Assembly (NCBI GenBank): GCA_913048385.1
Contig: CAJWVZ010000010.1
Coordinates: 1 to 64,000 of the forward strand
DNA from: an uncultured Gammaproteobacteria bacterium
GTDB taxonomy: Bacteria > Pseudomonadota > Gammaproteobacteria > Pseudomonadales > Pseudohongiellaceae
DNA: 64,000 bases
Direction of reading: 5' to 3'
Shown here: piece by piece, positions 1 through 64,000 of the stretch
Layout of the letters: the number at the start of each line of letters is the position of its first letter
Numbering within the stretch: position 1 is the stretch's first letter
Made by a program: the position numbers and the translations under genes
The notes under the pieces: model-generated
Told to the model about the DNA's origin: nothing
Databases searched by the model: none
Seen by the model: the letters and a program-made list of their open reading frames with translations, nothing else

Positions 1-397
1 CTTGAGCTACCATGTCCGGAATGTATAGATGACAGAGATCAGTAAGGGTAGTGACATTAAGTTGCAACATTTTTGAATAATCCCCCCTCTCATGGCTTGT
101 CAGCTCTCCCCAGCGTCCATAGCCCGCGTTATTGATAAGAATATCAATGTTGAGCCCTGCGGATTTGATTTGATCGTACAATTTTATCCCCGATTCAGGC
201 AGAGACAAATCTTCAACAAAAATCTGAGTCTTCCCTCCTGAATCTGTGATTTTTTTAGCAAGAGCCTCTAGTCTGTCTCTCCTTCTTGCAGTAATTATTA
301 CTTCTGATCCTCTTTTGGCTAATTCTTCGGATAATGCATAACCTATGCCTGCAGAAGCTCCAGTAACTAGAACTTTTTTTCCTTCATATATCGAAAT
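1..397 (-). CDS. Short-chain dehydrogenase/reductase (partial)
   Basis: N-terminal 132 residues of a classical SDR; the C-terminus lies beyond the left window edge. The Rossmann glycine motif TGASAGIG follows VLV, the cofactor-discriminating segment has ITARRRDRL (basic residues after strand 2 suggest NADP(H)), and NNAG is present. The catalytic Ser-Tyr-Lys region is outside the window. Start choice: the in-frame stretch back to the stop at 422-424 has no ATG, GTG or TTG. A purine-rich GGGAGAG sits about 7 nt before an ATT codon at 395-397, so a non-canonical ATT (or ATC at 398-400) start is the best reading, unless there is a sequence error. It lies about 95 nt downstream of the PQQ dehydrogenase on the same strand, so it is probably in that operon. 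Substrate unknown. Confidence 0.85.
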   Translation of the reverse strand, partial: MSIYEGKKVLVTGASAGIGYALSEELAKRGSEVIITARRRDRLEALAKKITDSGGKTQIFVEDLSLPESGIKLYDQIKSAGLNIDILINNAGYGRWGELTSHERGDYSKMLQLNVTTLTDLCHLYIPDMVAQ

Positions 398-493
398 GAT
401 TACTCTCCCTAATCTACTTAGTTAATTGTAAAACAATGCAATATCTTAATGATAAATCGCATGAAAGGTGGGGATCTTATTCACTGTTGTAAA

Positions 494-2062
494 CTATTCC
501 TCGGCAACTTCGACTGATTCCGGCATTAATCGAGCAATTTTACTGCCTGCACCATTCTCAATCAGAAGATAAATCTCACCATCTACGCCTGATTCTATAT
601 CCCGCACCCTGCCAAAATCATCCAACAAAATTTCCTGCTCGATCACTTTATTTTCATCAATACTGAACCTAAAGAGTTGCTGTGATTTTAGTGTGCCCAT
701 TAGAATATCGTTCTGCCACTTAGGAAAAGCATCACCCTGGTAGAAAATAAAACTGGATACTGCAGGTGAGGGTGTAAAATCTACAACTGGTAATTCAATG
801 TCTTCGATACGAAATATCTCCAGTTCATCCCGACCATAGTTCACTTCCGAGCCAGAGTAGTTGATGCCAAGACTATGTAAGGGCCACCCATAGTTATTGC
901 CAGGCTCAATGATGTTGAGTTCATCTCCTCCCCTCGGGCCCATTTCTGTACTCCACAATTCACCATTGAGCGGATTGATCTCCAAGCCCTGAGGGCTTCG
1001 GTGCCCCCTGCTCCAAATACTATCTAGCGCACCGGCATCGCCGACATAAGGGTTGTCCTCCGGAATACTCCCATCAAGATTAACCCGGTGTATCTTCCCC
1101 CAAGGCAACCCGAGATCTTGCACGCCTGACATAGTGTTGGGACTCCTCGCCCCTATTGAAAAGAAGAGATGCCCTTCTTGATCGAACGCGACTCTTCCAC
1201 CGGCGCCAATGTCAGAGCCAATTTGATAACTTGCAGCATCGAATTCAATGATGGTCTCTTGGTCGATCCACTGATCGCCTTCTATACGACCCCTAACGAC
1301 TTTATTCATGCTTGCGGGCCGTTTATATTGCCGGCTCTGAGCATTACAGTCTTCGCAACGGTCTGAGAAATGTAAATAAATCCAACCGTTGTCAGCATAC
1401 TCAGGGTGCAGTGTCACCTCAAGCATCGACCCTATTCCGCGACGTGGATTGTCATCGTTGTGGTAAGCCTTTGGCGTGCCCTGAATCATTGTTGACTGGG
1501 AACCATCAGATGAGATTAAGCGGAGCCCTCGCGTTCTCTCCGTAACGAGAAACTGTCTATCTGGAAGGATTGCCATCGAAAAAATAAGCTCTACGAGCCC
1601 ATCGACCACCGGTACTGCCGTGAAGGAATGTTTGTCACTGGCAACCACACCTTTGGGAAACTCTATTGGAGTTAACGTATTGAACACCCCGTTGGGCATT
1701 AAATCTCTTTGTTCGGCGATAAACACTGCCAGCGTCCTGATCTGATTCGTACTGAGGGTCTCAGACCAAGCAGCCATTCCTGAATCAGGAAAACCATCAG
1801 CGATACTAACAGCTATTTCTTCAAGGGTCTGGCCGTGCAGTAAATCTCTACCCACAAGTGGTACGCCGATTGCCTCTCCCTGCAGTTCATCACCATGGCA
1901 AACAGCACACTGCTGTTCGTAGAGGGCCTCGAAGGTCAAGTTAGGCCCTGCGGCGGCATAGAGTTTAGTCGAGTTAACTGGAATTAAAGTCAACACAAGC
2001 AAAGCAAGGGTCAAAACAGAGATTCTTTTAAAATATGAAGCGTCTTTTGAAAAACAATGCAT
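494..2062 (-). CDS. Cytochrome c-PQQ sugar dehydrogenase fusion, secreted
   Basis: 522 residues. An N-terminal hydrophobic signal segment (about residues 12-35) is followed by a small class I cytochrome c domain with CAVCH at 52-56 and a distal Met (GMAAW). From about residue 130 comes a six-bladed beta-propeller of the soluble glucose/sorbosone dehydrogenase family (GSDH, YliI-like), with the family's typical RGHRSPQGLEINP and GNNYGWP segments. Known family role: PQQ-dependent oxidation of aldoses or related alcohols in the periplasm. Inference: the fused heme domain takes electrons from PQQ and passes them to the respiratory chain. It lies 51 nt downstream of the unknown secreted protein at 2114-3106 and upstream of an SDR, all on minus. 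Fusion with the cytochrome in front is seen in the sequence; the substrate cannot be predicted. Confidence 0.85.
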   Translation of the reverse strand: MHCFSKDASYFKRISVLTLALLVLTLIPVNSTKLYAAAGPNLTFEALYEQQCAVCHGDELQGEAIGVPLVGRDLLHGQTLEEIAVSIADGFPDSGMAAWSETLSTNQIRTLAVFIAEQRDLMPNGVFNTLTPIEFPKGVVASDKHSFTAVPVVDGLVELIFSMAILPDRQFLVTERTRGLRLISSDGSQSTMIQGTPKAYHNDDNPRRGIGSMLEVTLHPEYADNGWIYLHFSDRCEDCNAQSRQYKRPASMNKVVRGRIEGDQWIDQETIIEFDAASYQIGSDIGAGGRVAFDQEGHLFFSIGARSPNTMSGVQDLGLPWGKIHRVNLDGSIPEDNPYVGDAGALDSIWSRGHRSPQGLEINPLNGELWSTEMGPRGGDELNIIEPGNNYGWPLHSLGINYSGSEVNYGRDELEIFRIEDIELPVVDFTPSPAVSSFIFYQGDAFPKWQNDILMGTLKSQQLFRFSIDENKVIEQEILLDDFGRVRDIESGVDGEIYLLIENGAGSKIARLMPESVEVAEE

Positions 2063-2113
2063 GGTTATTTCCTAAAAGTGATCGAACATGCTTAACAAGT
2101 TTTAACTATTAGC

Positions 2114-3106
2114 TTATTCGGCAACAGCATCCACTTCAGCTCTTCTCGCTCCAGCGAGTATGCCAGGTAAAGAGTAATTTCCCTCGTGACAAGCATATTC
2201 GAACAACGCCGTCTCTTTGTAGAAAGAGAACTCCCCACCCCAAGGCTCGGTGTAAATAGCTGGGTCTTCCACCCTAAACTCATAGAAAATTTCATCGTCC
2301 GACCAACGAGTCAATCGTTCGGTAACCTTTCCTGTCGGTGATATGTACGACCCTTGGAGTGGATAGGTATTGATAGTTTCAATAACCAACGTGTCACCCT
2401 CATAACTGGCTATGGAATCACCAAACCAAGGCTGAAGTCCTTCGTTACGGTGGTCATCAGCAAAAGGAATGATGCGAACCTCATGACCCATTTCCGACAT
2501 GAGCAGGATGTGATCTCTGGTTTGTACGAATTGGTAATTATTGTTGTAGATACCGTTCTGCATTACCGGACCTATTATACCGCCGAAGGCAATGCAACGT
2601 TCGGAGACCGGTCTGGTCTCGGGACCATCGAAACTGCCAATTTTGGGTAAGTGGGCTGCTCTGCGAAGTGCGGGACCACCATCTTTATAGGGGATCCGGC
2701 CATTAACAGGTTCGGTGACCCAAGAAGTACGATACTCACCCTTTACCAACCCCATGGATGGCCCATTATCGACCCAAAATGCGTTATGGCCGCGTGAACC
2801 AAACGCTGCAGCGCCCGCCTTAGCTTCCGTTATAGGATTGTTCTGTTGCTGCCTGTCTAGACTCAACCAAAAAGATCCTTGAGCCATTTCATAAGCTTGT
2901 TCTTCGCTCAGTACGAGCATGTCAACTCCTGGCCTCCTCTCCATGCGAGTGATTGAGCGATTAGTCCAAATACCCTGCAAGTCTGGCCTACCGTGTTCGG
3001 TTCTTGGAGGCTCATAATCTGGAACCTGTGAGTGCACCTGGGGCACGATCACCAACACTGCGAGGCAAAGACCCGTATGAAGCTTTATAAGATTAGGCAT
3101 AAACAA
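2114..3106 (-). CDS. Secreted protein of uncharacterised family
   Basis: 330 residues with a clear signal peptide (hydrophobic core about residues 9-24, cleavage near VHSQ). The mature part begins with RTEHGRPDLQGIWTN and continues with SERCIAFGG, YQFVQTRDHILLMSEMGH, RIIPF and WFGDSIASYEGDTLVIET. These blocks are characteristic of a large uncharacterised periplasmic family abundant in marine and soil proteobacteria; I know no established biochemical function. It is the first gene of a probable minus-strand operon with the cytochrome-PQQ dehydrogenase and the SDR, and it is divergent from the TetR gene at 3355. A role beside the dehydrogenase is inference from position only. Confidence 0.75.
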   Translation of the reverse strand: MFMPNLIKLHTGLCLAVLVIVPQVHSQVPDYEPPRTEHGRPDLQGIWTNRSITRMERRPGVDMLVLSEEQAYEMAQGSFWLSLDRQQQNNPITEAKAGAAAFGSRGHNAFWVDNGPSMGLVKGEYRTSWVTEPVNGRIPYKDGGPALRRAAHLPKIGSFDGPETRPVSERCIAFGGIIGPVMQNGIYNNNYQFVQTRDHILLMSEMGHEVRIIPFADDHRNEGLQPWFGDSIASYEGDTLVIETINTYPLQGSYISPTGKVTERLTRWSDDEIFYEFRVEDPAIYTEPWGGEFSFYKETALFEYACHEGNYSLPGILAGARRAEVDAVAE

Positions 3107-3174
3107 AAATCCCTGTTATTCCTTGAGCATAAGTTTGGCAAGTAGTCGATTAATCTTGCAGTTACAATGCTTAA

Positions 3175-3191
3175 AATGAATCACATTCATT
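3175..3191. promoter_or_regulatory. 17-bp palindrome, candidate TetR operator
   Basis: Perfect inverted repeat AATGAAT-CAC-ATTCATT in the 248-bp divergent region between the secreted-protein gene (2114-3106) and the TetR gene (3355). Size and symmetry fit TetR-family operators. It is nearer to the leftward gene, so repression of that operon and of the regulator itself are both possible. The assignment is by position only. Confidence 0.5.
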
Positions 3192-3354
3192 CTTTTGAAA
3201 CGCTTAAAAACTGTTTTTCTAACACGATATCCACATTTATTGTGGACCGCAACATAAAACTCACTTTGTTACAACACAAGGTCTACAGCAAAAATTGAAG
3301 CTGGCTCACTTTTGTGACATATTGAAAATATTAAAAACGTATCAATAGGCCAGT

Positions 3355-4047
3355 TTGACATTGACTATCGTAGCCCTCAAGGATGCACCGCGTCCCCCGA
3401 AAAAGCACCGCGTCGACACTATTGTCGAATCAGCACGAAAGGTTTTCTGTGCCTCTGGGTTCGAAAAAGGATCAATAGAAAATATTGCAAAAGTTGCGGG
3501 CATCGCTGAAGGAACAATTTATCGCTATTTTGAAAGCAAGCGCAGCTTACTCGAAGAAGTTGTTCGTCGACACTACGATCTATTCTTCGACGACATCCAA
3601 AAATCGTTGGCGAGCATTGAAAGTCCCAGCAATCGGCTTCGCTATTTGATCCACCGAACCCTCCTCCTGATACTAGAAGACCGCGGCATGTGTCGACTGC
3701 GCACACTTTACAGGTTACTTGAAAATAACGAACTTCCATCGCTCGCACGAAATCAAAACCTCAGAATGGCCGATATGATGGCGCATGAAATCAAGTCCGG
3801 CATGAAGGACGGTTCATTTCGCTCAGACACTTCACCAAGTATCGTATGCTACATGATTGGCGGCGCTCTCGAGTTGACGGAGTTTTCCTATGTGCAAACT
3901 GGAACGGCAATTGATGCCGACGAGACAACAGAATCTATTTGGCAAACGATTCATGGCGGCATCAGCTCAAAAGATGCGACTGAAGAATCCTTAGCGAGAT
4001 TAATTGAACGATTGACGCAAGTGACTGACCGATTAGATCCCGCGTGA
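3355..4047 (+). CDS. TetR/AcrR-family transcriptional regulator
   Basis: 230 residues. The N-terminal helix-turn-helix covers about residues 20-65, with the family signature IAKVAGIAEGTIYRYFESKRSLLEEV; the remainder is an all-alpha ligand-binding/dimerisation domain of unknown specificity. Translation appears to start at TTG (3355-3357); a second in-frame TTG lies two codons later and no strong Shine-Dalgarno distinguishes them. Transcribed away from the secreted protein/PQQ dehydrogenase operon, with a 17-bp palindrome between them. By family precedent it represses that operon until an inducer binds; this is inference. Confidence 0.9.
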   Translation: MTLTIVALKDAPRPPKKHRVDTIVESARKVFCASGFEKGSIENIAKVAGIAEGTIYRYFESKRSLLEEVVRRHYDLFFDDIQKSLASIESPSNRLRYLIHRTLLLILEDRGMCRLRTLYRLLENNELPSLARNQNLRMADMMAHEIKSGMKDGSFRSDTSPSIVCYMIGGALELTEFSYVQTGTAIDADETTESIWQTIHGGISSKDATEESLARLIERLTQVTDRLDPA

Positions 4048-4132
4048 GTTTTTAGTAATGGTCATCGGCACTGGAAAGACCTTGATAGGAAAGCGGGAGC
4101 TTGAGCGAAACATTGTTTACTAACAACAGGAT

Positions 4133-4330
4133 TTATATGTCTCTCTGCATCCCTGAACAGTATCCATTTTGAGCGAGTGGTCTGGTGCAAGCACGCACCT
4201 CACCCGTCCTTTTATTCAACAACAATCCAGAGGCTGCGATAAATTCATACTCAGCACCCGAACCAGTTTGAGGTTCAGCTCCGCAGCCAAGCAATAAAAT
4301 TGTTAGTGAAACTATCAGGGTCGATCTCAT
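4133..4330 (-). CDS. Small putative lipoprotein
   Basis: 65 residues. Short n-region MRSTLIVSLTILLLGC gives a convincing lipobox with Cys16, followed by a small Gly/Ser-rich linker and about 45 residues with two further Cys (CTRPLAQNGYC). No recognised domain. It converges with the TetR gene and is divergent from the monooxygenase at 4440. Probably an outer- or inner-membrane-anchored periplasmic protein of unknown function. Confidence 0.6.
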   Translation of the reverse strand: MRSTLIVSLTILLLGCGAEPQTGSGAEYEFIAASGLLLNKRTGEVRACTRPLAQNGYCSGMQRDI

Positions 4331-4439
4331 ATTAAGTTACCTCTTATGAAATGTATCTCTTTTATCGTAAGGCAACGTAAATAGTTGATAGTTGCCTTAT
4401 CAACTCCAAAAAGGTATTTTTGTAAAAAAGGAATTCAAA

Positions 4440-4745
4440 ATGAAAAATTTAGTAATAGTTTCATTTCCGGCTAAAGCCGAGACATTAGATCAACTAAAAG
4501 AACTTTTAAAAGCAGCGCTGCCAGATACTAGGAGCTTCGCTGGCTGCATAAGTGTAAGCACCTATATTGAGGAATCATCAAACACAGTTCACCTTATCGA
4601 AGACTGGGAAACACTAGATCATCAAGAGGCTTACCTTTCATGGAGGATAGAAACAGGCCTTTTAGAATTGTTAGAACCTTTATTAGAAGGCGGAGCCGCT
4701 AGTCTCAAAGCAACGGTTTGTGGCCCCAAACATGAAAATATATAA
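4440..4745 (+). CDS. ABM-fold (antibiotic biosynthesis monooxygenase-like) protein
   Basis: 101 residues, starting at ATG 4440, which is preceded by AAAAAAGGAATTC as ribosome site; the longer in-frame extension to 4392 has no such site. The sequence has the dimeric alpha-beta barrel pattern of the YgiN/ABM family: a beta strand (NLVIVSFPAK), helix, GCISVSTYIEESSN, HLIEDWETLDHQEAYLSWR. Family members include cofactor-free quinone monooxygenases and many uncharacterised proteins, so activity here is unknown. Upstream lies a 7-bp perfect inverted repeat (GTTGATA at 4384-4390, TATCAAC at 4398-4404), a possible operator. A good hairpin terminator follows at 4857. Confidence 0.8.
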   Translation: MKNLVIVSFPAKAETLDQLKELLKAALPDTRSFAGCISVSTYIEESSNTVHLIEDWETLDHQEAYLSWRIETGLLELLEPLLEGGAASLKATVCGPKHENI

Positions 4746-4766
4746 AAGCTACGCTAAAAAAAGTGA

Positions 4767-4833
4767 GGCCGGCGGAGTGTACAACATGGGCATCCCGCGT
4801 TCCGGCAAAATATTCCCAAACACTCCACCGACC
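4767..4833 (+). repeat. Long intergenic stem-loop, related to 18882-18965
   Basis: Outer arms GGCCGGCGGAGTGT (4767-4780) and ACACTCCACCGACC (4820-4833) pair over 14 bp; the two non-Watson-Crick pairs are compatible with G-U in RNA. The 39-nt loop contains ACAACATGGGC and CAAAATATTCC. A second stem-loop at 18882-18965 has different arm sequence but the same framing ACAGCATGGGC and CCAAAATACC, and both are followed by ACTTCTTAWACGTAAG. Paired arms with conserved loop bases suggest structural selection. Confidence 0.6.
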
Positions 4834-4856
4834 ATAACTTCTTATACGTAAGAGAT

Positions 4857-4882
4857 ATTAAAAACCTTCTATGGTTTTTTAA
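4857..4882 (+). terminator. Rho-independent terminator after the ABM gene
   Basis: Hairpin AAAAACC (4860-4866), loop TTCTAT, GGTTTTTT (4873-4880), extended by flanking ATT/AAT. Stem rich in A-U with a T run in the 3' arm; plausible bidirectional terminator 115 nt after the ABM stop codon. Confidence 0.55.
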
Positions 4883-4931
4883 TCGGGGCACCTTTGGATT
4901 CATAAACAGGCTAACCTTAATCTTCGTACCG

Positions 4932-5002
4932 AGAGAATCTGGTTGTGCGCTTGATAGTTTACGAAGGTTGGTTCGCTTACAACAATGCAAATTTCAAAAA
5001 AG
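4932..5002 (+). repeat. Diverged copy of the recurring upstream element
   Basis: GAGAGAATCTGG, GCGCTTGATAGTTTACG and GCTTACAACAATGCAAATTTCAAAAAAGAAG-like blocks (given here in pieces) align in order with the well-conserved copies at 19031 and 22507 (GGTCTGGC, ACGGTTAATAGTTATAG, TTACTAAAGSTRAATTTGAAAAA). Most diverged of the copies listed. It ends directly at the start of the gene at 5014 and supplies its AGAAG ribosome site. Confidence 0.4.
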
Positions 5003-5013
5003 AAGTTTAATCT

Positions 5014-5631
5014 ATGATTACTTGCATCCGGGCTCTATTCACAGCTTTATTATTGACCTGCACAAGCTCGCTTTACTTCGCAAATTCGTCGGCTCAAGCC
5101 GGGGATAATGCCTCCCATCGCGACTCCCCTTTCAAAGGGAGCGGCGCAGAGCAAAGAGTTAGCGTAAAACAGATTGGTTCAATTCCAGTTGAGGAGATAG
5201 TCACAAGCGCCCGACAATCTTTCAGCAGCCTGCGAGCAGAAATAGACATCGCTGAAAAATCCCTTTACAACACATATAACGACCTGAACGATCTTGATGA
5301 ATACGACGTTGAGTGTCGGAAAACTGATTGGGCGGGTACGTTTATCCGAGAACAAATGTGTTGGCCGGCATTTCTTACCGAGATGAGCGCGCGCAATGTG
5401 CAAGACTGGCGGAGAGATCTTGACATTCTGATCCCTGTCGATCACTTGGTATTGCTGTATGGCGACAAAATGGATGCGCTACGAGCAAATGTGCGCCGTG
5501 TAGCAGGTGAATATCCTGACGCCGCCATTGCTCTGCTCGAGGTCGGAAAGCTGCAAGCCGCAATGAAACGCAAACATGACGAGTGTATGGCGCAGAAACC
5601 AGTGCTACTTGTGTTCCGACTTTGCAAGTAA
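5014..5631 (+). CDS. Secreted protein of unknown function
   Basis: 205 residues. Signal peptide of about 28 residues (MITCIRALFTALLLTCTSS, cleavage near SAQAG). The mature part is mostly helical, with LRAEIDIAEKSLYNTYNDLND, a DEYDVECRKTDWAG segment, and four Cys after the signal (DVEC, EQMC, DEC, LCK), likely forming disulphides in the periplasm. It resembles a class of small uncharacterised secreted proteins with a conserved DxDC segment; no function is known to me. Start ATG 5014 follows AGAAGTTTAATCT. Solitary gene downstream of the stem-loop region 4767-5002. Confidence 0.65.
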   Translation: MITCIRALFTALLLTCTSSLYFANSSAQAGDNASHRDSPFKGSGAEQRVSVKQIGSIPVEEIVTSARQSFSSLRAEIDIAEKSLYNTYNDLNDLDEYDVECRKTDWAGTFIREQMCWPAFLTEMSARNVQDWRRDLDILIPVDHLVLLYGDKMDALRANVRRVAGEYPDAAIALLEVGKLQAAMKRKHDECMAQKPVLLVFRLCK

Positions 5632-5729
5632 TGGGCAAGGAGAACTCGGCTGTCCCATCAAGAATTGTATTAGCCGAACACTCTTAAGAAAAATGAGGTT
5701 AAAAGAATCCCATAAAAAAGGAGTTTAAA

Positions 5730-6161
5730 ATGAGAAAACTTACATTAGCGATAACATTAGCCTGCTTCGGATTTATCGCTCCGCTGCTTACTTTTGGTTT
5801 TGAGGTCGTCGGGGATAGAGTGAATCTGACGGGTAAAATAACATCTACGACCTTGACCGATGAGGGCGGGATTATCAACGTCGTCTCTGACAACGAAATA
5901 TATGGAAAGACTTGGTTAACCTATAATATTGATTTAGATAATCCGAATTCTGTCAATCAAGGTTCTTTTCAAGGCAGAGCTACCGCTATTAACAATGATG
6001 GCTCGAGGGTAAGCTCGACCCGTCAAGGCGTCTGGAGTAGAGATGGCTATATCTATTCTTTTTATTCGCTGGACGACGTAAGTGATGGAAATCAGTACAT
6101 TTGCATCACAACAATGAACGTCAAAGATGATTCAGTTGAAATGAGATTTTATCCAAAGTGA
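5730..6161 (+). CDS. Secreted protein of unknown function
   Basis: 143 residues with a signal peptide (MRKLTLAITLACFGFIAPLLTFG). The mature part is beta-rich (VVGDRVNLTGKITSTTL, GSFQGRATAINNDGS, GVWSRDGYIYSFYSLDDVSDG), ending CITTMNVKDDSVEMRFYPK; this looks like a small beta-barrel. Strong AAAAAGGAGTTTAAA ribosome site before ATG 5730. The stop codon overlaps the GTG start of the thioesterase at 6158 by 4 nt, so the two are translationally coupled. Confidence 0.7.
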   Translation: MRKLTLAITLACFGFIAPLLTFGFEVVGDRVNLTGKITSTTLTDEGGIINVVSDNEIYGKTWLTYNIDLDNPNSVNQGSFQGRATAINNDGSRVSSTRQGVWSRDGYIYSFYSLDDVSDGNQYICITTMNVKDDSVEMRFYPK

Positions 6162-6571
6162 GTAAAACAGAAAAAACTGAACTGCAGGCTTTTTTGTCCA
6201 AAGAGTTTCCCCAGAAAAATTTTCTAATCGAATCCTTTGAAAAAAACACTGTGACTGTAAGGCGTATAGTTAGCAGTGCTGACTTGCGCCCAGGTGGGAC
6301 TATTTCTGGCCCAACAATGATGGACCTCGCAGACTGCGCGCTCTATGTTGCGGTATTACGGGAAATTGGCATAGTTGCACTAGCTGTGACGACGAGTCTT
6401 AATATCAACTTCCTACGAAAGCCGGTCGCTGGAAAAGATTTATTAGGTGTATGCAAAATACTAAAACTAGGCAGATCGTTAGCAGTGGGAGAGGTCTCGA
6501 TATATTCTGAAGGCGACGACGAACCCGTTGCCCATTCTGTAGGAACTTATGCGATACCTACCGACAAGTAG
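6158..6571 (+). CDS. PaaI-family hotdog thioesterase
   Basis: 137 residues, GTG start overlapping the previous stop (GTGA). Hotdog fold of the PaaI/4HBT family: RPGGTISGPTMMDLADCALYVAVL contains the catalytic-region Asp on the central helix, followed by VTTSLNINFLRKPVAGKDLLGVCKILKLGRSLAVGEVSIYSEG. Family role: hydrolysis of acyl- or aryl-CoA thioesters; substrate unknown. Coupling to a secreted protein is unusual, and no linked catabolic genes show the pathway. Confidence 0.85.
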   Translation: MSKTEKTELQAFLSKEFPQKNFLIESFEKNTVTVRRIVSSADLRPGGTISGPTMMDLADCALYVAVLREIGIVALAVTTSLNINFLRKPVAGKDLLGVCKILKLGRSLAVGEVSIYSEGDDEPVAHSVGTYAIPTDK

Positions 6572-6713
6572 GTTACAACTTCAGCAGATAAAACGTGTCT
6601 TTTCGAGCCGCAGCAAATTAGCAAGATTTCAAAGTCTATTGCTTCTTGACCACCTTACTATCGACACGTTTTTTAGAAAAAATTAGTGAATATCGAAGCT
6701 TGTCATTAGTGTT

Positions 6714-6742
6714 GGGCGAGAGATACTCGCCCTGTCTGTTTT
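6714..6742. terminator. Hairpin between convergent genes
   Basis: Perfect 7-bp arms GGGCGAG (6714-6720) and CTCGCCC (6726-6732) with a 5-nt loop, followed by TGTCTGTTTT. Lies between the thioesterase (ends 6571, plus) and the gene at 6750 (minus); a moderate intrinsic terminator, mainly for plus-strand transcription. Confidence 0.5.
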
Positions 6743-6749
6743 ACAGTAA

Positions 6750-7076
6750 CTATTTACTCACTATTTCCATTGCTCCCTCATCGTCTACCACTGGAACTAT
6801 TGCGGACTCGCAAAGTTCATTCCATCCATATGCGAATTCCATTACAAGAGTGGGGTCATCAGCCTCTACTAAAACTATTCCTTGGCCGGTCGTGAGGTCG
6901 TGATATCTAGCAAGTTTTTTTGAACCATCTAGAAACTGAGCATCAAGTTCAGCCAGCGTCATAGAAGCAAAAACTTCATATGCTTCCGGCTCACATTTGA
7001 AATCAATCATGTATACCGCTGCATGAGTGATGTTACAAAACAATAACGCAATCGAAAGAACAATATATTTTTTCAT
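6750..7076 (-). CDS. Small secreted DUF3303-like protein
   Basis: 108 residues. Signal peptide MKKYIVLSIALLFCNITHA, then an 89-residue domain with FASMTLAELDAQFLDGSKKLARYHDLTTGQGIVLVEADDPTLVMEFAYGW (given here as the diagnostic region, residues about 36-86). The pattern HDL..GxGxxxxEADDP...EFAxxW is that of the DUF3303-type ferredoxin-like dimeric alpha-beta proteins, which are normally cytoplasmic. Export of such a domain is the unusual point. No linked gene; function unknown. Confidence 0.7.
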   Translation of the reverse strand: MKKYIVLSIALLFCNITHAAVYMIDFKCEPEAYEVFASMTLAELDAQFLDGSKKLARYHDLTTGQGIVLVEADDPTLVMEFAYGWNELCESAIVPVVDDEGAMEIVSK

Positions 7077-7291
7077 CCTAAAGCTCCAATAAGTTAAACA
7101 CAGATAATTATTACTGTGGTAGAAAACAAATCTGACTATAAGATAGCACCCAGCAACCGAATGGACTAGTCAAAACTGTGCAGTATCACATATATCAAGA
7201 GTCGATGACTTTGAAGGAAAGGAGGATCTTGCCGCGCATTAAATACTCACGGCAAGGCATCCACTTAATAAAGGTTCAGTTGGAAAAAATA

Positions 7292-8416
7292 TTAGTAACC
7301 AAAAGACTTTTGATAACCAATTTGAAATTGCCAATTAGTGCCCATTTGCGGGCCATTTAGATTCTGATTAATTGGCTTCGAAATTTCTAGTCCAATTCGG
7401 TCGTCATGACTTCCGGGAAATATCTTTACCAACTGGTTTAGGCCGAGAGAAAAAGAGGTTGTTGTGCCGCCGTAGTTTGATGGGTTCGCAGCTTGAACAG
7501 GCCCATTAATTCTTAGGTCCCTACCCGTAATACCACTTATATCTGAATAACTGATACCAGCAGAAACGGAAGTTTTTTGTGCAACAGACTTTTGAACCCA
7601 GGCATTAAGCGTACGAGAATTTCCAAATGCCCAAGCATCTTTCTGTAAATTAGTTCTCGCTCTACCTTGAAAGCCAAAAACCCAATCATTTTGTTTATTG
7701 TTTACAAACGTAAACGCACTTAAAAGCGACGTGCTCCCATCCCCAATTTGCATAGCATATGGCAGGACCATTTCTACACGCGTGTTCATAGGGGTAAGAA
7801 TATCCCCTGTCTCATCATTACTATTAAAGTTTTTTTCAATGCCGAGTTGAACGTGTGCTCTAAACTGCTCGCGCTCAAAAAGTTTTATCAGGGCAGATAT
7901 CGACAGTGACCTTAAATCTGAAGACTCTGTTTTGAATGAACCCAAAGCAGTGCGCTTTGATGGCATATCCATACCACCCATTGTTGGCATACTCATACCT
8001 CCCATGTTCGGCATAACACCCTTGAAGGTAAGAGATTGCATCTCTTTCTGTTCGAACATGGCCATGCTCATCAAGGTAATTGAGTCACTCGGCGCATGCA
8101 TAAGACCGAGCATCGCCATATCCATTTCCATTTTTTCAGGAACAATACTTAATTTTGTTGACATCATGCCACTTTGATATGGATTAGGATTCTCAATGAT
8201 TTCAGCCTCAGTAACTTTTCTACTTCCAATCAGGTTATCCGCCATCGACATCCCTACGTAACGCGCAGAAAACATCCATTCGCCCTTATTATGATAATGA
8301 TCACCCATAATACTTATCGGCGCATGACTAATTGCTAATTCATTTGAATCAGCAAAAACCTTTATTGGCTCATTTAAAGAACAGAGGGTAAAAATACTGA
8401 TAAATAATTTTTTCAT
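7292..8416 (-). CDS. Outer-membrane beta-barrel with Met-rich loop (MetA-pathway/transporter-like)
   Basis: 374 residues. Signal peptide of about 22 residues (cleavage near VFADS). The mature start HAPISIMGDHYHNKGEWMFSARY and the following MDMAMLGLMHAPSDSITLMSMAMF match the PF13557-type outer-membrane proteins often found with heavy-metal resistance genes. The C-terminal half is built of amphipathic strands ending in a C-terminal aromatic (QIGYQKSFGY), as for Bam substrates. Residues 134-153 form a Met/Gly-rich stretch with repeated MPxMGGM units, a likely soft-metal (Cu/Ag) ligand region. No copper efflux genes are adjacent. Function as metal-related porin is inference. Confidence 0.75.
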   Translation of the reverse strand: MKKLFISIFTLCSLNEPIKVFADSNELAISHAPISIMGDHYHNKGEWMFSARYVGMSMADNLIGSRKVTEAEIIENPNPYQSGMMSTKLSIVPEKMEMDMAMLGLMHAPSDSITLMSMAMFEQKEMQSLTFKGVMPNMGGMSMPTMGGMDMPSKRTALGSFKTESSDLRSLSISALIKLFEREQFRAHVQLGIEKNFNSNDETGDILTPMNTRVEMVLPYAMQIGDGSTSLLSAFTFVNNKQNDWVFGFQGRARTNLQKDAWAFGNSRTLNAWVQKSVAQKTSVSAGISYSDISGITGRDLRINGPVQAANPSNYGGTTTSFSLGLNQLVKIFPGSHDDRIGLEISKPINQNLNGPQMGTNWQFQIGYQKSFGY

Positions 8417-8836
8417 TGGATAGACTCGACATTTAAAAAGCGGAGGTTATGCAGGCAACACCAAAATGTCGATTAGGCATAATGTCACATGAGACAATAT
8501 GTCGCATCTCAAAACCAGAATACCTTACTTGAGGTTACCCACACCCTCTTCCCCCGCAAATTTCCTAAAAGAATCCTATAACAAACCTTACATAACAAAG
8601 GTGGGTAATTTTAATGGGTCGAAATGGTCAGATTGGTTTGGCCCGACAGGTTTAAACTTTGTTGGTGATGTTGCCTTTTAATCGTCGTAGAAAAGAAGTG
8701 TAACAACTTATTTTGTATTTGATGTGCTAGTGTATCTAGGGTAGCTTGTATTGGCATAAATGCGACTATTTTCCACTTACGGTCGCACTCAAGATAAAAA
8801 TTTAAACAGTGGTGTTCACCACGAGGATATCTCGAT
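8417..8836. other. Intergenic region with inverted repeats
   Basis: 420 bp between divergent genes at 8416 and 8837, presumably carrying both promoters. Visible structure: TGTC-N6-GACA at 8483-8496 within a run of ATGTC words (8466-8502), near the leftward gene; and a perfect TGCGAC/GTCGCA pair at 8761-8766 and 8782-8787. An ORF of 60 codons (8499-8681) has no convincing ribosome site and is not called. Confidence 0.4.
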
Positions 8837-9970
8837 ATGAATCTTGTAGATAAACCAATAGTTTTTGCGGCTTGTACACTAGCGATGAGTTTGCTTTCAG
8901 CTTCTTCGATGGCGCAAGACCACAGAGATATAGGTGACGTTGGAGACAGTCCATACGAAGTCGTGACGTATTGGGCTGAGCCTTTTGCAGAAAAAGGATT
9001 CGCTTTTGGCGGTGCATCGGGGGTATTGTCAGACCACCCGGGACGCCTGATCGTAAGTCAGCGGGGTGAAACCAAAATACCTTTAGATGTACCTCGAGAT
9101 TTCCACGGATTTGCAGGCGAACTCGGCATCAGCGTTTTAACTGAGGGTGAAAGACGAACCTGGCAGAACTGCATTTTTATTCTTGACGCAAACGGCAAGG
9201 TGGTCGATGTCTGGGACCATCTTGATTACCTCTGTGAAGGAGCCGATGGCCCGGGTCCGGAACGTATCAGAGTCAGCCCTTATGATCCTGAACGCAAGCT
9301 ATGGGTGATTAACCAAACTCATCATCAAATTTATGTTTTAGCCAATGATGGCAGTGCGCTATTAGCAACATACGGTGAAAAAGGAGAGCCAGGCAAAGAC
9401 GCAACGCACTACGGCAGTCCGCAAGATGTAGCATTCATGCCAGATGGCCGAATCCTCGTAGCAGATGGCCTGATTAATAATCGTGTTGTCGTATATGATA
9501 ACGAAATGAACTACATGACTGAGTTTGGCACAGAAGGGGCTGTTCCTGGTGGGACTAATGGAATACATTCTCTAAGCATAGGACCTGAAGGACGGATCTT
9601 TGTTCTAGACCGATCAGGTAACGGAGTCAACATCTGGCGAACAGGAGAGAGCTTCACGGAATTTAACTTTGAGCGTCGCATTGATATTTCGGGTATGGCG
9701 TTAGATGTTATTGTAAACAAGGACGATTTTTGGATGACAGCTCACAATCCGTTGCGCTTCATTAATTTTGATTTTGAGGGCAACCAAAAATACACTTGGG
9801 TGGTTCCTGCAGAATTACCTGACGGTTTCCGTGAAGTTCATAGCTTTAGTGTTTCTTCCGAGGGCGTGATGTACGGAGGCGATAATATCTACGGCCGGCC
9901 CCAGAAATGGATAGCCAAACCCGGCGCGAGTCCAGAGCTGCTGATCGAACCACCGTGGATTGGATACTAG
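8837..9970 (+). CDS. Secreted NHL-repeat beta-propeller protein
   Basis: 377 residues. Signal peptide MNLVDKPIVFAACTLAMSLL, cleavage near SSMAQD. Six-bladed propeller of the NHL type: blades with PERIRVSPYDPERKLWVINQ, YGSPQDVAFMPDGRILVADG, GTNGIHSLSIGPEGRIFVLDR and EVHSFSVSSEGVMYGGDN. Similar domains occur in peptidyl-amidoglycolate lyases and in many bacterial periplasmic proteins of unknown role. ATG 8837 follows GAGGATATCTCG. Stands alone; a weakly connected small gene at 10038 follows after 67 bp. Confidence 0.75.
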   Translation: MNLVDKPIVFAACTLAMSLLSASSMAQDHRDIGDVGDSPYEVVTYWAEPFAEKGFAFGGASGVLSDHPGRLIVSQRGETKIPLDVPRDFHGFAGELGISVLTEGERRTWQNCIFILDANGKVVDVWDHLDYLCEGADGPGPERIRVSPYDPERKLWVINQTHHQIYVLANDGSALLATYGEKGEPGKDATHYGSPQDVAFMPDGRILVADGLINNRVVVYDNEMNYMTEFGTEGAVPGGTNGIHSLSIGPEGRIFVLDRSGNGVNIWRTGESFTEFNFERRIDISGMALDVIVNKDDFWMTAHNPLRFINFDFEGNQKYTWVVPAELPDGFREVHSFSVSSEGVMYGGDNIYGRPQKWIAKPGASPELLIEPPWIGY

Positions 9971-10037
9971 ACTGTGTGCTGATGTGGTGTGGGCTATGTT
10001 TTGAGGTATTTAGGTAACTTTAACTTAGGAGGACGTC

Positions 10038-10409
10038 GTGGATCTTACAAAACCTGATGGAAATGGCCAGCTTAAAATCACGCGGATGACAATCGAGCCA
10101 GACTGCGCGACCTTTGACTATGAAGGACAAGTTGAGGGGTATGGCTCCGTGTTTTGCTCTCACGTCATGGAATCTGTCGACGGAGATCGAACAAGAGGGG
10201 TAATGAACGGTGAGGCTAGAACTTTTTTAACTGATGGAACCTTAATTACTGCTCCACACCGAGGAACATTCAAAAGAGACAAATCCACCATCAAACTATT
10301 TTTTACTGATGCGGTGGACAACGGAGCAGTGAATTTTGTTGTCTGGAATATCGACGTATTATCAAAAAATGTCGATGTCAGTTATTGGGAGATAGAGTCA
10401 CCGAACTAA
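10038..10409 (+). CDS. Small beta-rich protein, unknown function
   Basis: 123 residues, GTG start fixed by a perfect AGGAGG at 10027-10032, 5 nt upstream. No signal peptide. Sequence suggests a lipocalin-like or allene-oxide-cyclase-like small barrel: ATFDYEGQVEGYGSVFCSHV, GVMNGEARTFLTDGTLI, HRGTFKRDKSTIKLFFTDA. I do not recognise a named family with certainty. Separated by 67 bp from the propeller gene and 86 bp from the next small gene; could be co-transcribed with either. Confidence 0.6.
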   Translation: MDLTKPDGNGQLKITRMTIEPDCATFDYEGQVEGYGSVFCSHVMESVDGDRTRGVMNGEARTFLTDGTLITAPHRGTFKRDKSTIKLFFTDAVDNGAVNFVVWNIDVLSKNVDVSYWEIESPN

Positions 10410-10495
10410 TTTCCCATTTCTACACCTGTTTTATTTTAGAAAAAAACCGTGATTTATACCTACTTGCTACGTCAACGCTAAAGGGAGAAAGTCTA

Positions 10496-10645
10496 ATGCC
10501 ATCTGAAGATATTACCTACGACAACCGATTCGCTGAAAGTTTCTACTATGATGAATCGGAAAAAGAGGCTTTGCGTATGAGTCGTACGGATAAAGTTGCT
10601 AAATTTCCGTCAGCTAATGCTCGTTATTCCCGCCCTGAGAGTTAA
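10496..10645 (+). CDS. Small acidic hypothetical protein
   Basis: 49 residues starting at ATG 10496 with AGGGAGAAAG upstream; the longer in-frame start at 10385 lies inside the previous gene and has no ribosome site. Sequence MPSEDITYDNRFAESFYYDE then KEALRMSRTDKVAKFP: hydrophilic, probably disordered, no domain. Too short for a function call. Confidence 0.45.
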   Translation: MPSEDITYDNRFAESFYYDESEKEALRMSRTDKVAKFPSANARYSRPES

Positions 10646-10698
10646 GCAAGCACAAAGGTAGCGGGAAAGAACCCGTAGATGTCACGACAATTTTGCTG

Positions 10699-11820
10699 TC
10701 ATGCCCATGGGTCTCTCATGGCCTCAAAAAATGCATGGTGACCATCAACTATTTGGCGCGTCTTCTCTGGATCAGGTGTTGTATCCCAATTATTTCTTTC
10801 GAAAGTTCCGCCGAGAAGTATCCCATCACTCCGCGGGAACATATAAAGCCCGCCATTTCCGATGATTATGTAATCGACCTCATTCTGAGGTAACAGAAAG
10901 GTAAGCTGTCCTTTTATAGGGATTAGATCACTGTCATTAAATAACATCCGCGACCCTAGCCCCGTACAATTGATGATTACTGGCTCCTCAAGCTGCAGAA
11001 CTTCATTAGTATCTTGAAATTCTTTGACAAGTATTTCCCCACCAGCAATTTGAAAATCATTCATCATAGCTGGCAAATAAATGGCCGGTTCAATCAACAT
11101 AGTATCCATATGCAACACATGCGTAGCATCGAATGGATGTTGTGACGGGTTTAATTGACTGCGCTCTGGATACATGTCGCTATATGTTGAATAAAGACTG
11201 CCGGGTTCATCTGGATTATCAGCTATCATATAGTTACTTATCCAGCGCACGCCGTATTTCGAACCAACTAGATTTTGAAAATAGCGATAGGAATGGCGCA
11301 TCGCACTTTCAAATTGGGCAAGAAATACCGGTGAAACTGCATCATTGTCATAGACTGAAGTCGGTGACCATTGCCCGCCTGCAACATTAGATGTAGTGTT
11401 TGGCGGTAAATCTTTAGCATAAATACTTACCTCCCAGCCGGCATTTTGCATTAGTCTAGCTGCAGAGAGTCCTGCGGCTCCGCAGCCCAAGATTGCGCAA
11501 CGCTTATGTTGAGTTTGGATAGCAAGTTCCATGGCTAAATGAGAAGTGCCCCACGATAATGTAATACCGCCACCACCGTGACCATAATTATGGATTACCA
11601 CTTTTTCATTCATTTGTTCAGCGCTAACAACGAAACCTTTGGAACGAAAGGGACGTAATCCCGCGATAGAGCGAATAATCCTATCTTCGGAGACATTAAC
11701 GCGACGTAATGGTGAGCCTGAAGGCGTATAATTCCTAGAATCTTTTTGATTTGTGGTCACGCAATTCGTAAGCAAAGGGAACGCAGCCATTGACTGCAGA
11801 ATTTGTCGTCTGTTTATCAC
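10699..11820 (-). CDS. FAD-dependent D-amino-acid-oxidase-like protein, permuted motif order
   Basis: 373 residues. N-terminus MINRRQILQSMAAFPLLTNC looks like a twin-arginine/lipoprotein leader (Arg4-Arg5, Cys20). Residues 77-85, HNYGHGGGG followed by ITLSWG, match the block that is near the C-terminus of D-amino-acid oxidase. The FAD Rossmann motif (AILGCGAAGLSAARLM, residues 109-124) and the VAGGQWSP segment, N-terminal in ordinary DAO, come after it. So the motif order is circularly permuted. The remaining domain includes INCTGLGSR and PIKGQLTFLLP. Likely oxidises an amine or amino acid outside the cytoplasm; substrate unknown. Isolated gene. Confidence 0.8.
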   Translation of the reverse strand: MINRRQILQSMAAFPLLTNCVTTNQKDSRNYTPSGSPLRRVNVSEDRIIRSIAGLRPFRSKGFVVSAEQMNEKVVIHNYGHGGGGITLSWGTSHLAMELAIQTQHKRCAILGCGAAGLSAARLMQNAGWEVSIYAKDLPPNTTSNVAGGQWSPTSVYDNDAVSPVFLAQFESAMRHSYRYFQNLVGSKYGVRWISNYMIADNPDEPGSLYSTYSDMYPERSQLNPSQHPFDATHVLHMDTMLIEPAIYLPAMMNDFQIAGGEILVKEFQDTNEVLQLEEPVIINCTGLGSRMLFNDSDLIPIKGQLTFLLPQNEVDYIIIGNGGLYMFPRSDGILLGGTFERNNWDTTPDPEKTRQIVDGHHAFFEAMRDPWA

Positions 11821-11936
11821 GATTTCCCCCTCATTTTATTTAGGCTACTTCAATTTATTGGATACAGCTCGCGGTGTCTCCTCAAAATTAATCCTGTAAG
11901 CTATCTTGAATTACATAATATTTCATTGGTTTAATT

Positions 11937-11977
11937 ATTTATAGTAGGCTATCCCACTTACTAAAGGTAAATTTGAA
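11937..11977 (+). repeat. Upstream element copy, before serine hydrolase
   Basis: TTATAGTAGGCTATCCCACT followed by TACTAAAGGTAAATTTGAA, running directly into ATG 11978 and supplying its ribosome site (AAAGG). Aligns with copies at 13361, 19031, 21208 and 22507. Confidence 0.7.
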
Positions 11978-13369
11978 ATGATCAAAATACTAACAACAAC
12001 CGCATTCCTGATTTCACTTTTCGTATGTACATTCTCAAACGCAGCCAACGATTTGTACTTTCCAATGGAAGACACTGATTGGGAAGTCATTAGCCCGAGC
12101 GAGGCAGGCTGGGATCCGGCGCTGCTAGCAGAGGCCGTGAAACTCGCCGGAGACAGAAAGAGCAGCGGTCTCTTAATATTACAGAATGGAAAGATTATAG
12201 CCGAGCAATACTGGGAAAGACCGGATGCCTCTTTAAGATACCGAAACAGTCTCCAAAAATTTGACTTACAAAACCGCCCTATTGAGGACGTAGCATCTGT
12301 ACAAAAAAGTATCACAGCGATTCTAGTCGGCATTGCTCAGACCCGAGGATTTCTGACATTGGAAGATTCCGTTAGTTCATATGTCGGTTCGGGATGGTCC
12401 AACGCTTCTCTAACCCAAGAGTCAGCAATTACAATACGTCACCTACTTACAATGACAAGTGGTCTTACAAGTGATCTTTTTTTTGAAGATAAACCTGGCG
12501 AAAAATGGTTTTACAATACGCCCGCGTACCACCTCCTTATGCCAGTAGTTAGCGCAGCTACAGGAAAAACGAGAGATGAAATAACTCACGAGTGGTTAAC
12601 AAAACCTCTAGGCATGACAAATTCTTTTTGGGTGTTAAGAAATTCGGACTCTTCTGAGAATGTATTTGGCTTTGCTACCACAAACCGAGATTTAGCTCGT
12701 GTTGGTTTGATGATTCAAGGTGGCGGTCAATGGAAAGACGAAGTAATTTTTGAAGATCCAAATTTTCTGCAAGAAATGTTAAGCCCGTCACAAAACCTAA
12801 ACCCATCATACGGTTATCTCTGGTGGCTAAATGGGCAAACTTTTTCACTTGGGTTTTCATCTGATGCTGTACGAAGTAGCGGCCCTATAATTTCTGAAGC
12901 GCCCCCCGATCTGATAGCTATGCAAGGAGCTCAAGACCGGAAACTATACTTAGTTCCCAGCCTTAATCTTTTAATCACACGCCTCGGCGAAACCGGCAGT
13001 GCCGATGGTGTAACTTTTAATACCGCTTTTTGGAAAGCTCTTCTCAAAGCAAAGCCGAAAATAAAAAATACAAATGCTTCCTTTGACTCAGGTAGCGGAG
13101 TACTGACTATCCCCGCTGTGAATGTTGATAAACAATCTTTCTATGTAGAGATGACACTCAACAATTCTAAAACTTTAGATTTCGTTTTGAGCGCATCATT
13201 CATTCAGCAAAAAAATCCTGACCCACGCGCGGCAACATTTTCTCTCAGAAACAGAATGCTCTCTATTCCAATTGTTGATACAGTTTCCAATGCTTACAGA
13301 GTGAATCTTCTACTAATAAAAGATACCCCACCAACTTTCCGCGTTATAGCAACGTACGTATTAGGCTAG
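11978..13369 (+). CDS. Secreted serine hydrolase (beta-lactamase/transpeptidase-like)
   Basis: 463 residues with a signal peptide (MIKILTTTAFLISLFVCTF, cleavage near NAAND). Class C/EstB-type fold: SxxK as SVQK at 107-110 (preceded by DVA), YNT at 179-181 as the Tyr-Asn equivalent, and helices around IRHLLTMTSGL. Residues beyond about 350 form an extra beta-rich C-terminal domain of about 110 residues (SFDSGSGVLTIPAVNVDKQ). Family members are esterases, D-aminopeptidases or D-Ala carboxypeptidase-like enzymes; a true beta-lactamase role is unlikely but not excluded. Flanked on both sides by copies of the recurring element (11937 and 13361), which makes it a cassette-like unit. Confidence 0.85.
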   Translation: MIKILTTTAFLISLFVCTFSNAANDLYFPMEDTDWEVISPSEAGWDPALLAEAVKLAGDRKSSGLLILQNGKIIAEQYWERPDASLRYRNSLQKFDLQNRPIEDVASVQKSITAILVGIAQTRGFLTLEDSVSSYVGSGWSNASLTQESAITIRHLLTMTSGLTSDLFFEDKPGEKWFYNTPAYHLLMPVVSAATGKTRDEITHEWLTKPLGMTNSFWVLRNSDSSENVFGFATTNRDLARVGLMIQGGGQWKDEVIFEDPNFLQEMLSPSQNLNPSYGYLWWLNGQTFSLGFSSDAVRSSGPIISEAPPDLIAMQGAQDRKLYLVPSLNLLITRLGETGSADGVTFNTAFWKALLKAKPKIKNTNASFDSGSGVLTIPAVNVDKQSFYVEMTLNNSKTLDFVLSASFIQQKNPDPRAATFSLRNRMLSIPIVDTVSNAYRVNLLLIKDTPPTFRVIATYVLG

Positions 13370-13403
13370 CTCATTTACTAAGGGTAAATTTCAAAAAAGA
13401 GCG
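13361..13403 (+). repeat. Upstream element copy at the end of the serine hydrolase
   Basis: TTAGGCTAGCTCATTTACTA then AGGGTAAATTTCAAAAAAGAG. The TAG stop of the serine hydrolase (13367-13369) lies inside the element, so the repeat begins within the last codons of that gene. Direct repeat of 11937-11977. Confidence 0.65.
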
Positions 13404-13462
13404 TTAGACTAGCGCTGGCATCAAGAAGCTGAACTCGCGTATTTATTTAGGCATCACGCACT

Positions 13463-14365
13463 ATGGAACTTTGGATTGCATTCACCATCAGCGCCGCTTT
13501 TTTTCAAACATTAAGGTTTATACTGCAGAAATTACTCAGCACCTCAACTCTGACGTCGGCAGGAGCGACTTTTGCTCGGTTTTTTTATTCTGCTCCCTTA
13601 GTCGTCTTTTTTTTGAGTCTCTATTTCACGCTGACTGAAACCTCTTTCCCCGCAACCTCATTATGGTATTGGGCCTTTGCCTTATCGGGAGGTCTCGCAC
13701 AAATTTTGGCGACAGTCTGCGTTATTTTGCTATTTAAAACACGAAATTTCGCAGTTGGCACAACGTTTAAAAAAACTGAGGTGATCCAAACGGCATTGAT
13801 AGGCTTTTTGATTTTAGGCGATTCTATAGGTCAGGCAGGGTTGACTGTTATTTTGATTGGTTTGATTGGCGTTTTATTACTGTCAGAGATGCCTGAAATA
13901 CGAGGCGACTGGTTTAGAAGAATTAATAATTACCCTTCTAAGCTTGGTGTTTTATCAGGATTTCTATTTGGCATATCGGCTGTTTGTTATCGCGGCGCGT
14001 CGCTTGAGATAGACAGCACCGATCCTTTACTGCGCGCTGGGGTTACCTTGGCCTGCGTTACCTCTGCGCAATTAATCGGAATGGCATCTTGGCTTCGCTG
14101 GTTTCAGCCGGGACAAATCAGTGCGGTCTGGGCCGCTCGACGAGGCGCAGCTTGGATTGGACTGACTTCGATGGCGGGTTCGTTTTGCTGGTTTACCGCT
14201 TACACACTCCAAAACGCTGCCTATGTAAATGCGCTTGGCCAAATTGAACTGATATTTAGCCTAATCGCATCGGTATTTTTCTTTAAAGAACGGATCACCA
14301 AAAAAGAATTGGCCGGACTCAGCTTTTTGGCAATCAGTATTTTCGGAATTGTTTTTCTGATTTAA
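13463..14365 (+). CDS. DMT-superfamily (EamA) transporter
   Basis: 300 residues with ten predicted membrane helices arranged as two EamA halves (about residues 1-140 and 160-300). Motif-like features: GGLAQILATVCVILLFKTRNF and a C-terminal half with YVNALGQIELIFSLIASVFFFKERI, the usual end of a drug/metabolite transporter with the PxxxxxGxxxLxE-type helix. Probably an inner-membrane exporter of a metabolite or amino acid; substrate unknown. The stop is followed by an inverted repeat (AACCTGAT 14375-14382, ATCAGGTT 14418-14425). Confidence 0.85.
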   Translation: MELWIAFTISAAFFQTLRFILQKLLSTSTLTSAGATFARFFYSAPLVVFFLSLYFTLTETSFPATSLWYWAFALSGGLAQILATVCVILLFKTRNFAVGTTFKKTEVIQTALIGFLILGDSIGQAGLTVILIGLIGVLLLSEMPEIRGDWFRRINNYPSKLGVLSGFLFGISAVCYRGASLEIDSTDPLLRAGVTLACVTSAQLIGMASWLRWFQPGQISAVWAARRGAAWIGLTSMAGSFCWFTAYTLQNAAYVNALGQIELIFSLIASVFFFKERITKKELAGLSFLAISIFGIVFLI

Positions 14366-14374
14366 AATTTGGTT

Positions 14375-14457
14375 AACCTGATAGACAATTCATACGAATA
14401 TGTCGATTGCGTTTTCCATCAGGTTGGGAGAGTCTGGCCATACGGTTTTTAGTTACT
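14375..14457 (+). repeat. Inverted repeat plus partial upstream element copy
   Basis: Outer arms AACCTGAT (14375-14382) and ATCAGGTT (14418-14425), inner CATA-CGAA-TATG (14391-14402). Immediately after comes GGGAGAGTCTGGCCATACGG then TTTTTAGTTACT (14426-14457), which aligns with the first half of the upstream element in the copies at 19031 and 22507 (GGGAGAGGTCTGGCGCTACGG). The second half is missing. Leads to the gene at 14472. Confidence 0.5.
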
Positions 14458-14471
14458 GTCAAAAAAATTGA

Positions 14472-15761
14472 ATGCTAAAATGTTCTAAGCTTATTTCTCA
14501 GCTTAAACCCGAGGACAATCAGTTGCCATATTATAAAAGCGACGAACTAATCAAGTATGAAAGCCTCACCCAACTATATGACAGATCGCTAACTGTTCAT
14601 GGAATTAAAATTGTTGCAGGCGCAGAAGTCAGTGGTAACAAGGCCGTGCCCGACGACTGGGTATATAAAACGGCCAGGGTAATACAGCTGCTGTTAAACC
14701 CAAAGGGACAAGAAATAGACAGCGTTGCACAAGAAAATGCCATTAAGATACTGAAGGGGGAAAGTGGTACTTTCCATGCAGGTTCACCTACTGTTCAAAG
14801 AACGCTTTACGGCAGTGGGGACAGCTATGAATTTAACCCATTGCGCTCACCAGAGAAATGGAAAGGCTTGGATGAACACAACGATATCCATGTTAGTAAC
14901 GATATGGTCTGGTACAGAAATGTCGAATCCCCGAATCCTCCCACAGGTAGAAATGATATCGCTGAAATCATGGAGCATGTACTTCATACAATCCATATGC
15001 TCGGGATTAAAGGAGCCGTCGAGGGGTCGTTACAAGCTCTAAATGGATCGGATCAATCCAGTGAAGTATACAAGGCGATGAGTGAAGCGGTTAAGAATGA
15101 TGCTTTTGATTTGGAGGGATACGGCGGAAGCTTGGATAGGGACCTTGGTTTTACGGGTGAGGTAATTTTAAAAGAATATCTCTACTTGTTAACGTTTGGA
15201 ATGTGGGAATACAACGAATTTTGGGATAAAGGGTCGTTAGCACCTGAATGGTCAGATTCGGCTAGAACACCTACAGGAGTTCTAGATTTGAACCCTCTAG
15301 GCTATGCACTTTTTACGAAGTATCTGGCTCCAGTTATTTCTCGACCGAGCACAGACATTTTGCTTGACGTGTTCCAAAATAATGATCAAGGAGCTCATGG
15401 CTATCTTTCAGATACAGTCGAACGAAACGTCATTTCGCTGATAATAGAAGAGGGCATTGTTGCAGAGTCGGCGCTGACAGTTTCTGACTTAAATGAAGAA
15501 ATAGTGCGTAACGGTCAGGATGTATTAAGTCATACGATAGAATATGGAAGCCAAGTTTATGCATATCAGGATATTGATCAGTTTATTATGGTTTACCTGA
15601 GAAATGACGAGTTTTCTTCAGAGTACCAAAAAGAAATAGCTGATAGCTTTCCCGACTACAGTACCGTTAGCTATTCTGAAGTAGTTTCACTTGTTGGGGT
15701 AACCGGACTGAGTGATGCGATATTACAAATCGCTAGTGCTGACGGGACCTTTGTCGTCTAA
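14472..15761 (+). CDS. Unknown protein, possible type I-secreted zincin-like protein
   Basis: 429 residues, no signal peptide and no membrane segment. A helix at residues 163-175 reads EIMEHVLHTIHML, giving an ExxxHTxH pattern that resembles, but does not match, a metzincin HExxH site. The protein is acidic, and its last residues (ILQIASADGTFVV) have the hydrophobic C-terminal ending seen in many type I secretion substrates. The domain resembles a region found attached to some RTX-type proteins of marine bacteria, but I cannot name the family. Second C-terminal part (about 330-429) is helical. Function not assigned; no ABC exporter nearby. Confidence 0.6.
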   Translation: MLKCSKLISQLKPEDNQLPYYKSDELIKYESLTQLYDRSLTVHGIKIVAGAEVSGNKAVPDDWVYKTARVIQLLLNPKGQEIDSVAQENAIKILKGESGTFHAGSPTVQRTLYGSGDSYEFNPLRSPEKWKGLDEHNDIHVSNDMVWYRNVESPNPPTGRNDIAEIMEHVLHTIHMLGIKGAVEGSLQALNGSDQSSEVYKAMSEAVKNDAFDLEGYGGSLDRDLGFTGEVILKEYLYLLTFGMWEYNEFWDKGSLAPEWSDSARTPTGVLDLNPLGYALFTKYLAPVISRPSTDILLDVFQNNDQGAHGYLSDTVERNVISLIIEEGIVAESALTVSDLNEEIVRNGQDVLSHTIEYGSQVYAYQDIDQFIMVYLRNDEFSSEYQKEIADSFPDYSTVSYSEVVSLVGVTGLSDAILQIASADGTFVV

Positions 15762-15805
15762 CATCGCAGAATCATTCACCCTAAAAATGGTTTTAGAGCT
15801 TTATT

Positions 15806-15828
15806 TGGTGCCGAAGGCCGAACTTGAA
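15806..15828. repeat. tRNA-Leu 3'-end fragment (att-like)
   Basis: TGGTGCCGAAGGCCGAACTT plus GAA: 22 of 23 bases equal the 3' end of the tRNA-Leu gene at 24241-24263, in the same orientation (complement of a tRNA 3' end with CCA). The sequence diverges at once on the right, so it is not a full tRNA. Such a fragment is what integration into a tRNA 3' end leaves behind. Confidence 0.65.
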
Positions 15829-15901
15829 TGGGAATTCATATCATATACTTACAGTACTTTGAGTATTTCACCTACCATTAACCAATCCCAGATGAAGTTT
15901 T

Positions 15902-16054
15902 CTACAAATTTTTACCACAGCATTTTTTAAATTTACGGCCATTACCACAGATACATGGATCGTTGCGTCCAACCTTTGGAGCGTTGCGTGTGATAGGCGT
16001 TTTTGAAGGACAACAGCTTGTGTCGGTGCATTTAGGTTTTTCGTTCATATTCAT
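15902..16054 (-). CDS. SEC-C zinc-motif miniprotein
   Basis: 50 residues, missed by long-ORF rules. The C-terminal half reads [20 protein letters not shown], a complete SEC-C metal-binding motif (Cys-x-Cys...Cys-Cys) as at the C-terminus of SecA and in many small proteins. The N-terminal half has a CTDTSCC cluster. Two in-frame ATGs (16054, 16048); the first is used here. Probably binds zinc; role unknown. It lies just inside the att-like fragment at 15806. Confidence 0.75.
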
Positions 16055-16139
16055 TCCAAGTTATCCCATTGGTGGGGTAGCAAGTATACCCGAGGGGCAT
16101 CCCATCTTTAAGCAAATAAGTAAGCGCGATGCTTAAAAC

Positions 16140-16607
16140 TTAACCTCCGTTGTTATTCGTAGCCTTTATCTGGCGTATAGAAAGATAGAACATCACGGGC
16201 ACTACCAGCACCAGTATTGGTTGTACAAGTGCGGCAGGCGCCACTGATACTGTCTCTATACTTTTGAAAAATGCCAAGATAATTCGCGAACCCCATTCGA
16301 AAAATATAAAGATATACATCAGTGGAATCAGACGCCGATAACGCAATGCCACAATAAGATACATCACACCAATCATCAGTTGAGCAATCCCCCATTGCGC
16401 AAATAGAAAGATCACACCCTCTGCGCCGCCTTGAGTAAAAGCATCCAATGGGATCGTCGCAATAGACTGAGCACCGCCATCTCCCGCAAATATATGAACA
16501 CAACTTCGGCAGATTGTGAGCAACGTTATAAAGTAGAAGAAAACCAAAGAAAGCCTGTGTCCTTCAAAGGCATTGTCCACTTGGCCCGGTAAGATTTTTT
16601 CTAACAT
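16140..16607 (-). CDS. Small integral membrane protein, unknown function
   Basis: 155 residues from ATG 16607, which follows AAAAGAGATAAACTT; the in-frame extension to 16700 lacks a ribosome site. Four predicted helices: LSLVFFYFITLLTICRSCVH, GVIFLFAQWGIAQLMIGVMY, LIPLMYIFIFFEWGSRIILAF and ALVQPILVLVVPVMFYLSI. The pattern resembles the uncharacterised small four-helix membrane proteins common in marine gammaproteobacteria; no enzyme motif is visible. Confidence 0.65.
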   Translation of the reverse strand: MLEKILPGQVDNAFEGHRLSLVFFYFITLLTICRSCVHIFAGDGGAQSIATIPLDAFTQGGAEGVIFLFAQWGIAQLMIGVMYLIVALRYRRLIPLMYIFIFFEWGSRIILAFFKSIETVSVAPAALVQPILVLVVPVMFYLSIRQIKATNNNGG

Positions 16608-16948
16608 AAGTTTATCTCTTTTCGTTATTTTATGATTTATGCTCTCAAGGAGACTAGTATTCCCCTCGTTGAAAGAAAGTGCAATCAAACACGCAACCAA
16701 CTACCCCACCCCCTTTTTTCTAGTATTCCTCTACCCCGCACCCCACCCCTGGGGGTACACCCCGATAAGACAGAATGGTTCCATTGTGCCCGTATACATA
16801 CTATTCTGGACGAAGAATCAGCCTTTTTATAAGGGCATCATGTTAACGTCGCTTTTTGGAAGCTGAGATATTACGATTTATACTCGCGATATTTTGCAGA
16901 ACGATGCTGCCAACATGTTTACATCAACTTATTGGGGCGTATAGTTAA
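16608..16948. other. Intergenic region, C-rich tract
   Basis: 341 bp between divergent genes at 16607 and 16949. It contains an unusual C-rich stretch (about 16701-16762) with CACCCCTGGGGGTACACCCC; the strand asymmetry (C on plus) is unlike the neighbours. No ORF with a convincing ribosome site; the two short overlapping frames at 16632-16866 are not supported. Confidence 0.4.
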
Positions 16949-17872
16949 ATGATAAAGATCTTTATCACTCTCCTTCTAGCAATTGTCGTATCTTTTCCTA
17001 CCTCTTATTTTTATTTTAAATATTCTTTTCTCAATAATTTAAAAGCTAATTCTGAGATAGTGGAGACTAGTTTAGGCTCTGTTGAATACACCCTGAAGGG
17101 GAATACTGGTCCAGTTTTACTCTTTATTCATGGGACGCCTGGCGGGTACGATCAGACGGCTGAGGCGACTGACAAGTTCAGAGTATTGACTCCATCAAGA
17201 CCTGGATACCTACGAACATCTATTCTTCTTGGGAAAACTCCTCTTGAGCAAGCCAAGGTTTTTAAGGCACTACTTGATGCATTGGGTATCGATAAAGTAA
17301 CAGTAATGGGGGTTTCTGGTGGCGGCCCTTCATCTTTGGAATTTGCTGCAAAATTTCCAGAAAGAACACATGGGTTGATTGCTTTTGAGGCGGTAAGCTA
17401 CGCAGAAGATTTTACTGAAACCGATGCAGAAATCATTAGCGCTTCTGATTTTAGTCTTTGGATTCAACTTGCTTCTATGTCTTTTCTGAGCAATAAAAAT
17501 CTTGCTTCTGCGATCCTTCCTAACCCAAATAACAGGGAAAAGCTTCTTAATGAACCAAAAAATGTAGAAGAGCTAAAAAAATTAGTTTGGTCAATTTGGC
17601 CACTAAGTGCAAGACAAGAAGGGATTAAAAATGATTATGAGCAATTTTCAAATTTCTCCGCTCCGCTAAATGAAATTACAGTCCCGACATTGGCTATTCA
17701 TGGAAATGAAGACATTAATGTAGACATAAGTCATGCAACAACGCTAATTGAAAATATTCAGGGTGCTGAGTTATACACAGTAAAGGGAGGAGACCATTAC
17801 ATGAGTTCAACTCATTCCGAAGAAATAAATCCTTTGATTGAAAAATTCATTCTTGAATATAGCCTTCAGTAG
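16949..17872 (+). CDS. Membrane-anchored alpha/beta hydrolase
   Basis: 307 residues. One N-terminal membrane segment (about residues 4-24), then an alpha/beta hydrolase domain: oxyanion motif HGTPGG at 61-66, nucleophile elbow GVSGGG at 121-126 (Ser123), an Asp in HGNEDINVDISH and the catalytic His in GGDHYMS near the C-terminus. Complete catalytic set, length normal. Probably faces the periplasm as an esterase or similar; substrate unknown. Its AT content is higher than in the flanking core genes. Confidence 0.85.
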   Translation: MIKIFITLLLAIVVSFPTSYFYFKYSFLNNLKANSEIVETSLGSVEYTLKGNTGPVLLFIHGTPGGYDQTAEATDKFRVLTPSRPGYLRTSILLGKTPLEQAKVFKALLDALGIDKVTVMGVSGGGPSSLEFAAKFPERTHGLIAFEAVSYAEDFTETDAEIISASDFSLWIQLASMSFLSNKNLASAILPNPNNREKLLNEPKNVEELKKLVWSIWPLSARQEGIKNDYEQFSNFSAPLNEITVPTLAIHGNEDINVDISHATTLIENIQGAELYTVKGGDHYMSSTHSEEINPLIEKFILEYSLQ

Positions 17873-17957
17873 CTTGAACTTTTGGAAATCACGAGAAACT
17901 CTGATTATTCACCCTTTTTTTACAGCAATAAAGAATTTAGATATAGAGGATTTACAA

Positions 17958-18113
17958 ATGAGATTTGCGTTCGCGACCATCTTAATTAGTTTTTCAGCAG
18001 CGTTGTCTGCTCAAACAGGTGCGCTAAATACTCCACAGGGGAACTTAATTGGTGAGCTCTCAGATAAGGCAAGTGCTGTGCGTGTATTTCGTGGCATAAA
18101 AGGTGAATTTTAA
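17958..18113 (+). pseudogene. Truncated N-terminus of a type B carboxylesterase
   Basis: 51 codons with a good ribosome site (AGAGGATTTACAA). Signal peptide MRFAFATILISFSAALSAQT followed by TPQGNLIGELSDKASAVRVFRGI, which is the start of a carboxylesterase type B domain (usual continuation PYAxPPVGxLRW). Instead the frame passes into KGEF and stops, and the break coincides with a copy of the recurring element (ATAAAAGGTGAATTTTAAAA). The remaining 450 or so residues of the enzyme are absent from the window. Interpreted as a recombination remnant; the small secreted peptide could still be made. Confidence 0.7.
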
Positions 18114-18120
18114 AAAAGGT
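18097..18120 (+). repeat. Short upstream element copy fused to the esterase remnant
   Basis: ATAAAAGGTGAATTTTAAAA then AAGG aligns with CTAAAGGTGAATTTGAAAAA of the copy at 19101. It contains the stop codon of the esterase remnant and leads to the leader ORF at 18128. Confidence 0.5.
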
Positions 18121-18127
18121 ATTGGGC

Positions 18128-18217
18128 ATGATCAAACCGTTAACTGCAATAACTCTTCTATGCCTGTCTATTGTAATTCCCGCCGCCTCCAACAGAAGTG
18201 CTATCATATTTTCATGA
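18128..18217 (+). CDS. Short leader ORF (signal-peptide-like), coupled to the next gene
   Basis: 29 residues, MIKPLTAITLLCLSIVIPAA then SNRSAIIFS. Hydrophobic, like a signal peptide with no mature protein. Its stop TGA (18215-18217) overlaps the ATG of the membrane protein at 18214 (ATGA). Homologous to the leader at 21774 in both sequence and arrangement, although the genes behind them are unrelated. Either a decayed gene start or a functional coupling leader. Confidence 0.5.
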   Translation: MIKPLTAITLLCLSIVIPAASNRSAIIFS

Positions 18218-18699
18218 TAGAACAACAAATCCTTATAACAATAGCAACGCTTGCTGTAACTCTAGCTGGGTTTTCAGGTGTAGTGGGTATTTTTACTAAA
18301 GAACTGCCTGATGATAAAACCCATAAACTAGAAACTTTATTATTTCAAAGTGGTGCAGCGTTATTTGCCTCTCTTACTACTCTAATTACTTCTCAGATAG
18401 ATGGAGCTTTAAAGAGTGAAGAAGAGTTTAGAGAGTTTTGGATGATCTCTAGTTGGGTTTACATAATCATTACAATAATAGTTTTGACTTTTGCTACTAT
18501 CGATATAATCAAAACTAAGAGTTACAAGGAAATTAATTACGATATTCTATTTTATTTTTCTTTCTTTGTTGTTATTGCGCTGCTAATTTTTAATGCACTA
18601 TATATTCAAGATGCTTATTTATTTCATATAGCGCTGGAGATAAACCTAGCTTTTGCATTCGTGTCTTTTTACACGCTAGTAATACCTCCAAAAGGATAA
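18214..18699 (+). CDS. Small membrane protein, four predicted helices
   Basis: 161 residues from ATG 18214, inside the ATGA overlap with the leader ORF; starting at 18103 would extend it through the leader in another frame and is not supported. Predicted helices: ILITIATLAVTLAGFSGVVG, LFQSGAALFASLTTLIT, VYIIITIIVLTFATIDII and a C-terminal pair (ILFYFSFFVVIALLIFNALY, IALEINLAFAFVSFYTLVI). The first helix with AVTLAGFSGVVGIF resembles a family of small uncharacterised bacterial membrane proteins. No function known. Confidence 0.65.
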   Translation: MIEQQILITIATLAVTLAGFSGVVGIFTKELPDDKTHKLETLLFQSGAALFASLTTLITSQIDGALKSEEEFREFWMISSWVYIIITIIVLTFATIDIIKTKSYKEINYDILFYFSFFVVIALLIFNALYIQDAYLFHIALEINLAFAFVSFYTLVIPPKG

Positions 18700-19030
18700 A
18701 TTAATAATAAAGAGAGGAGTTACTGCAGGTTGTGGATAATTACAAACACTGTAACTCAATGTCCTACTCCCCCCCTTGCTCTATTTGATGTTACCAAGAG
18801 TGTTACTAAAATCTAAAGCCATTGCACTCAAGATCCCTCCTCCCAAAACTATTTGAACCCGAGTCTGTATTTCGAAAAGGCGTGGCTGGCAAGGTATACA
18901 GCATGGGCTTCTTAAACTTGGAGAGAACATCTCTTAACAGAAGTCCAAAATACCTCGCCAACCACCAAAACGTCCCGACTTCTTAAACGTAAGCTTTAGC
19001 AAAACCCTTCGCATGAAGTTGAAGGGTGAG
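18700..19030 (+). other. Intergenic region with long stem-loop
   Basis: No gene seen. Main structure is a stem-loop with arms GTGGCTGGCAAGGTAT (18882-18897) and ATACCTCGCCAACCAC (18950-18965), 14 of 16 paired, loop of 52 nt. The loop holds a nested imperfect pairing GGGCTTCT/AGAAGTCC. A second hairpin follows, AACCCTTC/GAAGGGT at about 19003-19027. Framing bases are shared with the element at 4767-4833. The region ends in the upstream element at 19031. Confidence 0.6.
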
Positions 19031-19117
19031 TGATTTTTAGGGATGGGGAGGGTCTGGCTTTGCGGTTAATATTTATAGTACGCTAACCCACTTACTAAAG
19101 GTGAATTTGAAAAAGAG
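19031..19117 (+). repeat. Upstream element, full-length copy
   Basis: From TGATTTTTAGGGATGGGGAG through GGTCTGGC, GCGGTTAATATTTATAGTAC, GCTAACCCACTTACTAAAGG and TGAATTTGAAAAAGAGG, up to the ATG at 19127. By eye about 87 percent identical to the copy at 22507 over about 92 bp, although the genes that follow are unrelated. Contains TATAGT as a possible -10; no good -35 is evident. Confidence 0.75.
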
Positions 19118-19126
19118 GACAGCGTA

Positions 19127-21109
19127 ATGAAATATTTTTCGGTAGGTAATCTTGAATATTTAGTTTCCAATGTGGCCTCATTGTTACCAGAGAATTATCG
19201 CGAAATAAAACCACAGTGGGGGCTTGCGACAAGTGAAATATTCTTGTTGGAGAATTATGATAATCCTGTTGTTTTGGTAGCTCCAGAAAACGATCAGGAT
19301 TCGGAGGACTGGCCTCTAGGTATATTTGAATTGGACGGTGATGTCGAGAAGATAGATTGGATTGGCTTTAACAACTGGAGCTCGTACAGCGGTACTTTCT
19401 TATTTGATGCAAACGATGATGGGCTCAGTGATCTATTCGTGCCGGGCCAAAGTGGGCATAATCCGACCGGCTCTCAAGGAGAGATACCTTTCCTTGCGTT
19501 GAATAGTAAATCTGGGTTCGAAGATATTTCAGGCGATGTTTTTACTGAACCGTCATATACCCATGGTTGGACTTTTGGGGATTTTGATGGCAATGGGTTT
19601 ACTGACATCGTCTTAAACAGTCTAAAGTACGATGAATTGCCCTTATCGACTATAATGATGAGTCAGGGCGACGGTACGTTCGTTAGCCGACGCGATTTAT
19701 TACCTGCTGAAATTGCGGGTGATAAAGCCATGCCTCCTTCGGGCCCTCAGCTACCAAATTACATGTCACTCGCGATTCGCAGTGGTGACATGGATAATGA
19801 TGGTGATTTAGATCTGATTGTTCCAGAATATAAAACTAATGGTTGGGAGGAAGATAAAGGTTTTTTCCTGAAAAAACTTAATCCCCAGATTTGGATTAAT
19901 GACGGGTCTGGAAAATTTTCATTTTCTGAAAAAATACTGCCCTTATACGATCAAACAGCATCCACGTATTTCGCGAACGATCTCGAGGTTGTTGATATTA
20001 ATAAAGATGGAAAACTTGAAGTTATATACGCCGTTGATACCGGAGACATAGGTGTAAACGAAAACTACTTGTCTGACCATCTTGTGATTCTGCAAGAAAC
20101 TGATGCTGAAGGGTATCAAAATGTTGCAAAAAAATTGGTCGGTAATGATAAGTTAAAAGTCGATGGATATTGGCCAATTGATATTAGTTATAATGATCTA
20201 AATGTCGATGGATATGAAGATATAGTGGTCTCACTCTCTCCTTGGGGTGGGGTCGATGCAAAAGACCCGGCAGTTGTAATTTATTACAACAATGGTAACG
20301 GGTATTACTCTCCTGAGCTCGTTTCCGTTTCTACACAATGGGCTGTCAATTTTAAACTTTTTGATGATGATGGTGATGGTGTTCGCGACGCCTACATGTT
20401 CAATCGTGGGAACACTGTAGACGGTGAAGGCTCTTATGTTCGCTATTCCGGTCAGTTAATTAATCAAGTTAAGGATAGATCAGGCACTGATGGGGACGAT
20501 ATCTTAGTTGGTTTTGGTGATGGCGGTGTACTAAGTCCCGGGCTCGGTAATGATCTTCTGGTTGGTGGCAATGGAGTAGACGTTGCGTCTTTTGCTATTG
20601 CATCAAATCAGGTTTCTTTGCTTAAGTCTTCGTCAGGTGTAAGCGATCACGATTGGAAAATAAAGACTGAAGTAGAAAACAACACCTTAATTTCGGTAGA
20701 AAGAATTTCATTTAAAGATAAAAAAATAGCTCTAGATCTCGAAGGAAGTGCCGGCATCACGGCAAAAGTCTTGGGCGCTTTCCTGGGTGAAGCAGGCGTG
20801 TCTCAACCAGATTTAGTAGGCATTGGTCTTGGTCTTGTAGACAATGGGCTCACATATGAAGGGTTTCTAGAACAAGCAATCGTTGCTATTTTTGGACCTG
20901 ACCCAAGCGGTGCCGATATGGTGAAGCATTTTTATCAGTCTCTCACCGGTCAAGCAGCGCCTGAAGCTTTAGTTAATCAGTATGCCGGTTTAATTGATGG
21001 TGGCAGTCTGGCTCCGGTTGATCTTGCGATGCAAGTCGCTGAGAGCGAATTGAACATACAAAACGTCGGTTTAATTGGGTTGACTCAAACTGGATTGGAT
21101 TATATTTAA
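19127..21109 (+). CDS. FG-GAP/VCBS-repeat protein with RTX and DUF4214-like C-terminus
   Basis: 660 residues, acidic, no N-terminal signal peptide. Residues about 95-440 carry FG-GAP/VCBS repeats with calcium-loop patterns (DANDDGLSDLFV, DFDGNGFTDIVL, DMDNDGDLDLIV, DINKDGKLEVIY, NVDGYEDIVV, DDDGDGVRDAYM). Around residue 453 begins an RTX-like segment (GTDGDDILVGFGDG, GLGNDLLVGGNGVD). The last 110 residues (SLTGQAAPEALVNQYAGLID) resemble DUF4214-type modules. Features indicate a calcium-stabilised beta-propeller exported by a type I system to the surface or medium. Partner or substrate unknown; no exporter genes nearby. ATG 19127 follows AAAAAGAGGACAGCGTA. Confidence 0.8.
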   Translation: MKYFSVGNLEYLVSNVASLLPENYREIKPQWGLATSEIFLLENYDNPVVLVAPENDQDSEDWPLGIFELDGDVEKIDWIGFNNWSSYSGTFLFDANDDGLSDLFVPGQSGHNPTGSQGEIPFLALNSKSGFEDISGDVFTEPSYTHGWTFGDFDGNGFTDIVLNSLKYDELPLSTIMMSQGDGTFVSRRDLLPAEIAGDKAMPPSGPQLPNYMSLAIRSGDMDNDGDLDLIVPEYKTNGWEEDKGFFLKKLNPQIWINDGSGKFSFSEKILPLYDQTASTYFANDLEVVDINKDGKLEVIYAVDTGDIGVNENYLSDHLVILQETDAEGYQNVAKKLVGNDKLKVDGYWPIDISYNDLNVDGYEDIVVSLSPWGGVDAKDPAVVIYYNNGNGYYSPELVSVSTQWAVNFKLFDDDGDGVRDAYMFNRGNTVDGEGSYVRYSGQLINQVKDRSGTDGDDILVGFGDGGVLSPGLGNDLLVGGNGVDVASFAIASNQVSLLKSSSGVSDHDWKIKTEVENNTLISVERISFKDKKIALDLEGSAGITAKVLGAFLGEAGVSQPDLVGIGLGLVDNGLTYEGFLEQAIVAIFGPDPSGADMVKHFYQSLTGQAAPEALVNQYAGLIDGGSLAPVDLAMQVAESELNIQNVGLIGLTQTGLDYI

Positions 21110-21207
21110 GTTAATAAAAATATCTGGTCACGGTTATCATCTGCATATGTAAAATATGACTGTAAAGAAAAAAAGATTAAAGAATAAAGCGAATTAATAT
21201 AAGAAGA

Positions 21208-21246
21208 GGGCTAGGCCACTCACTAAAGGTAAATTCGAAAAAAATA
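21208..21246 (+). repeat. Upstream element copy
   Basis: GGGCTAGGCCACTCACTAAA then GGTAAATTCGAAAAAAAT, aligning with the distal half of the element (GGCTAACCCACTTACTAAAGG). Lies 24 bp before the small membrane gene pair at 21270. Confidence 0.65.
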
Positions 21247-21269
21247 AAAAAGATTTTGGATTTAAAAAA

Positions 21270-21395
21270 ATGAAAAAGCGTATTTTTAGCCGTATGATTC
21301 AGTGTTGCCTAGATCATCCAAGATCGTTCTGGCCGATCATTGTTATTGGTGGTTTCGGAGACACGGTTTTTTATTACTGGTTCTCAGGAGAATGA
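21270..21395 (+). CDS. 41-residue membrane-type peptide
   Basis: MKKRIFSRMIQCCLDHPRSF followed by WPIIVIGGFGDTVFYYWFSGE: a basic amphipathic start and one short hydrophobic segment. Stop TGA overlaps the ATG of the next gene (21392) as ATGA, so the two are coupled. No family recognised. Confidence 0.5.
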   Translation: MKKRIFSRMIQCCLDHPRSFWPIIVIGGFGDTVFYYWFSGE

Positions 21396-21700
21396 TTTCT
21401 TCTTTAAGAGTGTTTGCTTACATTTGCATTTGGACAACGCCTCTCCAGATTGCATTAGTTTTGTGGGGCATCGGCATTATTGCCGTTACCGATCATAGTA
21501 TTATTTCACTATCAAATATCGAGTTTATTAGGAACTACCTTGGCTTTCTCCTCCCTATTATTGAGTGGGCATACGCTTGGTTTTGGATTGCTTTCTTAGA
21601 TTGGGTGTTTTCTCTACCGATGATTTTACACCAGACCGTTAAGGCAATTGTTTCTACGTGGCTTGGCTATTGGATACTGAAGAGGACAAAGAAACGATAA
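21392..21700 (+). CDS. Small integral membrane protein
   Basis: 102 residues starting at ATG 21392 in an ATGA overlap with the 41-residue ORF; an upstream in-frame extension to 21302 has no ribosome site. Predicted helices at about residues 8-34 (ICIWTTPLQIALVLWGIGIIAV), 45-73 (YLGFLLPIIEWAYAWFWIAF) and a third re-entrant or helical segment to the basic end KRTKKR. No motif. Small hydrophobic pair with a basic tail could suggest a holin-like or toxin-like role, but nothing in the sequence proves it. Confidence 0.55.
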   Translation: MISSLRVFAYICIWTTPLQIALVLWGIGIIAVTDHSIISLSNIEFIRNYLGFLLPIIEWAYAWFWIAFLDWVFSLPMILHQTVKAIVSTWLGYWILKRTKKR

Positions 21701-21773
21701 AAGGGCTACCTAGTCTGCTCGAATGATGACTATTCCTGATGTTTTTTGAGACCAGATTGGGTATCTTTTAGAC

Positions 21774-21842
21774 ATGAACAAACTGTTAATAACAATAACT
21801 CTTCTCTGCTTTTCTGTTGCTACTGATAAGGATTTATTATGA
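21774..21842 (+). CDS. Short leader ORF, second copy
   Basis: 22 residues: MNKLLITITLLCFSVATDKD then LL. Shares the core TAITLLCLS/TITLLCFS with the leader at 18128, and the DNA of the two aligns over about 45 bp (block AATAACTCTTCT identical). Stop TGA overlaps ATG 21839 of the next gene as ATGA, exactly as at 18214. Confidence 0.5.
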   Translation: MNKLLITITLLCFSVATDKDLL

Positions 21843-22324
21843 AAAAGATAATACTTGTCGCCATTTCTTTTTGGAGTTTATCTTATTCATCGCAAGCTTC
21901 GGAAAATTCAATAGAAGGTTTTTGGTTTGCTTCAGGCTCAATTGTTGAAATTAAGGTCTGCCAACAATTTATCTGCGCTGAAGTAGTGCACGTAATTACT
22001 GAGGAGGGAACGGATCCACTAACTGTCTTAGATGAAAATAATGACGAAAGAAAGCTTAGAAATAGAGCTCTGATCGGTATAAATTTATTTGATGGATTTG
22101 AAAAAGAACTTTTATCAGATGAAACCATAAAAGGCGGCAGAATATACGACCCCAGAAGAGGCAAGTTTTATAGTGCAGAGTTGGCTATGTTAGAAAATGG
22201 CAACTTACTTGTCGAAGGCTGCTTGCTCTTTATATGTGATGGGGAAGAATGGTTTCCGCTTGTAGTAACAATAAATCCAGATGGCTCGAGGCAGGCTACC
22301 CCTAAGGGTGCCCAAGGTATATAA
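21839..22324 (+). CDS. Secreted DUF2147-like protein
   Basis: 161 residues. Signal peptide MKKIILVAISFWSLSYSSQA, then SIEGFWFASGSIVEIKVCQQFICAEVV, KLRNRALIGINLFDGFEK and KGGRIYDPRRGKFYSAELAMLENGNLLVEGCLLFICDGEEWF (positions about residues 24-150). This is the calycin-like pattern of the DUF2147 family (G.W......I.I......GRI.D...GK.Y.....L...L.V.GC). The family is periplasmic and not biochemically defined. Start lies in the ATGA overlap with the leader ORF. Confidence 0.75.
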   Translation: MKKIILVAISFWSLSYSSQASENSIEGFWFASGSIVEIKVCQQFICAEVVHVITEEGTDPLTVLDENNDERKLRNRALIGINLFDGFEKELLSDETIKGGRIYDPRRGKFYSAELAMLENGNLLVEGCLLFICDGEEWFPLVVTINPDGSRQATPKGAQGI

Positions 22325-22362
22325 CGGCTATTACAGTGTCTAGATAACTTTAGGATTACACG

Positions 22363-22393
22363 TACTAAGAAAACATGGTGCCGAAGGCCGGCA
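22363..22393. repeat. tRNA-Leu 3'-end duplication (att-like)
   Basis: TACTAAGAAAAC-A-TGGTGCCGAAGGCCGG (22363-22391) repeats 24228-24256 with one mismatch in 29 bases. It covers the tRNA-Leu 3' end plus 13 bp of flanking sequence, and weaker similarity continues some 10 bp further left (TTTAGGATTACA against TTAAGGTTACA). The unit between the two copies contains one upstream element and the TPR-SGNH gene. Confidence 0.75.
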
Positions 22394-22506
22394 TATTAAT
22401 CTCTAAACCGCCTAAAAAAACGTATGCTTTACTTGCAGTTACAACTGGCGTTCCCGAAATTCCCGTAACGATTCCTGTAACCAACTTTATATACCAAGGG
22501 TGGCCC

Positions 22507-22594
22507 TGATTTTTAGGGGTGGGAGAGGTCTGGCGCTACGGTTAATAGTTATAGTAGGCTAACGCAATTACTAAAGCTAAATTTGAAAAAAGAG
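22507..22594 (+). repeat. Upstream element, full-length copy
   Basis: TGATTTTTAGGGGTGGGAGA, GGTCTGGCGCTACGGTTAAT, AGTTATAGTAGGCTAACGCA, ATTACTAAAGCTAAATTTGA, AAAAAGAG, leading to ATG 22600. Near-identical partner of the copy at 19031. Confidence 0.75.
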
Positions 22595-22599
22595 TCGTA

Positions 22600-24204
22600 A
22601 TGAAGGCAACTATTGATGCTAAAGAGCCGTCTCAAGAACAACTTAGTTTGTTATTGCAACAATACCAAAATGGAAGGTATCCCGAAACTGAGAAGTTAGC
22701 TTTAACAATCACTCAAGAATTTCCTAAGCACCAATTTGCATGGACAATGCTCGGCATTGTACTTAAACAAACCGGTAGAATAAGTGAGTCATTAGTTCCC
22801 AGCCAAGAAGCAGTCGCATTATGTCCTCAAGATGCCGAAGCTCACTACAACTTAGGTCTCACGTTCGCAGAGTTAAGAAGACTACACGAAGCTGAGGCAA
22901 GCTATACGCAAGCAATAGCGTTGAAGTTTGACTTTGCTTATGCCCACAGTAACTTGGGTGTCACATTACAAGAACTAGGCAGATTAGACGAAGCTGAAGC
23001 AAGCTATACACAAGCGATAGCTTTAAAACCTGACTTTGCTGAAGCCCACTACAACTTAGGTACCACTTTTCAAGCACTAGGCAGACCAAAAGAGGCTGAA
23101 GAGCACTTCACGCAAGCAATAGCATTAAAGCCTGATTATGCCGAAGCCCATAATAACTGCGGCGTCACACTCCAAGAGCTGGGCAGATTAGACGAGGCTC
23201 TAGCAAGCTATAAGCAAGCGATAGCATTGAAGCCTGACTTTGCCGAAGCGATGCTCAATATTTCATTTACTCAAAGTTATATGAATAATTTAGAAGCAGA
23301 AATTGTTTCGTTGAAAAATGTATTGCGAATAGATTCTGATGATTATGGTTTGAAGGCTGGTGTGAATTTGGCTATCTGCAACTTTTTAGAAGGGGATTTT
23401 ACAGAAAGTAAAAAACTTCTTTTGGCGGCTACTAAAATACAAGAAAAAACATCCTCAATATCTAAAAATGAAAGAGTATATTCGATATATCTGTCAAACA
23501 TTTTAAAATGGCATGAAAATAAATATATTGCTAATAAGAAAGGAAAAAATGACACGACTCTATACGTCCTTGGCGAGAGTCATTCCCTAACCAGCCATCA
23601 TTTACGTATTCAATATTCAGAAATTGATTTCTTCTGCAGTGCAAGATTAATAAAAGGCTGCAAGCAATGGCATTTAGGAAATGCTTTTAGAAATCAATAT
23701 AAACATCAATTTGAGAGTATTTTTTTCGCTCTTCCAAAACATAGCTATATTTTAGTAGCAATCGGAGAGATAGATTGTAGATTAGAATCTGGAATTATCG
23801 CACATAAAAGGAAATTTCCAGAAAAGCAGATAAGAGAAATAATCTCGAACACGATAGAAAATTATCTCAACTACATTGTAAATAATAATTCTGATTGTCA
23901 GCACAACGTTACTATTCAAGGAGTGCCATGTCCAAATCTTGATTTTAGAAATCACTCGGAAAAGGATATTAGGCAGTTAGTCGAGGTAATTAAAATATTT
24001 AATTATGAATTAAAAATGCAATCTAAAGAAACCGGGTTTGGATTTTTAGACATACATCAACTAACCAATAAGGGGGATGGAATGTCTAATGGTTTTTGGC
24101 ATATTGATGATTATCATCTTTCTCCCGGAGGTATGCAGGAAGCCTGGCGGCGATGTGGTTCCGAAAAGTCATATGAACAGTTTAAAAAAAAAGAAGTTAG
24201 TTAA
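22600..24204 (+). CDS. TPR-SGNH hydrolase-like fusion protein
   Basis: 534 residues, no signal peptide. Residues about 10-225 are five to six 34-residue tetratricopeptide repeats with near-identical units (AEAHYNLGTTFQALGRPKEA, EEHFTQAIALKPDYAEAHNN). A linker follows. From about residue 317 there is an SGNH/GDSL-like domain: GESHS near 324 (block I Ser), GEID near 388 in a block III position, and DDYHLSP near 504 with the Asp-x-x-His pair of block V. Such domains act as acyl- or carbohydrate esterases. TPR arms commonly hold protein partners or, in O-GlcNAc-transferase-like proteins, peptide substrates. The strong identity between TPR units at DNA level suggests recent duplication. Sits between two tRNA-Leu-like repeats. 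Confidence 0.8.
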   Translation: MKATIDAKEPSQEQLSLLLQQYQNGRYPETEKLALTITQEFPKHQFAWTMLGIVLKQTGRISESLVPSQEAVALCPQDAEAHYNLGLTFAELRRLHEAEASYTQAIALKFDFAYAHSNLGVTLQELGRLDEAEASYTQAIALKPDFAEAHYNLGTTFQALGRPKEAEEHFTQAIALKPDYAEAHNNCGVTLQELGRLDEALASYKQAIALKPDFAEAMLNISFTQSYMNNLEAEIVSLKNVLRIDSDDYGLKAGVNLAICNFLEGDFTESKKLLLAATKIQEKTSSISKNERVYSIYLSNILKWHENKYIANKKGKNDTTLYVLGESHSLTSHHLRIQYSEIDFFCSARLIKGCKQWHLGNAFRNQYKHQFESIFFALPKHSYILVAIGEIDCRLESGIIAHKRKFPEKQIREIISNTIENYLNYIVNNNSDCQHNVTIQGVPCPNLDFRNHSEKDIRQLVEVIKIFNYELKMQSKETGFGFLDIHQLTNKGDGMSNGFWHIDDYHLSPGGMQEAWRRCGSEKSYEQFKKKEVS

Positions 24205-24240
24205 TGCAAAGAATTAAGGTTACATAATACTAAGAAAACG

Positions 24241-24326
24241 TGGTGCCGAAGGCCGGACTTGAACCGGCACGAGCATAGCTCACTACCCCCTCAAGATAGC
24301 GTGTCTACCAATTCCACCACTTCGGC
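24241..24326 (-). tRNA. leuU: tRNA-Leu (GAG)
   Basis: 86 nt with encoded CCA (24241-24243). Acceptor stem GCCGAAG (24320-24326, complement) pairs with CTTCGGC; D-arm GTGGAATTGGTAGACAC, anticodon loop with TTGAG (anticodon GAG), long variable arm (GTGAGCTATGCTC) as expected of a class II tRNA, and T-arm GTTCAAGTC. Located directly behind secG, as leuU is in E. coli. Its 3' end is the source of the repeats at 15806 and 22363. Confidence 0.95.
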
Positions 24327-24350
24327 ATAAATCTTCATTTCTATTTCTTA

Positions 24351-24731
24351 CTAATTGGACGGAAGACTTGGGAGATCTTCCTGAGTATTTTCAGTTGTAG
24401 GCGATGTCTCGAGTCGCGGAACGTCAGCTTCAATCTCCGACATATTTTCAAGCAGTTCAGGATTAACAACGGGAAGGCCAGCGGTAGAACCAAATCCCGT
24501 CTGGTTTTTAGCAACCAAAGACAGAGAAAGACTGGTCACAAAGAAAATGACTGCCGCAACCGTCGTTGCTCTGACAAGGAAATTGCCGCTACCCGACGCT
24601 CCGAAAACTGTCTGCGAAGCACCTGCGCCAAACGACGCACCAGCATCCGCACCCTTGCCCTGTTGCAAGAGAACCAGGCCAACGATGATGACCGCTACAA
24701 CTAAATGCACTACAACAATAATGGTTTCCAT
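24351..24731 (-). CDS. secG: Preprotein translocase subunit SecG
   Basis: 126 residues. Two membrane helices (residues about 2-20 and 53-72) around the conserved GADAGASFGAGASQTVFGASGSGNFL loop region (residues 26-51), typical of SecG. It supports SecYE-mediated export in the inner membrane. The Pro/Glu-rich tail of about 40 residues is longer than in short homologues. Separated by 3 nt from tpiA on the same strand. Confidence 0.95.
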   Translation of the reverse strand: METIIVVVHLVVAVIIVGLVLLQQGKGADAGASFGAGASQTVFGASGSGNFLVRATTVAAVIFFVTSLSLSLVAKNQTGFGSTAGLPVVNPELLENMSEIEADVPRLETSPTTENTQEDLPSLPSN

Positions 24732-24734
24732 ACT

Positions 24735-25493
24735 TTATTTTTCCGCACTTTCCCAAATTGATAAAAATTGTTCGGCGTCTAAAGAAGCTCCCCCGATCAA
24801 TGCCCCGTCAATATCTTTCTGCTCAAACAACTGAGTCGCATTGTCAGCTTTAACACTACCACCATATATTATACGGGTTTCGTCTGCCAACGCCGGACTG
24901 CACTCTCTCAGCGTTTCTCTCAAAAACGCGTGCACAGACTGAGCTTGCTCTGGCGCAGCGGTTAAACCTGTCCCGATTGCCCAGATTGGTTCGTACGCAA
25001 CAATTGAACCCTTCATAAGCTCTAAGCCACATTCTTCAACTACCACCCGAAGCTGCCGCCCAACTATTTTTTCTGTATCACCGTTCTTTCGCTCTGCCTG
25101 TGTCTCGCCAACACACAGGACCGGGGTCAGCCCAGCAGCGCGGGCAGCTTTATATTTCGAGGAGACCAAATGATCAGTCTCATTAAGCCCCTGCCGCCGT
25201 TCCGAGTGTCCCACCAGAACTAGGCCAGCTCCAAGTTCCGAGAGCATCGGGCCAGAGACTTCTCCGGTGAAGGCACCCCCTGCCTGATCTGAGAGGTCCT
25301 GCGCCCCCAATCTTATCTCCGAGCTCGCGTTGTTCAAAAGATCACAAACAAGCGTCACATGAACAAAAGATGGACATAAAAAACAATCTGCTTTTTCACC
25401 AAGTCCGCGCGCGATAATTGTTTTCACCAGAGTCGTTACCGAGGCAACGCTCCCATTCATCTTCCAATTCCCAATGACGACATTTCGACGCAT
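24735..25493 (-). CDS. tpiA: Triosephosphate isomerase
   Basis: 252 residues from ATG 25493 (MRRNVVIGNWKMNG), the family's usual start; an in-frame extension to 25538 is not supported. Catalytic residues: Lys in NWKMNG, His in VLVGHSERR, Glu in VAYEPIWAIGTG; phosphate-binding YGGSVK and GALIGGASL near the end. Interconverts dihydroxyacetone phosphate and glyceraldehyde 3-phosphate in the cytoplasm. Between glmM and secG as in many gammaproteobacteria. Confidence 0.97.
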   Translation of the reverse strand: MRRNVVIGNWKMNGSVASVTTLVKTIIARGLGEKADCFLCPSFVHVTLVCDLLNNASSEIRLGAQDLSDQAGGAFTGEVSGPMLSELGAGLVLVGHSERRQGLNETDHLVSSKYKAARAAGLTPVLCVGETQAERKNGDTEKIVGRQLRVVVEECGLELMKGSIVAYEPIWAIGTGLTAAPEQAQSVHAFLRETLRECSPALADETRIIYGGSVKADNATQLFEQKDIDGALIGGASLDAEQFLSIWESAEK

Positions 25494-25633
25494 TAATAAC
25501 CCGAACAGATAGCAGTTGGTGTTTAGAACTCTTCGCAACCGAGATCACAGTTCCCCAAAAAGGGGCGGGAAGTCTAACTAAGAAGACCGCGGGTTGCAAG
25601 GTTTCGCCTCAGCTACGGGCGTTTGTGCGTCCC

Positions 25634-26983
25634 CTACCCAACGGCCGCAGCACTGACTACTTCGCCCAAGGTCTGTGCATAGTTTGCGACATCGTCGGCA
25701 TTCTCCCCCTCTACCATAACCCTCAATACGGGTTCCGTGCCCGAAGCTCTCAACAAAACCCGACCGCAGTCTCCAAGAGCTGCCTCGACGTCTGCTACCG
25801 CTGACAGAACGGAATCGGACTTACTTACGTCTACACCAGAGTTGACGCGAATATTTACCATCGACTGCGGGAATTTATTAATCTCTCCTCGTAGATCCGC
25901 AAGAGGCTTGCCTGACTTATTTATTGCCGATAGTGCCTGCAGGGCCGAAATGATTCCATCACCAGTATTAGCCACATCGAGGCATAATAAGTGTCCGGAG
26001 GCTTCACCCCCAAGCTTCCAACCCCTTTTTAACAACTCTTTCATTACGTTTCTATCGCCGACAGGGGCTCGAAAAAAAGGAATGTCGAGCTTACTCAATG
26101 CTTGTTGCAGTCCTAAATTACTCATCGCCGTCCCGACCACACCGCCGAAATCCAGGTGCTCACGCCGTCGGTCGCATGCAATTAAATATATAATTTCATC
26201 TCCATCAACCACGCAGCCCCGATGATCGACCAGGACCAAACGATCGCCGTCCCCGTCAAATGCAACACCGAGATCAGCCTCCTCTCTGACTACCCTCTCC
26301 GAGAGAGCTTTGGGCGAAGTCGAACCATGGCCCTCATTTATGTTGAGCCCATCTGGCGAAGTGCCCATCTGAATAACCCTAGCGCCAAGTTCTGCAAATA
26401 CACTAGGCGCTATGTGGTAAGTAGAGCCGTGAGCGCAATCAACAACAATTTTTAAGTCGTGCAGCTTAAGACTTGAACCCACGGTACTCTTGCAAAATTC
26501 TATGTACCTTCCGGCCGCATCATTAATGCGGCTAGCCTTTCCAATATGCTCAGGCTTCACAGTAGTAACGTCCAGCGCTAACTGTTCCTCGATGGCCTGC
26601 TCCACTTCATCTGCTAACTTCGAACCATCACCTGAAAAAAACTTGATGCCGTTATCCCGATATGAATTGTGAGAAGCGCTAATCACAATACCCGCTTGCG
26701 CACGCAGCGTGCGCGTCAAGTACGAGACGGCAGGAGTAGGCATCGGCCCAAGCAAATTAATATCAACACCGGCCGCAGCGATACCCGCTTCAAGGGCAGC
26801 CTCAAACATATAACCAGAGATGCGGGTATCTTTACCAATTAAGATTTTACTTCTGTCGAGCCCTTTATTAGCAAATACCCGACCCGCGGCCCAGCCGAGC
26901 TTTAGCATGAAATCGGGCGTGATCGGAGAATCTCCGACGGCACCGCGTATCCCATCAGTGCCAAAATACTTTTTAACTTCCAT
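25634..26983 (-). CDS. glmM: Phosphoglucosamine mutase
   Basis: 449 residues. [10 protein letters not shown] at the start, active-site phosphoserine loop [17 protein letters not shown] near residue 100, Mg-binding DGDGDR, and the C-terminal phosphate-binding [15 protein letters not shown]. Converts glucosamine 6-phosphate to glucosamine 1-phosphate for UDP-GlcNAc synthesis (peptidoglycan and LPS). 60 bp downstream of folP. The 140 bp between it and tpiA contains a short CCCC-AAAAA-GGGG hairpin at 25553-25565 without a T run. Confidence 0.97.
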
Positions 26984-27043
26984 GTCTTTCCGTTCCTAAA
27001 ACATTTAGTTGGCTGAAATGACAAACGAAGAAAGATCCAAAAT

Positions 27044-27910
27044 CTATGCCCGCCTCGCCATCTCAAATACCTTGATCGCGTCTATAGTAGCAGAAACATC
27101 ATGACTGCGAACAATACTTGCGCCACTGTTCAGGCCAATAACGGTAGCAGCAATCGAACCTGCCAACCGCTGTTTAACATCGCGATCGGTAACAATCCCA
27201 ATCATCGATTTACGAGAAACGCCAATCATCCGAGGAACATCAAGAGGCCTGAGCTCACGCATATTCGTTAGTAGTTTATAGTTGTGTTCCAAAGTTTTAC
27301 CGAAACCAAACCCAGGATCCACAACCAAGCATGATCGATCGATTCCTTCACTAATCGCGAAACTTACCCGTTCACTCAAAAAATCGGAAACCTCAGTAAC
27401 AACATCACTGTAATCAGGCGCCTGCTGCATAGTCGTTGGAGCGCCTTGCATGTGCATTAGACATAGAGCTACATTGAAGTTCTTGATGGAATCCAACGCC
27501 CCTGAGTCGGCGAGCGCACGCACATCGTTTACCATGCGAGCCCCTGCGTTTATAGCCTCCCGCATCACAAGCGATGAACTTGTATCAATGGAAACAGTAA
27601 CATCTAGATCCGAGCTCAGCCTTTCTATCACGGGCACAACACGATCCAGTTCTTCTTGAACGGGGACCTTAGCGGCGCCTGGGCGTGTCGATTCGCCCCC
27701 GACGTCCACGATAACTGCTCCGTCAGAAACCATTGCCCGTGCGCAAGAAACCGCCTTATCAATGTCTACGCGGAATTTACCTGAATTTGAAGATGCCAGC
27801 TCAGCACCATCGGAGAATGAATCTGGGGTAGTATTGAGTATACCCATGACGATGGGAGAGGAAAGGTCGTGCTTACGCTCTCCCGCTTCAAGAATCCGGG
27901 CCGAGAACAA
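27044..27910 (-). CDS. folP: Dihydropteroate synthase
   Basis: 288 residues. MGILNTTPDSFSDG near the N-terminus, IVDVGGESTRPGA, SIDTSS, VNDVRAL, CLMHMQG, DPGFGFGK and IGVSRKSMIG are all present, the full pterin- and PABA-site set. Makes dihydropteroate in folate synthesis. Start must be TTG (27908-27910): an in-frame stop lies 18 nt upstream and the first Met is in the catalytic core. Follows ftsH by 15 nt. Confidence 0.96.
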   Translation of the reverse strand: MFSARILEAGERKHDLSSPIVMGILNTTPDSFSDGAELASSNSGKFRVDIDKAVSCARAMVSDGAVIVDVGGESTRPGAAKVPVQEELDRVVPVIERLSSDLDVTVSIDTSSSLVMREAINAGARMVNDVRALADSGALDSIKNFNVALCLMHMQGAPTTMQQAPDYSDVVTEVSDFLSERVSFAISEGIDRSCLVVDPGFGFGKTLEHNYKLLTNMRELRPLDVPRMIGVSRKSMIGIVTDRDVKQRLAGSIAATVIGLNSGASIVRSHDVSATIDAIKVFEMARRA

Positions 27911-27925
27911 TCCTAGGTACTCTGG

Positions 27926-29872
27926 CTAATGTTCGCCTGCTGGGCCACCGATGGGCCCAGCGCCTGAGCTGCTTTGATTTGAGGAACGCTCTTCACTCAC
28001 CTTTTCCGAGGGACTATGCCCAGAATCGTCGCCATCTGACCAATCGGCCGGCGGGCGGGGCTTATTGCCAGCCATGATGTCATCTATCTGACCCGCGTCA
28101 ATGGTCTCGTATTCCATCAAGGCATCCTTCATTAACTCCAGCTTGTCGCGATTATCATTCAAAAGAGTGACTGCCTTCGCATAACAATCATCGATAATTC
28201 TACGCACTTCTAGGTCGATTTTGCTCGCCGTCTCACTTGAAAAGGACTTATTTTGGCTTGCCGCAGAACGGCCAAGAAAAACCTCACCCTCATCTTCTGT
28301 GTAAAGAAGGGGCCCTAATTCAGACGAAAGGCCCCATTTGGTGACCATGTTCCTCGCCATTTCTGTTGCACGTTGAATATCATTAGAGGCTCCGGTGGTG
28401 ACGCCCTCCTCACCGAGTGTCATTTCTTCGGCGATCCTTCCACCATACAAACTGCAGATCTGGCTCAAAATACCTCGCTTGCTCAAGCTATAACGATCCT
28501 CTTCGGGTAAAAACATCGTTACACCCAAAGCGCGTCCACGAGGAATTATACTAACCTTGTATACGGGGTCGTGTTCGTCCACCAAACGTCCCACAATCGC
28601 GTGTCCCGCCTCGTGATAGGCAGTATTTTGACGCTCTTTGTCGGACATCACCATCGACTTACGCTCTGCCCCCATCATGATTTTGTCTTTCGCCTGTTCA
28701 AATTCCTCCATAGTGACCAAACGCTTGCTGGCTCTCGCAGAAAACAAAGCAGCCTCATTAACAAGATTAGCTAGGTCGGCTCCAGAGAAACCCGGGGTTC
28801 CTCTGGCAATAATGCTGGCACGGACGTTATCGTCGACAGGAACCTTACGCATGTGAACCTTAAGAATCTGCTCTCTTCCGCGGATGTCGGGAAGACCAAC
28901 AACGACCTGCCTATCAAACCGTCCAGGCCTCAAAAGCGCTGGGTCCAGGACGTCTGGCCGGTTTGTCGCAGCGACAACAATAACACCATCGTTGACCTCA
29001 AACCCGTCCATCTCCACAAGCAATTGGTTTAATGTTTGCTCGCGCTCATCATGACCGCCACCAAGCCCCGCTCCTCGATGCCTTCCAACTGCGTCGATTT
29101 CATCAATAAAGATGATGCATGGAGCCTGCTTCTTAGCCTGCTCAAACATATCGCGCACGCGAGATGCCCCCACCCCAACGAACATCTCGACGAAATCGGA
29201 ACCTGAAATTGAAAAAAACGGGACCTTCGCCTCACCGGCGATTGCTTTCGCCAAGAGGGTTTTACCCGTTCCAGGCTGACCAACCATAAGAACGCCTCGA
29301 GGTATTTTTCCACCGAGCTTTTGAAATTTGTCTGGCTCCCGAAGGAACTCAACAAGCTCCTTCACATCTTCTTTAGCCTCATCTACCCCAGCAACGTCTC
29401 CGAAAGTAATTTTAATTTGATCCTCGCCCAACAACTTCGCCTTACTCTTGCCGAAGGACATTGGCCCGCCCTTCCCGCCGCCGGTGCCACCCTGCATTTG
29501 CCTCATAAAAAAGAAAAACAATCCAATTATTATTAAAATAGGAAAACTTGCGACCAGCAGCTGAGAAATTAGGCTCTGCTGCTCAGGCCCCCGGCCAATG
29601 ATCTCGACGTCGTTCGCAAAAAGATCATCCATTAATTGCGCGTCACCGATGGCAGGCATCACCGTCTTCATTCTAGTTCCATCACCGCGTCGAGCCGTGA
29701 TATCAGTGCCCGCTAGCTCGACCACATCGATTCGACCATCGCGGACTTCCCGCAAGAATTGGGAATAATTGACATTATCTGCCTGTGGGCCCTGATTGAT
29801 GTTATTGAACACCGTGAGCAAAACACCCGCTATGATCATCCAAAGAACCAAATTTTTTGCCATATCATTCAA
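27926..29872 (-). CDS. ftsH: ATP-dependent zinc metalloprotease FtsH
   Basis: 648 residues. Two N-terminal membrane helices flank a periplasmic domain; AAA module with Walker A GQPGTGKT, Walker B IIFIDEID and an SRH region with [18 protein letters not shown]; zinc site HEAGH. Degrades unfolded membrane proteins and regulators. Start: GGGAGA lies 7 nt before TTG 29872 (MNDMAKNL), whereas the ATG at 29861-29863 is 16 nt away from it, so TTG is preferred; the in-frame extension to 29971 is not. C-terminus rich in Ser/Gly/Pro. Confidence 0.96.
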
Positions 29873-30048
29873 GGCTTTATCTCCCAGAACATTAATTTTT
29901 AGACCCAATTTTTTCTGTTGTGTCTTCGCTTCGATCGCTCTCAAGCTTAAATATTTTAAACAAGGCCCCATCTGGCCGACAGCTACAAACTCAGCTCGGC
30001 CCCCGAAAATAACATAAAATGCAAGAGAAGGCCTTTACCTTGAGATAT

Positions 30049-30669
30049 TCATTTTAAAAATCCCTGTGCAAGCAGATATATTTCGCTTGACCGCGCCCGC
30101 GAGGCGTTGGGCTTTCTAACTTTCACCGATTTAAAACTGCGGCGGAGATCGGACTTAAATTGATCCATTCCCTCTCCTTGGAACACCTTCACGAGAAGAT
30201 ACGCCCCAGGTTTCAACACAGATCTCGCGAGATCCAATGCAAGCTCTGCCAAATTCATCAGTTTTGCTTGATCAATAACTTTCATACCGGTCATATTGGG
30301 GGCCATATCGGAAATTACAAGGTCTGCACCCTCCCTTGGAAGCATCAACTGAAGCTTCTGCAAGACCTGATCTTCACTAAAATCGCCTTGCACGAACTCT
30401 ACCCCCTGCAACGCATCCATTGGCAAGATATCACTCGCAATTACTTTACCGCTCTTCCCCACCAACTTAGCTGCGATTTGGGACCATCCTCCGGGCGCAG
30501 CACCTAAATCAACGACAGTCATACCACCCTTAAATATTTTGTCCTTTTCTTGAATTTCCAATAATTTAAAGCTCGCCCTAGAACGCAAACCACTTTCCTT
30601 GCTCTGGCGGACATACTCATCCTCAAAATGTTCTTTTAACCACTGTTTACTCGACTTTGAGCGCGCCAT
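30049..30669 (-). CDS. rlmE: 23S rRNA (uridine-2'-O) methyltransferase RlmE
   Basis: 206 residues. N-terminal basic segment SKSSKQWLKEHFEDEYV and Lys in RASFKLLEIQEKD, SAM motif VVDLGAAPGGWSQ, VISDMAPNMTG and LVKVFQGEG, giving the K-D-K-E methyltransferase tetrad. Methylates U2552 of 23S rRNA late in 50S assembly. Divergent from yhbY; followed by ftsH, as in E. coli. Confidence 0.96.
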   Translation of the reverse strand: MARSKSSKQWLKEHFEDEYVRQSKESGLRSRASFKLLEIQEKDKIFKGGMTVVDLGAAPGGWSQIAAKLVGKSGKVIASDILPMDALQGVEFVQGDFSEDQVLQKLQLMLPREGADLVISDMAPNMTGMKVIDQAKLMNLAELALDLARSVLKPGAYLLVKVFQGEGMDQFKSDLRRSFKSVKVRKPNASRARSSEIYLLAQGFLK

Positions 30670-30782
30670 TGTTTTTACCTGTATAATCGTTTTATCTCAA
30701 CGCAAAAAACTGCGGTGTGGAAATAAGCAAGTCAAAGATATTTCTCAAAATTTAAACATTTTGTTAGAGAGACTCCCGCTGG

Positions 30783-31103
30783 ATGAATCAGATACTCGAC
30801 AATAGCACCAAAAAAAAATTTCGCTCAATCGGGCACGACCTAAAACCTGTGGTATCGGTTTCATCGAACGGGCTCACCGAAAACGTGATAAAAGAAATCG
30901 AACGAGCCCTGATCGATCATGAATTAATTAAAATAAAAGTTTCAATCGCAGATCGCATAGAGAAAAAGGCAGAAATTACGAAAATTTGTGAAAGCTTTAA
31001 CGCTCACAAAATTCAGGCAATAGGAAATATTCTTCTCATATACCGAGCTTCAAAAAAACCCAACAAAAAATTATCAAACATTGATCGAGCTTACAGGATC
31101 TAG
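30783..31103 (+). CDS. yhbY: Ribosome-assembly RNA-binding protein YhbY
   Basis: 106 residues of the CRM-domain family: FRSIGHDLKPVVSVSSNGLTENVIKEIERALIDHELIKIKV, with the conserved IGNILLIYR in the last strand. Binds pre-50S particles. The only plus-strand gene in a long minus-strand block; divergent from rlmE. Its stop is only 2 nt from the greA stop on the other strand. Confidence 0.93.
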   Translation: MNQILDNSTKKKFRSIGHDLKPVVSVSSNGLTENVIKEIERALIDHELIKIKVSIADRIEKKAEITKICESFNAHKIQAIGNILLIYRASKKPNKKLSNIDRAYRI

Positions 31104-31105
31104 GC

Positions 31106-31582
31106 TTAAACGTGTCTTACTTTCTGAATTTCATACTCAATATCGCCTGATGGCGCATTAACTACTATTTCATCTCCTTCGGCCTTACCCATCATCGCCC
31201 TCGCGATTGGGGAGCTTACTGATATCTTACCCATCGAGACATTGGCCTCATCGTCACCCACTATCTGATATGTAACCACTTTATCATCAGCAAAACCTAA
31301 CAATTCTACCGTTGTTCCAAATATCACCTTACCAGTCGGCGATATCTTACTCACGTCAATTATCTGTGCGTCTGCAAGTTTGCTCTCAATTTCGTTGATT
31401 CGCCCCTCACAAAAACTCTGTTGTTCTCTAGCCGCGTGATACTCCGCATTCTCTTTAAGGTCACCATGCTCCCGCGCCTCTGCAATCGCATTAATTATCT
31501 TAGGTCGCGTGTCACCCTTGAGCGTGTGCAACTCTTCTCTCAGCTTTTCAGCTCCTTCGATCGTCATTGGTGTGTTTGGCAT
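31106..31582 (-). CDS. greA: Transcription elongation factor GreA
   Basis: 158 residues: N-terminal coiled coil (about 1-75, [40 protein letters not shown]) with the acidic tip D-L-K-E-N-A-E that stimulates RNA polymerase cleavage, and a C-terminal FKBP-like domain ending [16 protein letters not shown]. Downstream of carB by 96 bp on the same strand. Confidence 0.96.
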
Positions 31583-31678
31583 AATTACTTGTCTTTTTAA
31601 TTAACGGATAGGATTGCTGGGGACCGGCTTCTCGGGCACACCCGCAACCCCAAACCTAAAATATCTCAATGTTTTAAT

Positions 31679-34600
31679 TCAATGTAAAGCAGCATGAAGC
31701 TCTTGCAAGGTATAAACATTCAGATCATTTCCATAGCGAAGAGCCTGGCATGTTGCCAGAGCACCCGCAATCGTCGTGGTGCAAAATACTCCATGTCGGA
31801 GTGCCGTGCGTCGAATCATCGAAGAATCAGCTATCGCCTGCTTACCTTCTGTCGTGTTGAAAATTAATTGAATTTCATCGTTCTTAAGCATATCGACAAT
31901 GTGAGGCCGGCCTTCGGCTACCTTGTTCACCCGAGTAACAGAAATACCGGCGTTAGAGATCACTTCTGCTGTTCCATGAGTCGCAACAATATTGTAACCC
32001 AAAGCACTAACCTTACTGGCAACCTCCACAACCGCTTTTTTATCCGCGCCTCTTACACTTATAAAAACATTACCGTGATCCGCAAATCTCTCTCCAGCTC
32101 CAAGTTGAGCTTTAGCATAAGCTTCAGCAAAGCTTTTACCTACCCCCATGACTTCCCCTGTCGATTTCATTTCCGGACCGAGAATAGGGTCAACGCCAGG
32201 GAATTTATTAAACGGAAAAATAGCTTCCTTCACTGCAAAAGTTTCAGGCACGACTTCTGTTTCGAATCCTTGCAAGGGCAGCTTCTTTCCTGCCATGCAT
32301 CTTGCTGCAACTTGAGCAAGAGAACGACCGATACATTTTGAAACAAATGGTACAGTTCGGGACGCCCGAGGATTGACCTCGATTATATAAAGTTCACCTT
32401 CTTGGTAAGCCAACTGGGTGTTCATCAAACCGATAACGCCGAGCTCAAGAGCAAGTGCCGTGACTTGCTTGCGTATAAGGTCTTGCACTTTTGCCGGTAA
32501 ATTATATGGCGGCAGGGAACATGCCGAATCTCCGGAGTGAATACCAGCCTGTTCAATGTGCTGCATGATCGCACCTACAACAACCTTTTCTCCATCACAA
32601 ACCAAATCAACGTCGATCTCAATAGCAGCATTCAAGAAATAATCTAAAAGCACTGGGCTATCATTAGAAACTTTTACGGCATCATGCATATACCGTCGAA
32701 GCTCCTCTTCGTTATAGACAATTTCCATTGCCCTACCACCTAGAACATATGAAGGGCGAACTACCAAAGGGTAAGAAATTTCTCGAGCCGCATCCATGCT
32801 CTCCTCAACACTGCGGACAGTTTTATTTGGAGGCTGCTTTAAACCTAATTTTTCAATCAATTGCTGGAATCGCTCTCGGTCTTCCGCTCTGTCGATAGCA
32901 TCAGGAGAAGTGCCAAGCACAGGGATTCCCGCGCGCTCTAAGCGTTTGACTAAATTCAAAGGTGTTTGCCCACCAAATTGAACGATAACGCCTTTTGGCT
33001 TTTCAAGAATCGCTATTTCCACCACATCCTCAAAGGTAAGAGGTTCAAAATAGAGGCGGTCAGAAATGTTGTAATCAGTAGAAACAGTCTCAGGATTACA
33101 GTTTACCATTATGGTCTCAAACCCATCCTCACGCATAGCGAGCGCGGCATGGACACAGCAATAATCAAATTCAATTCCTTGGCCAATTCGGTTAGGCCCT
33201 CCACCGAGCACCATTATTTTGTCCTTATTAGACGGCAGCGCCTCACACTCTTCTTCGTAGGTGGAATACAGATAAGCAGTCGATGATTCGAACTCCGCCG
33301 CACAAGTATCTACCCTTTTGTAAACTGGCCTCACCCCCAGCTCATGTCGGTATTCTTGAACAGAATCCTCATCAGCACCGTGCAAAAGCTTTGCGATGCG
33401 TTCATCAGCAAAACCCTGACGCTTGAGCGATCTCATCTCCGAAAAACCAATAGACGACAGCTTCCTGCCCTCGAGACTTGATTCAACATGAACCAGATCC
33501 TGAATTTGAATCAAAAACCATGGGTCTATGTTTGTCAGATTGTAAACAGTCTCTAACGTCCACTTCTCTCTAAAAGCATCAGCTACATACCAGATACGTT
33601 GCGCACCTGGCTCTGTTAGCTCTCGGGTAAGAATTTCTCTGGAATCACTCAATTCTGTGTCGAGAGTGGAATCTAAGCCTGAAACACCGACTTCTAATCC
33701 CCTCAAAGCCTTCTGCAAGGACTCTTGAAATGTCCTGCCAATCGCCATGACCTCACCAACAGATTTCATCTGCGTCGCAATTCGATCATCAGCCTCGGGA
33801 AATTTTTCAAAAGTAAAACGAGGGACTTTGGTTACCACATAATCTATCGAGGGCTCAAAAGATGAAGGTGTAGCGCCACCCGTTATCTCATTTGATAGTT
33901 CATCCAAAGTAAATCCGATCGCAAGCTTTGCGGCAACTCGAGCAATAGGAAAACCAGTTGCTTTCGAAGCAAGGGCCGACGACCTCGAAACTCGGGGATT
34001 CATTTCGATGATTACTAATCGCCCATCAACCGGATTGACGCCAAACTGCACGTTGGACCCGCCTGTCTCAACTCCTATCTCTCTAAGAATGTTCAGAGAA
34101 GCATTTCTAAGAATTTGATATTCTTTATCCGTTAGAGTCTGCGCTGGGGCTACCGTTATCGAATCGCCTGTGTGAACTCCCATTGCGTCAAAATTTTCAA
34201 TGGAGCATACGATAATACAGTTGTCTTTTGTGTCACGTACGACTTCCAGCTCAAATTCTTTCCAACCGATCAGCGATTCGTCAATCAACAGCTCATTTGT
34301 CGGCGAAAGGTCAAAGCCTCGCGTACATATTTCTTCGAACTCTTCTCTGTTATAAGCAATGCCACCTCCGCTACCCCCCATCGTAAACGAGGGGCGAATA
34401 ATGCAAGGGAATCCAATTTCTTCAAGAGCCTCTTGAGCCTCTGCTGTGTCATGAGCTATTCGATGACGAGGAGTTTCTAGCCCAATCGACTTCATCGCTT
34501 GATCAAATAACTCTCTGTCCTCAGCCTTATCAATGGCTTCACAATTTGCTCCAATCAGCTCGACCGAATGCTTCGCTAAAACCCCGTGACGATTTAAATC

Positions 34601-34900
34601 AAGTGCGCAATTCAAGGCAGTCTGCCCTCCCATCGTTGGGAGAATGGCATCCGGTTTCTCTCTCTCAATAATTTTTTCAACAATGTGCCAAGTGACAGGC
34701 TCGATATAAGTCGCATCAGCCATTGTCGGATCAGTCATAATTGTTGCGGGGTTAGAATTTACGAGAATAACCCGCAACCCTTCTTCCTTAAGAGCCTGGC
34801 ACGCTTGAGTTCCAGAGTAGTCAAATTCACAGGCCTGCCCAATCACAATTGGACCGGCACCCAAAATTAGAACACTTCGAATATCTTTACGCTTAGGCAT
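31679..34900 (-). CDS. carB: Carbamoyl-phosphate synthase large subunit
   Basis: 1073 residues, full length. Two ATP-grasp halves, each beginning with a glycine-rich segment ([20 protein letters not shown] and [19 protein letters not shown]) and each with the GGSGGG/GGRAME-type loop; the C-terminal methylglyoxal-synthase-like domain carries allosteric sites ([11 protein letters not shown]). With CarA it makes carbamoyl phosphate for arginine and pyrimidines. Gap to carA is 3 nt, so co-translated. Confidence 0.98.
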
Positions 34901-34903
34901 GAC

Positions 34904-36070
34904 TCAAATCGGTTCCCTATCACGGTTTTTTGAACCAGCGTTTTCAGAGATTAAATCTATGAAATGATCAAACAAAAAATCTACATCTTGAGGCCCTGGA
35001 CTGGCTTCCGGATGACCTTGAAAGCCAAAGGCTGGATTATCTTTACATTCAAACCCTTGCAAAGAATCATCAAAAAGAGACTTAAAAGTTACCTCAAGAT
35101 TAGCCGGCAATGTGTCAGGATTCACAGCAAAACCATGATTTTGGCTTGTTATAAACACTCGTCCGTCCCTCAGGTTTTGAACAGGGTGATTCCCTCCATG
35201 ATGCCCCAGCCTCATTTTTAGAGTTCTGGCACCACATGCGATTGCCAACAGCTGATAGCCAAGGCAAATTCCAAACAAGGGCACTTTTTTTTCAAGAAAT
35301 ACTTGAATAGCTTCGATCGCATAATCACATGGCTCAGGGTCACCAGGCCCGTTAGAGAGGAAAATACCGTCCGGTGACATTTCCAATACCTCTGTTGCGC
35401 CGGTGGTTGCAGGTACAACAATCACCTCACACTCACGCTCACTCAGCATCCTCAAAATGTTATGTTTAACTCCAAAATCGTAAGCGACGACTTTGTATTT
35501 GGTTTTGGTATTTGATGAAAATCCCTCTCTACGATTCCACTCTCCAATGTTCCATTCAAATGGTAATTGAGTAGTCACATGTTTAGCTAGGTCCATTCCT
35601 TGCAGACCTTGGAATTCCCTAGCTAAAGCTATAGCGCCCTCATCGCCTAACTTTGTATAAGCGTCCCCTGACACAATAGCGCCGTTCAATGGGCCAACAT
35701 CTCGTAATCTCCTCGTCAAACGTCGCGTGTCGATTTCGGCTATAGCGACTATTTTTTTTTCGGTCAGAAAAGCTTCTAAGGATTGTTTCATCCGCCAATT
35801 GCTTGCTGTTAACGGAAGGTCCCGAATAATCACTCCGGCGCCCCAAATCTCTAAGGACTCCATATCTTCCAAATTGATTCCGGTATTACCGATATGAGGA
35901 TATGTGAAAGTTATAATTTGACGCGCATACGACGGGTCAGTAATGATCTCTTGGTAACCGGTCATCGAAGTGTTAAAAACCACCTCTCCACTGGATTGCC
36001 CTCGCGCTCCAAAAGACCGTCCTCGGAATAAACTCCCGTCCTCTAACGCTAAAATTGCCACTTCAGACAC
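34904..36070 (-). CDS. carA: Carbamoyl-phosphate synthase small subunit
   Basis: 388 residues. N-terminal domain [15 protein letters not shown] and [21 protein letters not shown]-terminal class I glutaminase with nucleophile GICLGYQLL and His/Glu in [13 protein letters not shown]. Delivers ammonia to CarB. A clear bidirectional hairpin terminator lies 114 bp upstream (36184-36220), separating it from dapB. Confidence 0.98.
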
Positions 36071-36183
36071 GGACTTTGGGCCCCCTGCTTTAAATTTCGA
36101 AAAAGTTTCACTGCAAACGCTTCGTCAAAAAAATCTGGCTTTTCATGCATCGACTCGAAATTTACTGCGGACTGTCGGCATAA

Positions 36184-36220
36184 AAAAAGCGGAGGGAAGA
36201 ATCTCTTCACTCCGCTTTTT
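36184..36220 (-). terminator. Rho-independent terminator behind dapB
   Basis: Arms AAAAAGCGGAG (36184-36194) and CTCCGCTTTTT (36210-36220) with inner GAAGA/TCTTC pairing; on the minus strand it is followed by a run of seven T. Ends dapB transcription before carA; symmetric enough to work in both directions. Confidence 0.85.
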
Positions 36221-36335
36221 GGAAATCGCAAAGGTTACAGCAATCATCTTACTGAGGGGAGAGTTTAAAGATAAACCCCTACGCTTGTCTATGCTGGAAA
36301 CCGTTATCACAAAAAAAAATCAAACTCTTGCAAAT

Positions 36336-37130
36336 TTAAAGGTCAAGGACATCCTCCATCGAATACATTCCTGGTTTGCGACCTACAATCCAGGAAGCAG
36401 CGCGCAAGGCTCCACTGGCGAAAGTCATTCGATTTGTTGCCTTGTGGGTGATTTCAACCCTTTCTCCGAGACCCGCAAACGTAACCGTATGATCTCCAAT
36501 AATATCTCCGCCTCGTAAAGACGAAAATCCAATAGTGCCTTTTACTCTTTCGTTTAGTTGACCACTGCGATCGTATACACCGCAATCGTCGAGAACACGA
36601 TCCGTAGCGCACGCGACAACCCGCCCCATTTCAAGCGCTGTCCCCGAGGGAGCGTCTTTTTTAAATCTGTGATGTGCTTCTGTTATTTCAATATCTACAT
36701 CTTGACCAAGCGCCAAAGCTGCTTGCTTGAGGAGTTTAAGACAAACGGTTACACCAATACTCATATTCGCGGCTAGAACAATAGGCACTGTTGCTTGTTG
36801 AAAAGCTAAAATTTGGTCCCCATCGAAACCAGTGGTTCCTACAACCATTGCCTTAGAATGAGTTTCACAAATCTTTAAATGGGCTGAGGCTGATACTGGT
36901 GTTGTGAAGTCGACTAGGACATCGAACTCTGCCGAACTAACATCCAGAGAATCAGTCGCGAGTACTCCAATAGCCTTACCAACAGAGAACAAGCCAGCGT
37001 CAGTGCCAACGGCAGGATCACCTGGCGACACGATAGCACAAACTAATCGTAGATCTTCACTAGTTAATAATGCCTCCAGCAAAGCTCTGCCCATCCTGCC
37101 AGACGCACCAGCAATCGCTACTCGAATCAT
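36336..37130 (-). CDS. dapB: 4-hydroxy-tetrahydrodipicolinate reductase
   Basis: 264 residues from ATG 37130 (MIRVAIAGASGRMGRALL); a TTG at 37145 is an alternative. NAD(P)H-binding GASGRMG, VDFTTP, GTTGF, catalytic-site EAHHRFKKDAPSGTAL. Reduces the DapA product to tetrahydrodipicolinate for lysine and diaminopimelate. Upstream lies the TonB-receptor fragment rather than dnaJ, which adjoins dapB in some relatives. Confidence 0.96.
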   Translation of the reverse strand: MIRVAIAGASGRMGRALLEALLTSEDLRLVCAIVSPGDPAVGTDAGLFSVGKAIGVLATDSLDVSSAEFDVLVDFTTPVSASAHLKICETHSKAMVVGTTGFDGDQILAFQQATVPIVLAANMSIGVTVCLKLLKQAALALGQDVDIEITEAHHRFKKDAPSGTALEMGRVVACATDRVLDDCGVYDRSGQLNERVKGTIGFSSLRGGDIIGDHTVTFAGLGERVEITHKATNRMTFASGALRAASWIVGRKPGMYSMEDVLDL

Positions 37131-37169
37131 CTTTACATTACCCAAAGTTTTTTTATAGAGGGAGGAAAT

Positions 37170-38045
37170 CTAAAATTTGTACTTAATAGAGCCGTAAGCT
37201 ACTCGACCATTTTGGTCCAAAATACGGGTTGCTGCATTCAAAATCTGCGTGCCCTTTTCGTTGAATATATTTCGAATGCCAAACGAAATCACTGCTCGGT
37301 CTTGGGCGCCCGACTTAACGTTATAGTCGTAGCTTAAATCTAAGGTCGTCAAGTTTTTAACCAACGTATTGATCTCATCCATATCAAGATCGTTAATATC
37401 CTTGTAAGAATCAAAGTAATTTGTAATTGCACTCGCTGTGTGGTTACCAAACTTCCACGCGAGCATCAGGCTAGTTTGCAATTCGGGGCTCAACATCCGT
37501 TCTTCAGGAGCCCCAAACTCTTCTTTTCCTAGATCCAGTAAAAATGAGCTGTTTTTGAATTGATCAACATAGGTGGTTTTACTGCTGAGAGTGAATTCTC
37601 CGAACCGGTCGGTGCTCCATCCGTAAGAAGCGCCAACATCAAAACCTGATGATTTTAGATCATCACCTATTATGGGATTCTCAAGATCAAAATCTCGGAG
37701 CGAAGACTCATCTGCATATAAGTTTGTTTTAGTGTCAGGCTCTACTGAGGGAGGCGTCGAGAGCTGCATCTGCCACGCGTCAGCGATTAAGCTCAGCCCC
37801 TCAACAGGTTCCAATCTCATTCCTAAATTAAAATTAAGCGCTTTGTTGACTAGATCGCCCTCTAGTGAGTGTTCGCTTACCCTGCGCTCTATATTAAATA
37901 GAGGAGAAGACTGGAAAAGCGAGGAAGGCGACTGAGCAGTTGATTCGTCTATCCAGAGGCCCACATCATCCTGCGCGAAAGCCAACCCAAAAGGTATCGA
38001 GATCGCTAAATATATGAAAAATAGCTCACCCTTTCGCTTGCGCAT
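37170..38045 (-). CDS. Orphan TonB-receptor-like beta-barrel fragment, secreted
   Basis: 291 residues from ATG 38045 with its own signal peptide (KGELFFIYLAISIPFGLAFA); the in-frame extension to 38099 is not needed. The mature part resembles the last third of TonB-dependent receptors: GMRLEPVEGLSLIADAWQMQL, YGWSTDRFGEFTLSSKTTYV, AISFGIRNIFNEKGTQILNAA and the C-terminal strand RVAYGSIKYKF ending in Phe. There is no plug domain or TonB box. Either a deletion derivative that keeps the signal peptide and final strands, or a small barrel that evolved from such a receptor. The reading frame is intact over 290 codons, which favours a functional protein. Confidence 0.65.
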   Translation of the reverse strand: MRKRKGELFFIYLAISIPFGLAFAQDDVGLWIDESTAQSPSSLFQSSPLFNIERRVSEHSLEGDLVNKALNFNLGMRLEPVEGLSLIADAWQMQLSTPPSVEPDTKTNLYADESSLRDFDLENPIIGDDLKSSGFDVGASYGWSTDRFGEFTLSSKTTYVDQFKNSSFLLDLGKEEFGAPEERMLSPELQTSLMLAWKFGNHTASAITNYFDSYKDINDLDMDEINTLVKNLTTLDLSYDYNVKSGAQDRAVISFGIRNIFNEKGTQILNAATRILDQNGRVAYGSIKYKF

Positions 38046-38162
38046 CACCAAATTCCTTTTACCGTCACCATTTTTACACATAACAAAGCGCATCCACACG
38101 TGAGCTGAAACCTTAGCACCTAAGGAACAAAAATTGAATCCCGAAAAAACAATCTATAACCA

Positions 38163-38699
38163 TTAGCGCGTATTTTTTAAAACCAATAAAGCGTTCTTAA
38201 GTTCCGATACAGTTTTATCGCTGCCAGGAAATATCATTTTTGGTCGAAGTTCCGCCAGCGGCTCAAGGACAAAGGTTCTGTTCAATGCTCTTTGATGCGG
38301 AATTACCAAACCGGGCAAATCAATTTTAGAAGAACCGTAGGTAATGATATCTAAATCAATGGCTCTAGAATGATAGTGAGTGCTCGCATACTTTTCGTCG
38401 CCTGTAAGCTCGCAACGACCAAGCTCTGACTCAAATCGTTTTAAAACTCGAAGTAATCGGATTGGGCTCCAATCATCGTCGAGTGTTATTACCACAACAG
38501 CATTTAGGAAGTTGGGGGCGCCGGGCTCTAGCCCTTCAGCTTTGGTCCTAAAAAAAGAAGAAGCTTCAGGGATACCCTCACTAATACGATCAAGTTTTTC
38601 AAGAGCCTTCGCTAATAATTGCGCGGGTTGGCCATGCTTACTCGGTATATTAGAACCTAACGCAATAATTGACTCAGTTTTGTTAAGTATTTTCGTCAT
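38163..38699 (-). CDS. folK: 2-amino-4-hydroxy-6-hydroxymethyldihydropteridine pyrophosphokinase
   Basis: 178 residues from ATG 38699 ([17 protein letters not shown]), which overlaps the end of hemE by 17 nt. HPPK motifs: ALGSN at the start, FLNAVVVI, and the ATP/Mg site [11 protein letters not shown], followed by [21 protein letters not shown]. Transfers pyrophosphate to the pterin before FolP acts. Coupled to hemE; separate from folP at 27044. Confidence 0.95.
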
Positions 38700-39801
38700 G
38701 ATACTGAGCTGAGAGCTCATGCACTGCTTCAACAAATATTCCAACATTTTCCGGAGGAACGCCCGGGGTTATGCCATGTCCTAGGTTGAATATATGCCCC
38801 TCACCCGCTCCAAAACTTGACAATATTGAGCCTATCTCCGATCTTATCACCTCCTCAGTTGCATAAAGAATCGAAGGATCTAAATTGCCCTGTAAAGCCA
38901 CCTTCGTTCCGACCCGACCTCTCGCGCGGCCAATCTCGGTGCTCCAATCTAACCCTAAAGCAGTCGCGCCTGCCTCAGCTTGAAGTTCCAACCATTGGCC
39001 ACCACCTTTTGTGAAAATAATAACCGGGACCGCACGCCCCTCAGATTGTCGTCTAAGTTTTTTAATGATTTTTCTCATATATTTTAACGAAAACTCTTGG
39101 TAAGCAGCGCTTGTTAGCAGCCCTCCCCAGGTATCAAAAATTTGAACAGCTTGGGCACCTGCAGTAATTTGAGCATTCAAATAATCAACAATTACCACAG
39201 TTAATTTTTCCAGAAGGAGATGCATGTCAGTCGGATGATTGTACAAAAACTGCTTTGCCTCCCGAAAATCCTTACTACTTCCGCCTTCAATCATGTAGGT
39301 CGCAAGAGTCCACGGGCTTCCGGCGAAACCAATAAGAGGAACACTGCCATCAAGCTCTCTGCGAATCAGTGAAACTGCATCCGTCACGTAAGTTAAATCA
39401 CGAGATATATTAACGTCCGGTATCTTCTCAACATCTTTTCCAGTCCTAATAACTTTCCGGAATTTCGGACCCTCTCCCTCCACAAAATACAAGCCCTGTC
39501 CCATCGCGTCTGGGATAGTAAGAATGTCAGAAAACAAAATCGCCGCATCTAATTCATATCGTCTAAGGGGTTGCAACGTGACTTCGCAAGCCAATTTTGG
39601 GTTCTTGCATAAACTCATAAAGTCGCCGGCTTCCGAACGCACCTCTCTGTACTCGGGAAGATAACGACCTGCTTGTCTCATAAGCCATACAGGGGTTTTA
39701 TCGACTGGCTCTCGAAACAACGCTTTAAGGAATCTGTCGTTTCTCAAAACAGGCATCTCAGAGTTTATTTCTTTAGTCTGATCGTCATAAATTTGTGCCA
39801 A
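38683..39801 (-). CDS. hemE: Uroporphyrinogen decarboxylase
   Basis: 372 residues. Start TTG 39801, fixed by a strong GGAGGTGA six nt upstream; gives an N-terminal extension of about 17 residues before the family start [33 protein letters not shown] (core [16 protein letters not shown]). Also [16 protein letters not shown] and [16 protein letters not shown]. Converts uroporphyrinogen III to coproporphyrinogen III in heme synthesis. Downstream of aroB after 204 bp. Confidence 0.96.
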
Positions 39802-40005
39802 AACGCGTCACCTCCAAAATGTCTTTGAAAATAAAGATAGTACTCCTAAAAACAACAAAAAGGCTCCGATGTTTGGAAGTTTTACAGATGTGACTCTGGC
39901 CTGTGAAGAGAACTAATCTCAACCTAATACATTCAATTACTTCGAAGACCAAACACCACGACAACGATAAACGAAATGCAGTGTTTTAGAACCGAAAATG
40001 ATATG

Positions 40006-41100
40006 TTAATCCTCGCACAGCGAAGATCCCGCACCAAGGGTAGCACGTAATAAATTAATTGGAATTTCTGAGCTTATTCCCGCATCCCCAACGGCATGGA
40101 GCAAGATGAATTTCAATATGTTGTTTTCTGTTTTCTTGTCAGAAGCCATGAATTCAAGGAATTGCTCAACGCTGATTTTATCTGGAGGAACTATATTTAA
40201 TTGGAAATTGTTCTCAAGCACTTGCCTCACTCGAAAAGCTTCGCTCGATGAAATCCAGCCAACACGCAACGAAAGGTCTGCGGCCATCACCATCCCCATC
40301 GCAACTGCCTCACCATGAAGCACATTGCCGAAACCCATTGCTGCCTCAATGGCATGACCGAACGTATGACCGAAGTTCAATAAAGCCCGAGCACCAGCCT
40401 CTCGCTCATCTTTCGCGACAATCTCAGCTTTTATTTCACAACTACGCTTTATTACACTCGTCATAAGCGCAGGTTCTTTTTGAAGAAGCTCAGAGCTGTT
40501 CGAATCAAGCCACTCAAAAAAGTCTAGATCGTTTATTAATCCGTACTTGAGGACCTCTGCAAACCCGGCCTTAAGCTCTCGTTGCGGCAACGTTGAGAGA
40601 ACGCTTGTATCCGCAATCACACACCTCGGCTGATAGAAAGCGCCTATCATATTCTTACCAAGCTCATGATTTACACCAGTTTTTCCACCGACTGATGAAT
40701 CTACTTGTGAAAGCAAAGTCGTTGGCACCTGTACGAAATCAATTCCCCTTAGATATGTTGCAGCAACGAACCCAGTTATGTCGCCCACCACTCCACCACC
40801 TAGAGCAACAAGCGTCGTTTTTCGATCATATTTTCCCTCTAATAAAAATTTATAAATTACGTTTATTGTTTCTAGTGTTTTAAAGCTTTCTCCATCCTGT
40901 AAAACCACTTGACTGCAACTTCGATCAGAAAAAAATGACTTTGCTTTCTCTAGATAAAGAGGCGAAACGACGGTGTTCGTGACAATTACAACTCGCCCCT
41001 CATTAATGTTCATGGGAATCAAATGTGATTGAGCAAGCAACTCTGACCCGATAAAAATTGGATAACTCCTCTCACCGAGATCTACAATTATCTTCTGCAT
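40006..41100 (-). CDS. aroB: 3-dehydroquinate synthase
   Basis: 364 residues. NAD-binding GGGVVGDITGFVAATYLRG, DSSVGGKTGVNHELGKNMIG, metal ligands Glu (FAEVLKYGLI) and His (NFGHTFGHAIEAAMG, HGEAVAMGM). Second step of the shikimate pathway. Follows aroK by 76 bp on the same strand; the damX-like gene often found behind aroB is absent and hemE follows instead. Confidence 0.97.
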   Translation of the reverse strand: MQKIIVDLGERSYPIFIGSELLAQSHLIPMNINEGRVVIVTNTVVSPLYLEKAKSFFSDRSCSQVVLQDGESFKTLETINVIYKFLLEGKYDRKTTLVALGGGVVGDITGFVAATYLRGIDFVQVPTTLLSQVDSSVGGKTGVNHELGKNMIGAFYQPRCVIADTSVLSTLPQRELKAGFAEVLKYGLINDLDFFEWLDSNSSELLQKEPALMTSVIKRSCEIKAEIVAKDEREAGARALLNFGHTFGHAIEAAMGFGNVLHGEAVAMGMVMAADLSLRVGWISSSEAFRVRQVLENNFQLNIVPPDKISVEQFLEFMASDKKTENNILKFILLHAVGDAGISSEIPINLLRATLGAGSSLCED

Positions 41101-41176
41101 TTTGCATTCCTTTAGTCTTGCAACTTTCGCTCAATTCTCGGGGTTGTATCTAGCAGGAAGCGTGAACCCTGCGTCT

Positions 41177-41701
41177 TTAACGAGAGATTTTTTTTAATTG
41201 TCGGTGAATTTCTTTGGCTATGAATCTAGCATTGCGGCCGTTCGTTTCAATACTGATATCAGATACTTCTTTATATAATGGATCTCTAATTGCAAAAAGC
41301 TGACGGATTTTAGTCTCTCTGTCTTCGACCTGAAGCAATGGCCTTGAATTATCCCCGCTCATTCGCCGAATTTGTTGATCGATTGAGGCTCGTAAATAAA
41401 CGACATCTCCTCTCTCACGAAGCATACGTCTGCTTTCTTCAGCAGTAACAGAACCTCCACCCGTTGCAAGGACAATATTTTCCTTGCTGGTTAGAAAATC
41501 AATCATTTTTCTTTCACGCTTCCGGAAGCCCACCTCCCCTTCCACATCAAAAATCCAGGGAATATCTGCGCCAGTTGCTTTCTCTATTTCAGCATCGGAA
41601 TCAAAAAAATCTTGCCGCAACAGCTCTCCCAATAATCGACCGACCGTCGTTTTACCAGCCCCCATAGGTCCGACTAAAAAAACGTTTTTTCTATCAAGCA
41701 T
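41177..41701 (-). CDS. aroK: Shikimate kinase
   Basis: 174 residues. P-loop LVGPMGAGKTTVGR, shikimate-binding DSDAEIEKATG and GEVGFRKRERK, GGGSV, lid REERGD-like segment (RRMLRERGDVVYL). Phosphorylates shikimate. First gene of aroK-aroB; divergent from mrcA with 267 bp between them. Confidence 0.97.
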   Translation of the reverse strand: MLDRKNVFLVGPMGAGKTTVGRLLGELLRQDFFDSDAEIEKATGADIPWIFDVEGEVGFRKRERKMIDFLTSKENIVLATGGGSVTAEESRRMLRERGDVVYLRASIDQQIRRMSGDNSRPLLQVEDRETKIRQLFAIRDPLYKEVSDISIETNGRNARFIAKEIHRQLKKISR

Positions 41702-41968
41702 AATAACTAGCTATCCAATCCATTGGGGTCCAAAACGCTCTACGAGCGAATTCTTGTCAGCCTTTCAATGTCCATCTTTTCAGACATTTTTTTACACGGC
41801 CTTAAAGCGATTATTAATCATTTAAAAAAACAGTATAGCAGTGTATAAAACAAGTATCTGTCATGTGTCACAAATAACTTCGTTACTAGAACCGAAACCA
41901 AAACGTCGTGACAAAAGGGCAGCGTCTAGCACTTCGCGTTTTTTGAGTAAGCACAGGGACCAAAATAA

Positions 41969-44305
41969 GTGAAAAATCGGCTCGTCAGGGTGTTAAAAAT
42001 TCTGCCAACACTAGCAATCGTTGGAACAGCTGGCCTTCTTATGGTTGCCGCCGCTGCCTACTTGTATTTGGCCCCGAGATTACCAGAGGCGGAAAATTAT
42101 CGAAATGTTAGGCTTGAGACTCCCCTGAGGATATACACGTCAGATGGCTTTCTAATTGATGAGATTGGCAATCGCCGAAACCCAGTAACCTTTGAGGAAA
42201 TACCCAAAGTTCTTATTGACGCTCTGATAGCGACGGAAGATGCACGTTTTTATTCCCATCCCGGGGTCGATTTTCAGAGCCTTTTAAGAGGTCTCTATGG
42301 TTTCATGCGAGGCGTTAATTTAGGGGGCGGCAGCACCATCACTATGCAACTTGCTAATAATCTCTCTTTTGACAGTGACAACGTATATTTGAGAAAGTTC
42401 AAGGAAATTCCCTTTGCTCTACAAATCCAACAAGAGTTAACAAAAGAAGAAGTTCTTACCCTTTATTTAAACACGATTTATTTTGGAGCTGGAGCCGACG
42501 GCATCGGAGCTGCCGCCTATATTTATTATGGTAAGCTCCCAAGTGAACTAACGCTGGCCGAGGCAGCAATGATGGTTTCACTCCTGCCCTGCCCGTCTAC
42601 TTGCAATCCGCTAGCAAACCCTCAGAGGTCGATTGAGCGTCGACGTACTCGACTAAAAAACATGGTTCGCGAGGGAATGATTGATAACACCGACTTCCTT
42701 CTGGCTGATGCTGCGCCGATCACGGCTTCACCTCACGGCCGAAATATAGAAATCCCTGCACCATTTGTCGCCGAGATGGTAAGACAAAACCTTTTCTCTC
42801 AATACGGTGAAAAAATTTACTCTCAAGGGTTCGAAGTTACCACCAGCATAGACAGCGACAAACAAATTGCAGCAGCAGAATCCCTGACTTTTGGTCTTGA
42901 AAACTACTATGACCGAAAGCATGGTTATAGAGGCCCGAGTGAAACCCTTTTAGATGAAGATTTTGAAACTTTGATGAAAAAGCTATCGACTTTTTCAAAA
43001 TACGGTAACCAAGAACCTGCTGTGGTTACAAAAGTGAACGAGAAGAGTTTCAATGCCCTGCGTAAAAATGGTCAAGAAGTAAAGGTAGAGTGGGACGGAA
43101 TATCTTGGGCATATGCTTTTCAAAGCAGAAACGAGGCTTGGCCTCCGCCATCTGAAGCCGCTGACTCCGTCACTGTTGGCGATTTGATTTACCTGAGAGC
43201 GAGCGAACGGCATTGGGAGCTCGGCCAGATACCGGATATCGAAGGAGCTCTTGTATCAATTTCTCCAAAAAACGGGAGAATATTGGCTTTAGTCGGCGGA
43301 TACGACTTTAGAAAAAGTCAGATTAACAGAGTTCTAATTCCGCGCCCACCAGGTTCTAATTTCAAACCGTTCGTCTACGGAGCAGCAATTGAGGAGGGAT
43401 ATACCGCGGCGACAATAATTAACGATGCTCCAATTACCCGTGGAGATTATCGTCCGAATAATTATGAAAATAATTTTTTGGGTCCAATGACTCTCCGTTA
43501 TGCGCTAAAAGAATCTCGAAATGTCCCCACTGTTCGTCTTTATGACCAACTTGGATCAGAAAAATCTCTCTCGTTTGCAGCAAAACTTGGGATACCCACG
43601 GAAGGCTTTCCTCGCAACGACCTTACAATAGCTTTAGGTAGCAGGGACGTAACCCCATTGGACATAGTTACAGGATACGCCTCCATAGCGAACGGGGGGT
43701 TTAAAGTTGACCCTTGGTTGATTAAGGAGATTAAAAACTTAAGTGGCGAAACCCTCTTCAACGCTGACCCCAGACAAGTCTGTGTGAGCTGCAAAGATGA
43801 GGATGTGCCGACGAGAGCTCCCCGAGTTATAGATTCCCGAGTGGCGTTTATTCTTGGCTCAATGCTACGCTCGGTCATTGAAGAAGGGAGCGGCGCTCGG
43901 GTAAATCGGGAGTTGAATAGAGTCGATCTTAAAGGTAAAACTGGAACGACGAACGGGCCGCAAGAATTATGGTTTTCAGGTTTTAACGAAAACATAGCAA
44001 CGACGGTGTTTGTAGGTTTTGATCAGCCCCAGCCGCTTGGAGAACAAGAACAAGGGGCCACGATTGCAGTGCCGATCTGGATCGACTACATGAGGGAGGC
44101 GTTAAAAGGCCAGCCTATAGAGACCACAAGGAAACCAGATGGCATCGTCGACAGGCTCATTAATCAGAAGTCAGGGGAAGTCGCCACGCCTGGTGACTCT
44201 GGAAGCATGTTTGAATTCTTCCGAGTTGAGAATGCTCCAGACGGACAATCTGACACAGAGGAAAATGACCTTAAAGAATCGATAACAACCGAAACCTTGT
44301 TTTGA
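41969..44305 (+). CDS. mrcA: Penicillin-binding protein 1A (bifunctional)
   Basis: 778 residues, GTG start. One membrane anchor (about residues 12-33), GT51 glycosyltransferase domain (EDARFYSHPGVDFQSLLRG, GGGSTITMQLANNL, KEIPFALQIQQELTKEEVLTLYLN), an OB-like insert and the transpeptidase domain with PPGSNFKPFVY (SxxK), SRN (KESRNVPT) and KTGTT. Acts in the periplasm on peptidoglycan. Ends 5 nt from rpmE, convergently. In relatives pilMNOPQ lies between it and aroK; those genes are absent here. Confidence 0.96.
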   Translation: MKNRLVRVLKILPTLAIVGTAGLLMVAAAAYLYLAPRLPEAENYRNVRLETPLRIYTSDGFLIDEIGNRRNPVTFEEIPKVLIDALIATEDARFYSHPGVDFQSLLRGLYGFMRGVNLGGGSTITMQLANNLSFDSDNVYLRKFKEIPFALQIQQELTKEEVLTLYLNTIYFGAGADGIGAAAYIYYGKLPSELTLAEAAMMVSLLPCPSTCNPLANPQRSIERRRTRLKNMVREGMIDNTDFLLADAAPITASPHGRNIEIPAPFVAEMVRQNLFSQYGEKIYSQGFEVTTSIDSDKQIAAAESLTFGLENYYDRKHGYRGPSETLLDEDFETLMKKLSTFSKYGNQEPAVVTKVNEKSFNALRKNGQEVKVEWDGISWAYAFQSRNEAWPPPSEAADSVTVGDLIYLRASERHWELGQIPDIEGALVSISPKNGRILALVGGYDFRKSQINRVLIPRPPGSNFKPFVYGAAIEEGYTAATIINDAPITRGDYRPNNYENNFLGPMTLRYALKESRNVPTVRLYDQLGSEKSLSFAAKLGIPTEGFPRNDLTIALGSRDVTPLDIVTGYASIANGGFKVDPWLIKEIKNLSGETLFNADPRQVCVSCKDEDVPTRAPRVIDSRVAFILGSMLRSVIEEGSGARVNRELNRVDLKGKTGTTNGPQELWFSGFNENIATTVFVGFDQPQPLGEQEQGATIAVPIWIDYMREALKGQPIETTRKPDGIVDRLINQKSGEVATPGDSGSMFEFFRVENAPDGQSDTEENDLKESITTETLF

Positions 44306-44310
44306 TCTAA

Positions 44311-44520
44311 CTAGACTCGTCGCGCCGCGAAACGTTTCTTAAACTTATCTACCCGCCCACCGGAATCAAGAATTTTCTGCTTACCTGTATAAAATGGGTG
44401 GCACGCCGAACAAACTTCGATCGTGATGTCTTTACCCATAGTCGACTTTGTTTCTATCGTATTCCCACACGAACACGTAGCTTTCATCACATCATAGGAC
44501 GGATGGATATCTGGTTTCAT
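44311..44520 (-). CDS. rpmE: 50S ribosomal protein L31
   Basis: 69 residues from ATG 44520 with GGAG upstream; earlier in-frame start at 44541 is weaker. [21 protein letters not shown] and [29 protein letters not shown]: zinc-type (C+) L31 with four Cys (CSC, CSAC). Divergent partner priA lies beyond the chorismate mutase gene. Confidence 0.96.
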
Positions 44521-44717
44521 AATAAATTCTCCGCGACGCACAATAAAGTGTCGCTATTCAAAAACGAACGCTTCAAAAATGACAAAAATCTGGGATATTC
44601 CGCAATTGTATCAGAGAAAATGGCGATGCCCAGCTGATCAGGAGCAGGATTCTAACAGAGAGAAGATCAGAAGCAAATAATAACCCTGTGACGCGTTTTT
44701 AACTTATTCAGCTAGGA

Positions 44718-45005
44718 TCACCTCAATTTTTTGTGATTTGCGACTACTTCTTCCATAATCAAAGCGAAAAGCGACTCGACTAGGCTGCCACTTAGCCCAA
44801 ATTTTTTGCTGTAATCCCTTAATGAACTTAGCTTTTCTGTCTCTCTCTTACCGTCCAGCGCTTCAAGACTGTATGCTGCCTTGACCTCTCCCACTTGTTG
44901 GGTGATCTCAAAACGTTTCGCAAGCAAATCAACTATTTGAAGATCGACCTGATCTAACTGCTGGCGTTTAATCTTTAACTCCTCCGGTATCTCTGAGATC
45001 GTCAT
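44718..45005 (-). CDS. Chorismate mutase, AroQ type
   Basis: 95 residues from ATG 45005 with GGGAG seven nt upstream. All-alpha AroQ fold: EELKIKRQQLDQVDLQIVDLLAKRFEITQQVGEVKA with the N-terminal catalytic Arg and later Lys, and a closing helix LVESLFALIMEEVVANHKK. Stand-alone domain with no dehydratase or dehydrogenase fused. Could convert chorismate to prephenate, or be a pathway-specific mutase; linkage to shikimate genes supports the former. Confidence 0.8.
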   Translation of the reverse strand: MTISEIPEELKIKRQQLDQVDLQIVDLLAKRFEITQQVGEVKAAYSLEALDGKRETEKLSSLRDYSKKFGLSGSLVESLFALIMEEVVANHKKLR

Positions 45006-45164
45006 ATTCTTACTCCCTTTTTTTGCAAACAATCAGTCGTTTCTAGCCTGAGCATTTTCGACTTAACAAAAGATCCTGTTTAAAGCGAACCATACACTGC
45101 GGTTGCGGGTCAATCACAAATGAATCTTACTGAGTTTTAATTACCGAAGCCTTATAATATTCAA

Positions 45165-47456
45165 ATGCTAAAAGCTAACTTTTTAAAAAGGCACGGGGAC
45201 AGTCCCGACAATTTATTCGAAAAATACCAAGGCTTAATATTGCGAGTGGCAATTCCCTCTCCTATGCGGACCCACTTCGATTACTTGCCTCCCAAGGAAA
45301 CTTCATCAAAAACGGGAAGTCTCCTGCCTGGGAGCCGGGTACTTGTGCCTTTCGGTAAACGGAACATTTTAGGATTTGTCTTAGCACACGCTAATGGATC
45401 AAATATTGGTTCAATTAAACTAAAAGCCATAATTCGTGCCTTGGATGAGGAGCCTACCGTATCACCGGCGCTGCTAAAAACCCTGATTTGGGCCTCAGAG
45501 TACTACCAACACCCTATAGGCGAAGTTTTATCGACAGCAATTCCATCAAAATTACGATCGCCCAGCCCCAAGATTTCTAAAAGCTATGCATGGGTATCTA
45601 AGAGCAACGACAAAGCTTACTCCGACTTGAAGCGAAAACCCCGCCAAATGGCGCTTCTAAATTTCATCCGCAATAACACAACTGCCATGTCAACGAATGA
45701 CATCAGAGCACAAGGATTTGACTCATCGTTGTTATTGAAACTTGAATCGAGCGGTCTCTTAATCAGAAAAGCCATGGCAGCCCCTCCCGGTCCCTCAACA
45801 TCTTTAGTGCCAAAAACAAGCACAATTATCAATTCAAATGTAATCTTGAACTCAGAGCAGAAAGCCGCCCTTAAATCAATAAGCTCATCCCAAAACCGAT
45901 TCTCAACATTTCTCCTCGACGGGGTAACGGGCTCAGGAAAAACTGAAGTTTACATAGAGGCTATCTCTCAACAAATTAAACTAAAGTCTCAGTGTCTTGT
46001 ATTAGTACCTGAAATTGGTTTAACCCCACAAACATTTAGTCGATTTAAAAAACGATTTGATTGTCCTATTATAATGTACCATTCAGGCTTATCCGCAAAA
46101 AACAAGATGATAGCTTGGTCCCAAGCGTGTGATAAAAACCCTTTTATTGTAGTAGGAACAAGATCTTCTGTATTCCTTCCGATGCCCAATCTAAGTTTAA
46201 TTGTGATTGATGAAGAGCACGACTCCTCATACAAGCAACAGGAAGGCTTTCGTTATTCAGCCAGAGATTTCGCTGTGATGCGCGCGCACAACGAGGGCTT
46301 TCCAGTAATTTTGGGATCGGCAACGCCAAGCCTTGAAAGTCTTCACAATACGATTATTGGAAAATCTACCCGACTAGAACTGTCACAACCGGCGACCGAA
46401 GCTAAACCGAATACCACCCGAATAATTGACATTAACAGTATTGGCTTAGAGGAAGGATTCTCAGAACCGTTACTCGAAAAAATGTCAGAACATTTATTGC
46501 AAGAAAACCAAATCCTAATTTTTATAAACCGACGGGGATTTGCTCCAGTTCTTTTCTGTGACACATGTGGCTGGGCTTCAGAATGCGACTCCTGCATCTC
46601 ACGAATGACAGTTCACAGTAACCCTGCAAAACTACGATGTCATCATTGCGCCCGAAGCAGGTCGATTCCGTCAAAGTGCCCGAATTGCGGCTCTTCGAAA
46701 CTGGAGACATATGGTCTGGGAACACAAAAAATTGAAAACTTTCTTACACACCGATTTCCAACAATCCCAAAAATTAGAATTGATCGGGATTCAACACGCG
46801 GAAATTCTAACCTAAATAAAAAACTGAACGAAATTTCATCTGGAAAGTCCTGCTTACTGATCGGTACTCAGATGTTAGCTAAAGGTCATCATTTTCCAAA
46901 TATTTCTCTCGTTATCGTGCTTGATGCTGATGCTGGGCTTTTTAGCTCGGATTTTCGTGGTCAAGAACAGATGGCTCAAACACTAATCCAAGTTTCTGGA
47001 CGCGCGGGTCGCGGCTTGAATGCAGGCGAGGTAATAATACAATCTCGTCACCCGAATCACGAAACCCTTAATCTAATAGCATCTCGATCCTTTAAAAAAC
47101 TGGCGCAACTGCAACTCATCGAGCGTAAAAATGGCGATTTACCACCCTTTGCCCACCTGTGCCTTCTGCGCGGAGAATCTAAGAATCTAAAAGATGCTGA
47201 CGAGTTTCTAAAAAAGATTTTAGTCCTTTCCAAAACCCTTAAGTTAGAAACCAAAAAGGACATCATTAGACTCGGACCAATACCAGCACCTAGAGAAAAA
47301 AGAGCGGGAAGGTTCAGAGTTCACTTAATCTTGAAAAGTCAAACTCGCTCGCTCTTACAAAATCATTTAAAAGAGCTTCTTATTCTTATTTTTGAAAAAG
47401 GCGTTCCGAGAAAAGTTCGCTTCCATGTGGATGTAGATCCAATAGAAATGCTTTAA
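45165..47456 (+). CDS. priA: Primosomal replication protein N' (PriA helicase)
   Basis: 763 residues. N-terminal 3'BD domain (LRVAIPSPMRTHFDYLPP), Walker A GVTGSGKT at 253-260, DEEH in LIVIDEEHDSSYKQQEGFRYSARD, and the zinc insert with paired Cys (CDTCGWASECDSC, CHHC, CPNCGS). Restarts stalled replication forks. argS, found just downstream in some relatives, is absent; a SPOR protein follows directly. Confidence 0.96.
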   Translation: MLKANFLKRHGDSPDNLFEKYQGLILRVAIPSPMRTHFDYLPPKETSSKTGSLLPGSRVLVPFGKRNILGFVLAHANGSNIGSIKLKAIIRALDEEPTVSPALLKTLIWASEYYQHPIGEVLSTAIPSKLRSPSPKISKSYAWVSKSNDKAYSDLKRKPRQMALLNFIRNNTTAMSTNDIRAQGFDSSLLLKLESSGLLIRKAMAAPPGPSTSLVPKTSTIINSNVILNSEQKAALKSISSSQNRFSTFLLDGVTGSGKTEVYIEAISQQIKLKSQCLVLVPEIGLTPQTFSRFKKRFDCPIIMYHSGLSAKNKMIAWSQACDKNPFIVVGTRSSVFLPMPNLSLIVIDEEHDSSYKQQEGFRYSARDFAVMRAHNEGFPVILGSATPSLESLHNTIIGKSTRLELSQPATEAKPNTTRIIDINSIGLEEGFSEPLLEKMSEHLLQENQILIFINRRGFAPVLFCDTCGWASECDSCISRMTVHSNPAKLRCHHCARSRSIPSKCPNCGSSKLETYGLGTQKIENFLTHRFPTIPKIRIDRDSTRGNSNLNKKLNEISSGKSCLLIGTQMLAKGHHFPNISLVIVLDADAGLFSSDFRGQEQMAQTLIQVSGRAGRGLNAGEVIIQSRHPNHETLNLIASRSFKKLAQLQLIERKNGDLPPFAHLCLLRGESKNLKDADEFLKKILVLSKTLKLETKKDIIRLGPIPAPREKRAGRFRVHLILKSQTRSLLQNHLKELLILIFEKGVPRKVRFHVDVDPIEML

Positions 47457-47567
47457 GAATAAAAGAAGTCAATGTTACTCTATTTTATATCGATTCAACC
47501 GATACATTTTGGTAGCACCCTCTTGACAAGAGATAGAACTGATACTCACCGTTTATGTGATCTACAA

Positions 47568-48161
47568 ATGAACCAAGACTTTGCAAAAATTCGCCCAGAA
47601 CCTCTTTTAGATCGGAAGATTGTTCAAGCACCACCAAAATGGCACCTAATGCTAACAGGTATGTCGGTCGGTGTTGCATTAGGTATCTTTGGTTGTGCGT
47701 TATTTTACCTGTCAGGAATGGTTCCTCCTTTAGCTTCTCAGACCTCATCTATTTCAGCGAGCTCTTCAGATATACGACCAGCAGAAAAAGCTACTCCTGA
47801 AATAACAGTTGAACCAAAACTCGAGCTTGAATTTTTCACCGCTCTCGCTGACTGGGAGGTCCCAGTCAACGCTATTCCAATAAATATTTCTGAAGAGTCT
47901 GTTGAGAATTTAAAAGAAGACGAACTTTCTAGCGCTTATTTACTGCAAACAGGGGCTTTTATTCAAAGAGAATTAGCTGATTCAGAAGCCAATCGACTTC
48001 AAGCTCTCGGAGTCACCGCCCAGGTTAAGCGACAAAACCTTCCAGGTCGCGTTCTTTTCTTGGTTCAGTCAGGACCCTATCAAAACAGCTCTGCACTCAA
48101 TCAAGCGGAAGCGCTACTCCGTGAAAATCGAGTCTCATCCTTACGACTCACAGTTCAGTAG
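47568..48161 (+). CDS. SPOR-domain cell-division protein (FtsN-like)
   Basis: 197 residues from ATG 47568; an in-frame ATG at 47472 gives a longer form whose first 30 residues do not fit FtsN. Short cytoplasmic part, one membrane helix (WHLMLTGMSVGVALGIFGCALFYLSG, about residues 25-50), linker, and a C-terminal SPOR domain (YLLQTGAFIQRELADSEANRL, VLFLVQSGPYQNSSALNQAE). Binds denuded glycan at the septum by family precedent. The short linker and position between priA and hslV match ftsN. Confidence 0.8.
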   Translation: MNQDFAKIRPEPLLDRKIVQAPPKWHLMLTGMSVGVALGIFGCALFYLSGMVPPLASQTSSISASSSDIRPAEKATPEITVEPKLELEFFTALADWEVPVNAIPINISEESVENLKEDELSSAYLLQTGAFIQRELADSEANRLQALGVTAQVKRQNLPGRVLFLVQSGPYQNSSALNQAEALLRENRVSSLRLTVQ

Positions 48162-48314
48162 TATTTTTCTCTAGTCAGCGACTTGATTTCCATCAAAAAC
48201 ACACAATAATAGACTCAAGATATCGCTGAAGTATCGACGGCTCGCTCGACCCGGAAAAATAGTGTTACTCACGTTTGCTCTGCTAGCTTTACTAACACCA
48301 TTAGGAGACTTATC

Positions 48315-48854
48315 TTGGAACAATTTAGGGGCACTACCATCGTTTCGGTACGGCGTGGGAACAAAGTTGTTATAGCAGGTGATGGTCAAGTATCACTCGG
48401 AAACACGGTACTAAAAGGTAACGCAAAAAAAGTTAGGAGACTTTATGATGGAAAAGTCATTGCTGGTTTTGCTGGAGGTACTGCGGATGCGTTTTCATTA
48501 TTTGAAAGATTTGAGGAACAACTTGGTTTGCATAACGGAAAATTAGTTCGCGCTGCCGTAGAGCTAGCAAAACTTTGGCGAACAGAACGATCCTTACGAC
48601 GCCTTGAAGCAATGCTACTAATTGCAGATCATGAAGCATCACTAATCATCAGTGGAAATGGCGATGTCATAGAGCCAGAAGATGCTCTAATGGCAATTGG
48701 GTCAGGAGGCATGTACGCACATTCTGCAGCAAAAGCCTTACTTAGAAATACCAAACTTGATCCTGAAGAAATTGCTAAGAAAAGTTTGGAGATAGCTGCT
48801 GAAATCTGCGTTTATACTAATCAGTCGCACACAATTGAGACTCTCGGGTCGTAA
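48315..48854 (+). CDS. hslV: HslV peptidase of the HslVU protease
   Basis: 179 residues, TTG start (48315) fixed by AGGAGACTTATC. Residues MEQFRG precede the catalytic TTIVSVRRG (new N-terminal Thr). [27 protein letters not shown] follows in the usual way (cores [16 protein letters not shown]), then GSGGMYA. Forms a two-ring proteolytic core with HslU; cytoplasmic. hslU begins 52 bp later. Confidence 0.97.
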
Positions 48855-48906
48855 GACCTACCTCTTTCTCACAAACCACGTTCATCAATTTTTTGAGATT
48901 TGAAGA

Positions 48907-50265
48907 ATGACACTTAGTAAAAATATAATTCCACAAAATAACGTGATGACTCCAAGAGAAATTACATCAGAACTTGATAGGCATATTGTTGGACAGGCTT
49001 CAGCAAAACGTGCCGTTGCAATTGCACTTCGTAACCGTTGGAGGCGGATGCAGCTTAGCGGGGATCTGAAGAATGAAATTACACCAAAAAATATTTTAAT
49101 GATCGGCCCGACCGGCGTGGGTAAAACCGAAATTGCTCGACGATTAGCCAAACTCTCGAATGCGCCTTTTATAAAGGTTGAAGCAACGAAATTTACGGAG
49201 GTTGGTTATGTCGGAAGAGATGTAGAATCAATGATACGCGATCTGACAGAGATAGCAGTAAAAATAGTTCGCACTGACGCCATGAAACGTGTTCAAAACA
49301 AAGCCTCTGATAGAGCAGAAGAGCGCGTATTAAATCTGCTTCTTCCAACAAGCGAAACTTTAGAAACGAATGAAAAAACAAACAACACCCGTCAAGTTTT
49401 TCGAAAAAAACTTAGAGAAGGACTTTTGCACGGTAAAGAAATCGAAGCTGAAATAAAAGATAACCACTCCGAAGTTGACATCATGGCACCCCCGGGTATG
49501 GAAGAAATGACCAGCCAACTGAAAGGAATGTTCTCCCAGATAAGCAATGGAAAGAAAAAAATTCGACGTTTAACGGTTGAGGATGCATTGAAAATTTTTA
49601 AGGACGAGGAAGCGTCCAAACTTATCAATAGTGACGATATTTCTTCTCGCGCTACTGATTTGGCCGAACAAAGCGGGATCGTTTTTATAGACGAAATCGA
49701 TAAAGTTTGCAGCAAACATGATCATAACAGCCAAAGTGTTTCTCGCGAGGGGGTACAACGAGATTTACTTCCTCTGATCGAGGGATCCACAGTGACTACA
49801 AAATACGGCAGCGTTAAAACCGACCACATCCTTTTTATAGCATCCGGAGCATTTCATCTGAGTAAACCATCCGACCTAATTCCAGAACTGCAAGGACGAT
49901 TACCTATACGCGTAGAGCTTGATGCCTTAACGGCCGACGATTTTAAGCGAATTTTAGTTGAACCTTATGCTTCTCTTACTCAACAATACGCGGCACTTTT
50001 AAATACGGAAGGACTAAAACTAAAATTCTCAAAAGACGGAATTGAAGCAATTGCAAAGATGGCTTTCATGGTAAATAGCCAAACAGAAAACATTGGAGCT
50101 CGCAGACTTCATACCATAATGGAAAGGCTTCTCGAAGAAATCTCATTTTCTGCGGCAGACATGGCAATTGGAGATCAAAGCACGATAATAATTAATAAAG
50201 CCTTTGTAGAAAAACAACTAAGCGAGCTAGTGAAAGATGAAGATTTAAGCCGATATATTTTATGA
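48907..50265 (+). CDS. hslU: HslU ATPase of the HslVU protease
   Basis: 452 residues. Walker A GPTGVGKT at 67-74, GYVGRD pore motif ([15 protein letters not shown]), intermediate domain with RRLTVEDA, Walker [11 protein letters not shown], sensor region ending in the conserved C-terminal RYIL used to activate HslV. Unfoldase partner of HslV. Confidence 0.97.
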
Positions 50266-50318
50266 TTGTATTTCTCATTTCTTAAAACCCCAAGAACGGT
50301 AAGGTTCCAAAAATTCGA

Positions 50319-50702
50319 ATGCGTCCCATCAAAATAATCCTACATAAAGGAAGCGCTCAACTGGAACTGTCATATTCCAATGATCAGAATTACATCCTCT
50401 CCGCAGAGTTTCTTAGAGTATCATCACCTTCAGCGGAGGTTCGTGGCCATGGACCTGGACAAGAAATACTTCAAACCGGGAAACGCTTTGTTACTATTAA
50501 AAACGTAGAGTCAATCGGTAATTACGCCATAAAACTGGTATTCAGCGATAAGCACAACACAGGAATCTATAGTTGGATTTATCTTTTAGAGTTAGCCAAA
50601 AATCAAGAGCAATTATGGAGGAAGTACCTTGAAAAGCTGACGCAGGCCAAAGGGAGTCGAGAGCCATTGCCTCCTGACACACAAGTCATTAATATAACGT
50701 AA
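50319..50702 (+). CDS. DUF971 (GBBH-like N-terminal domain) protein
   Basis: 127 residues. Family pattern: ILHKGSAQLELSYSNDQNYILSAEFLRVSSPSAEVRGHGPGQ (core LRVSSPSAEVRGHG), then ITIxxVExIGNYAIKLVFSDKHNTGIYSWIYL-type ending (VESIGNYAIKLVFSD). Found alone between hslU and ubiE in many gammaproteobacteria; likely binds metal or acts with Fe-S enzymes, but its function is not settled. ATG 50319. Confidence 0.9.
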   Translation: MRPIKIILHKGSAQLELSYSNDQNYILSAEFLRVSSPSAEVRGHGPGQEILQTGKRFVTIKNVESIGNYAIKLVFSDKHNTGIYSWIYLLELAKNQEQLWRKYLEKLTQAKGSREPLPPDTQVINIT

Positions 50703-50761
50703 ATCTAAAGCTTCAAACCCAGTTAAAAATCAACGGGTATCACCCGACGAAATCGATTCTT

Positions 50762-51550
50762 ATGTCTGATAAACCAATTCAAAGCGCATCTCCAATAACG
50801 TCTAGCGACGCTACCACTCACTTTGGATATGAAACAGTACCCATACCAGAGAAAGAAAAACGTGTAGGGGACGTATTTCGATCCGTAGCAACTCAATATG
50901 ACATTATGAACGATATTATGTCTCTTGGAACTCATAGGCTCATGAAGCGCATTACAATCGAGTATAGCGGCTTGAAACCAGGCCATCGCGTTCTTGATCT
51001 AGCCGGCGGCACTGGTGACTTTAGTCTGCGCTTTTCCCCTATCGTTGGAGAGAAAGGCCAAGTTGTTCTAGCTGACATTAATGACGCAATGCTTGCGGTT
51101 GGTCGCGACCGAATTATTGATAAGGGATCCAATCAAAATATTTTTATTGCACAGGTTAATGCTGAAACCCTTCCTTTTAAAGATGAATCGTTTGACTGCG
51201 TCTGCATCGCCTATGGTTTAAGAAACGTTACTGATAAATTTTCTGCGCTTAAATCTATGTATAGGGTTTTGAAACCAGGTGGACGGGTCTTAATTTTAGA
51301 ATTTTCAAAACCTAAAAATAAATTTGTTAAAACAACCTATAGAGCATTTTCAGCTCTATGGCCTTTGGCCGGTAAAGTCATTGCAGGGGATTCTGAAAGC
51401 TACCGATATTTAGTTGAGTCAATTCGAATGCATCCCGATCAGGAAACACTGAAAACCATGCTCGAAGACGCAAATTTTACCGATTGCAAATACTATGATT
51501 TACTTAATGGGGTATGTGCTATTCATATCGGTTTTAAACCATCAATGTGA
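50762..51550 (+). CDS. ubiE: Ubiquinone/menaquinone C-methyltransferase UbiE
   Basis: 262 residues. Begins with an ordinary variable segment, then EKEKRVGDVFRSVATQYDIMND (family start VxxVFxxVAxxYDxMND), SAM site VLDLAGGTGDFSLRF, and GYGLRN-type motif as IAYGLRNVTD, VLKPGGRVLILEFSKP. Methylates 2-octaprenyl-6-methoxy-benzoquinol. Stop overlaps the GTG of ubiJ (GTGA). Confidence 0.97.
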   Translation: MSDKPIQSASPITSSDATTHFGYETVPIPEKEKRVGDVFRSVATQYDIMNDIMSLGTHRLMKRITIEYSGLKPGHRVLDLAGGTGDFSLRFSPIVGEKGQVVLADINDAMLAVGRDRIIDKGSNQNIFIAQVNAETLPFKDESFDCVCIAYGLRNVTDKFSALKSMYRVLKPGGRVLILEFSKPKNKFVKTTYRAFSALWPLAGKVIAGDSESYRYLVESIRMHPDQETLKTMLEDANFTDCKYYDLLNGVCAIHIGFKPSM

Positions 51551-52218
51551 CTAAGTTAATTACTATGCCTTCTTTGCTCGAAACCTTTGTTTTTCAGACA
51601 GTAGAAATGCTTTTAAATGGGGCAATAGCTCGAGACAAACATTCTAGAACTTTGTTAAAAGGCCTCAATGGAAAAAGCTTCGAGTTTTTTTTTACAGATA
51701 CTCGGAAGACCCTGGGACTTATTTTTTTCGACTCAAGAATTACAATAAGAAATTCCCAACTCTGCGAAATCAACCAACTGCCCGATGTTAAGATTAGTGC
51801 AAGCTCTCTGAATTTTGCCGATCTTTTACTAGCACGCGATAAAACTAAAAAAATTGCCAACAAAAAATTTGAACTTAACGGCGATGCAAATTTAGCAAAT
51901 CAGCTATATTCAGTGGTTGAAAAAATTGATTTTCGATGGGACGACTTTTTTACTCTAATAGCCGGTGACATTGTTACAAACGAAATGTCAGGAATAAATA
52001 AAGAAATTAAACAATTTAATACGGAAGGATTAAGGCGGCTAGCAAATAGTCTTGACGATTTTTTATCTGAAGAACTACGACTTACTCCCACCAGAGATCG
52101 AATAGACACTCTAGGTGAAACCATCGACAACCTACGGCTGAGATTAGATCGTGCTGAAGCAAAGATTTCATATGTTTCTCGAAAGCTTCAACAAAAAAAC
52201 GCTCTTAAAACAGCATAA
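51547..52218 (+). CDS. ubiJ: Ubiquinone biosynthesis accessory factor UbiJ
   Basis: 223 residues, GTG start coupled to ubiE. N-terminal SCP2-like lipid-binding domain (NLxxA, LNGKSFEFFFTDTRKTLGLIF), C-terminal coiled coil with REELxLTPTRDRID-like SEELRLTPTRDRIDTL and LRLRLDRAEAKI. UbiJ organises the Ubi complex with UbiK. Position between ubiE and ubiB is diagnostic. Confidence 0.92.
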   Translation: MTKLITMPSLLETFVFQTVEMLLNGAIARDKHSRTLLKGLNGKSFEFFFTDTRKTLGLIFFDSRITIRNSQLCEINQLPDVKISASSLNFADLLLARDKTKKIANKKFELNGDANLANQLYSVVEKIDFRWDDFFTLIAGDIVTNEMSGINKEIKQFNTEGLRRLANSLDDFLSEELRLTPTRDRIDTLGETIDNLRLRLDRAEAKISYVSRKLQQKNALKTA

Positions 52219-52264
52219 GTTGTGACGATCAACCGTTGATGATATCTTCGGCTCCTTAAAATTC

Positions 52265-53932
52265 TTGCTGAGAAAACTGGCTTTGACCTCTTTATATCGC
52301 CTGCACGAGCTGCTCAACATTATTGCAAAATATGGCCTAGACGACTTCCTAGAGAATCTACCTAATACTGTGGTCATCAAAATAGCTCTTACACCTTACA
52401 GAGCAAAGTGGGCCTTCAGCAAAACACGCAAGGGCGATCTTGGCAAGCGGACCCGTATTGCGCTTGAAGAGCTTGGACCAATTTACATTAAGTTAGGACA
52501 ACTGTTTTCTACAAGACCGGATTTTATTGATCCCACCATCGCCAATGAACTTAAATTACTTCAGGATTCGGTTACACCATTTTTCACACCGTCAGTTCAC
52601 GATCTTTTACTAGAGCACCTCGGATCTTCACCCGCAGATATTTTTTCTGACATAGAAGAAAAACCTTTGGCTTCAGCCTCCATTGCCCAAGTATATGCAG
52701 CAACCCTAAGAACAGGCGAAAAGGTCGTTATTAAAATAATCAAGCCCGGGATCGTTTCGGTCATAAAAACTGATCTCGGCGTTTTAAAGAAAATTGCAAG
52801 CATTATTGAGTCTCGAACAAAATTTGGTCGTCGCTTAAAATTAGCAGAAGTTTTATCAGACTATGAAAAAGTAATATTAAATGAAACTAATCTACAACTT
52901 GAAGCGGCGAATACTACCAAGTTAGAAAGCAACTTCTCTGGGTCATCTAATCTCTATGTCCCAAAAATTTACTGGGACTATACACGGCAAAACGTATTAG
53001 TCATGGAGAAGATAGATGGAATTCCAGTAACAAATATCGACGAGCTGCAGTCTCATGGAATAAATCTTAAGACGCTCTCCGAGATTGGGGTAGACATATT
53101 CTTTACTCAAGTTTTTGAACATAATTTTTTTCACGCGGATATGCACCCAGGAAATATTTTTGTCTCGAAGGAACATCCAAAAGATCCACAATATATAGCG
53201 ATTGACTGCGCCATTATCGGCTCACTTGAGATTAAGGAAAAAAACTATCTCGCAAAAAACTTACTTGCTATATTCAATCGAGACTATCATGAAGTCGCTA
53301 GGTTACATATTGAAAGCGGGTGGGTACCAGAGGGCACAAAAACACATGAATTCGAGACAGCAATAAGATCGGTTTGCGAACCAATTTTTCAAAAACCTCT
53401 AAAAGAAATCTCGTTTGGACAGCTTCTCGTCAGTTTATTTCAAACATCAAGCGCTTTTGATATGCAGGTGCAGCCTTCTCTTGTCCTTTTGCAAAAGACT
53501 CTTCTTCACGTGGAAGGGTTGGGAAGACAGCTTTACCCAGACCTTGATTTATGGGAGACAGCAAAACCACATTTGGAACGCTGGAATACTCGTCAGCTAA
53601 GCCCATTTACGTTTGCGAAAAAGATGAAAGAGTCCTTTCCCGACCTTGTCAATGAGGTGCCTAATCTCCCTGCGTATTTATCTGCTTTTTCCAGCCTAAA
53701 TGAAATAGTGGTTCTTAAAAGGAAGGAACTTTTTTTACAAGAACAAGCCTTCGAACGTGAAAAGAGAAATAGACGCAGAGGTTTTTTGTGGATAGGAATG
53801 CTATTCCTTGCCTTGGGCTTAGGTGTTACTCCACTCCTGGAATCAGGTATCTATGAATCTGACCATGCGCGAGTAATTTTAAGTTCTGCATTTATTGGAT
53901 TAGGGGGATGCTTTTTGTATTTTTCGCGCTGA
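52265..53932 (+). CDS. ubiB: Ubiquinone biosynthesis kinase-like protein UbiB
   Basis: 555 residues, TTG start at 52265. Atypical kinase: YIKLGQLFSTRPDF (KxGQ), nucleotide-loop ASASIAQVYAA, VVIKIIKPG, hinge LVMEKIDGIPV, catalytic NFFHADMHPGNIFV with the metal-binding AIDCAI (DFG-equivalent). Two hydrophobic helices at the C-terminus (about 513-553) anchor it in the inner membrane. Supports ubiquinone synthesis through ATPase activity. Confidence 0.96.
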   Translation: MLRKLALTSLYRLHELLNIIAKYGLDDFLENLPNTVVIKIALTPYRAKWAFSKTRKGDLGKRTRIALEELGPIYIKLGQLFSTRPDFIDPTIANELKLLQDSVTPFFTPSVHDLLLEHLGSSPADIFSDIEEKPLASASIAQVYAATLRTGEKVVIKIIKPGIVSVIKTDLGVLKKIASIIESRTKFGRRLKLAEVLSDYEKVILNETNLQLEAANTTKLESNFSGSSNLYVPKIYWDYTRQNVLVMEKIDGIPVTNIDELQSHGINLKTLSEIGVDIFFTQVFEHNFFHADMHPGNIFVSKEHPKDPQYIAIDCAIIGSLEIKEKNYLAKNLLAIFNRDYHEVARLHIESGWVPEGTKTHEFETAIRSVCEPIFQKPLKEISFGQLLVSLFQTSSAFDMQVQPSLVLLQKTLLHVEGLGRQLYPDLDLWETAKPHLERWNTRQLSPFTFAKKMKESFPDLVNEVPNLPAYLSAFSSLNEIVVLKRKELFLQEQAFEREKRNRRRGFLWIGMLFLALGLGVTPLLESGIYESDHARVILSSAFIGLGGCFLYFSR

Positions 53933-53949
53933 AGTAGCATACTTATGTA

Positions 53950-54318
53950 ATGGCAGCATATCTTGAAGAAATAAAATTTAACGAGCGCGGGCTTGTTCCA
54001 GTAGTTACAATAGAGGCTGAAACCTCTGAGTTACTGATGGTTGCATGGGCCAATAAAGAAGCTATTTCAGCTACAGTCGAAGAGAAACGGGCTGTTTATT
54101 GGTCTCGCTCTCGATCCAAAATATGGCGAAAAGGCGAAGAATCCGGCAATGTACAAAAGCTTGTCGAAATCCGCTTAGATTGCGACAATGACACGGTCTG
54201 TTATATCGTTAATCAGATTGGAGGAGCCGCATGCCATACAGGCAGAAAGTCATGCTTCTTCAAGCGCCTCAGTAACGATTCATGGACAGTTTGTCGAGAC
54301 AAAAAAGCTATAGGTTGA
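53950..54318 (+). CDS. hisI: Phosphoribosyl-AMP cyclohydrolase
   Basis: 122 residues. LLMVAWANKEAI, YWSRSRSKIWRKGEESGN and metal sites IRLDCDNDTVCY and CHTGRKSCFF. Third step of histidine synthesis. Stand-alone, not fused to hisE, which starts 6 bp later. Separated from the rest of the his genes. Confidence 0.96.
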   Translation: MAAYLEEIKFNERGLVPVVTIEAETSELLMVAWANKEAISATVEEKRAVYWSRSRSKIWRKGEESGNVQKLVEIRLDCDNDTVCYIVNQIGGAACHTGRKSCFFKRLSNDSWTVCRDKKAIG

Positions 54319-54324
54319 TCTGCA

Positions 54325-54675
54325 ATGGATTTAGTTTTATCAGAACTAAGAGATATCCTTGAAGCGAGGAAAGAAAGCAGCCCAGAAACCTCATATGTTG
54401 CTAGCCTGTACAGCAAAGGTATTGATAAAATTCTCGAAAAGCTCGGAGAGGAAGCAACAGAAACAATCCTAGCAGCCAAGAATTATGAAAATTCTGGTGC
54501 AGAAGTAAAGATACAAAGAAAAAAAGAAGTGGTTAACGAAGCTGCTGATTTGTGGTTTCACTCTATGGTGATGTTGAGCTACCTTGATATAAACCACGAT
54601 GAGGTCTTGCAGGTGCTGAAGCAAAGATCGGGGGTTTCAGGGCACGAAGAAAAAGCTGGACGGACACTCGATTAA
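54325..54675 (+). CDS. hisE: Phosphoribosyl-ATP pyrophosphatase
   Basis: 116 residues of the MazG-like all-alpha family: SYVASLYSKGIDKILEKLGEEATETILAAKN and VNEAADLWFHSMVML with the Mg-binding acidic residues. Second step of histidine synthesis; adjacent to hisI as in Pseudomonas. Confidence 0.95.
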   Translation: MDLVLSELRDILEARKESSPETSYVASLYSKGIDKILEKLGEEATETILAAKNYENSGAEVKIQRKKEVVNEAADLWFHSMVMLSYLDINHDEVLQVLKQRSGVSGHEEKAGRTLD

Positions 54676-54724
54676 AATCACCGGCAATACTTATTACATG
54701 ATTGCGTAAAATGAGGAGAAGAAC

Positions 54725-54958
54725 ATGGGCTTAGGTGGAATCGGAGTTTGGCAATTACTGATTATTTTAGCTATCGTAGTGGTCTTATTTGGGACAAAGA
54801 AACTTAAGGGCATTGGGACTGATTTAGGAGGCGCGATAAAGGGCTTTAAAGGCGCTTTAAAAGAGGATGGAAGCGCTTCGAAAAGCGAAGAGGAAGAAAT
54901 ATCACCCGTGAATGAGCCAACGGTGGCGGCAAACGTTGAAAAAGATGAAGCAAGCTAG
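54725..54958 (+). CDS. tatA: Twin-arginine translocase subunit TatA
   Basis: 77 residues. Short hydrophobic helix ([21 protein letters not shown]), amphipathic helix ([20 protein letters not shown]) and acidic tail. Forms the pore for folded proteins. Strong AGGAGAAGAAC before ATG. The DAO-like protein at 10699 could be a client. Confidence 0.96.
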
Positions 54959-55061
54959 CTTTTGAATCCCGTCAAATTTGATCTAAAATCCTCTTCAGAT
55001 CAACAATCGCAAAGTATGCAGATAACTTTCCCTGCGAATAACCCCACAAAGTACTAGTCAG

Positions 55062-55595
55062 ATGTTTAATATTGCACCTACTGAAATTTTAATTATTTGT
55101 GTCGTAGCATTAATTGTTATCGGACCAGATAAGCTACCAGGCGCAATCAAAACAGGGACACTTTGGCTGAATCGATTCCGACGAAGCTTTTACAGAATAA
55201 AATCAGACATAGAAAGAGAATTAAACACTGATGAAATTCGACGACAGATTCACAATGAAAGCGTACTCGACGATATCGAAGATACGAGACAACGGCTTCA
55301 GAATTCTGCTGACGAGGCAAAAGCATCTATCAATGAGCTGGTGAATTCTGTCGATCTAGACCCTGGAGCCTCTAGCGCAACAGAGATTAAAAACCATACA
55401 GATGATAAAGACGAAACAACAGAAAAGAGTGCATTAGTACGACCGTCTTACAGCAAAGGAGTTAATCCAAAAGCACTCTCTGCAGAAGCGTCAGCTGTTA
55501 ACCACCTTCCCGAGGAAAAAGATATAACTGGCTCTAACCCAAAAACCGAAATGCAGTCGCAAACAACAGAGACCCCTAAAAATGACGTCGGCTGA
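55062..55595 (+). CDS. tatB: Twin-arginine translocase subunit TatB
   Basis: 177 residues. MFNIAPTEILIICVVALIVI with the conserved Glu in the membrane helix, GPDKLPGAI, and a long amphipathic/coiled region; acidic low-complexity tail. Overlaps tatC by 14 nt. Confidence 0.95.
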   Translation: MFNIAPTEILIICVVALIVIGPDKLPGAIKTGTLWLNRFRRSFYRIKSDIERELNTDEIRRQIHNESVLDDIEDTRQRLQNSADEAKASINELVNSVDLDPGASSATEIKNHTDDKDETTEKSALVRPSYSKGVNPKALSAEASAVNHLPEEKDITGSNPKTEMQSQTTETPKNDVG

Positions 55596-56346
55596 GGATA
55601 CTAAGGAGTTAACTTTAATCGATCATTTAGTCGAACTCCGTAACAGATTATTAAAAAGCCTTATCTCCGTTGTAGTTTTATTTTTAATGCTCTTCGCTTT
55701 TTCTAATGAGATCTATACGTTCGTAGCCGCCCCGTTGATCGATGCTCTGCCTGAAAATACAAGTATGATCGCAATCGATCCTACTTCTCCATTTTTCGCC
55801 CCATTTAAACTCACTTTTTACGTCGCTTTTTTGGTGGCGGCGCCTTACATCCTTTTTCAACTATGGTCTTTTGTTGCTCCCGGCTTATACAAAAATGAGA
55901 AAGCAGTTGCTATACCTCTTTTCATTTCTAGCGTCACCTTATTTTATACAGGCATCGCATTTGCCAGATATGTACTGTTTGGAATCGTATTCGGGTTTTT
56001 TATTTCTGTTGCACCCGAGGGTATTCAGGTAGCTCCAGACATCTCAAGCTTTTTAAGCTTTGCCCTAACAATTTTTTTCGCTTTTGGCGTTGCTTTTGAA
56101 ATCCCCATTGCCGTTTTTATTTGTATACGGTCTGGACTCGTAGAACCTGAGGCACTTGTGCAAAAACGACCTTATGTAATTGTGAGCTGTTTCGTTGTCG
56201 CTATGGTGCTTACACCCCCAGATCCATTTACTCAATCACTTCTTGCAATACCCATGTGGGCGCTTTTTGAAATTGGGATTTTAGCTGGACGAATGGCAAA
56301 TACACCATCTGATGACAACGATTCCGACACGAACAATAAAGGGTAA
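55582..56346 (+). CDS. tatC: Twin-arginine translocase subunit TatC
   Basis: 254 residues. LIDHLVELRNRLLKSLI start, six helices, FFAPFKLTFYVAFLVAAPYILFQLWSF-type loop (core APYILFQLWSFVAPGLY), and the conserved FGVAFEIPI and TPPDPFTQ. Receptor for twin-arginine signals. Its stop is 6 nt from the dtd stop on the other strand. Confidence 0.97.
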   Translation: MTSAEDTKELTLIDHLVELRNRLLKSLISVVVLFLMLFAFSNEIYTFVAAPLIDALPENTSMIAIDPTSPFFAPFKLTFYVAFLVAAPYILFQLWSFVAPGLYKNEKAVAIPLFISSVTLFYTGIAFARYVLFGIVFGFFISVAPEGIQVAPDISSFLSFALTIFFAFGVAFEIPIAVFICIRSGLVEPEALVQKRPYVIVSCFVVAMVLTPPDPFTQSLLAIPMWALFEIGILAGRMANTPSDDNDSDTNNKG

Positions 56347-56352
56347 GGAGTC

Positions 56353-56790
56353 TTAAGCTTTTAAAATAAAGGTAACTGGGCCATCGTTTATTAAGTTTAC
56401 TTCCATGTCTTCGCCAAATGCTCCGCATGAAACTTTTCCATACTTAGATTTAGTGGCCACAACAAATTTTTCAAAAAATGGTCTTGCTAATTCAGGAGAC
56501 ATGGCTGAGGAAAACCCAGGCCTTAATCCGCTCTTAGTCTCTGCGACAAGAGTAAATTGTGACACCAGAAGCAATTCACCGTCGACGTCAGTTAGGCTTA
56601 GGTTCATCTTCTTTTTTGAGTCAGAGAAGATTCGATAAGAAAGCAATTTTTGAACCATTTTTTCAATTTCAAAAACCCCATCGCTGCGTTCAATCCCAAT
56701 CAGGGCAAGTAATCCAACTCCGATTTCGGAACTGACTGTTTTTTTTACAAGTACTTGTGCAGACTGCACTCGTTGAATCACACATATCAT
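56353..56790 (-). CDS. dtd: D-aminoacyl-tRNA deacylase
   Basis: 145 residues. Catalytic LLLVSQFTLVAETKSGLRPGFSSAM (core SQFTL) and the C-terminal INDGPVTFILK (Gly-cisPro motif). Hydrolyses D-amino-acid esters on tRNA. Convergent with tatC. Confidence 0.96.
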   Translation of the reverse strand: MICVIQRVQSAQVLVKKTVSSEIGVGLLALIGIERSDGVFEIEKMVQKLLSYRIFSDSKKKMNLSLTDVDGELLLVSQFTLVAETKSGLRPGFSSAMSPELARPFFEKFVVATKSKYGKVSCGAFGEDMEVNLINDGPVTFILKA

Positions 56791-56841
56791 AAAGCAAACT
56801 CACTGACCTCTTGCAAACAAAAAATCAAATTTTGAAAATGA

Positions 56842-58668
56842 CTACCCGCGCTCTTGTGATCCGCGGCTTATCCGTTTACGATCGCTCTCCGTCAAATAAC
56901 GTTTTCTCAGTCTAATGTTTGTAGGAGTTATTTCGACGAGCTCATCCTCGGCAATAAACTCCATCGCCTGCTCTAGTGTGTGACGCACAGGGGGCGTAAG
57001 TACAATGTTCTCATCGGTCCCAGACGCACGCACATTTGTTAGTTGCTTCCCTTTTGTTGGATTGACGACAAGATCATTTTCGCGGCTGTGAAGACCAACA
57101 ATCATTCCCTCGTATACTTCGATATTGGGCTCCACAAACAATTTTCCTCGCTCTTGTAAATTGAATAAGGAAAATCCAAGCGTCTTTCCTTTTACCATCG
57201 AAACCAGAACTCCACGTGAACGAGCAGCAAGTTCAAGATCTTTGTAGTCGCCATAATGACTAAATACGTGCGTCATAAGGCCAGAACCAGAGGTTAATGA
57301 AAGGAATTGAGACCTGAAACCAATAAGGCCTCGAGTCGGCACAATAAACTCTATTCGACTACGACCCTTGCCGTCAGGAATCATGTCTCGCATTTCTGCA
57401 CGGCGATTCCCCAGTTCTTCTATTACCGAACCCTGATGCATCTCATCACAATCTATTACTAACGACTCGTAGGGCTCTTGTTTAACACCGTTGATTTCCT
57501 GAATAATAACCTCAGGTCGAGAAACTGCAAGCTCAAACCCCTCTCGGCGCATAGTTTCAATTAAGACGGAAAGATGGAGTTCGCCTCTCCCCGAAACCTT
57601 GTACTTATCAGGAGTATCGCCATCCTCAACCCTCAGTGCGACATTAAAAAGAAGCTCCCTGTCTAAGCGCTCTCTTATGTTGCGTGTAGTTACAAACTTA
57701 CCTTCAAGACCGGCAAAGGGAGAATCGTTGACTTGGAAAGTCATACTGATTGTTGGTTCATCTACTGAAAGTGGAGGCAGCGCTTCAATGAGTTCTGGAT
57801 CGCAGATCGTATCTGAGATATTTAGTTTATCTATCCCAGTAATACAAATAATCTCACCAGCTGAAGCGTTAGGCACATCTATCCGCTCTAGTCCAAGATG
57901 GCTCTTAACTTGAAGAATTTTTCCTTTCCGCTCTTGTCCTGATCGATCGACGATTATTACTGGTTGATTACTTCGTGCGGTTCCACGCGTAATTCTTCCG
58001 ATACCTATAACCCCTACATAACTGTTATAGTCAAGCGCACTAATTTGCAACTGAAGAGGCGCATCGATTATCACATTTGGTGAGGGAACTTTCTGAATAA
58101 CCGTTTCAAAAAGGGGTTCCATATCATTTGCCATTTCATTCAGTTCTAGACCAGCTATACCATCAAGTGCACTCGCATAAATGATTGGGAAATCTAACTG
58201 CGTATCGTTTGCCCCAAGCTTGTCGAAGAGATCAAAAACTTCGTCAACTACCCAGTCGGGTCTAGCACCATCACGATCAACCTTATTCACGACCACTATT
58301 GGATTTAGGCCTTGATCAAAGGCCTTTTGAGTTACAAACCTTGTCTGCGGCATCGGACCGTCGACCGCATCCACAAGGAGAAGGACGCTATCGACCATAG
58401 AAAGAACACGTTCAACCTCACCGCCAAAATCGGCGTGGCCAGGGGTATCAACGATATTTATTCTATAACCTTGCCAACTTATTGCGGTATTTTTAGCGAG
58501 AATTGTTATTCCTCGCTCTTTTTCCTGATCATTAGAATCCATTACTCGTTCTAGCTCGGCACCGCGAGATTCTAAAGTTCCAGATTGCTGAAGTAACTTA
58601 TCGACTAAAGTAGTTTTACCGTGATCAACGTGCGCGATTATTGCTATGTTTCTTATTTCCTCAACCAC
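56842..58668 (-). CDS. typA: Ribosome-associated GTPase TypA/BipA
   Basis: 608 residues from GTG 58668 ([20 protein letters not shown]), matching the usual length near 605; frames upstream to 58812 lack a ribosome site. G1 [10 protein letters not shown]3 DTPGHADF, G4 VVNKVD, translational GTPase domains II to V and the BipA C-terminal domain ([19 protein letters not shown]). Assists 50S assembly under stress. Divergent from the glutamine synthetase as in E. coli. Confidence 0.96.
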
Positions 58669-58948
58669 AATTCTCTTCACCCTTTTACAAATGGAACAGA
58701 TCAATAAAAGATGGGGAGATAGGTAAGTACAAAAACAGACTTCTCGCCAATCCAAACATAGATGTGACGATGCCCCATCTAAATTTAGACTAGGAAATGC
58801 ATTCTGATTCAAGCTAGCCTCTCTCCATGCCGGCCGCGAGTATACACGAGAACGGTTTCAAAAATCAGACAGAACTTAAACAATTAAAACCATTTTTAAA
58901 GTTCACTAAGGCTTTTCTTCTTATTTTAAGATATCGAGCACTCATGTA

Positions 58949-58965
58949 TGCGCATATTTGGTGCA
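58949..58965. promoter_or_regulatory. Candidate NtrC enhancer site
   Basis: TGCGCATATTTGGTGCA; right half GGTGCA is perfect against TGCACC-N5-GGTGCA and the left half matches partly. It lies about 160 bp upstream of the sigma-54 promoter, a normal enhancer distance. Confidence 0.6.
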
Positions 58966-59110
58966 TTTTTATTAAGAAATGATCTTTTATGGTGCGTTTT
59001 TTATCTGTCGTCTTTTGTTAATAACTTTTTACAGGAAACGCCATAGATAAATAGTCAATGATCACAAGGGAGTTCTAGTTACTAGCAAACAAATTACTTC
59101 TTCAAACATA

Positions 59111-59127
59111 TTGGCACATTACTTGCT
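59111..59127 (+). promoter_or_regulatory. Sigma-54 promoter for glutamine synthetase
   Basis: TTGGCACATTACTTGCT: -24 GG (59113-59114) and -12 GC (59124-59125) exactly 10 bp apart, near-perfect consensus. Implies NtrC- and RpoN-dependent transcription under nitrogen limitation. Confidence 0.9.
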
Positions 59128-59283
59128 GCTTGTTAAAGAGCAGCTAATGGAAATCGTGAGATTCACTAGGCACCTAAGCACAACACTTCGATGAGCACTG
59201 TAGCATCAACAGGTTTTTTTACCCCAGCGGTTTGAGCAACAGCATATTTGAATTGCGAATTTATTTAAGGAGAAAATGGAAAA

Positions 59284-60306
59284 ATGGAAACAAAAACAAA
59301 GCTAGAGTACATCTGGTTGGACGGCAACTCTCCCACTCAAACATTACGCAGCAAAACGATGGTCAGAGACAACTTCGACGGTACCTTGGAAGGTTGCCCT
59401 GTGTGGTCCTTCGATGGAAGTTCGACGCAACAGGCTGATGGAAATGACTCCGATTGCTTGCTGAAACCAGTCGCTATTTACCCAGACCCAGATCGAGCTA
59501 GTGCTTTCCTCGTAATGACGGAGGTTTTGAATGCTGATGAGACTCCCCACATCACTAATGGGCGCGCAACTATCGATGACGATGACGATGACTTTTGGTT
59601 TGGATTTGAACAAGAATACTTCTTGTGGGATACAAAAACTAATTTACCGCCCGGATTCCCTAAAAACGGCTACGCAGCTCCGCAAGGGCCATATTATTGC
59701 TCCGTCGGCGCGAAAAATGCATTTGGTCGGGACGTAGTCGAAGAGCATATGGATATTTGCTTAGAAGCTGGCCTTAACCTTGAAGGTATAAATGCTGAAG
59801 TTGCTCCGGGTCAGTGGGAGTTCCAAATATTTGCTAAGGGAGCAAAAAAAGCGGGCGATGAAATCTGGATTGCTCGTTATTTATTAGAACGAACTGCCGA
59901 ACGTTATGAGATGGCCATTAATTGGGAGCCAAAGCCTCTCGGCAAAGAACTTGATTGGAACGGCTCAGGAATGCATGCCAACTTTTCAAATGGCTTGATG
60001 AGAGATGCCGGCGATGAATCAGTGTTCACCAAAATTTGTGAATCATTTGGGAAAAACATAGAGCGCCACATAAGCGTTTATGGCGCAAACAATGATCAGC
60101 GATTAACGGGCCTGCATGAGACTCAATCAATCGATATGTTCAGCTACGGAGTTTCAGATCGTGGCGCATCAATACGGATTCCTATTGGCACAGTTCAAGA
60201 CGGCTGGAAAGGCCGCCTCGAGGACAGGCGAACAGCTTCTAACGCAGACCCATATAAAGTTGCTGCTGTAATAATCAAGAGTTCGAAGGAAGGCTTAACT
60301 TTATAG
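59284..60306 (+). CDS. Glutamine synthetase, eukaryotic type (GSII)
   Basis: 340 residues, so far shorter than the about 470 of GlnA (GSI). GSII signatures: EYIWLDGN, WSFDGSST, ADGNDSDCLLKPVAIYPDP, FWFGFEQEY, GPYYCSVGA, EVAPGQWEFQI, NGSGMHANFS and RGASIRIPIG. Makes glutamine from glutamate and ammonia; octo-/decameric, and it lacks the adenylylation Tyr loop of GSI. ATG 59284 follows AAGGAGAAAATGGAAAA. It occupies the glnA position upstream of ntrBC, behind a sigma-54 promoter, and no GSI gene is seen in the window. Confidence 0.93.
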   Translation: METKTKLEYIWLDGNSPTQTLRSKTMVRDNFDGTLEGCPVWSFDGSSTQQADGNDSDCLLKPVAIYPDPDRASAFLVMTEVLNADETPHITNGRATIDDDDDDFWFGFEQEYFLWDTKTNLPPGFPKNGYAAPQGPYYCSVGAKNAFGRDVVEEHMDICLEAGLNLEGINAEVAPGQWEFQIFAKGAKKAGDEIWIARYLLERTAERYEMAINWEPKPLGKELDWNGSGMHANFSNGLMRDAGDESVFTKICESFGKNIERHISVYGANNDQRLTGLHETQSIDMFSYGVSDRGASIRIPIGTVQDGWKGRLEDRRTASNADPYKVAAVIIKSSKEGLTL

Positions 60307-60352
60307 TCTCAGCGATTTAGGTTTTTACATCAAAACTGATTAATAGACTCAC

Positions 60353-60387
60353 AAAAAACCTAGGCTAGTCCTAGGTTTTTTATTTTA
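60353..60387 (+). terminator. Rho-independent terminator after GSII
   Basis: Perfect 12-bp arms AAAAAACCTAGG (60353-60364) and CCTAGGTTTTTT (60370-60381), loop of 5 nt, then TATTTTAT. Separates GSII from ntrB; readthrough is still possible. Confidence 0.9.
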
Positions 60388-60433
60388 TATGTTGCACTTC
60401 CCAAAGTATGCACCCTAAGGAATTGCCGCTAAG

Positions 60434-60462
60434 TTGACTATGCACCAATTTAGTGCAATATT
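60434..60462 (+). promoter_or_regulatory. NtrC-like operator on the ntrB promoter
   Basis: TGCACCAATTTAGTGCA (60441-60457) matches TGCACC-N5-GGTGCA with one mismatch. It fills the 17-bp spacer of a plausible sigma-70 promoter, TTGACT (60434-60439) and AATATT (60457-60462). NtrC bound here would block ntrB expression, like the glnL promoter of enteric bacteria. Confidence 0.7.
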
Positions 60463-60620
60463 ATCAATTGATTTTTGTCCGTTTTTTACCTTCTAATATA
60501 TTGCGCACCGCAAATGAGCAACAACTGTAATTAATACTCACTTGGACCAGTTATTGCATAATCAGAGCTACAACCGGATCATTTATCAACTCTAAAATTA
60601 ACCTTTGCGAGAAACATAGT

Positions 60621-61691
60621 GTGACTAACGGCGCAAACCACAAACGTCTTCTCGATAGTCTCAATACAGCGATATGCTTACTGGATAATCACCAGCAGCT
60701 TCGTTATTTAAATATCGCTGCAGAGCATCTCCTTGATATCAGTTCCCAAAAAGCTCAGGGGCTCTCACTCAAGGAGCTCTTTATAAACCCAGACGATGAT
60801 CTGCTCGATATCGAAGCAGCTTTGACCAACCGAGGAAACTTTACTAAAAGAGCTGTAGAACTCAAATTACTAAATGGCAAAGTTATAACGGTTGATTACT
60901 CGGTAAATATCGTCGGAGATACTACAGAAAATCAACTCCTCCTAGAATTGCGCTCTCTTGAGCACTCGCATCGTATTAATCGCGAAGAGTCGATAACTGC
61001 TGCCCATGCGACTACGCGAGAACTAGTCAGAGGATTAGCTCATGAAATAAAAAATCCTCTTGGCGGAATTCGAGGGGCTGCTCAACTCTTAGCAGAAGAG
61101 TTAGCTAACCCAGAACTTCTGGACTATACGAACATCGTCATTGAAGAGGCGGATCGTTTACGAAATTTAGTTGATCGGTTAGTTGGATTAAGATCAATCC
61201 CAGATCTAAAGCCCACCAACATTCACGAAGTTTTAGAGCGAGTCCATGGCTTAGTCGAAGCTGAATTTTCCGATAATGAAACAAAATTAGTTCGTGATTA
61301 CGACCCGAGTATTCCAGACTTACCTGCTGATCCAGAGCAACTTATTCAGGCCTCGTTGAACATTGTGCGAAATGCTGTGCAAGCGCTTTCTAATTCTGAA
61401 AATGACGCAGACAGAAACGAAATTATTTTGCAAACAAGAGTAATTCGTAACGCCACACTCGACGGAAAGTTTCATCGCTTGGCCGCTGTTATAAAGTTTT
61501 TTGACAACGGGCCGGGAATTCCCAAAGACATCCAACATTCATTATTTTTCCCAATGGTAAGCAGACGTGCTAACGGAACCGGCTTAGGCCTTTCAATCGC
61601 CCACGACATCGTGACTCGACACAATGGACAGATCGAGTGCAATAGCGTCGAAGGTGAAACAGTATTCTCCATGCTATTGCCGATTAGTTGA
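60621..61691 (+). CDS. glnL: Nitrogen regulation sensor kinase NtrB
   Basis: 356 residues, GTG start. PAS-like domain (1-110), dimerisation/phosphoacceptor helix with GLAHEIKNPLGGIRGAAQLL (His141), and a GHKL ATPase domain (IVRNAVQAL, DNGPGIP, GTGLGLSIAHDI). Phosphorylates NtrC under nitrogen limitation; controlled by GlnB in the known systems. ntrC follows after 63 bp. Confidence 0.96.
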   Translation: MTNGANHKRLLDSLNTAICLLDNHQQLRYLNIAAEHLLDISSQKAQGLSLKELFINPDDDLLDIEAALTNRGNFTKRAVELKLLNGKVITVDYSVNIVGDTTENQLLLELRSLEHSHRINREESITAAHATTRELVRGLAHEIKNPLGGIRGAAQLLAEELANPELLDYTNIVIEEADRLRNLVDRLVGLRSIPDLKPTNIHEVLERVHGLVEAEFSDNETKLVRDYDPSIPDLPADPEQLIQASLNIVRNAVQALSNSENDADRNEIILQTRVIRNATLDGKFHRLAAVIKFFDNGPGIPKDIQHSLFFPMVSRRANGTGLGLSIAHDIVTRHNGQIECNSVEGETVFSMLLPIS

Positions 61692-61754
61692 AAGGACATA
61701 GAGCGGCGAACAATAAAATGTATCTAAATTAACGGCCAAAAAGAGGACTCTGTA

Positions 61755-63155
61755 ATGCAACAAAATAACTCTGTCTGGATACTCGATGACGACCGATCGA
61801 TTCGGTGGGTCTTAGAGAAATCTTTAGAAAAAACCGGCCTAAAAACAGAATCTTTTGAAAATGGTAATGAACTGCTAAAAAGGCTAACACAAGTTTCACC
61901 TCAAGCAATTATCAGCGATATCAGAATGCCAGGTATCAGTGGTCTCGACCTTTTATCGAGAGTGCATGAGACACACCCCAAGCTACCAGTTATTATCATG
62001 ACAGCGCACTCAGATCTTGATAGCGCCGTTTCCTCTTATAGTAGAGGGGCCTTTGAATACCTCCCAAAACCTTTTGACATCAGTGAGGCCGTCGCGATGG
62101 CCAACAGAGCCCTTGCGCATTCCAGAGAACAAAAGGCTAACGAAGCGCCAGCAGAGGTCTTTCCTGAATCACAAGAAATTATCGGAGAGGCTCCAGCTAT
62201 GCAAGAGGTGTTTCGCGCTATCGGGCGGCTGTCACAATCTAATATTTCTGTCTTAATTAATGGAGAGTCAGGAACAGGTAAAGAGCTTGTCGCTCAAGCC
62301 TTACATCAGCATAGTCCGCGCAAAGACGAAGCCTTTGTCCCTCTTAACGTCGCGGCGATTCCGAAGGAATTAATAGAATCCGAATTATTCGGTCATGAAA
62401 AAGGAGCTTTTACCGGCGCGACGTCGCAACGAACCGGGCGATTCGAACAAGCACATGGCGGAACTTTATTCTTAGACGAAATTGGTGATATGCCAGCTGA
62501 AACACAAACGAGACTTTTACGTGTTCTTTCTGACGGCGAGTTTTTCCGCGTTGGAGGACATACCTCGATTAAAGTAGACGTGCGTATTATTGCCGCAACT
62601 CACCAAAATCTTGAACAACTTGTTGAGCAGCATCTGTTCCGTGAAGATCTCTTCCACAGATTAAATGTAATAAGGATCCATATCCCAAAACTTGCAGATC
62701 GACGCGAGGATATCCCAAAGTTAGCTAATCATTTTCTAAATTCTGCTGCAAAAGAACTCAACACGGAATCAAAAATACTAAACGAAGATACAGAGCAATA
62801 CTTAACGAGATTAGAATGGCCCGGAAATGTCCGTCAATTAGAAAATTTCTGCCGCTGGATTACTGTTATGGCTTCAGGTAGAGAGGTTCACATCAATGAC
62901 CTCCCGCCAGAGCTCAAAGAACATGAGGAACAACTTGTAAACCCGTTAGATTGGACTAACGGTCTCCGCCTGTGGGCGGATAAACAGTTAACGCTCGGCA
63001 ACAAATCTATCCTTAATGAAATTACACCGATATTCGAGAGGACCATGATAGACATCGCATTAAAACATTCAGCTGGTGGTAAAAGAGAAGCAGCTAATTT
63101 GCTCGGGTGGGGACGGAATACATTGACACGAAAACTCAAAAAACTTTCCGAGTAA
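61755..63155 (+). CDS. glnG: Nitrogen regulation response regulator NtrC
   Basis: 466 residues. Receiver domain with phospho-acceptor Asp55 (ISDIRMPG), sigma-54 AAA domain with GESGTGKE at 170-177, GAFTGA loop at 217-222, LFLDEIGDM, and a C-terminal Fis-type helix-turn-helix (KREAANLLGWGRNTLTRKL). Activates sigma-54 promoters, very likely the one at 59111. ATG 61755 follows AGAGGACTCTGTA. Confidence 0.97.
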   Translation: MQQNNSVWILDDDRSIRWVLEKSLEKTGLKTESFENGNELLKRLTQVSPQAIISDIRMPGISGLDLLSRVHETHPKLPVIIMTAHSDLDSAVSSYSRGAFEYLPKPFDISEAVAMANRALAHSREQKANEAPAEVFPESQEIIGEAPAMQEVFRAIGRLSQSNISVLINGESGTGKELVAQALHQHSPRKDEAFVPLNVAAIPKELIESELFGHEKGAFTGATSQRTGRFEQAHGGTLFLDEIGDMPAETQTRLLRVLSDGEFFRVGGHTSIKVDVRIIAATHQNLEQLVEQHLFREDLFHRLNVIRIHIPKLADRREDIPKLANHFLNSAAKELNTESKILNEDTEQYLTRLEWPGNVRQLENFCRWITVMASGREVHINDLPPELKEHEEQLVNPLDWTNGLRLWADKQLTLGNKSILNEITPIFERTMIDIALKHSAGGKREAANLLGWGRNTLTRKLKKLSE

Positions 63156-63231
63156 TGTTAGAAAAAACTAACACAATCGTTGGTGTTTGTGTAAAAACCC
63201 CGAACACTCGCGTAAACGAGTCGAGCGCAAA

Positions 63232-63696
63232 ATGATCAATATTGTTCTTTACGAGCCTGAAATTCCACCCAACACAGGTAATCTCATTCGATTAGCTGCT
63301 AATGCGGGTTTAAACCTACACCTTATAAAACCGCTCGGATTCGACCTTGATGATAAACGAATGCGTCGTGCAGGGCTTGATTATCATGACTACGCGGCGT
63401 TAAAAGTACACGATAATTGGAATGCCTTCGTTACAAATCATGGCCTAGAGCAAGCCTACGGTATCAGCACAAAAGGCAAACGCTATTATCATCAAGCAAA
63501 ATTTCTGAAAGGAGACTTTATTATTTTTGGGCCAGAATCAAGGGGGTTGCCAGACAGCGTTCGAATTGACCTATCGAATGAACGTCTCTTACGCATACCT
63601 ATGGCGAAGACGAGCCGGAGCTTAAATTTATCGAACGCGGCAGCAGTTGTTGCTTATGAAGCATGGCGACAAATCAATTTCGAGGGCGGCGTCTAA
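63232..63696 (+). CDS. trmL: tRNA (cytidine/uridine-2'-O) methyltransferase TrmL
   Basis: 154 residues from ATG 63232 (MINIVLYEPEIPPNTGNLIRLAANAG); an upstream in-frame start at 63187 is not needed. SPOUT knot: FGPESRGLP and IPMAKTSRSLNLSNAAAVVAYE. Modifies the wobble base of tRNA-Leu. Between ntrC and secB as in Pseudomonas. Confidence 0.95.
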   Translation: MINIVLYEPEIPPNTGNLIRLAANAGLNLHLIKPLGFDLDDKRMRRAGLDYHDYAALKVHDNWNAFVTNHGLEQAYGISTKGKRYYHQAKFLKGDFIIFGPESRGLPDSVRIDLSNERLLRIPMAKTSRSLNLSNAAAVVAYEAWRQINFEGGV

Positions 63697-63761
63697 AACC
63701 CGACCCCTACCAACTGTACAACCAACTTCCCGACCTATTTTCTTCGATGAAGTCGACTCTT

Positions 63762-64000
63762 TTAATTTATTTGCTCTGTTTCTGGGGTATCCGTAGGTTT
63801 TTTTTGCTGTTGCTCTTTTTGCTGCGCATACAAAAGCTCAAAATTGATTGGGGCCAACATAAGAGCCGGAAAACTTCCTTTTACAACTAGATTATCCACT
63901 GCTTCGCGCGCGTAAGGATACAAAATGTTTGGACACATCGTGTGCAAGACTTGCTCCAAAGCCGGCGCCTCAAAATCCTTACAAGTAAAAACACCGCCCT
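63762..64000 (-). CDS. secB: Export chaperone SecB (partial)
   Basis: C-terminal 79 residues; the rest is past the window edge. GGVFTCKDFEAPALEQVLHT, MCPNILYPYAREAVDNLVVKGSFP (core NILYPYAREAV) and LAPINFELLYAQQ are SecB signatures. Keeps precursors unfolded for SecA. Convergent with trmL. Confidence 0.95.
   Translation of the reverse strand, partial: GGVFTCKDFEAPALEQVLHTMCPNILYPYAREAVDNLVVKGSFPALMLAPINFELLYAQQKEQQQKKPTDTPETEQIN

Follow-up and report, generated by a model that had tools for sequence, protein, structure and literature searches.

A serine hydrolase gene in the 64,000-nucleotide stretch of DNA analysed here (the window) lies exactly between two direct repeats, raising the question of whether the gene is a mobile one-gene cassette. 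The original prediction had described this layout and had assigned it as well to a VCBS gene and a small-gene group further along. Both descriptions are accurate: repeat copy 1 extends into the hydrolase start codon (ATG, 11978), copy 2 (13349–13397) spans the stop codon TAG, and the VCBS gene (copies at 19066 and 21194) and the small-gene group (21194 and 22542) are bounded in the same way (Table 1).

A direct repeat bounds the hydrolase gene

The 49-nt repeat, R (type A), occurs five times on the forward strand of the window, with 69–88% identity to the copy at 19066, taken as reference. A 32-nt core of R matched the window five times and 100 dinucleotide shuffles not once; across the source genome of the window (G000; 2.52 Mb in 37 contigs) it has 11 copies, and a reversed control pattern has 0. 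With a 58-position sequence model of R we recovered 13 matches in G000, 12 with E < 1e-8 and one at 4e-6. Strong matches to the model (E about 1e-8 or better) were present in 4 of the 84 genomes of the genus, namely G000, G028 (MED855, PAEL01), G082 (FRAM_WSC20, CASIAB01) and G078. Among named GTDB genomes, the core was found in two MAGs of the group (MED855 and FRAM_WSC20) and in one contig from Bacillota, which we treat as a chance match; a search of viral contigs found none. Other R copies, outside the window island described below, lie near tRNA-Arg and tmRNA in G000 and near tRNA-Met in G028.

The upstream extent of R varies, with some copies carrying a GC-rich 5′ module of about 50 nt that both hydrolase copies lack. 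By sequence comparison, this type A module resembles the reverse complement of the 5′ half of a second repeat, type B. Copy 2 begins inside the last hydrolase codons, placing the stop codon (13367–13369) within its GGCTAG. Because a gene start lies downstream of every window copy (5/5), in most cases with a purine-rich stretch at the R 3′ end, flanking a unit and leading a gene are inseparable from the window alone. Dyad and fold tests gave nothing significant in R or type B. An Rfam search of positions 6000–25000 returned only a tRNA and one sub-threshold chance match, indicating that R is no known structured RNA leader, and an identity as a riboswitch or known RNA was rejected for want of an Rfam match.

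Table 1. Features of the window and related repeat-associated fragments
Feature	Position	Strand	Remarks
FADox, FAD-dependent oxidoreductase (PF01266)	10699–11820	-	Divergent neighbour of the hydrolase; conserved beside it in G028
R copy 1 (type A)	11932–11980	+	Reaches hydrolase ATG 11978; 56 bits, E 6e-16
Serine hydrolase, 463 aa	11978–13369	+	Beta-lactamase/PF00144 family
R copy 2	13349–13397	+	Overlaps hydrolase stop codon; G028 homology ends here
Exchanged unit with EamA transporter gene (13463–14365)	13398–14421	+	Peptidase+SnoaL unit there in G028
R fragment, 5′ module only	14422–14455	+	79% over 34 nt; start of p429 block
p429, 429-aa protein	14472–15761	+	Block 95% identical in G028
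tRNA-Leu(GAG) 3′-end fragment	15806–15828	-	22/23 nt; left edge of segment missing in G028
Type-B repeat, degenerate	16692–16826	+	Copy of ~105-nt separator with dozens of occurrences in relatives
R 3′-end fragment	18099–18119	+	Precedes leader-peptide ORF
R copy 3	19066–19114	+	5′ module from ~19031; precedes VCBS/FG-GAP gene 19127–21109
R copy 4	21194–21242	+	Precedes small-gene group
Type C leader-peptide module and DUF2147 gene	21774–22324	+	88% identical to G016, leader ATG to gene end
tRNA-Leu 3′-end fragment	22363–22391	-	28/29 nt; right edge of segment missing in G028
R copy 5	22542–22590	+	5′ module from ~22500; precedes TPR gene 22600–24204
tRNA-Leu(GAG), anchor	24241–24326	-	Island abuts its 3′ end
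tRNA/tmRNA 3′ fragments near separators	Window 22363; L015 16995; G082 C11 16546, 30668, 43234; L137 5700		

The hydrolase is part of a larger block

Hydrolase matches occurred in 21 of the 84 genus genomes. Apart from the match in G028, the longer ones are mostly 50–57% identical and end near residue 361, without the last ~100 residues. In the window protein these residues (~358–463) form an extra domain of two similar halves, which has no NCBIfam name and is unmatched by Pfam in the hydrolase. A search for this domain, covering loci chosen around R, also found it in two other R-bordering proteins of G000 (L015 9801–10856 and 18401–19921).

Comparison with the sister genome G028, the one close genome available to the analysis, showed the same blocks as the window on a single contig (C90, L019), in a different order. 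FADox, R, hydrolase and R (window 10604–13397) make up one collinear 2.8-kb block, 84% identical between G000 and G028, which speaks against the earlier proposal that the hydrolase is a cassette in its own right. That proposal had also called for a search of related genomes for an empty site with one repeat left behind, and none was found for the hydrolase in the one close genome compared.

Hydrolase homologues inspected in 10 relatives share none of the neighbours seen in the window and lack R, and at just 43–57% identity they do not demonstrate recent movement of the gene. In G016 and G047, FADox is accompanied by an ABC-transporter-like gene (named by eye) where R and the hydrolase would be, and neither genome has a hydrolase match at E below 1e-20. 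These two observations together indicate that the pairing of hydrolase and FADox is branch-specific; the hydrolase does not always keep the same neighbours, and it is constant neighbours, with no empty site anywhere, that the original prediction had named as fatal to the cassette idea. On plasmids we found only distant hydrolase homologues, all below 60% identity.

Units are exchanged within a tRNA-anchored island

Homology between G000 and G028 halts where the R downstream of the hydrolase has its 3′ end (window 13397). Beyond this point G000 continues into EamA, and G028 into a leader fragment followed by two genes, one peptidase-like and one SnoaL-like; these two genes are present in G000 beside tmRNA (L018). 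Homology restarts before p429, at the fragment of the R 5′ module (window 14422–14427, L019 7324). The different content between R and this fragment in the two genomes indicates that the unit exchanged there is the EamA unit and not the hydrolase. The p429 protein itself has no Pfam, NCBIfam or PHROG match.

At L019 8704–8718, the p429 block of G028 is joined via a tRNA-Leu core, TGGTGCCGAAGGCCG, to the sequence that starts at 22376 in G000. The junction is a single chimeric tRNA fragment in which window 15806–15820 is directly joined to 22376 onward, and G028 is thus an exact empty site for window 15806–22376. It is the sole exact empty site found, and its borders are tRNA-Leu fragments, not R. 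The genomes compared in detail are drafts of tens to more than 100 contigs, whose ends often lie near repeats.

All three marks of a tRNA island are present: a variable region abutting the tRNA 3′ end, repeated tRNA 3′-end fragments at the borders, and presence or absence of a segment between genomes. GC content is 39% in 15.8–24.2 kb versus 44% beyond the tRNA. The reading that we favour, with a probability of about 0.6, is that the window holds an additive island on the 3′ end of tRNA-Leu(GAG), its units punctuated by R as a joining point.

The last codons of the TPR protein (22600–24204) are the repeat-associated AAAAAAGAAGTTAGTTAATGC, which starts another gene elsewhere, an apparent fusion at a unit join. 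Several partial tRNA-Leu copies, broken near the anticodon, stand beside tRNA-Leu in other members of the genus (G054 C68, G060 C180 and G055 C7), which suggests repeated insertions at one point. On a separate contig binned into G028 (C5, L154 3880–7503), a large protein resembles, by eye, a T7-type phage RNA polymerase, and the contig ends in a truncated recombinase; the polymerase look-alike marks the contig as probably phage DNA.

Related genomes carry further separators

In G082, contig C11 carries 15 type-B copies within 31 kb (12.1–43.5 kb), all on the forward strand; a further copy, at 49.7 kb, is inverted. Successive copies are one to a few ORFs apart. Type-B copies are ~105 nt long and mostly 84–98% identical to their own consensus, and often end in GTTAGGY ahead of the next gene. 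In about six cases on C11 the gene after the copy is on the reverse strand, arguing that B separates units and is not a leader. Fragments of tRNA or tmRNA 3′ ends lie ~115–220 bp upstream of several separators in three genomes (Table 1); a tRNA fragment before every type-B repeat was considered and rejected, being seen in a minority only.

A third type, C, is a 74-nt leader-peptide module that precedes ~154-aa genes in G016, and the same leader precedes the window DUF2147 gene. Hydrophobic short leader-peptide ORFs (MNKLLTIITLLCFSVAANADLL-like) occur at window 21774–21840 and ~18111–18220 and in G016 (L132 8480–11150). The MNKLLTIITLLCFSVAANADLL-like ORF overlaps the next start codon (ATGA) and recurs before unrelated genes in several species.

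Whole units are shared between species. A 1,518-bp unit with all four edges in B is 97.2% identical between G078 (L135 190–1705) and G082 (L139 4432–5948), the secG-region DNA of the two genomes being 74–80% identical. A second unit shared by G078 and G082, with an alpha/beta hydrolase, is 92% identical and has one edge in B in both. The edges of the window DUF2147 unit shared with G016 are the leader start and the gene end, and the secG–tRNA DNA of this pair is 70% identical. The original cassette reading therefore survives in part: repeat-bounded units are exchanged, as with EamA versus peptidase+SnoaL and the type-B 1.5-kb unit, whereas the hydrolase as an independent cassette is not supported.

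Over all pairs, repeats with a margin of 20 nt on either side contain 23 of 137 shared-block edges versus 1.9% of the sequence, an enrichment that is supportive rather than conclusive because the edges are non-independent and shared repeats pull alignment edges to themselves; the count used regions picked around repeats. Block edges at 10604, 17911, 21710 and 22330 lie at no known repeat.

Recombinases and known recombination sites

The scanned window proteins, those of the island included, contained no integrase. A single tyrosine recombinase was detected in G000, a 400-aa protein on another contig (C7:83522–84721; L027 7523–8725), and XerC and XerD gave no match over threshold in this genome. 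The 400-aa recombinase is a chromosomal core gene of the genus, present in 69 of 84 genomes and in 47 of the 48 of good quality. A link between it and R is speculation, and with the recombinase in 69/84 genomes and strong R in 4/84, co-occurrence is uninformative on the point. In G082, a 496-aa integrase-like ORF (C2:175891–177381; L136 2892–4382) lies beside a type-B array, with about 115 bp between its end and the type-B repeat that follows; it is possibly degenerate in its first catalytic region.

The integron integrase model IntI (TIGR02249) had no match in G000 or G082 and scored over the family cut-off in 11 of the 84 genus genomes. Types A and B fold no better than shuffles on either strand, and their alignment is almost without covariation and yields no covariation-supported structure. 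The canonical attC sites of the IntI-bearing relatives (CATAACGCCC...GTTATGTG) are quite unlike A and B in sequence. We rejected an attC or integron identity of the repeats on the grounds of fold, sequence and missing IntI. A Xer/dif-like site was likewise rejected, as even the best local matches found to dif of E. coli are weak and dyads do not rise above the chance level.

Alternative explanations of the repeat

R could instead be a promoter or 5′ leader module spread before unrelated genes by duplication and transfer, with no cassettes and no recombination site. That all five window copies precede a gene start, in most cases with purine-rich 3′ ends, and that the type C leader ORF overlaps the next start (ATGA) would both follow, but in both genomes one R copy lies across the stop codon of the hydrolase, the content of units switches exactly at R, a B-bounded unit is common to two species as a whole, and B, standing before reverse-strand genes in about six cases, is at least in its own case a separator; we consider a pure leader unlikely. 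Less likely again is an independently mobile, one-gene hydrolase cassette bounded by R. Its exact R-to-R layout, the FADox genes without hydrolase in G016 and G047 and the homologues in other contexts without R would suit this explanation, but FADox–R–hydrolase–R is a single block in both close genomes, where no single-R empty site was found, and the homologues in 10 relatives are only 43–57% identical. The dispersal of R, with 84–93% similarity between species over ~75 nt including the 5′ module, recalls a short, MITE-like transposable element inserted in intergenic gaps, an origin made very improbable by the uniform orientation of R relative to genes, the lack of significant inverted repeats, the clustering in tRNA islands and the change of gene content at the repeat. 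We give least credence to an integron cassette array (CALIN) with the repeats as attC sites: ~105-nt repeats that share one orientation and divide units of one to a few genes, the frequent GTTAGGY end of type B and IntI over cut-off in 11/84 genus genomes would fit one, but A and B fold no better than shuffles with almost no covariation, the canonical attC of relatives differ and neither G000 nor G082 has IntI.

The main alternative concerns how the joins arise. Ordinary RecA homologous recombination, acting on repeat copies and the genes beside them, would exchange units with no dedicated site-specific system at R, in keeping with the search of the window island turning up no recombinase gene, with no XerC or XerD detected in the genome, with the missing dyad in R and B and the ragged repeat edges, and with type-B copies ~105 nt long and mostly 84–98% identical to consensus. 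Short, diverged repeats are poor substrates for homologous recombination, and the window R copies, at 49 nt and 69–88% identity, favour a site-specific step, against which the ragged edges and missing dyad count. Site-specific recombination in trans is in our judgement slightly ahead at R, and homologous recombination as the full account is a possible but rather unlikely explanation. Recombination at the repeats, by whichever route, is visible only through its outcome in the sequences compared.

Under the favoured reading of a tRNA island punctuated by R, segments inserted at the tRNA end and left tRNA 3′ fragments behind, as the fragments and the one empty site show. One- to few-gene units would be separated by R both in the island and at other tRNA and tmRNA ends of the genome, each R extending from the end of one unit over the leader and ribosome-binding site of the unit that follows. 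R would mark the joins at which units are exchanged, as is shown for one pair (EamA versus peptidase+SnoaL) and, across species, for the analogous type-B repeat. The hydrolase would be one R-to-R interval, set beside FADox before G000 and G028 split. Crossing-over at R may be the work of a recombinase acting in trans, which would best fit the short, diverged copies. A more far-reaching version, which we regard as doubtful, is a non-integron cassette system: tRNA-anchored arrays of small units in which unstructured ~50–105-nt direct repeats would be the sites of a trans-acting recombinase, with the 400-aa integrase as candidate, and units would cross marine species with unit-precise edges.

Relation to known islands and arrays

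Flexible genomic islands of the additive kind that sit at tRNA genes and contain repeated tRNA ends have been described as fGI1 of Alteromonas (PMC4119200), fGI1 of Ca. Actinomarinales (PMC7771536) and fGI-2 of Methylophilaceae (PMC10872708). Like these islands, the window has a conserved tRNA target, repeated tRNA ends that mark inserted cassettes, and content that differs between close genomes. The descriptions consulted give tRNA-end repeats only, whereas here a further repeat distinct from the tRNA ends (R, B or C) stands between the units and moreover bounds exchanged units down to one gene. Tycheposons are described as elements that carry cargo, have a tRNA at their border and encode a tyrosine recombinase (PMC10872708). 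Like the window island, they place cargo beside a tRNA gene of a marine bacterium; the window island differs in that a recombinase was looked for there and not found, and in that its units are about 1–7 kb with internal separator repeats. A separator repeat within tRNA islands is provisionally a new feature, no description having been met in a limited literature search.

Additive tRNA islands are a main source of marine bacterial gene turnover. If separator repeats, beyond tRNA ends, set the joins, such islands would amount to a cassette platform alongside integrons, and a scan of tRNA islands for lineage-specific separator repeats could reveal similar arrays. If the process is merely homologous recombination between leaders, the origin of unit-precise mosaics would still be explained.

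In ICE/IME and cis-mobilizable accretion arrays, successive insertion at one tRNA end leaves att fragments, and mobilisation in trans is possible. The window likewise shows successive tRNA-end insertion leaving fragments; unlike those arrays, its island has no recognised conjugation or mobilisation genes, and it carries a separator repeat besides att fragments. With integrons and CALINs it shares small-unit arrays, same-orientation repeats between genes and no integrase nearby, but its repeats are without the attC fold and arms and have tRNA ends, not intI, as their anchor, and no IntI was found in the genome. Genuine integrons, with IntI and canonical attC arrays, occur in the same genus, in G012 C2 (L148) and G025 C1 (L150).

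Follow-up and report, generated by a model that had tools for sequence, protein, structure and literature searches.

Genomic islands anchored at tRNA genes are marked by a direct repeat of the tRNA 3' end and by an integrase gene, and integron cassettes by attC sites, which are imperfect palindromes with RYYYAAC and GTTRRRY ends. Cassette arrays of the CALIN type are by definition without an integrase. Here, we compare with these systems a locus in a 64,000-nt stretch (hereafter the window) of contig CAJWVZ010000010.1, which derives from an uncultured gammaproteobacterium of the family Pseudohongiellaceae. On the 3' side of a tRNA-Leu gene, the window contains the 5' stub of an esterase gene that ends at a copy of a repeated, leader-like element.

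An esterase gene stub at a repeated element

Read directly from the sequence, the frame runs from an ATG at 17958 to a stop codon at 18111-18113 and encodes 51 residues (MRFAFATILISFSAALSAQTGALNTPQGNLIGELSDKASAVRVFRGI-KGEF-stop), of which residues 1-47, up to FRGI, are esterase-like. The mechanical ORF list gives an upstream TTG start for the same frame, resulting in 91 aa. The features around the stub are as follows:

16949..17872, + strand: gene C, an alpha/beta hydrolase immediately 5' of the stub (Pfam; block in common with the close relative G028, 93%)
17958..18098, + strand: 5' stub (codons 1-47, from the signal peptide to FRGI) of a type-B carboxylesterase gene; homologue matches end at residue 47
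18096..18099, + strand: junction, uncertain by ~3 nt; last esterase codon ATA at 18096-18098, element AAAGGT from 18099
18099..18127, + strand: right end of the leader-like element (model 52-71) and gene-specific spacer before gene X (element model, G028 homology)
18128..18217, + strand: 29-codon small ORF MIKPLTAITLLCLS..., whose stop overlaps the gene X start (ATGA, 18214-18217); same arrangement in G028
18214..18699, + strand: gene X, a small membrane-like protein of 161 aa (Pfam: sub-threshold hit only)

With the 51-aa query, matches at E ≤ 0.001 were found in 6 of 137 genomes of the family, namely its own, G002, G118, G119, G121 (twice) and G123. All six matches in the five other genomes stop at query residue 47, inside frames of 510-538 aa, and local tblastn placed the match end at residue 47 or 48. 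The closest homologue, in G002, is 53% identical to the stub and 510 aa long, and was assigned to PF00135 by Pfam at 396 bits; the 51-aa ORF alone gave no Pfam hit, does not continue into the domain and is thus a stub of that family. Searching the longest frame of the six esterase loci for FRGIP returned FRGIPFAAPP in G002 and FRGIPYAAPP in G118; the motif was absent at the other four of the six loci, in part because their longest frame is a different one or because the esterase deviates at these residues. A PF00135 search of the own genome (2.52 Mb, 98.9% complete, 37 contigs, single assembly) gave no match, while the control search was positive in 10 of 14 genomes.

Since the matches end at residue 47 within long frames and the own genome holds no PF00135 match, the ORF was identified as a 5' stub, and the remainder of the esterase gene is gone; its presence elsewhere in the own genome is ruled out by the same zero count. 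A 51-residue peptide conserved as such is also ruled out, because across the 137 genomes the other matches sit in full-length esterase frames. The preliminary description had read the frame as a type-B carboxylesterase start that proceeds to FRGI, then enters the element and stops, and both the direct reading and the matches ending at residue 47 bear this out. The stub at the repeated leader-like element is hence confirmed. By itself it is an ordinary gene remnant or scar; the element family, which is moderately interesting, is the more interesting part.

Residue 47 is encoded by the last esterase codon, and AAAGGTGAATTT begins at 18099. The DNA from this position reads AAAGGTGAATTTTAAAAAAGGTATTGGGCATG, and its first 20 nt represent the right end of the repeated element. 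The 20-mer ATAAAAGGTGAATTTTAAAA occurs in the window once exactly and once with three mismatches (19094), compared to an expectation of 0.02. Against the 71-nt element model (R1), the junction site aligns to positions 52-71 only (12.2 bits, E 0.029 in 227 kb), a match that is weak alone and too weak to count among the 16 model matches of the own genome. Homology continues past the junction into the start of the next gene, where window 18106-18159 corresponds to 5843-5896 of G028 locus L033 (78%, E 2e-5). In L033, a longer part of the element (model 36-69) stands before this start, and in the window the esterase occupies that place. Because homology runs through the gene start and L033 retains the preceding part, we regard the junction site as a right-end copy and not as a full one. 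For positions 17912-18126, no DNA hit was listed in G028, G150, G146 or G154 (in G154, among the 40 of 64 candidates that were scored); both sides of this stretch do give DNA hits in G028.

In G028, the relative of gene X (L132) is cut short after ~73 residues, and the end of contig C95 and the start of contig C37 have 99 identical nt in common. The small ORF at 18128-18217 resembles one at 21774-21842 (M.K.L..ITLLC.S type); in both, the stop codon and the start codon of the following gene overlap in an ATGA, and a related start exists in G028. Between gene X and the FG-GAP gene, a long imperfect hairpin was found at 18882-18965 (z -3.2; 0 of 200 shuffles as stable).

Distribution and features of the leader-like element

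The ungapped consensus of 12 copies is GGGAGGGTCTGGCTCTGCGGTTAATAGTTATAGTAGGCTAACCCACTTACTAAAGGTAAATTTGAAAAAAG, featuring a -10-like TTATAGT and an AAAGG before the start. A sequence-only model of the element yielded 16 matches in the own genome and six in G028. At E ≤ 0.1, some match was present in 33 of the 137 family genomes, many of them weak; matches above 45 bits were confined to four genomes (own, G028, G154 and G150). Several other species carry a second version, which retains TTATAGT and ACTAAAG. The exact element pattern was found in genome contigs at two loci, a marine MAG (evidently G028) and a Faecalibacillus record; we take the latter to be a chance match. Spread by phage was rejected: neither the element pattern nor the junction occurred in viral contigs (0 in each scan), and the MQRIK protein was without a relative. 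Besides the junction copy, the window contains the following copies:

11916..11981, + strand: element copy before the beta-lactamase-family gene (60.5 bits)
13360..13399, + strand: partial element (model 32-71), containing the stop codon of the beta-lactamase-family gene; edge of a block shared with G028
19047..19114, + strand: element copy before the FG-GAP gene (75.8 bits)
21209..21243, + strand: partial copy (model 36-70; 23 bits)
22524..22592, + strand: element copy before the TPR gene (68.4 bits)
24186..24222, + strand: right end of another putative leader and first codons (ATG 24204) of the MQRIK gene

At 25 of 39 examined copies, a reading frame of 80 aa or more starts between -10 and +60 nt of the element end, compared to 827 of 3000 random positions, which were taken from the same loci and include gene interiors; the 39 copies are 43 model matches minus four weak or cut ones, some of them orthologous pairs. 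No such frame follows the remaining 14 copies. Because 25 of 39 copies precede a frame near the element end, the element fits a predicted promoter and 5' leader that heads many of the genes in this region. This role gains no support from a simple sigma-70 scan of positions 10500-24400, which left the TTATAGT of the element unlisted and returned 25 sites, the shuffle mean being 32.6. The RNA structure of the element consensus comprised seven pairs, none of them changed on both sides.

Partial copies in the own genome, G028 and G154 have their left edges at model positions 32, 36, 36, 41, 44 and 52, these edges being local alignment ends that can reflect divergence. For the stretch at 24186, comparison with G028 places the edge at ~65; positions 24186-24222 match 18072-18108 of G028 locus L032 at 97%, and the last codons of the TPR gene run into the leader-like sequence (frame judged by eye). 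At 18099, homology shows that the left flank is the interior of another gene, and at 13360 as well as at its G028 counterpart the stop codon of the upstream gene lies inside the element. Copies consisting of the left half only also occur (model 4-41, 6-41 and 18-51). Truncated MQRIK starts at window 24204 and on own contig C3 (the latter by eye) count as further scars, as do the shortened gene X of G028 and a lone piece of gene C on own contig C26. Element copies were also observed near the 3' side of a tRNA-Arg gene (own contig C3; L031 18543-18777) and of a tRNA-Met gene (G028 contig C95; L032 17731-18078).

Block order beside the tRNA-Leu gene

The stub region lies on the 3' side of the following gene:

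24241..24326, - strand: tRNA-Leu (gag)

The genes to its right are presumably core genes (secG, tpiA, glmM, folP and ftsH, named from their translations). As in genomic islands, the 3' end of the tRNA recurs as a direct repeat of 29 bp (22363-22391 and 24228-24256), and a shorter version with one mismatch in 16 is located at 15806-15821. Of the 21 frames between 497 and 24204 that were run against Pfam, a selection that does not include 3355-4047, for example, none is a recombinase, so that no integrase gene of the kind expected in a tRNA-anchored island was detected in this set. The own genome has one PF00589 match, on contig C7. The 29-bp repeats, consisting of the tRNA-Leu 3' end and neighbouring bases, flank a 1865-bp unit (element and TPR gene) that looks as after integration at the tRNA and has no integrase gene inside.

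Five blocks of the window have counterparts on G028 contig C90, namely A (10604-13397), B (14427-15820), C (16922-17911), D (21710-22330) and E (22376-22551). On that contig they follow one another as D, C, A, B, E. The end of A coincides with a model-detected element in both species (window 13360-13399, L033 5821-5854). The start of B (14427) resembles the left part of the element by eye, the model being silent there at E up to 10, and the end of B and the start of E lie at the tRNA-end repeat. Block C starts at a second repeat in G028 and ~80 nt from that repeat in the window, block D starts at it in G028 only, and the start of gene X, likewise a block edge, lies just right of the leader-like element. 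No repeat was recognised at the start of A or at the ends of C and D, among ten block edges examined. Block junctions at repeats are thus frequent, not universal.

The second repeat (window 16690-16840; L129 and L130, CACCCCACCCTAGGGGCACACCCCGATAAGTCAGAATGGTTCC...GTATACATACTATT) varies in sequence after CTATT. Separately, a 77-nt piece of the gene C 3' end (L030 3136-3212, 97%) stands alone on own contig C26, and a self-complementary stretch of 37 nt (86%) is located at 36184-36220.

Origin of the junction and relation to known systems

We consider it probable that a deletion or illegitimate recombination joined the 5' end of the esterase gene to the leader of gene X, leaving a fusion scar beside tRNA-Leu. 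Two neighbouring gene units, the esterase and X with its own promoter and leader, would have been present, and one such event would have removed the DNA between them. The break would have fallen inside the element, so that the ribosome-binding part of the X leader was retained, by selection or by chance. A single event, its direction and selection for keeping this part are what we infer from the resulting arrangement, and the 51-aa ORF would accordingly be a dead remnant if the deletion or recombination reading holds. No relative with the pre-event arrangement was found, and therefore the event itself is not seen.

The preliminary description saw in a breakpoint at the element support for a recombination junction. 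This holds in so far as the join is no more than ~3 nt away from the element match and a G028 block boundary, the end of A, falls at another element copy; the idea of the element as a defined recombination site found no support, given its varying left edges, the lack of a recombinase in the tested window frames and its leader-like character. That the element is a site of site-specific or short-homology exchange, with the junction as its product, is in our view unlikely. Such a site would match the A-end boundary, which carries a model-detected copy in both species, the B-start boundary, which shows a resemblance to the left part of the element by eye only and no model report at E up to 10, and the three reading frames (beta-lactamase family, esterase and TPR gene) that enter right halves of the element. 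A fixed crossover is disfavoured by the left edges of the partial copies, which range from model position 32 to ~65. In addition, left-half-only copies occur, the 21 window frames tested with Pfam contain no recombinase, and on its esterase side the junction showed nothing that resembled the element (judged by eye, with only the stub as own esterase DNA). Moreover, a deletion sparing the X leader at its right end would give the same picture. Retro-copying of a transcript was considered, as the left edges are concentrated within the leader, but it was abandoned since some of them are located 5' of the putative transcription start. Very improbable is a misjoin in the assembly: the element is repeated, 4 of its 16 own-genome matches are no more than 1100 nt away from a contig end and the sequence comes from a single assembly, but the element stretch at the junction is just ~20 nt long and located inside a 99.7-kb contig, and further stubs of the same kind occur.

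Quite unlikely, too, is a leftover of a cassette array of the integron type that has no integrase, in which the left part of the element would be an attC-like end and the right part a cassette start. The integron integrase TIGR02249 exceeds the cut-off in 27 of the 137 family genomes (control: 13 of 14 positive, none over the cut-off), and the second repeat has 16 occurrences within 40 kb of G154 contig C11, with GTTAG following in 11 of 32 collected sites. The own genome is without a TIGR02249 match, which counts against a complete integron only, as a CALIN lacks the integrase by definition. Only 6 of the 32 sites, the one in the window not being among them, are followed by the full R' motif GTTRRRY, which makes the integron reading slightly less likely. 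Pairing between the left part of the element and upstream DNA was equalled or beaten by more than 5% of 200 shuffles at 11 of 12 sites, the exception being the B-start site, which is not a model-detected element. RNAalifold returned an empty structure for the 32 second-repeat sites, possibly due to a set-up fault, and two attC scans gave nothing convincing here but almost nothing beside known integrases either, and so lacked a working positive control. Finally, none of the 15 integrase-flanking loci searched and none of the G154 array loci contained an element match.

Beyond the deletion or illegitimate recombination that we favour for the junction itself, one may tentatively speculate, with considerable doubt, that in one marine gammaproteobacterial genus promoter-and-leader modules tag exchangeable gene starts, stay with their gene and mark, or perhaps promote, swap breakpoints in arrays that have lost an integrase or never had one. 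With its well-defined breakpoint in a repeated-leader family, the locus is a suitable site for examining whether gene exchange in marine bacterial genomes is steered by a common promoter and leader.

Compared to known systems, the locus resembles gene remnants of tRNA-anchored islands in having genes 3' of a tRNA, a repeated tRNA 3' end, truncated genes and a different order in a relative; it differs in that no integrase was found in the tested window frames and in the repeated leader-like element that precedes many genes. With CALIN it shares units that mostly consist of one gene, repeats separating some of these units, a shuffled order and integrases in relatives, whereas attC hallmarks were not demonstrated and the units apparently have promoter-like leaders of their own. 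Tycheposons, as tRNA-linked cargo in marine plankton genomes, are alike by resemblance only.
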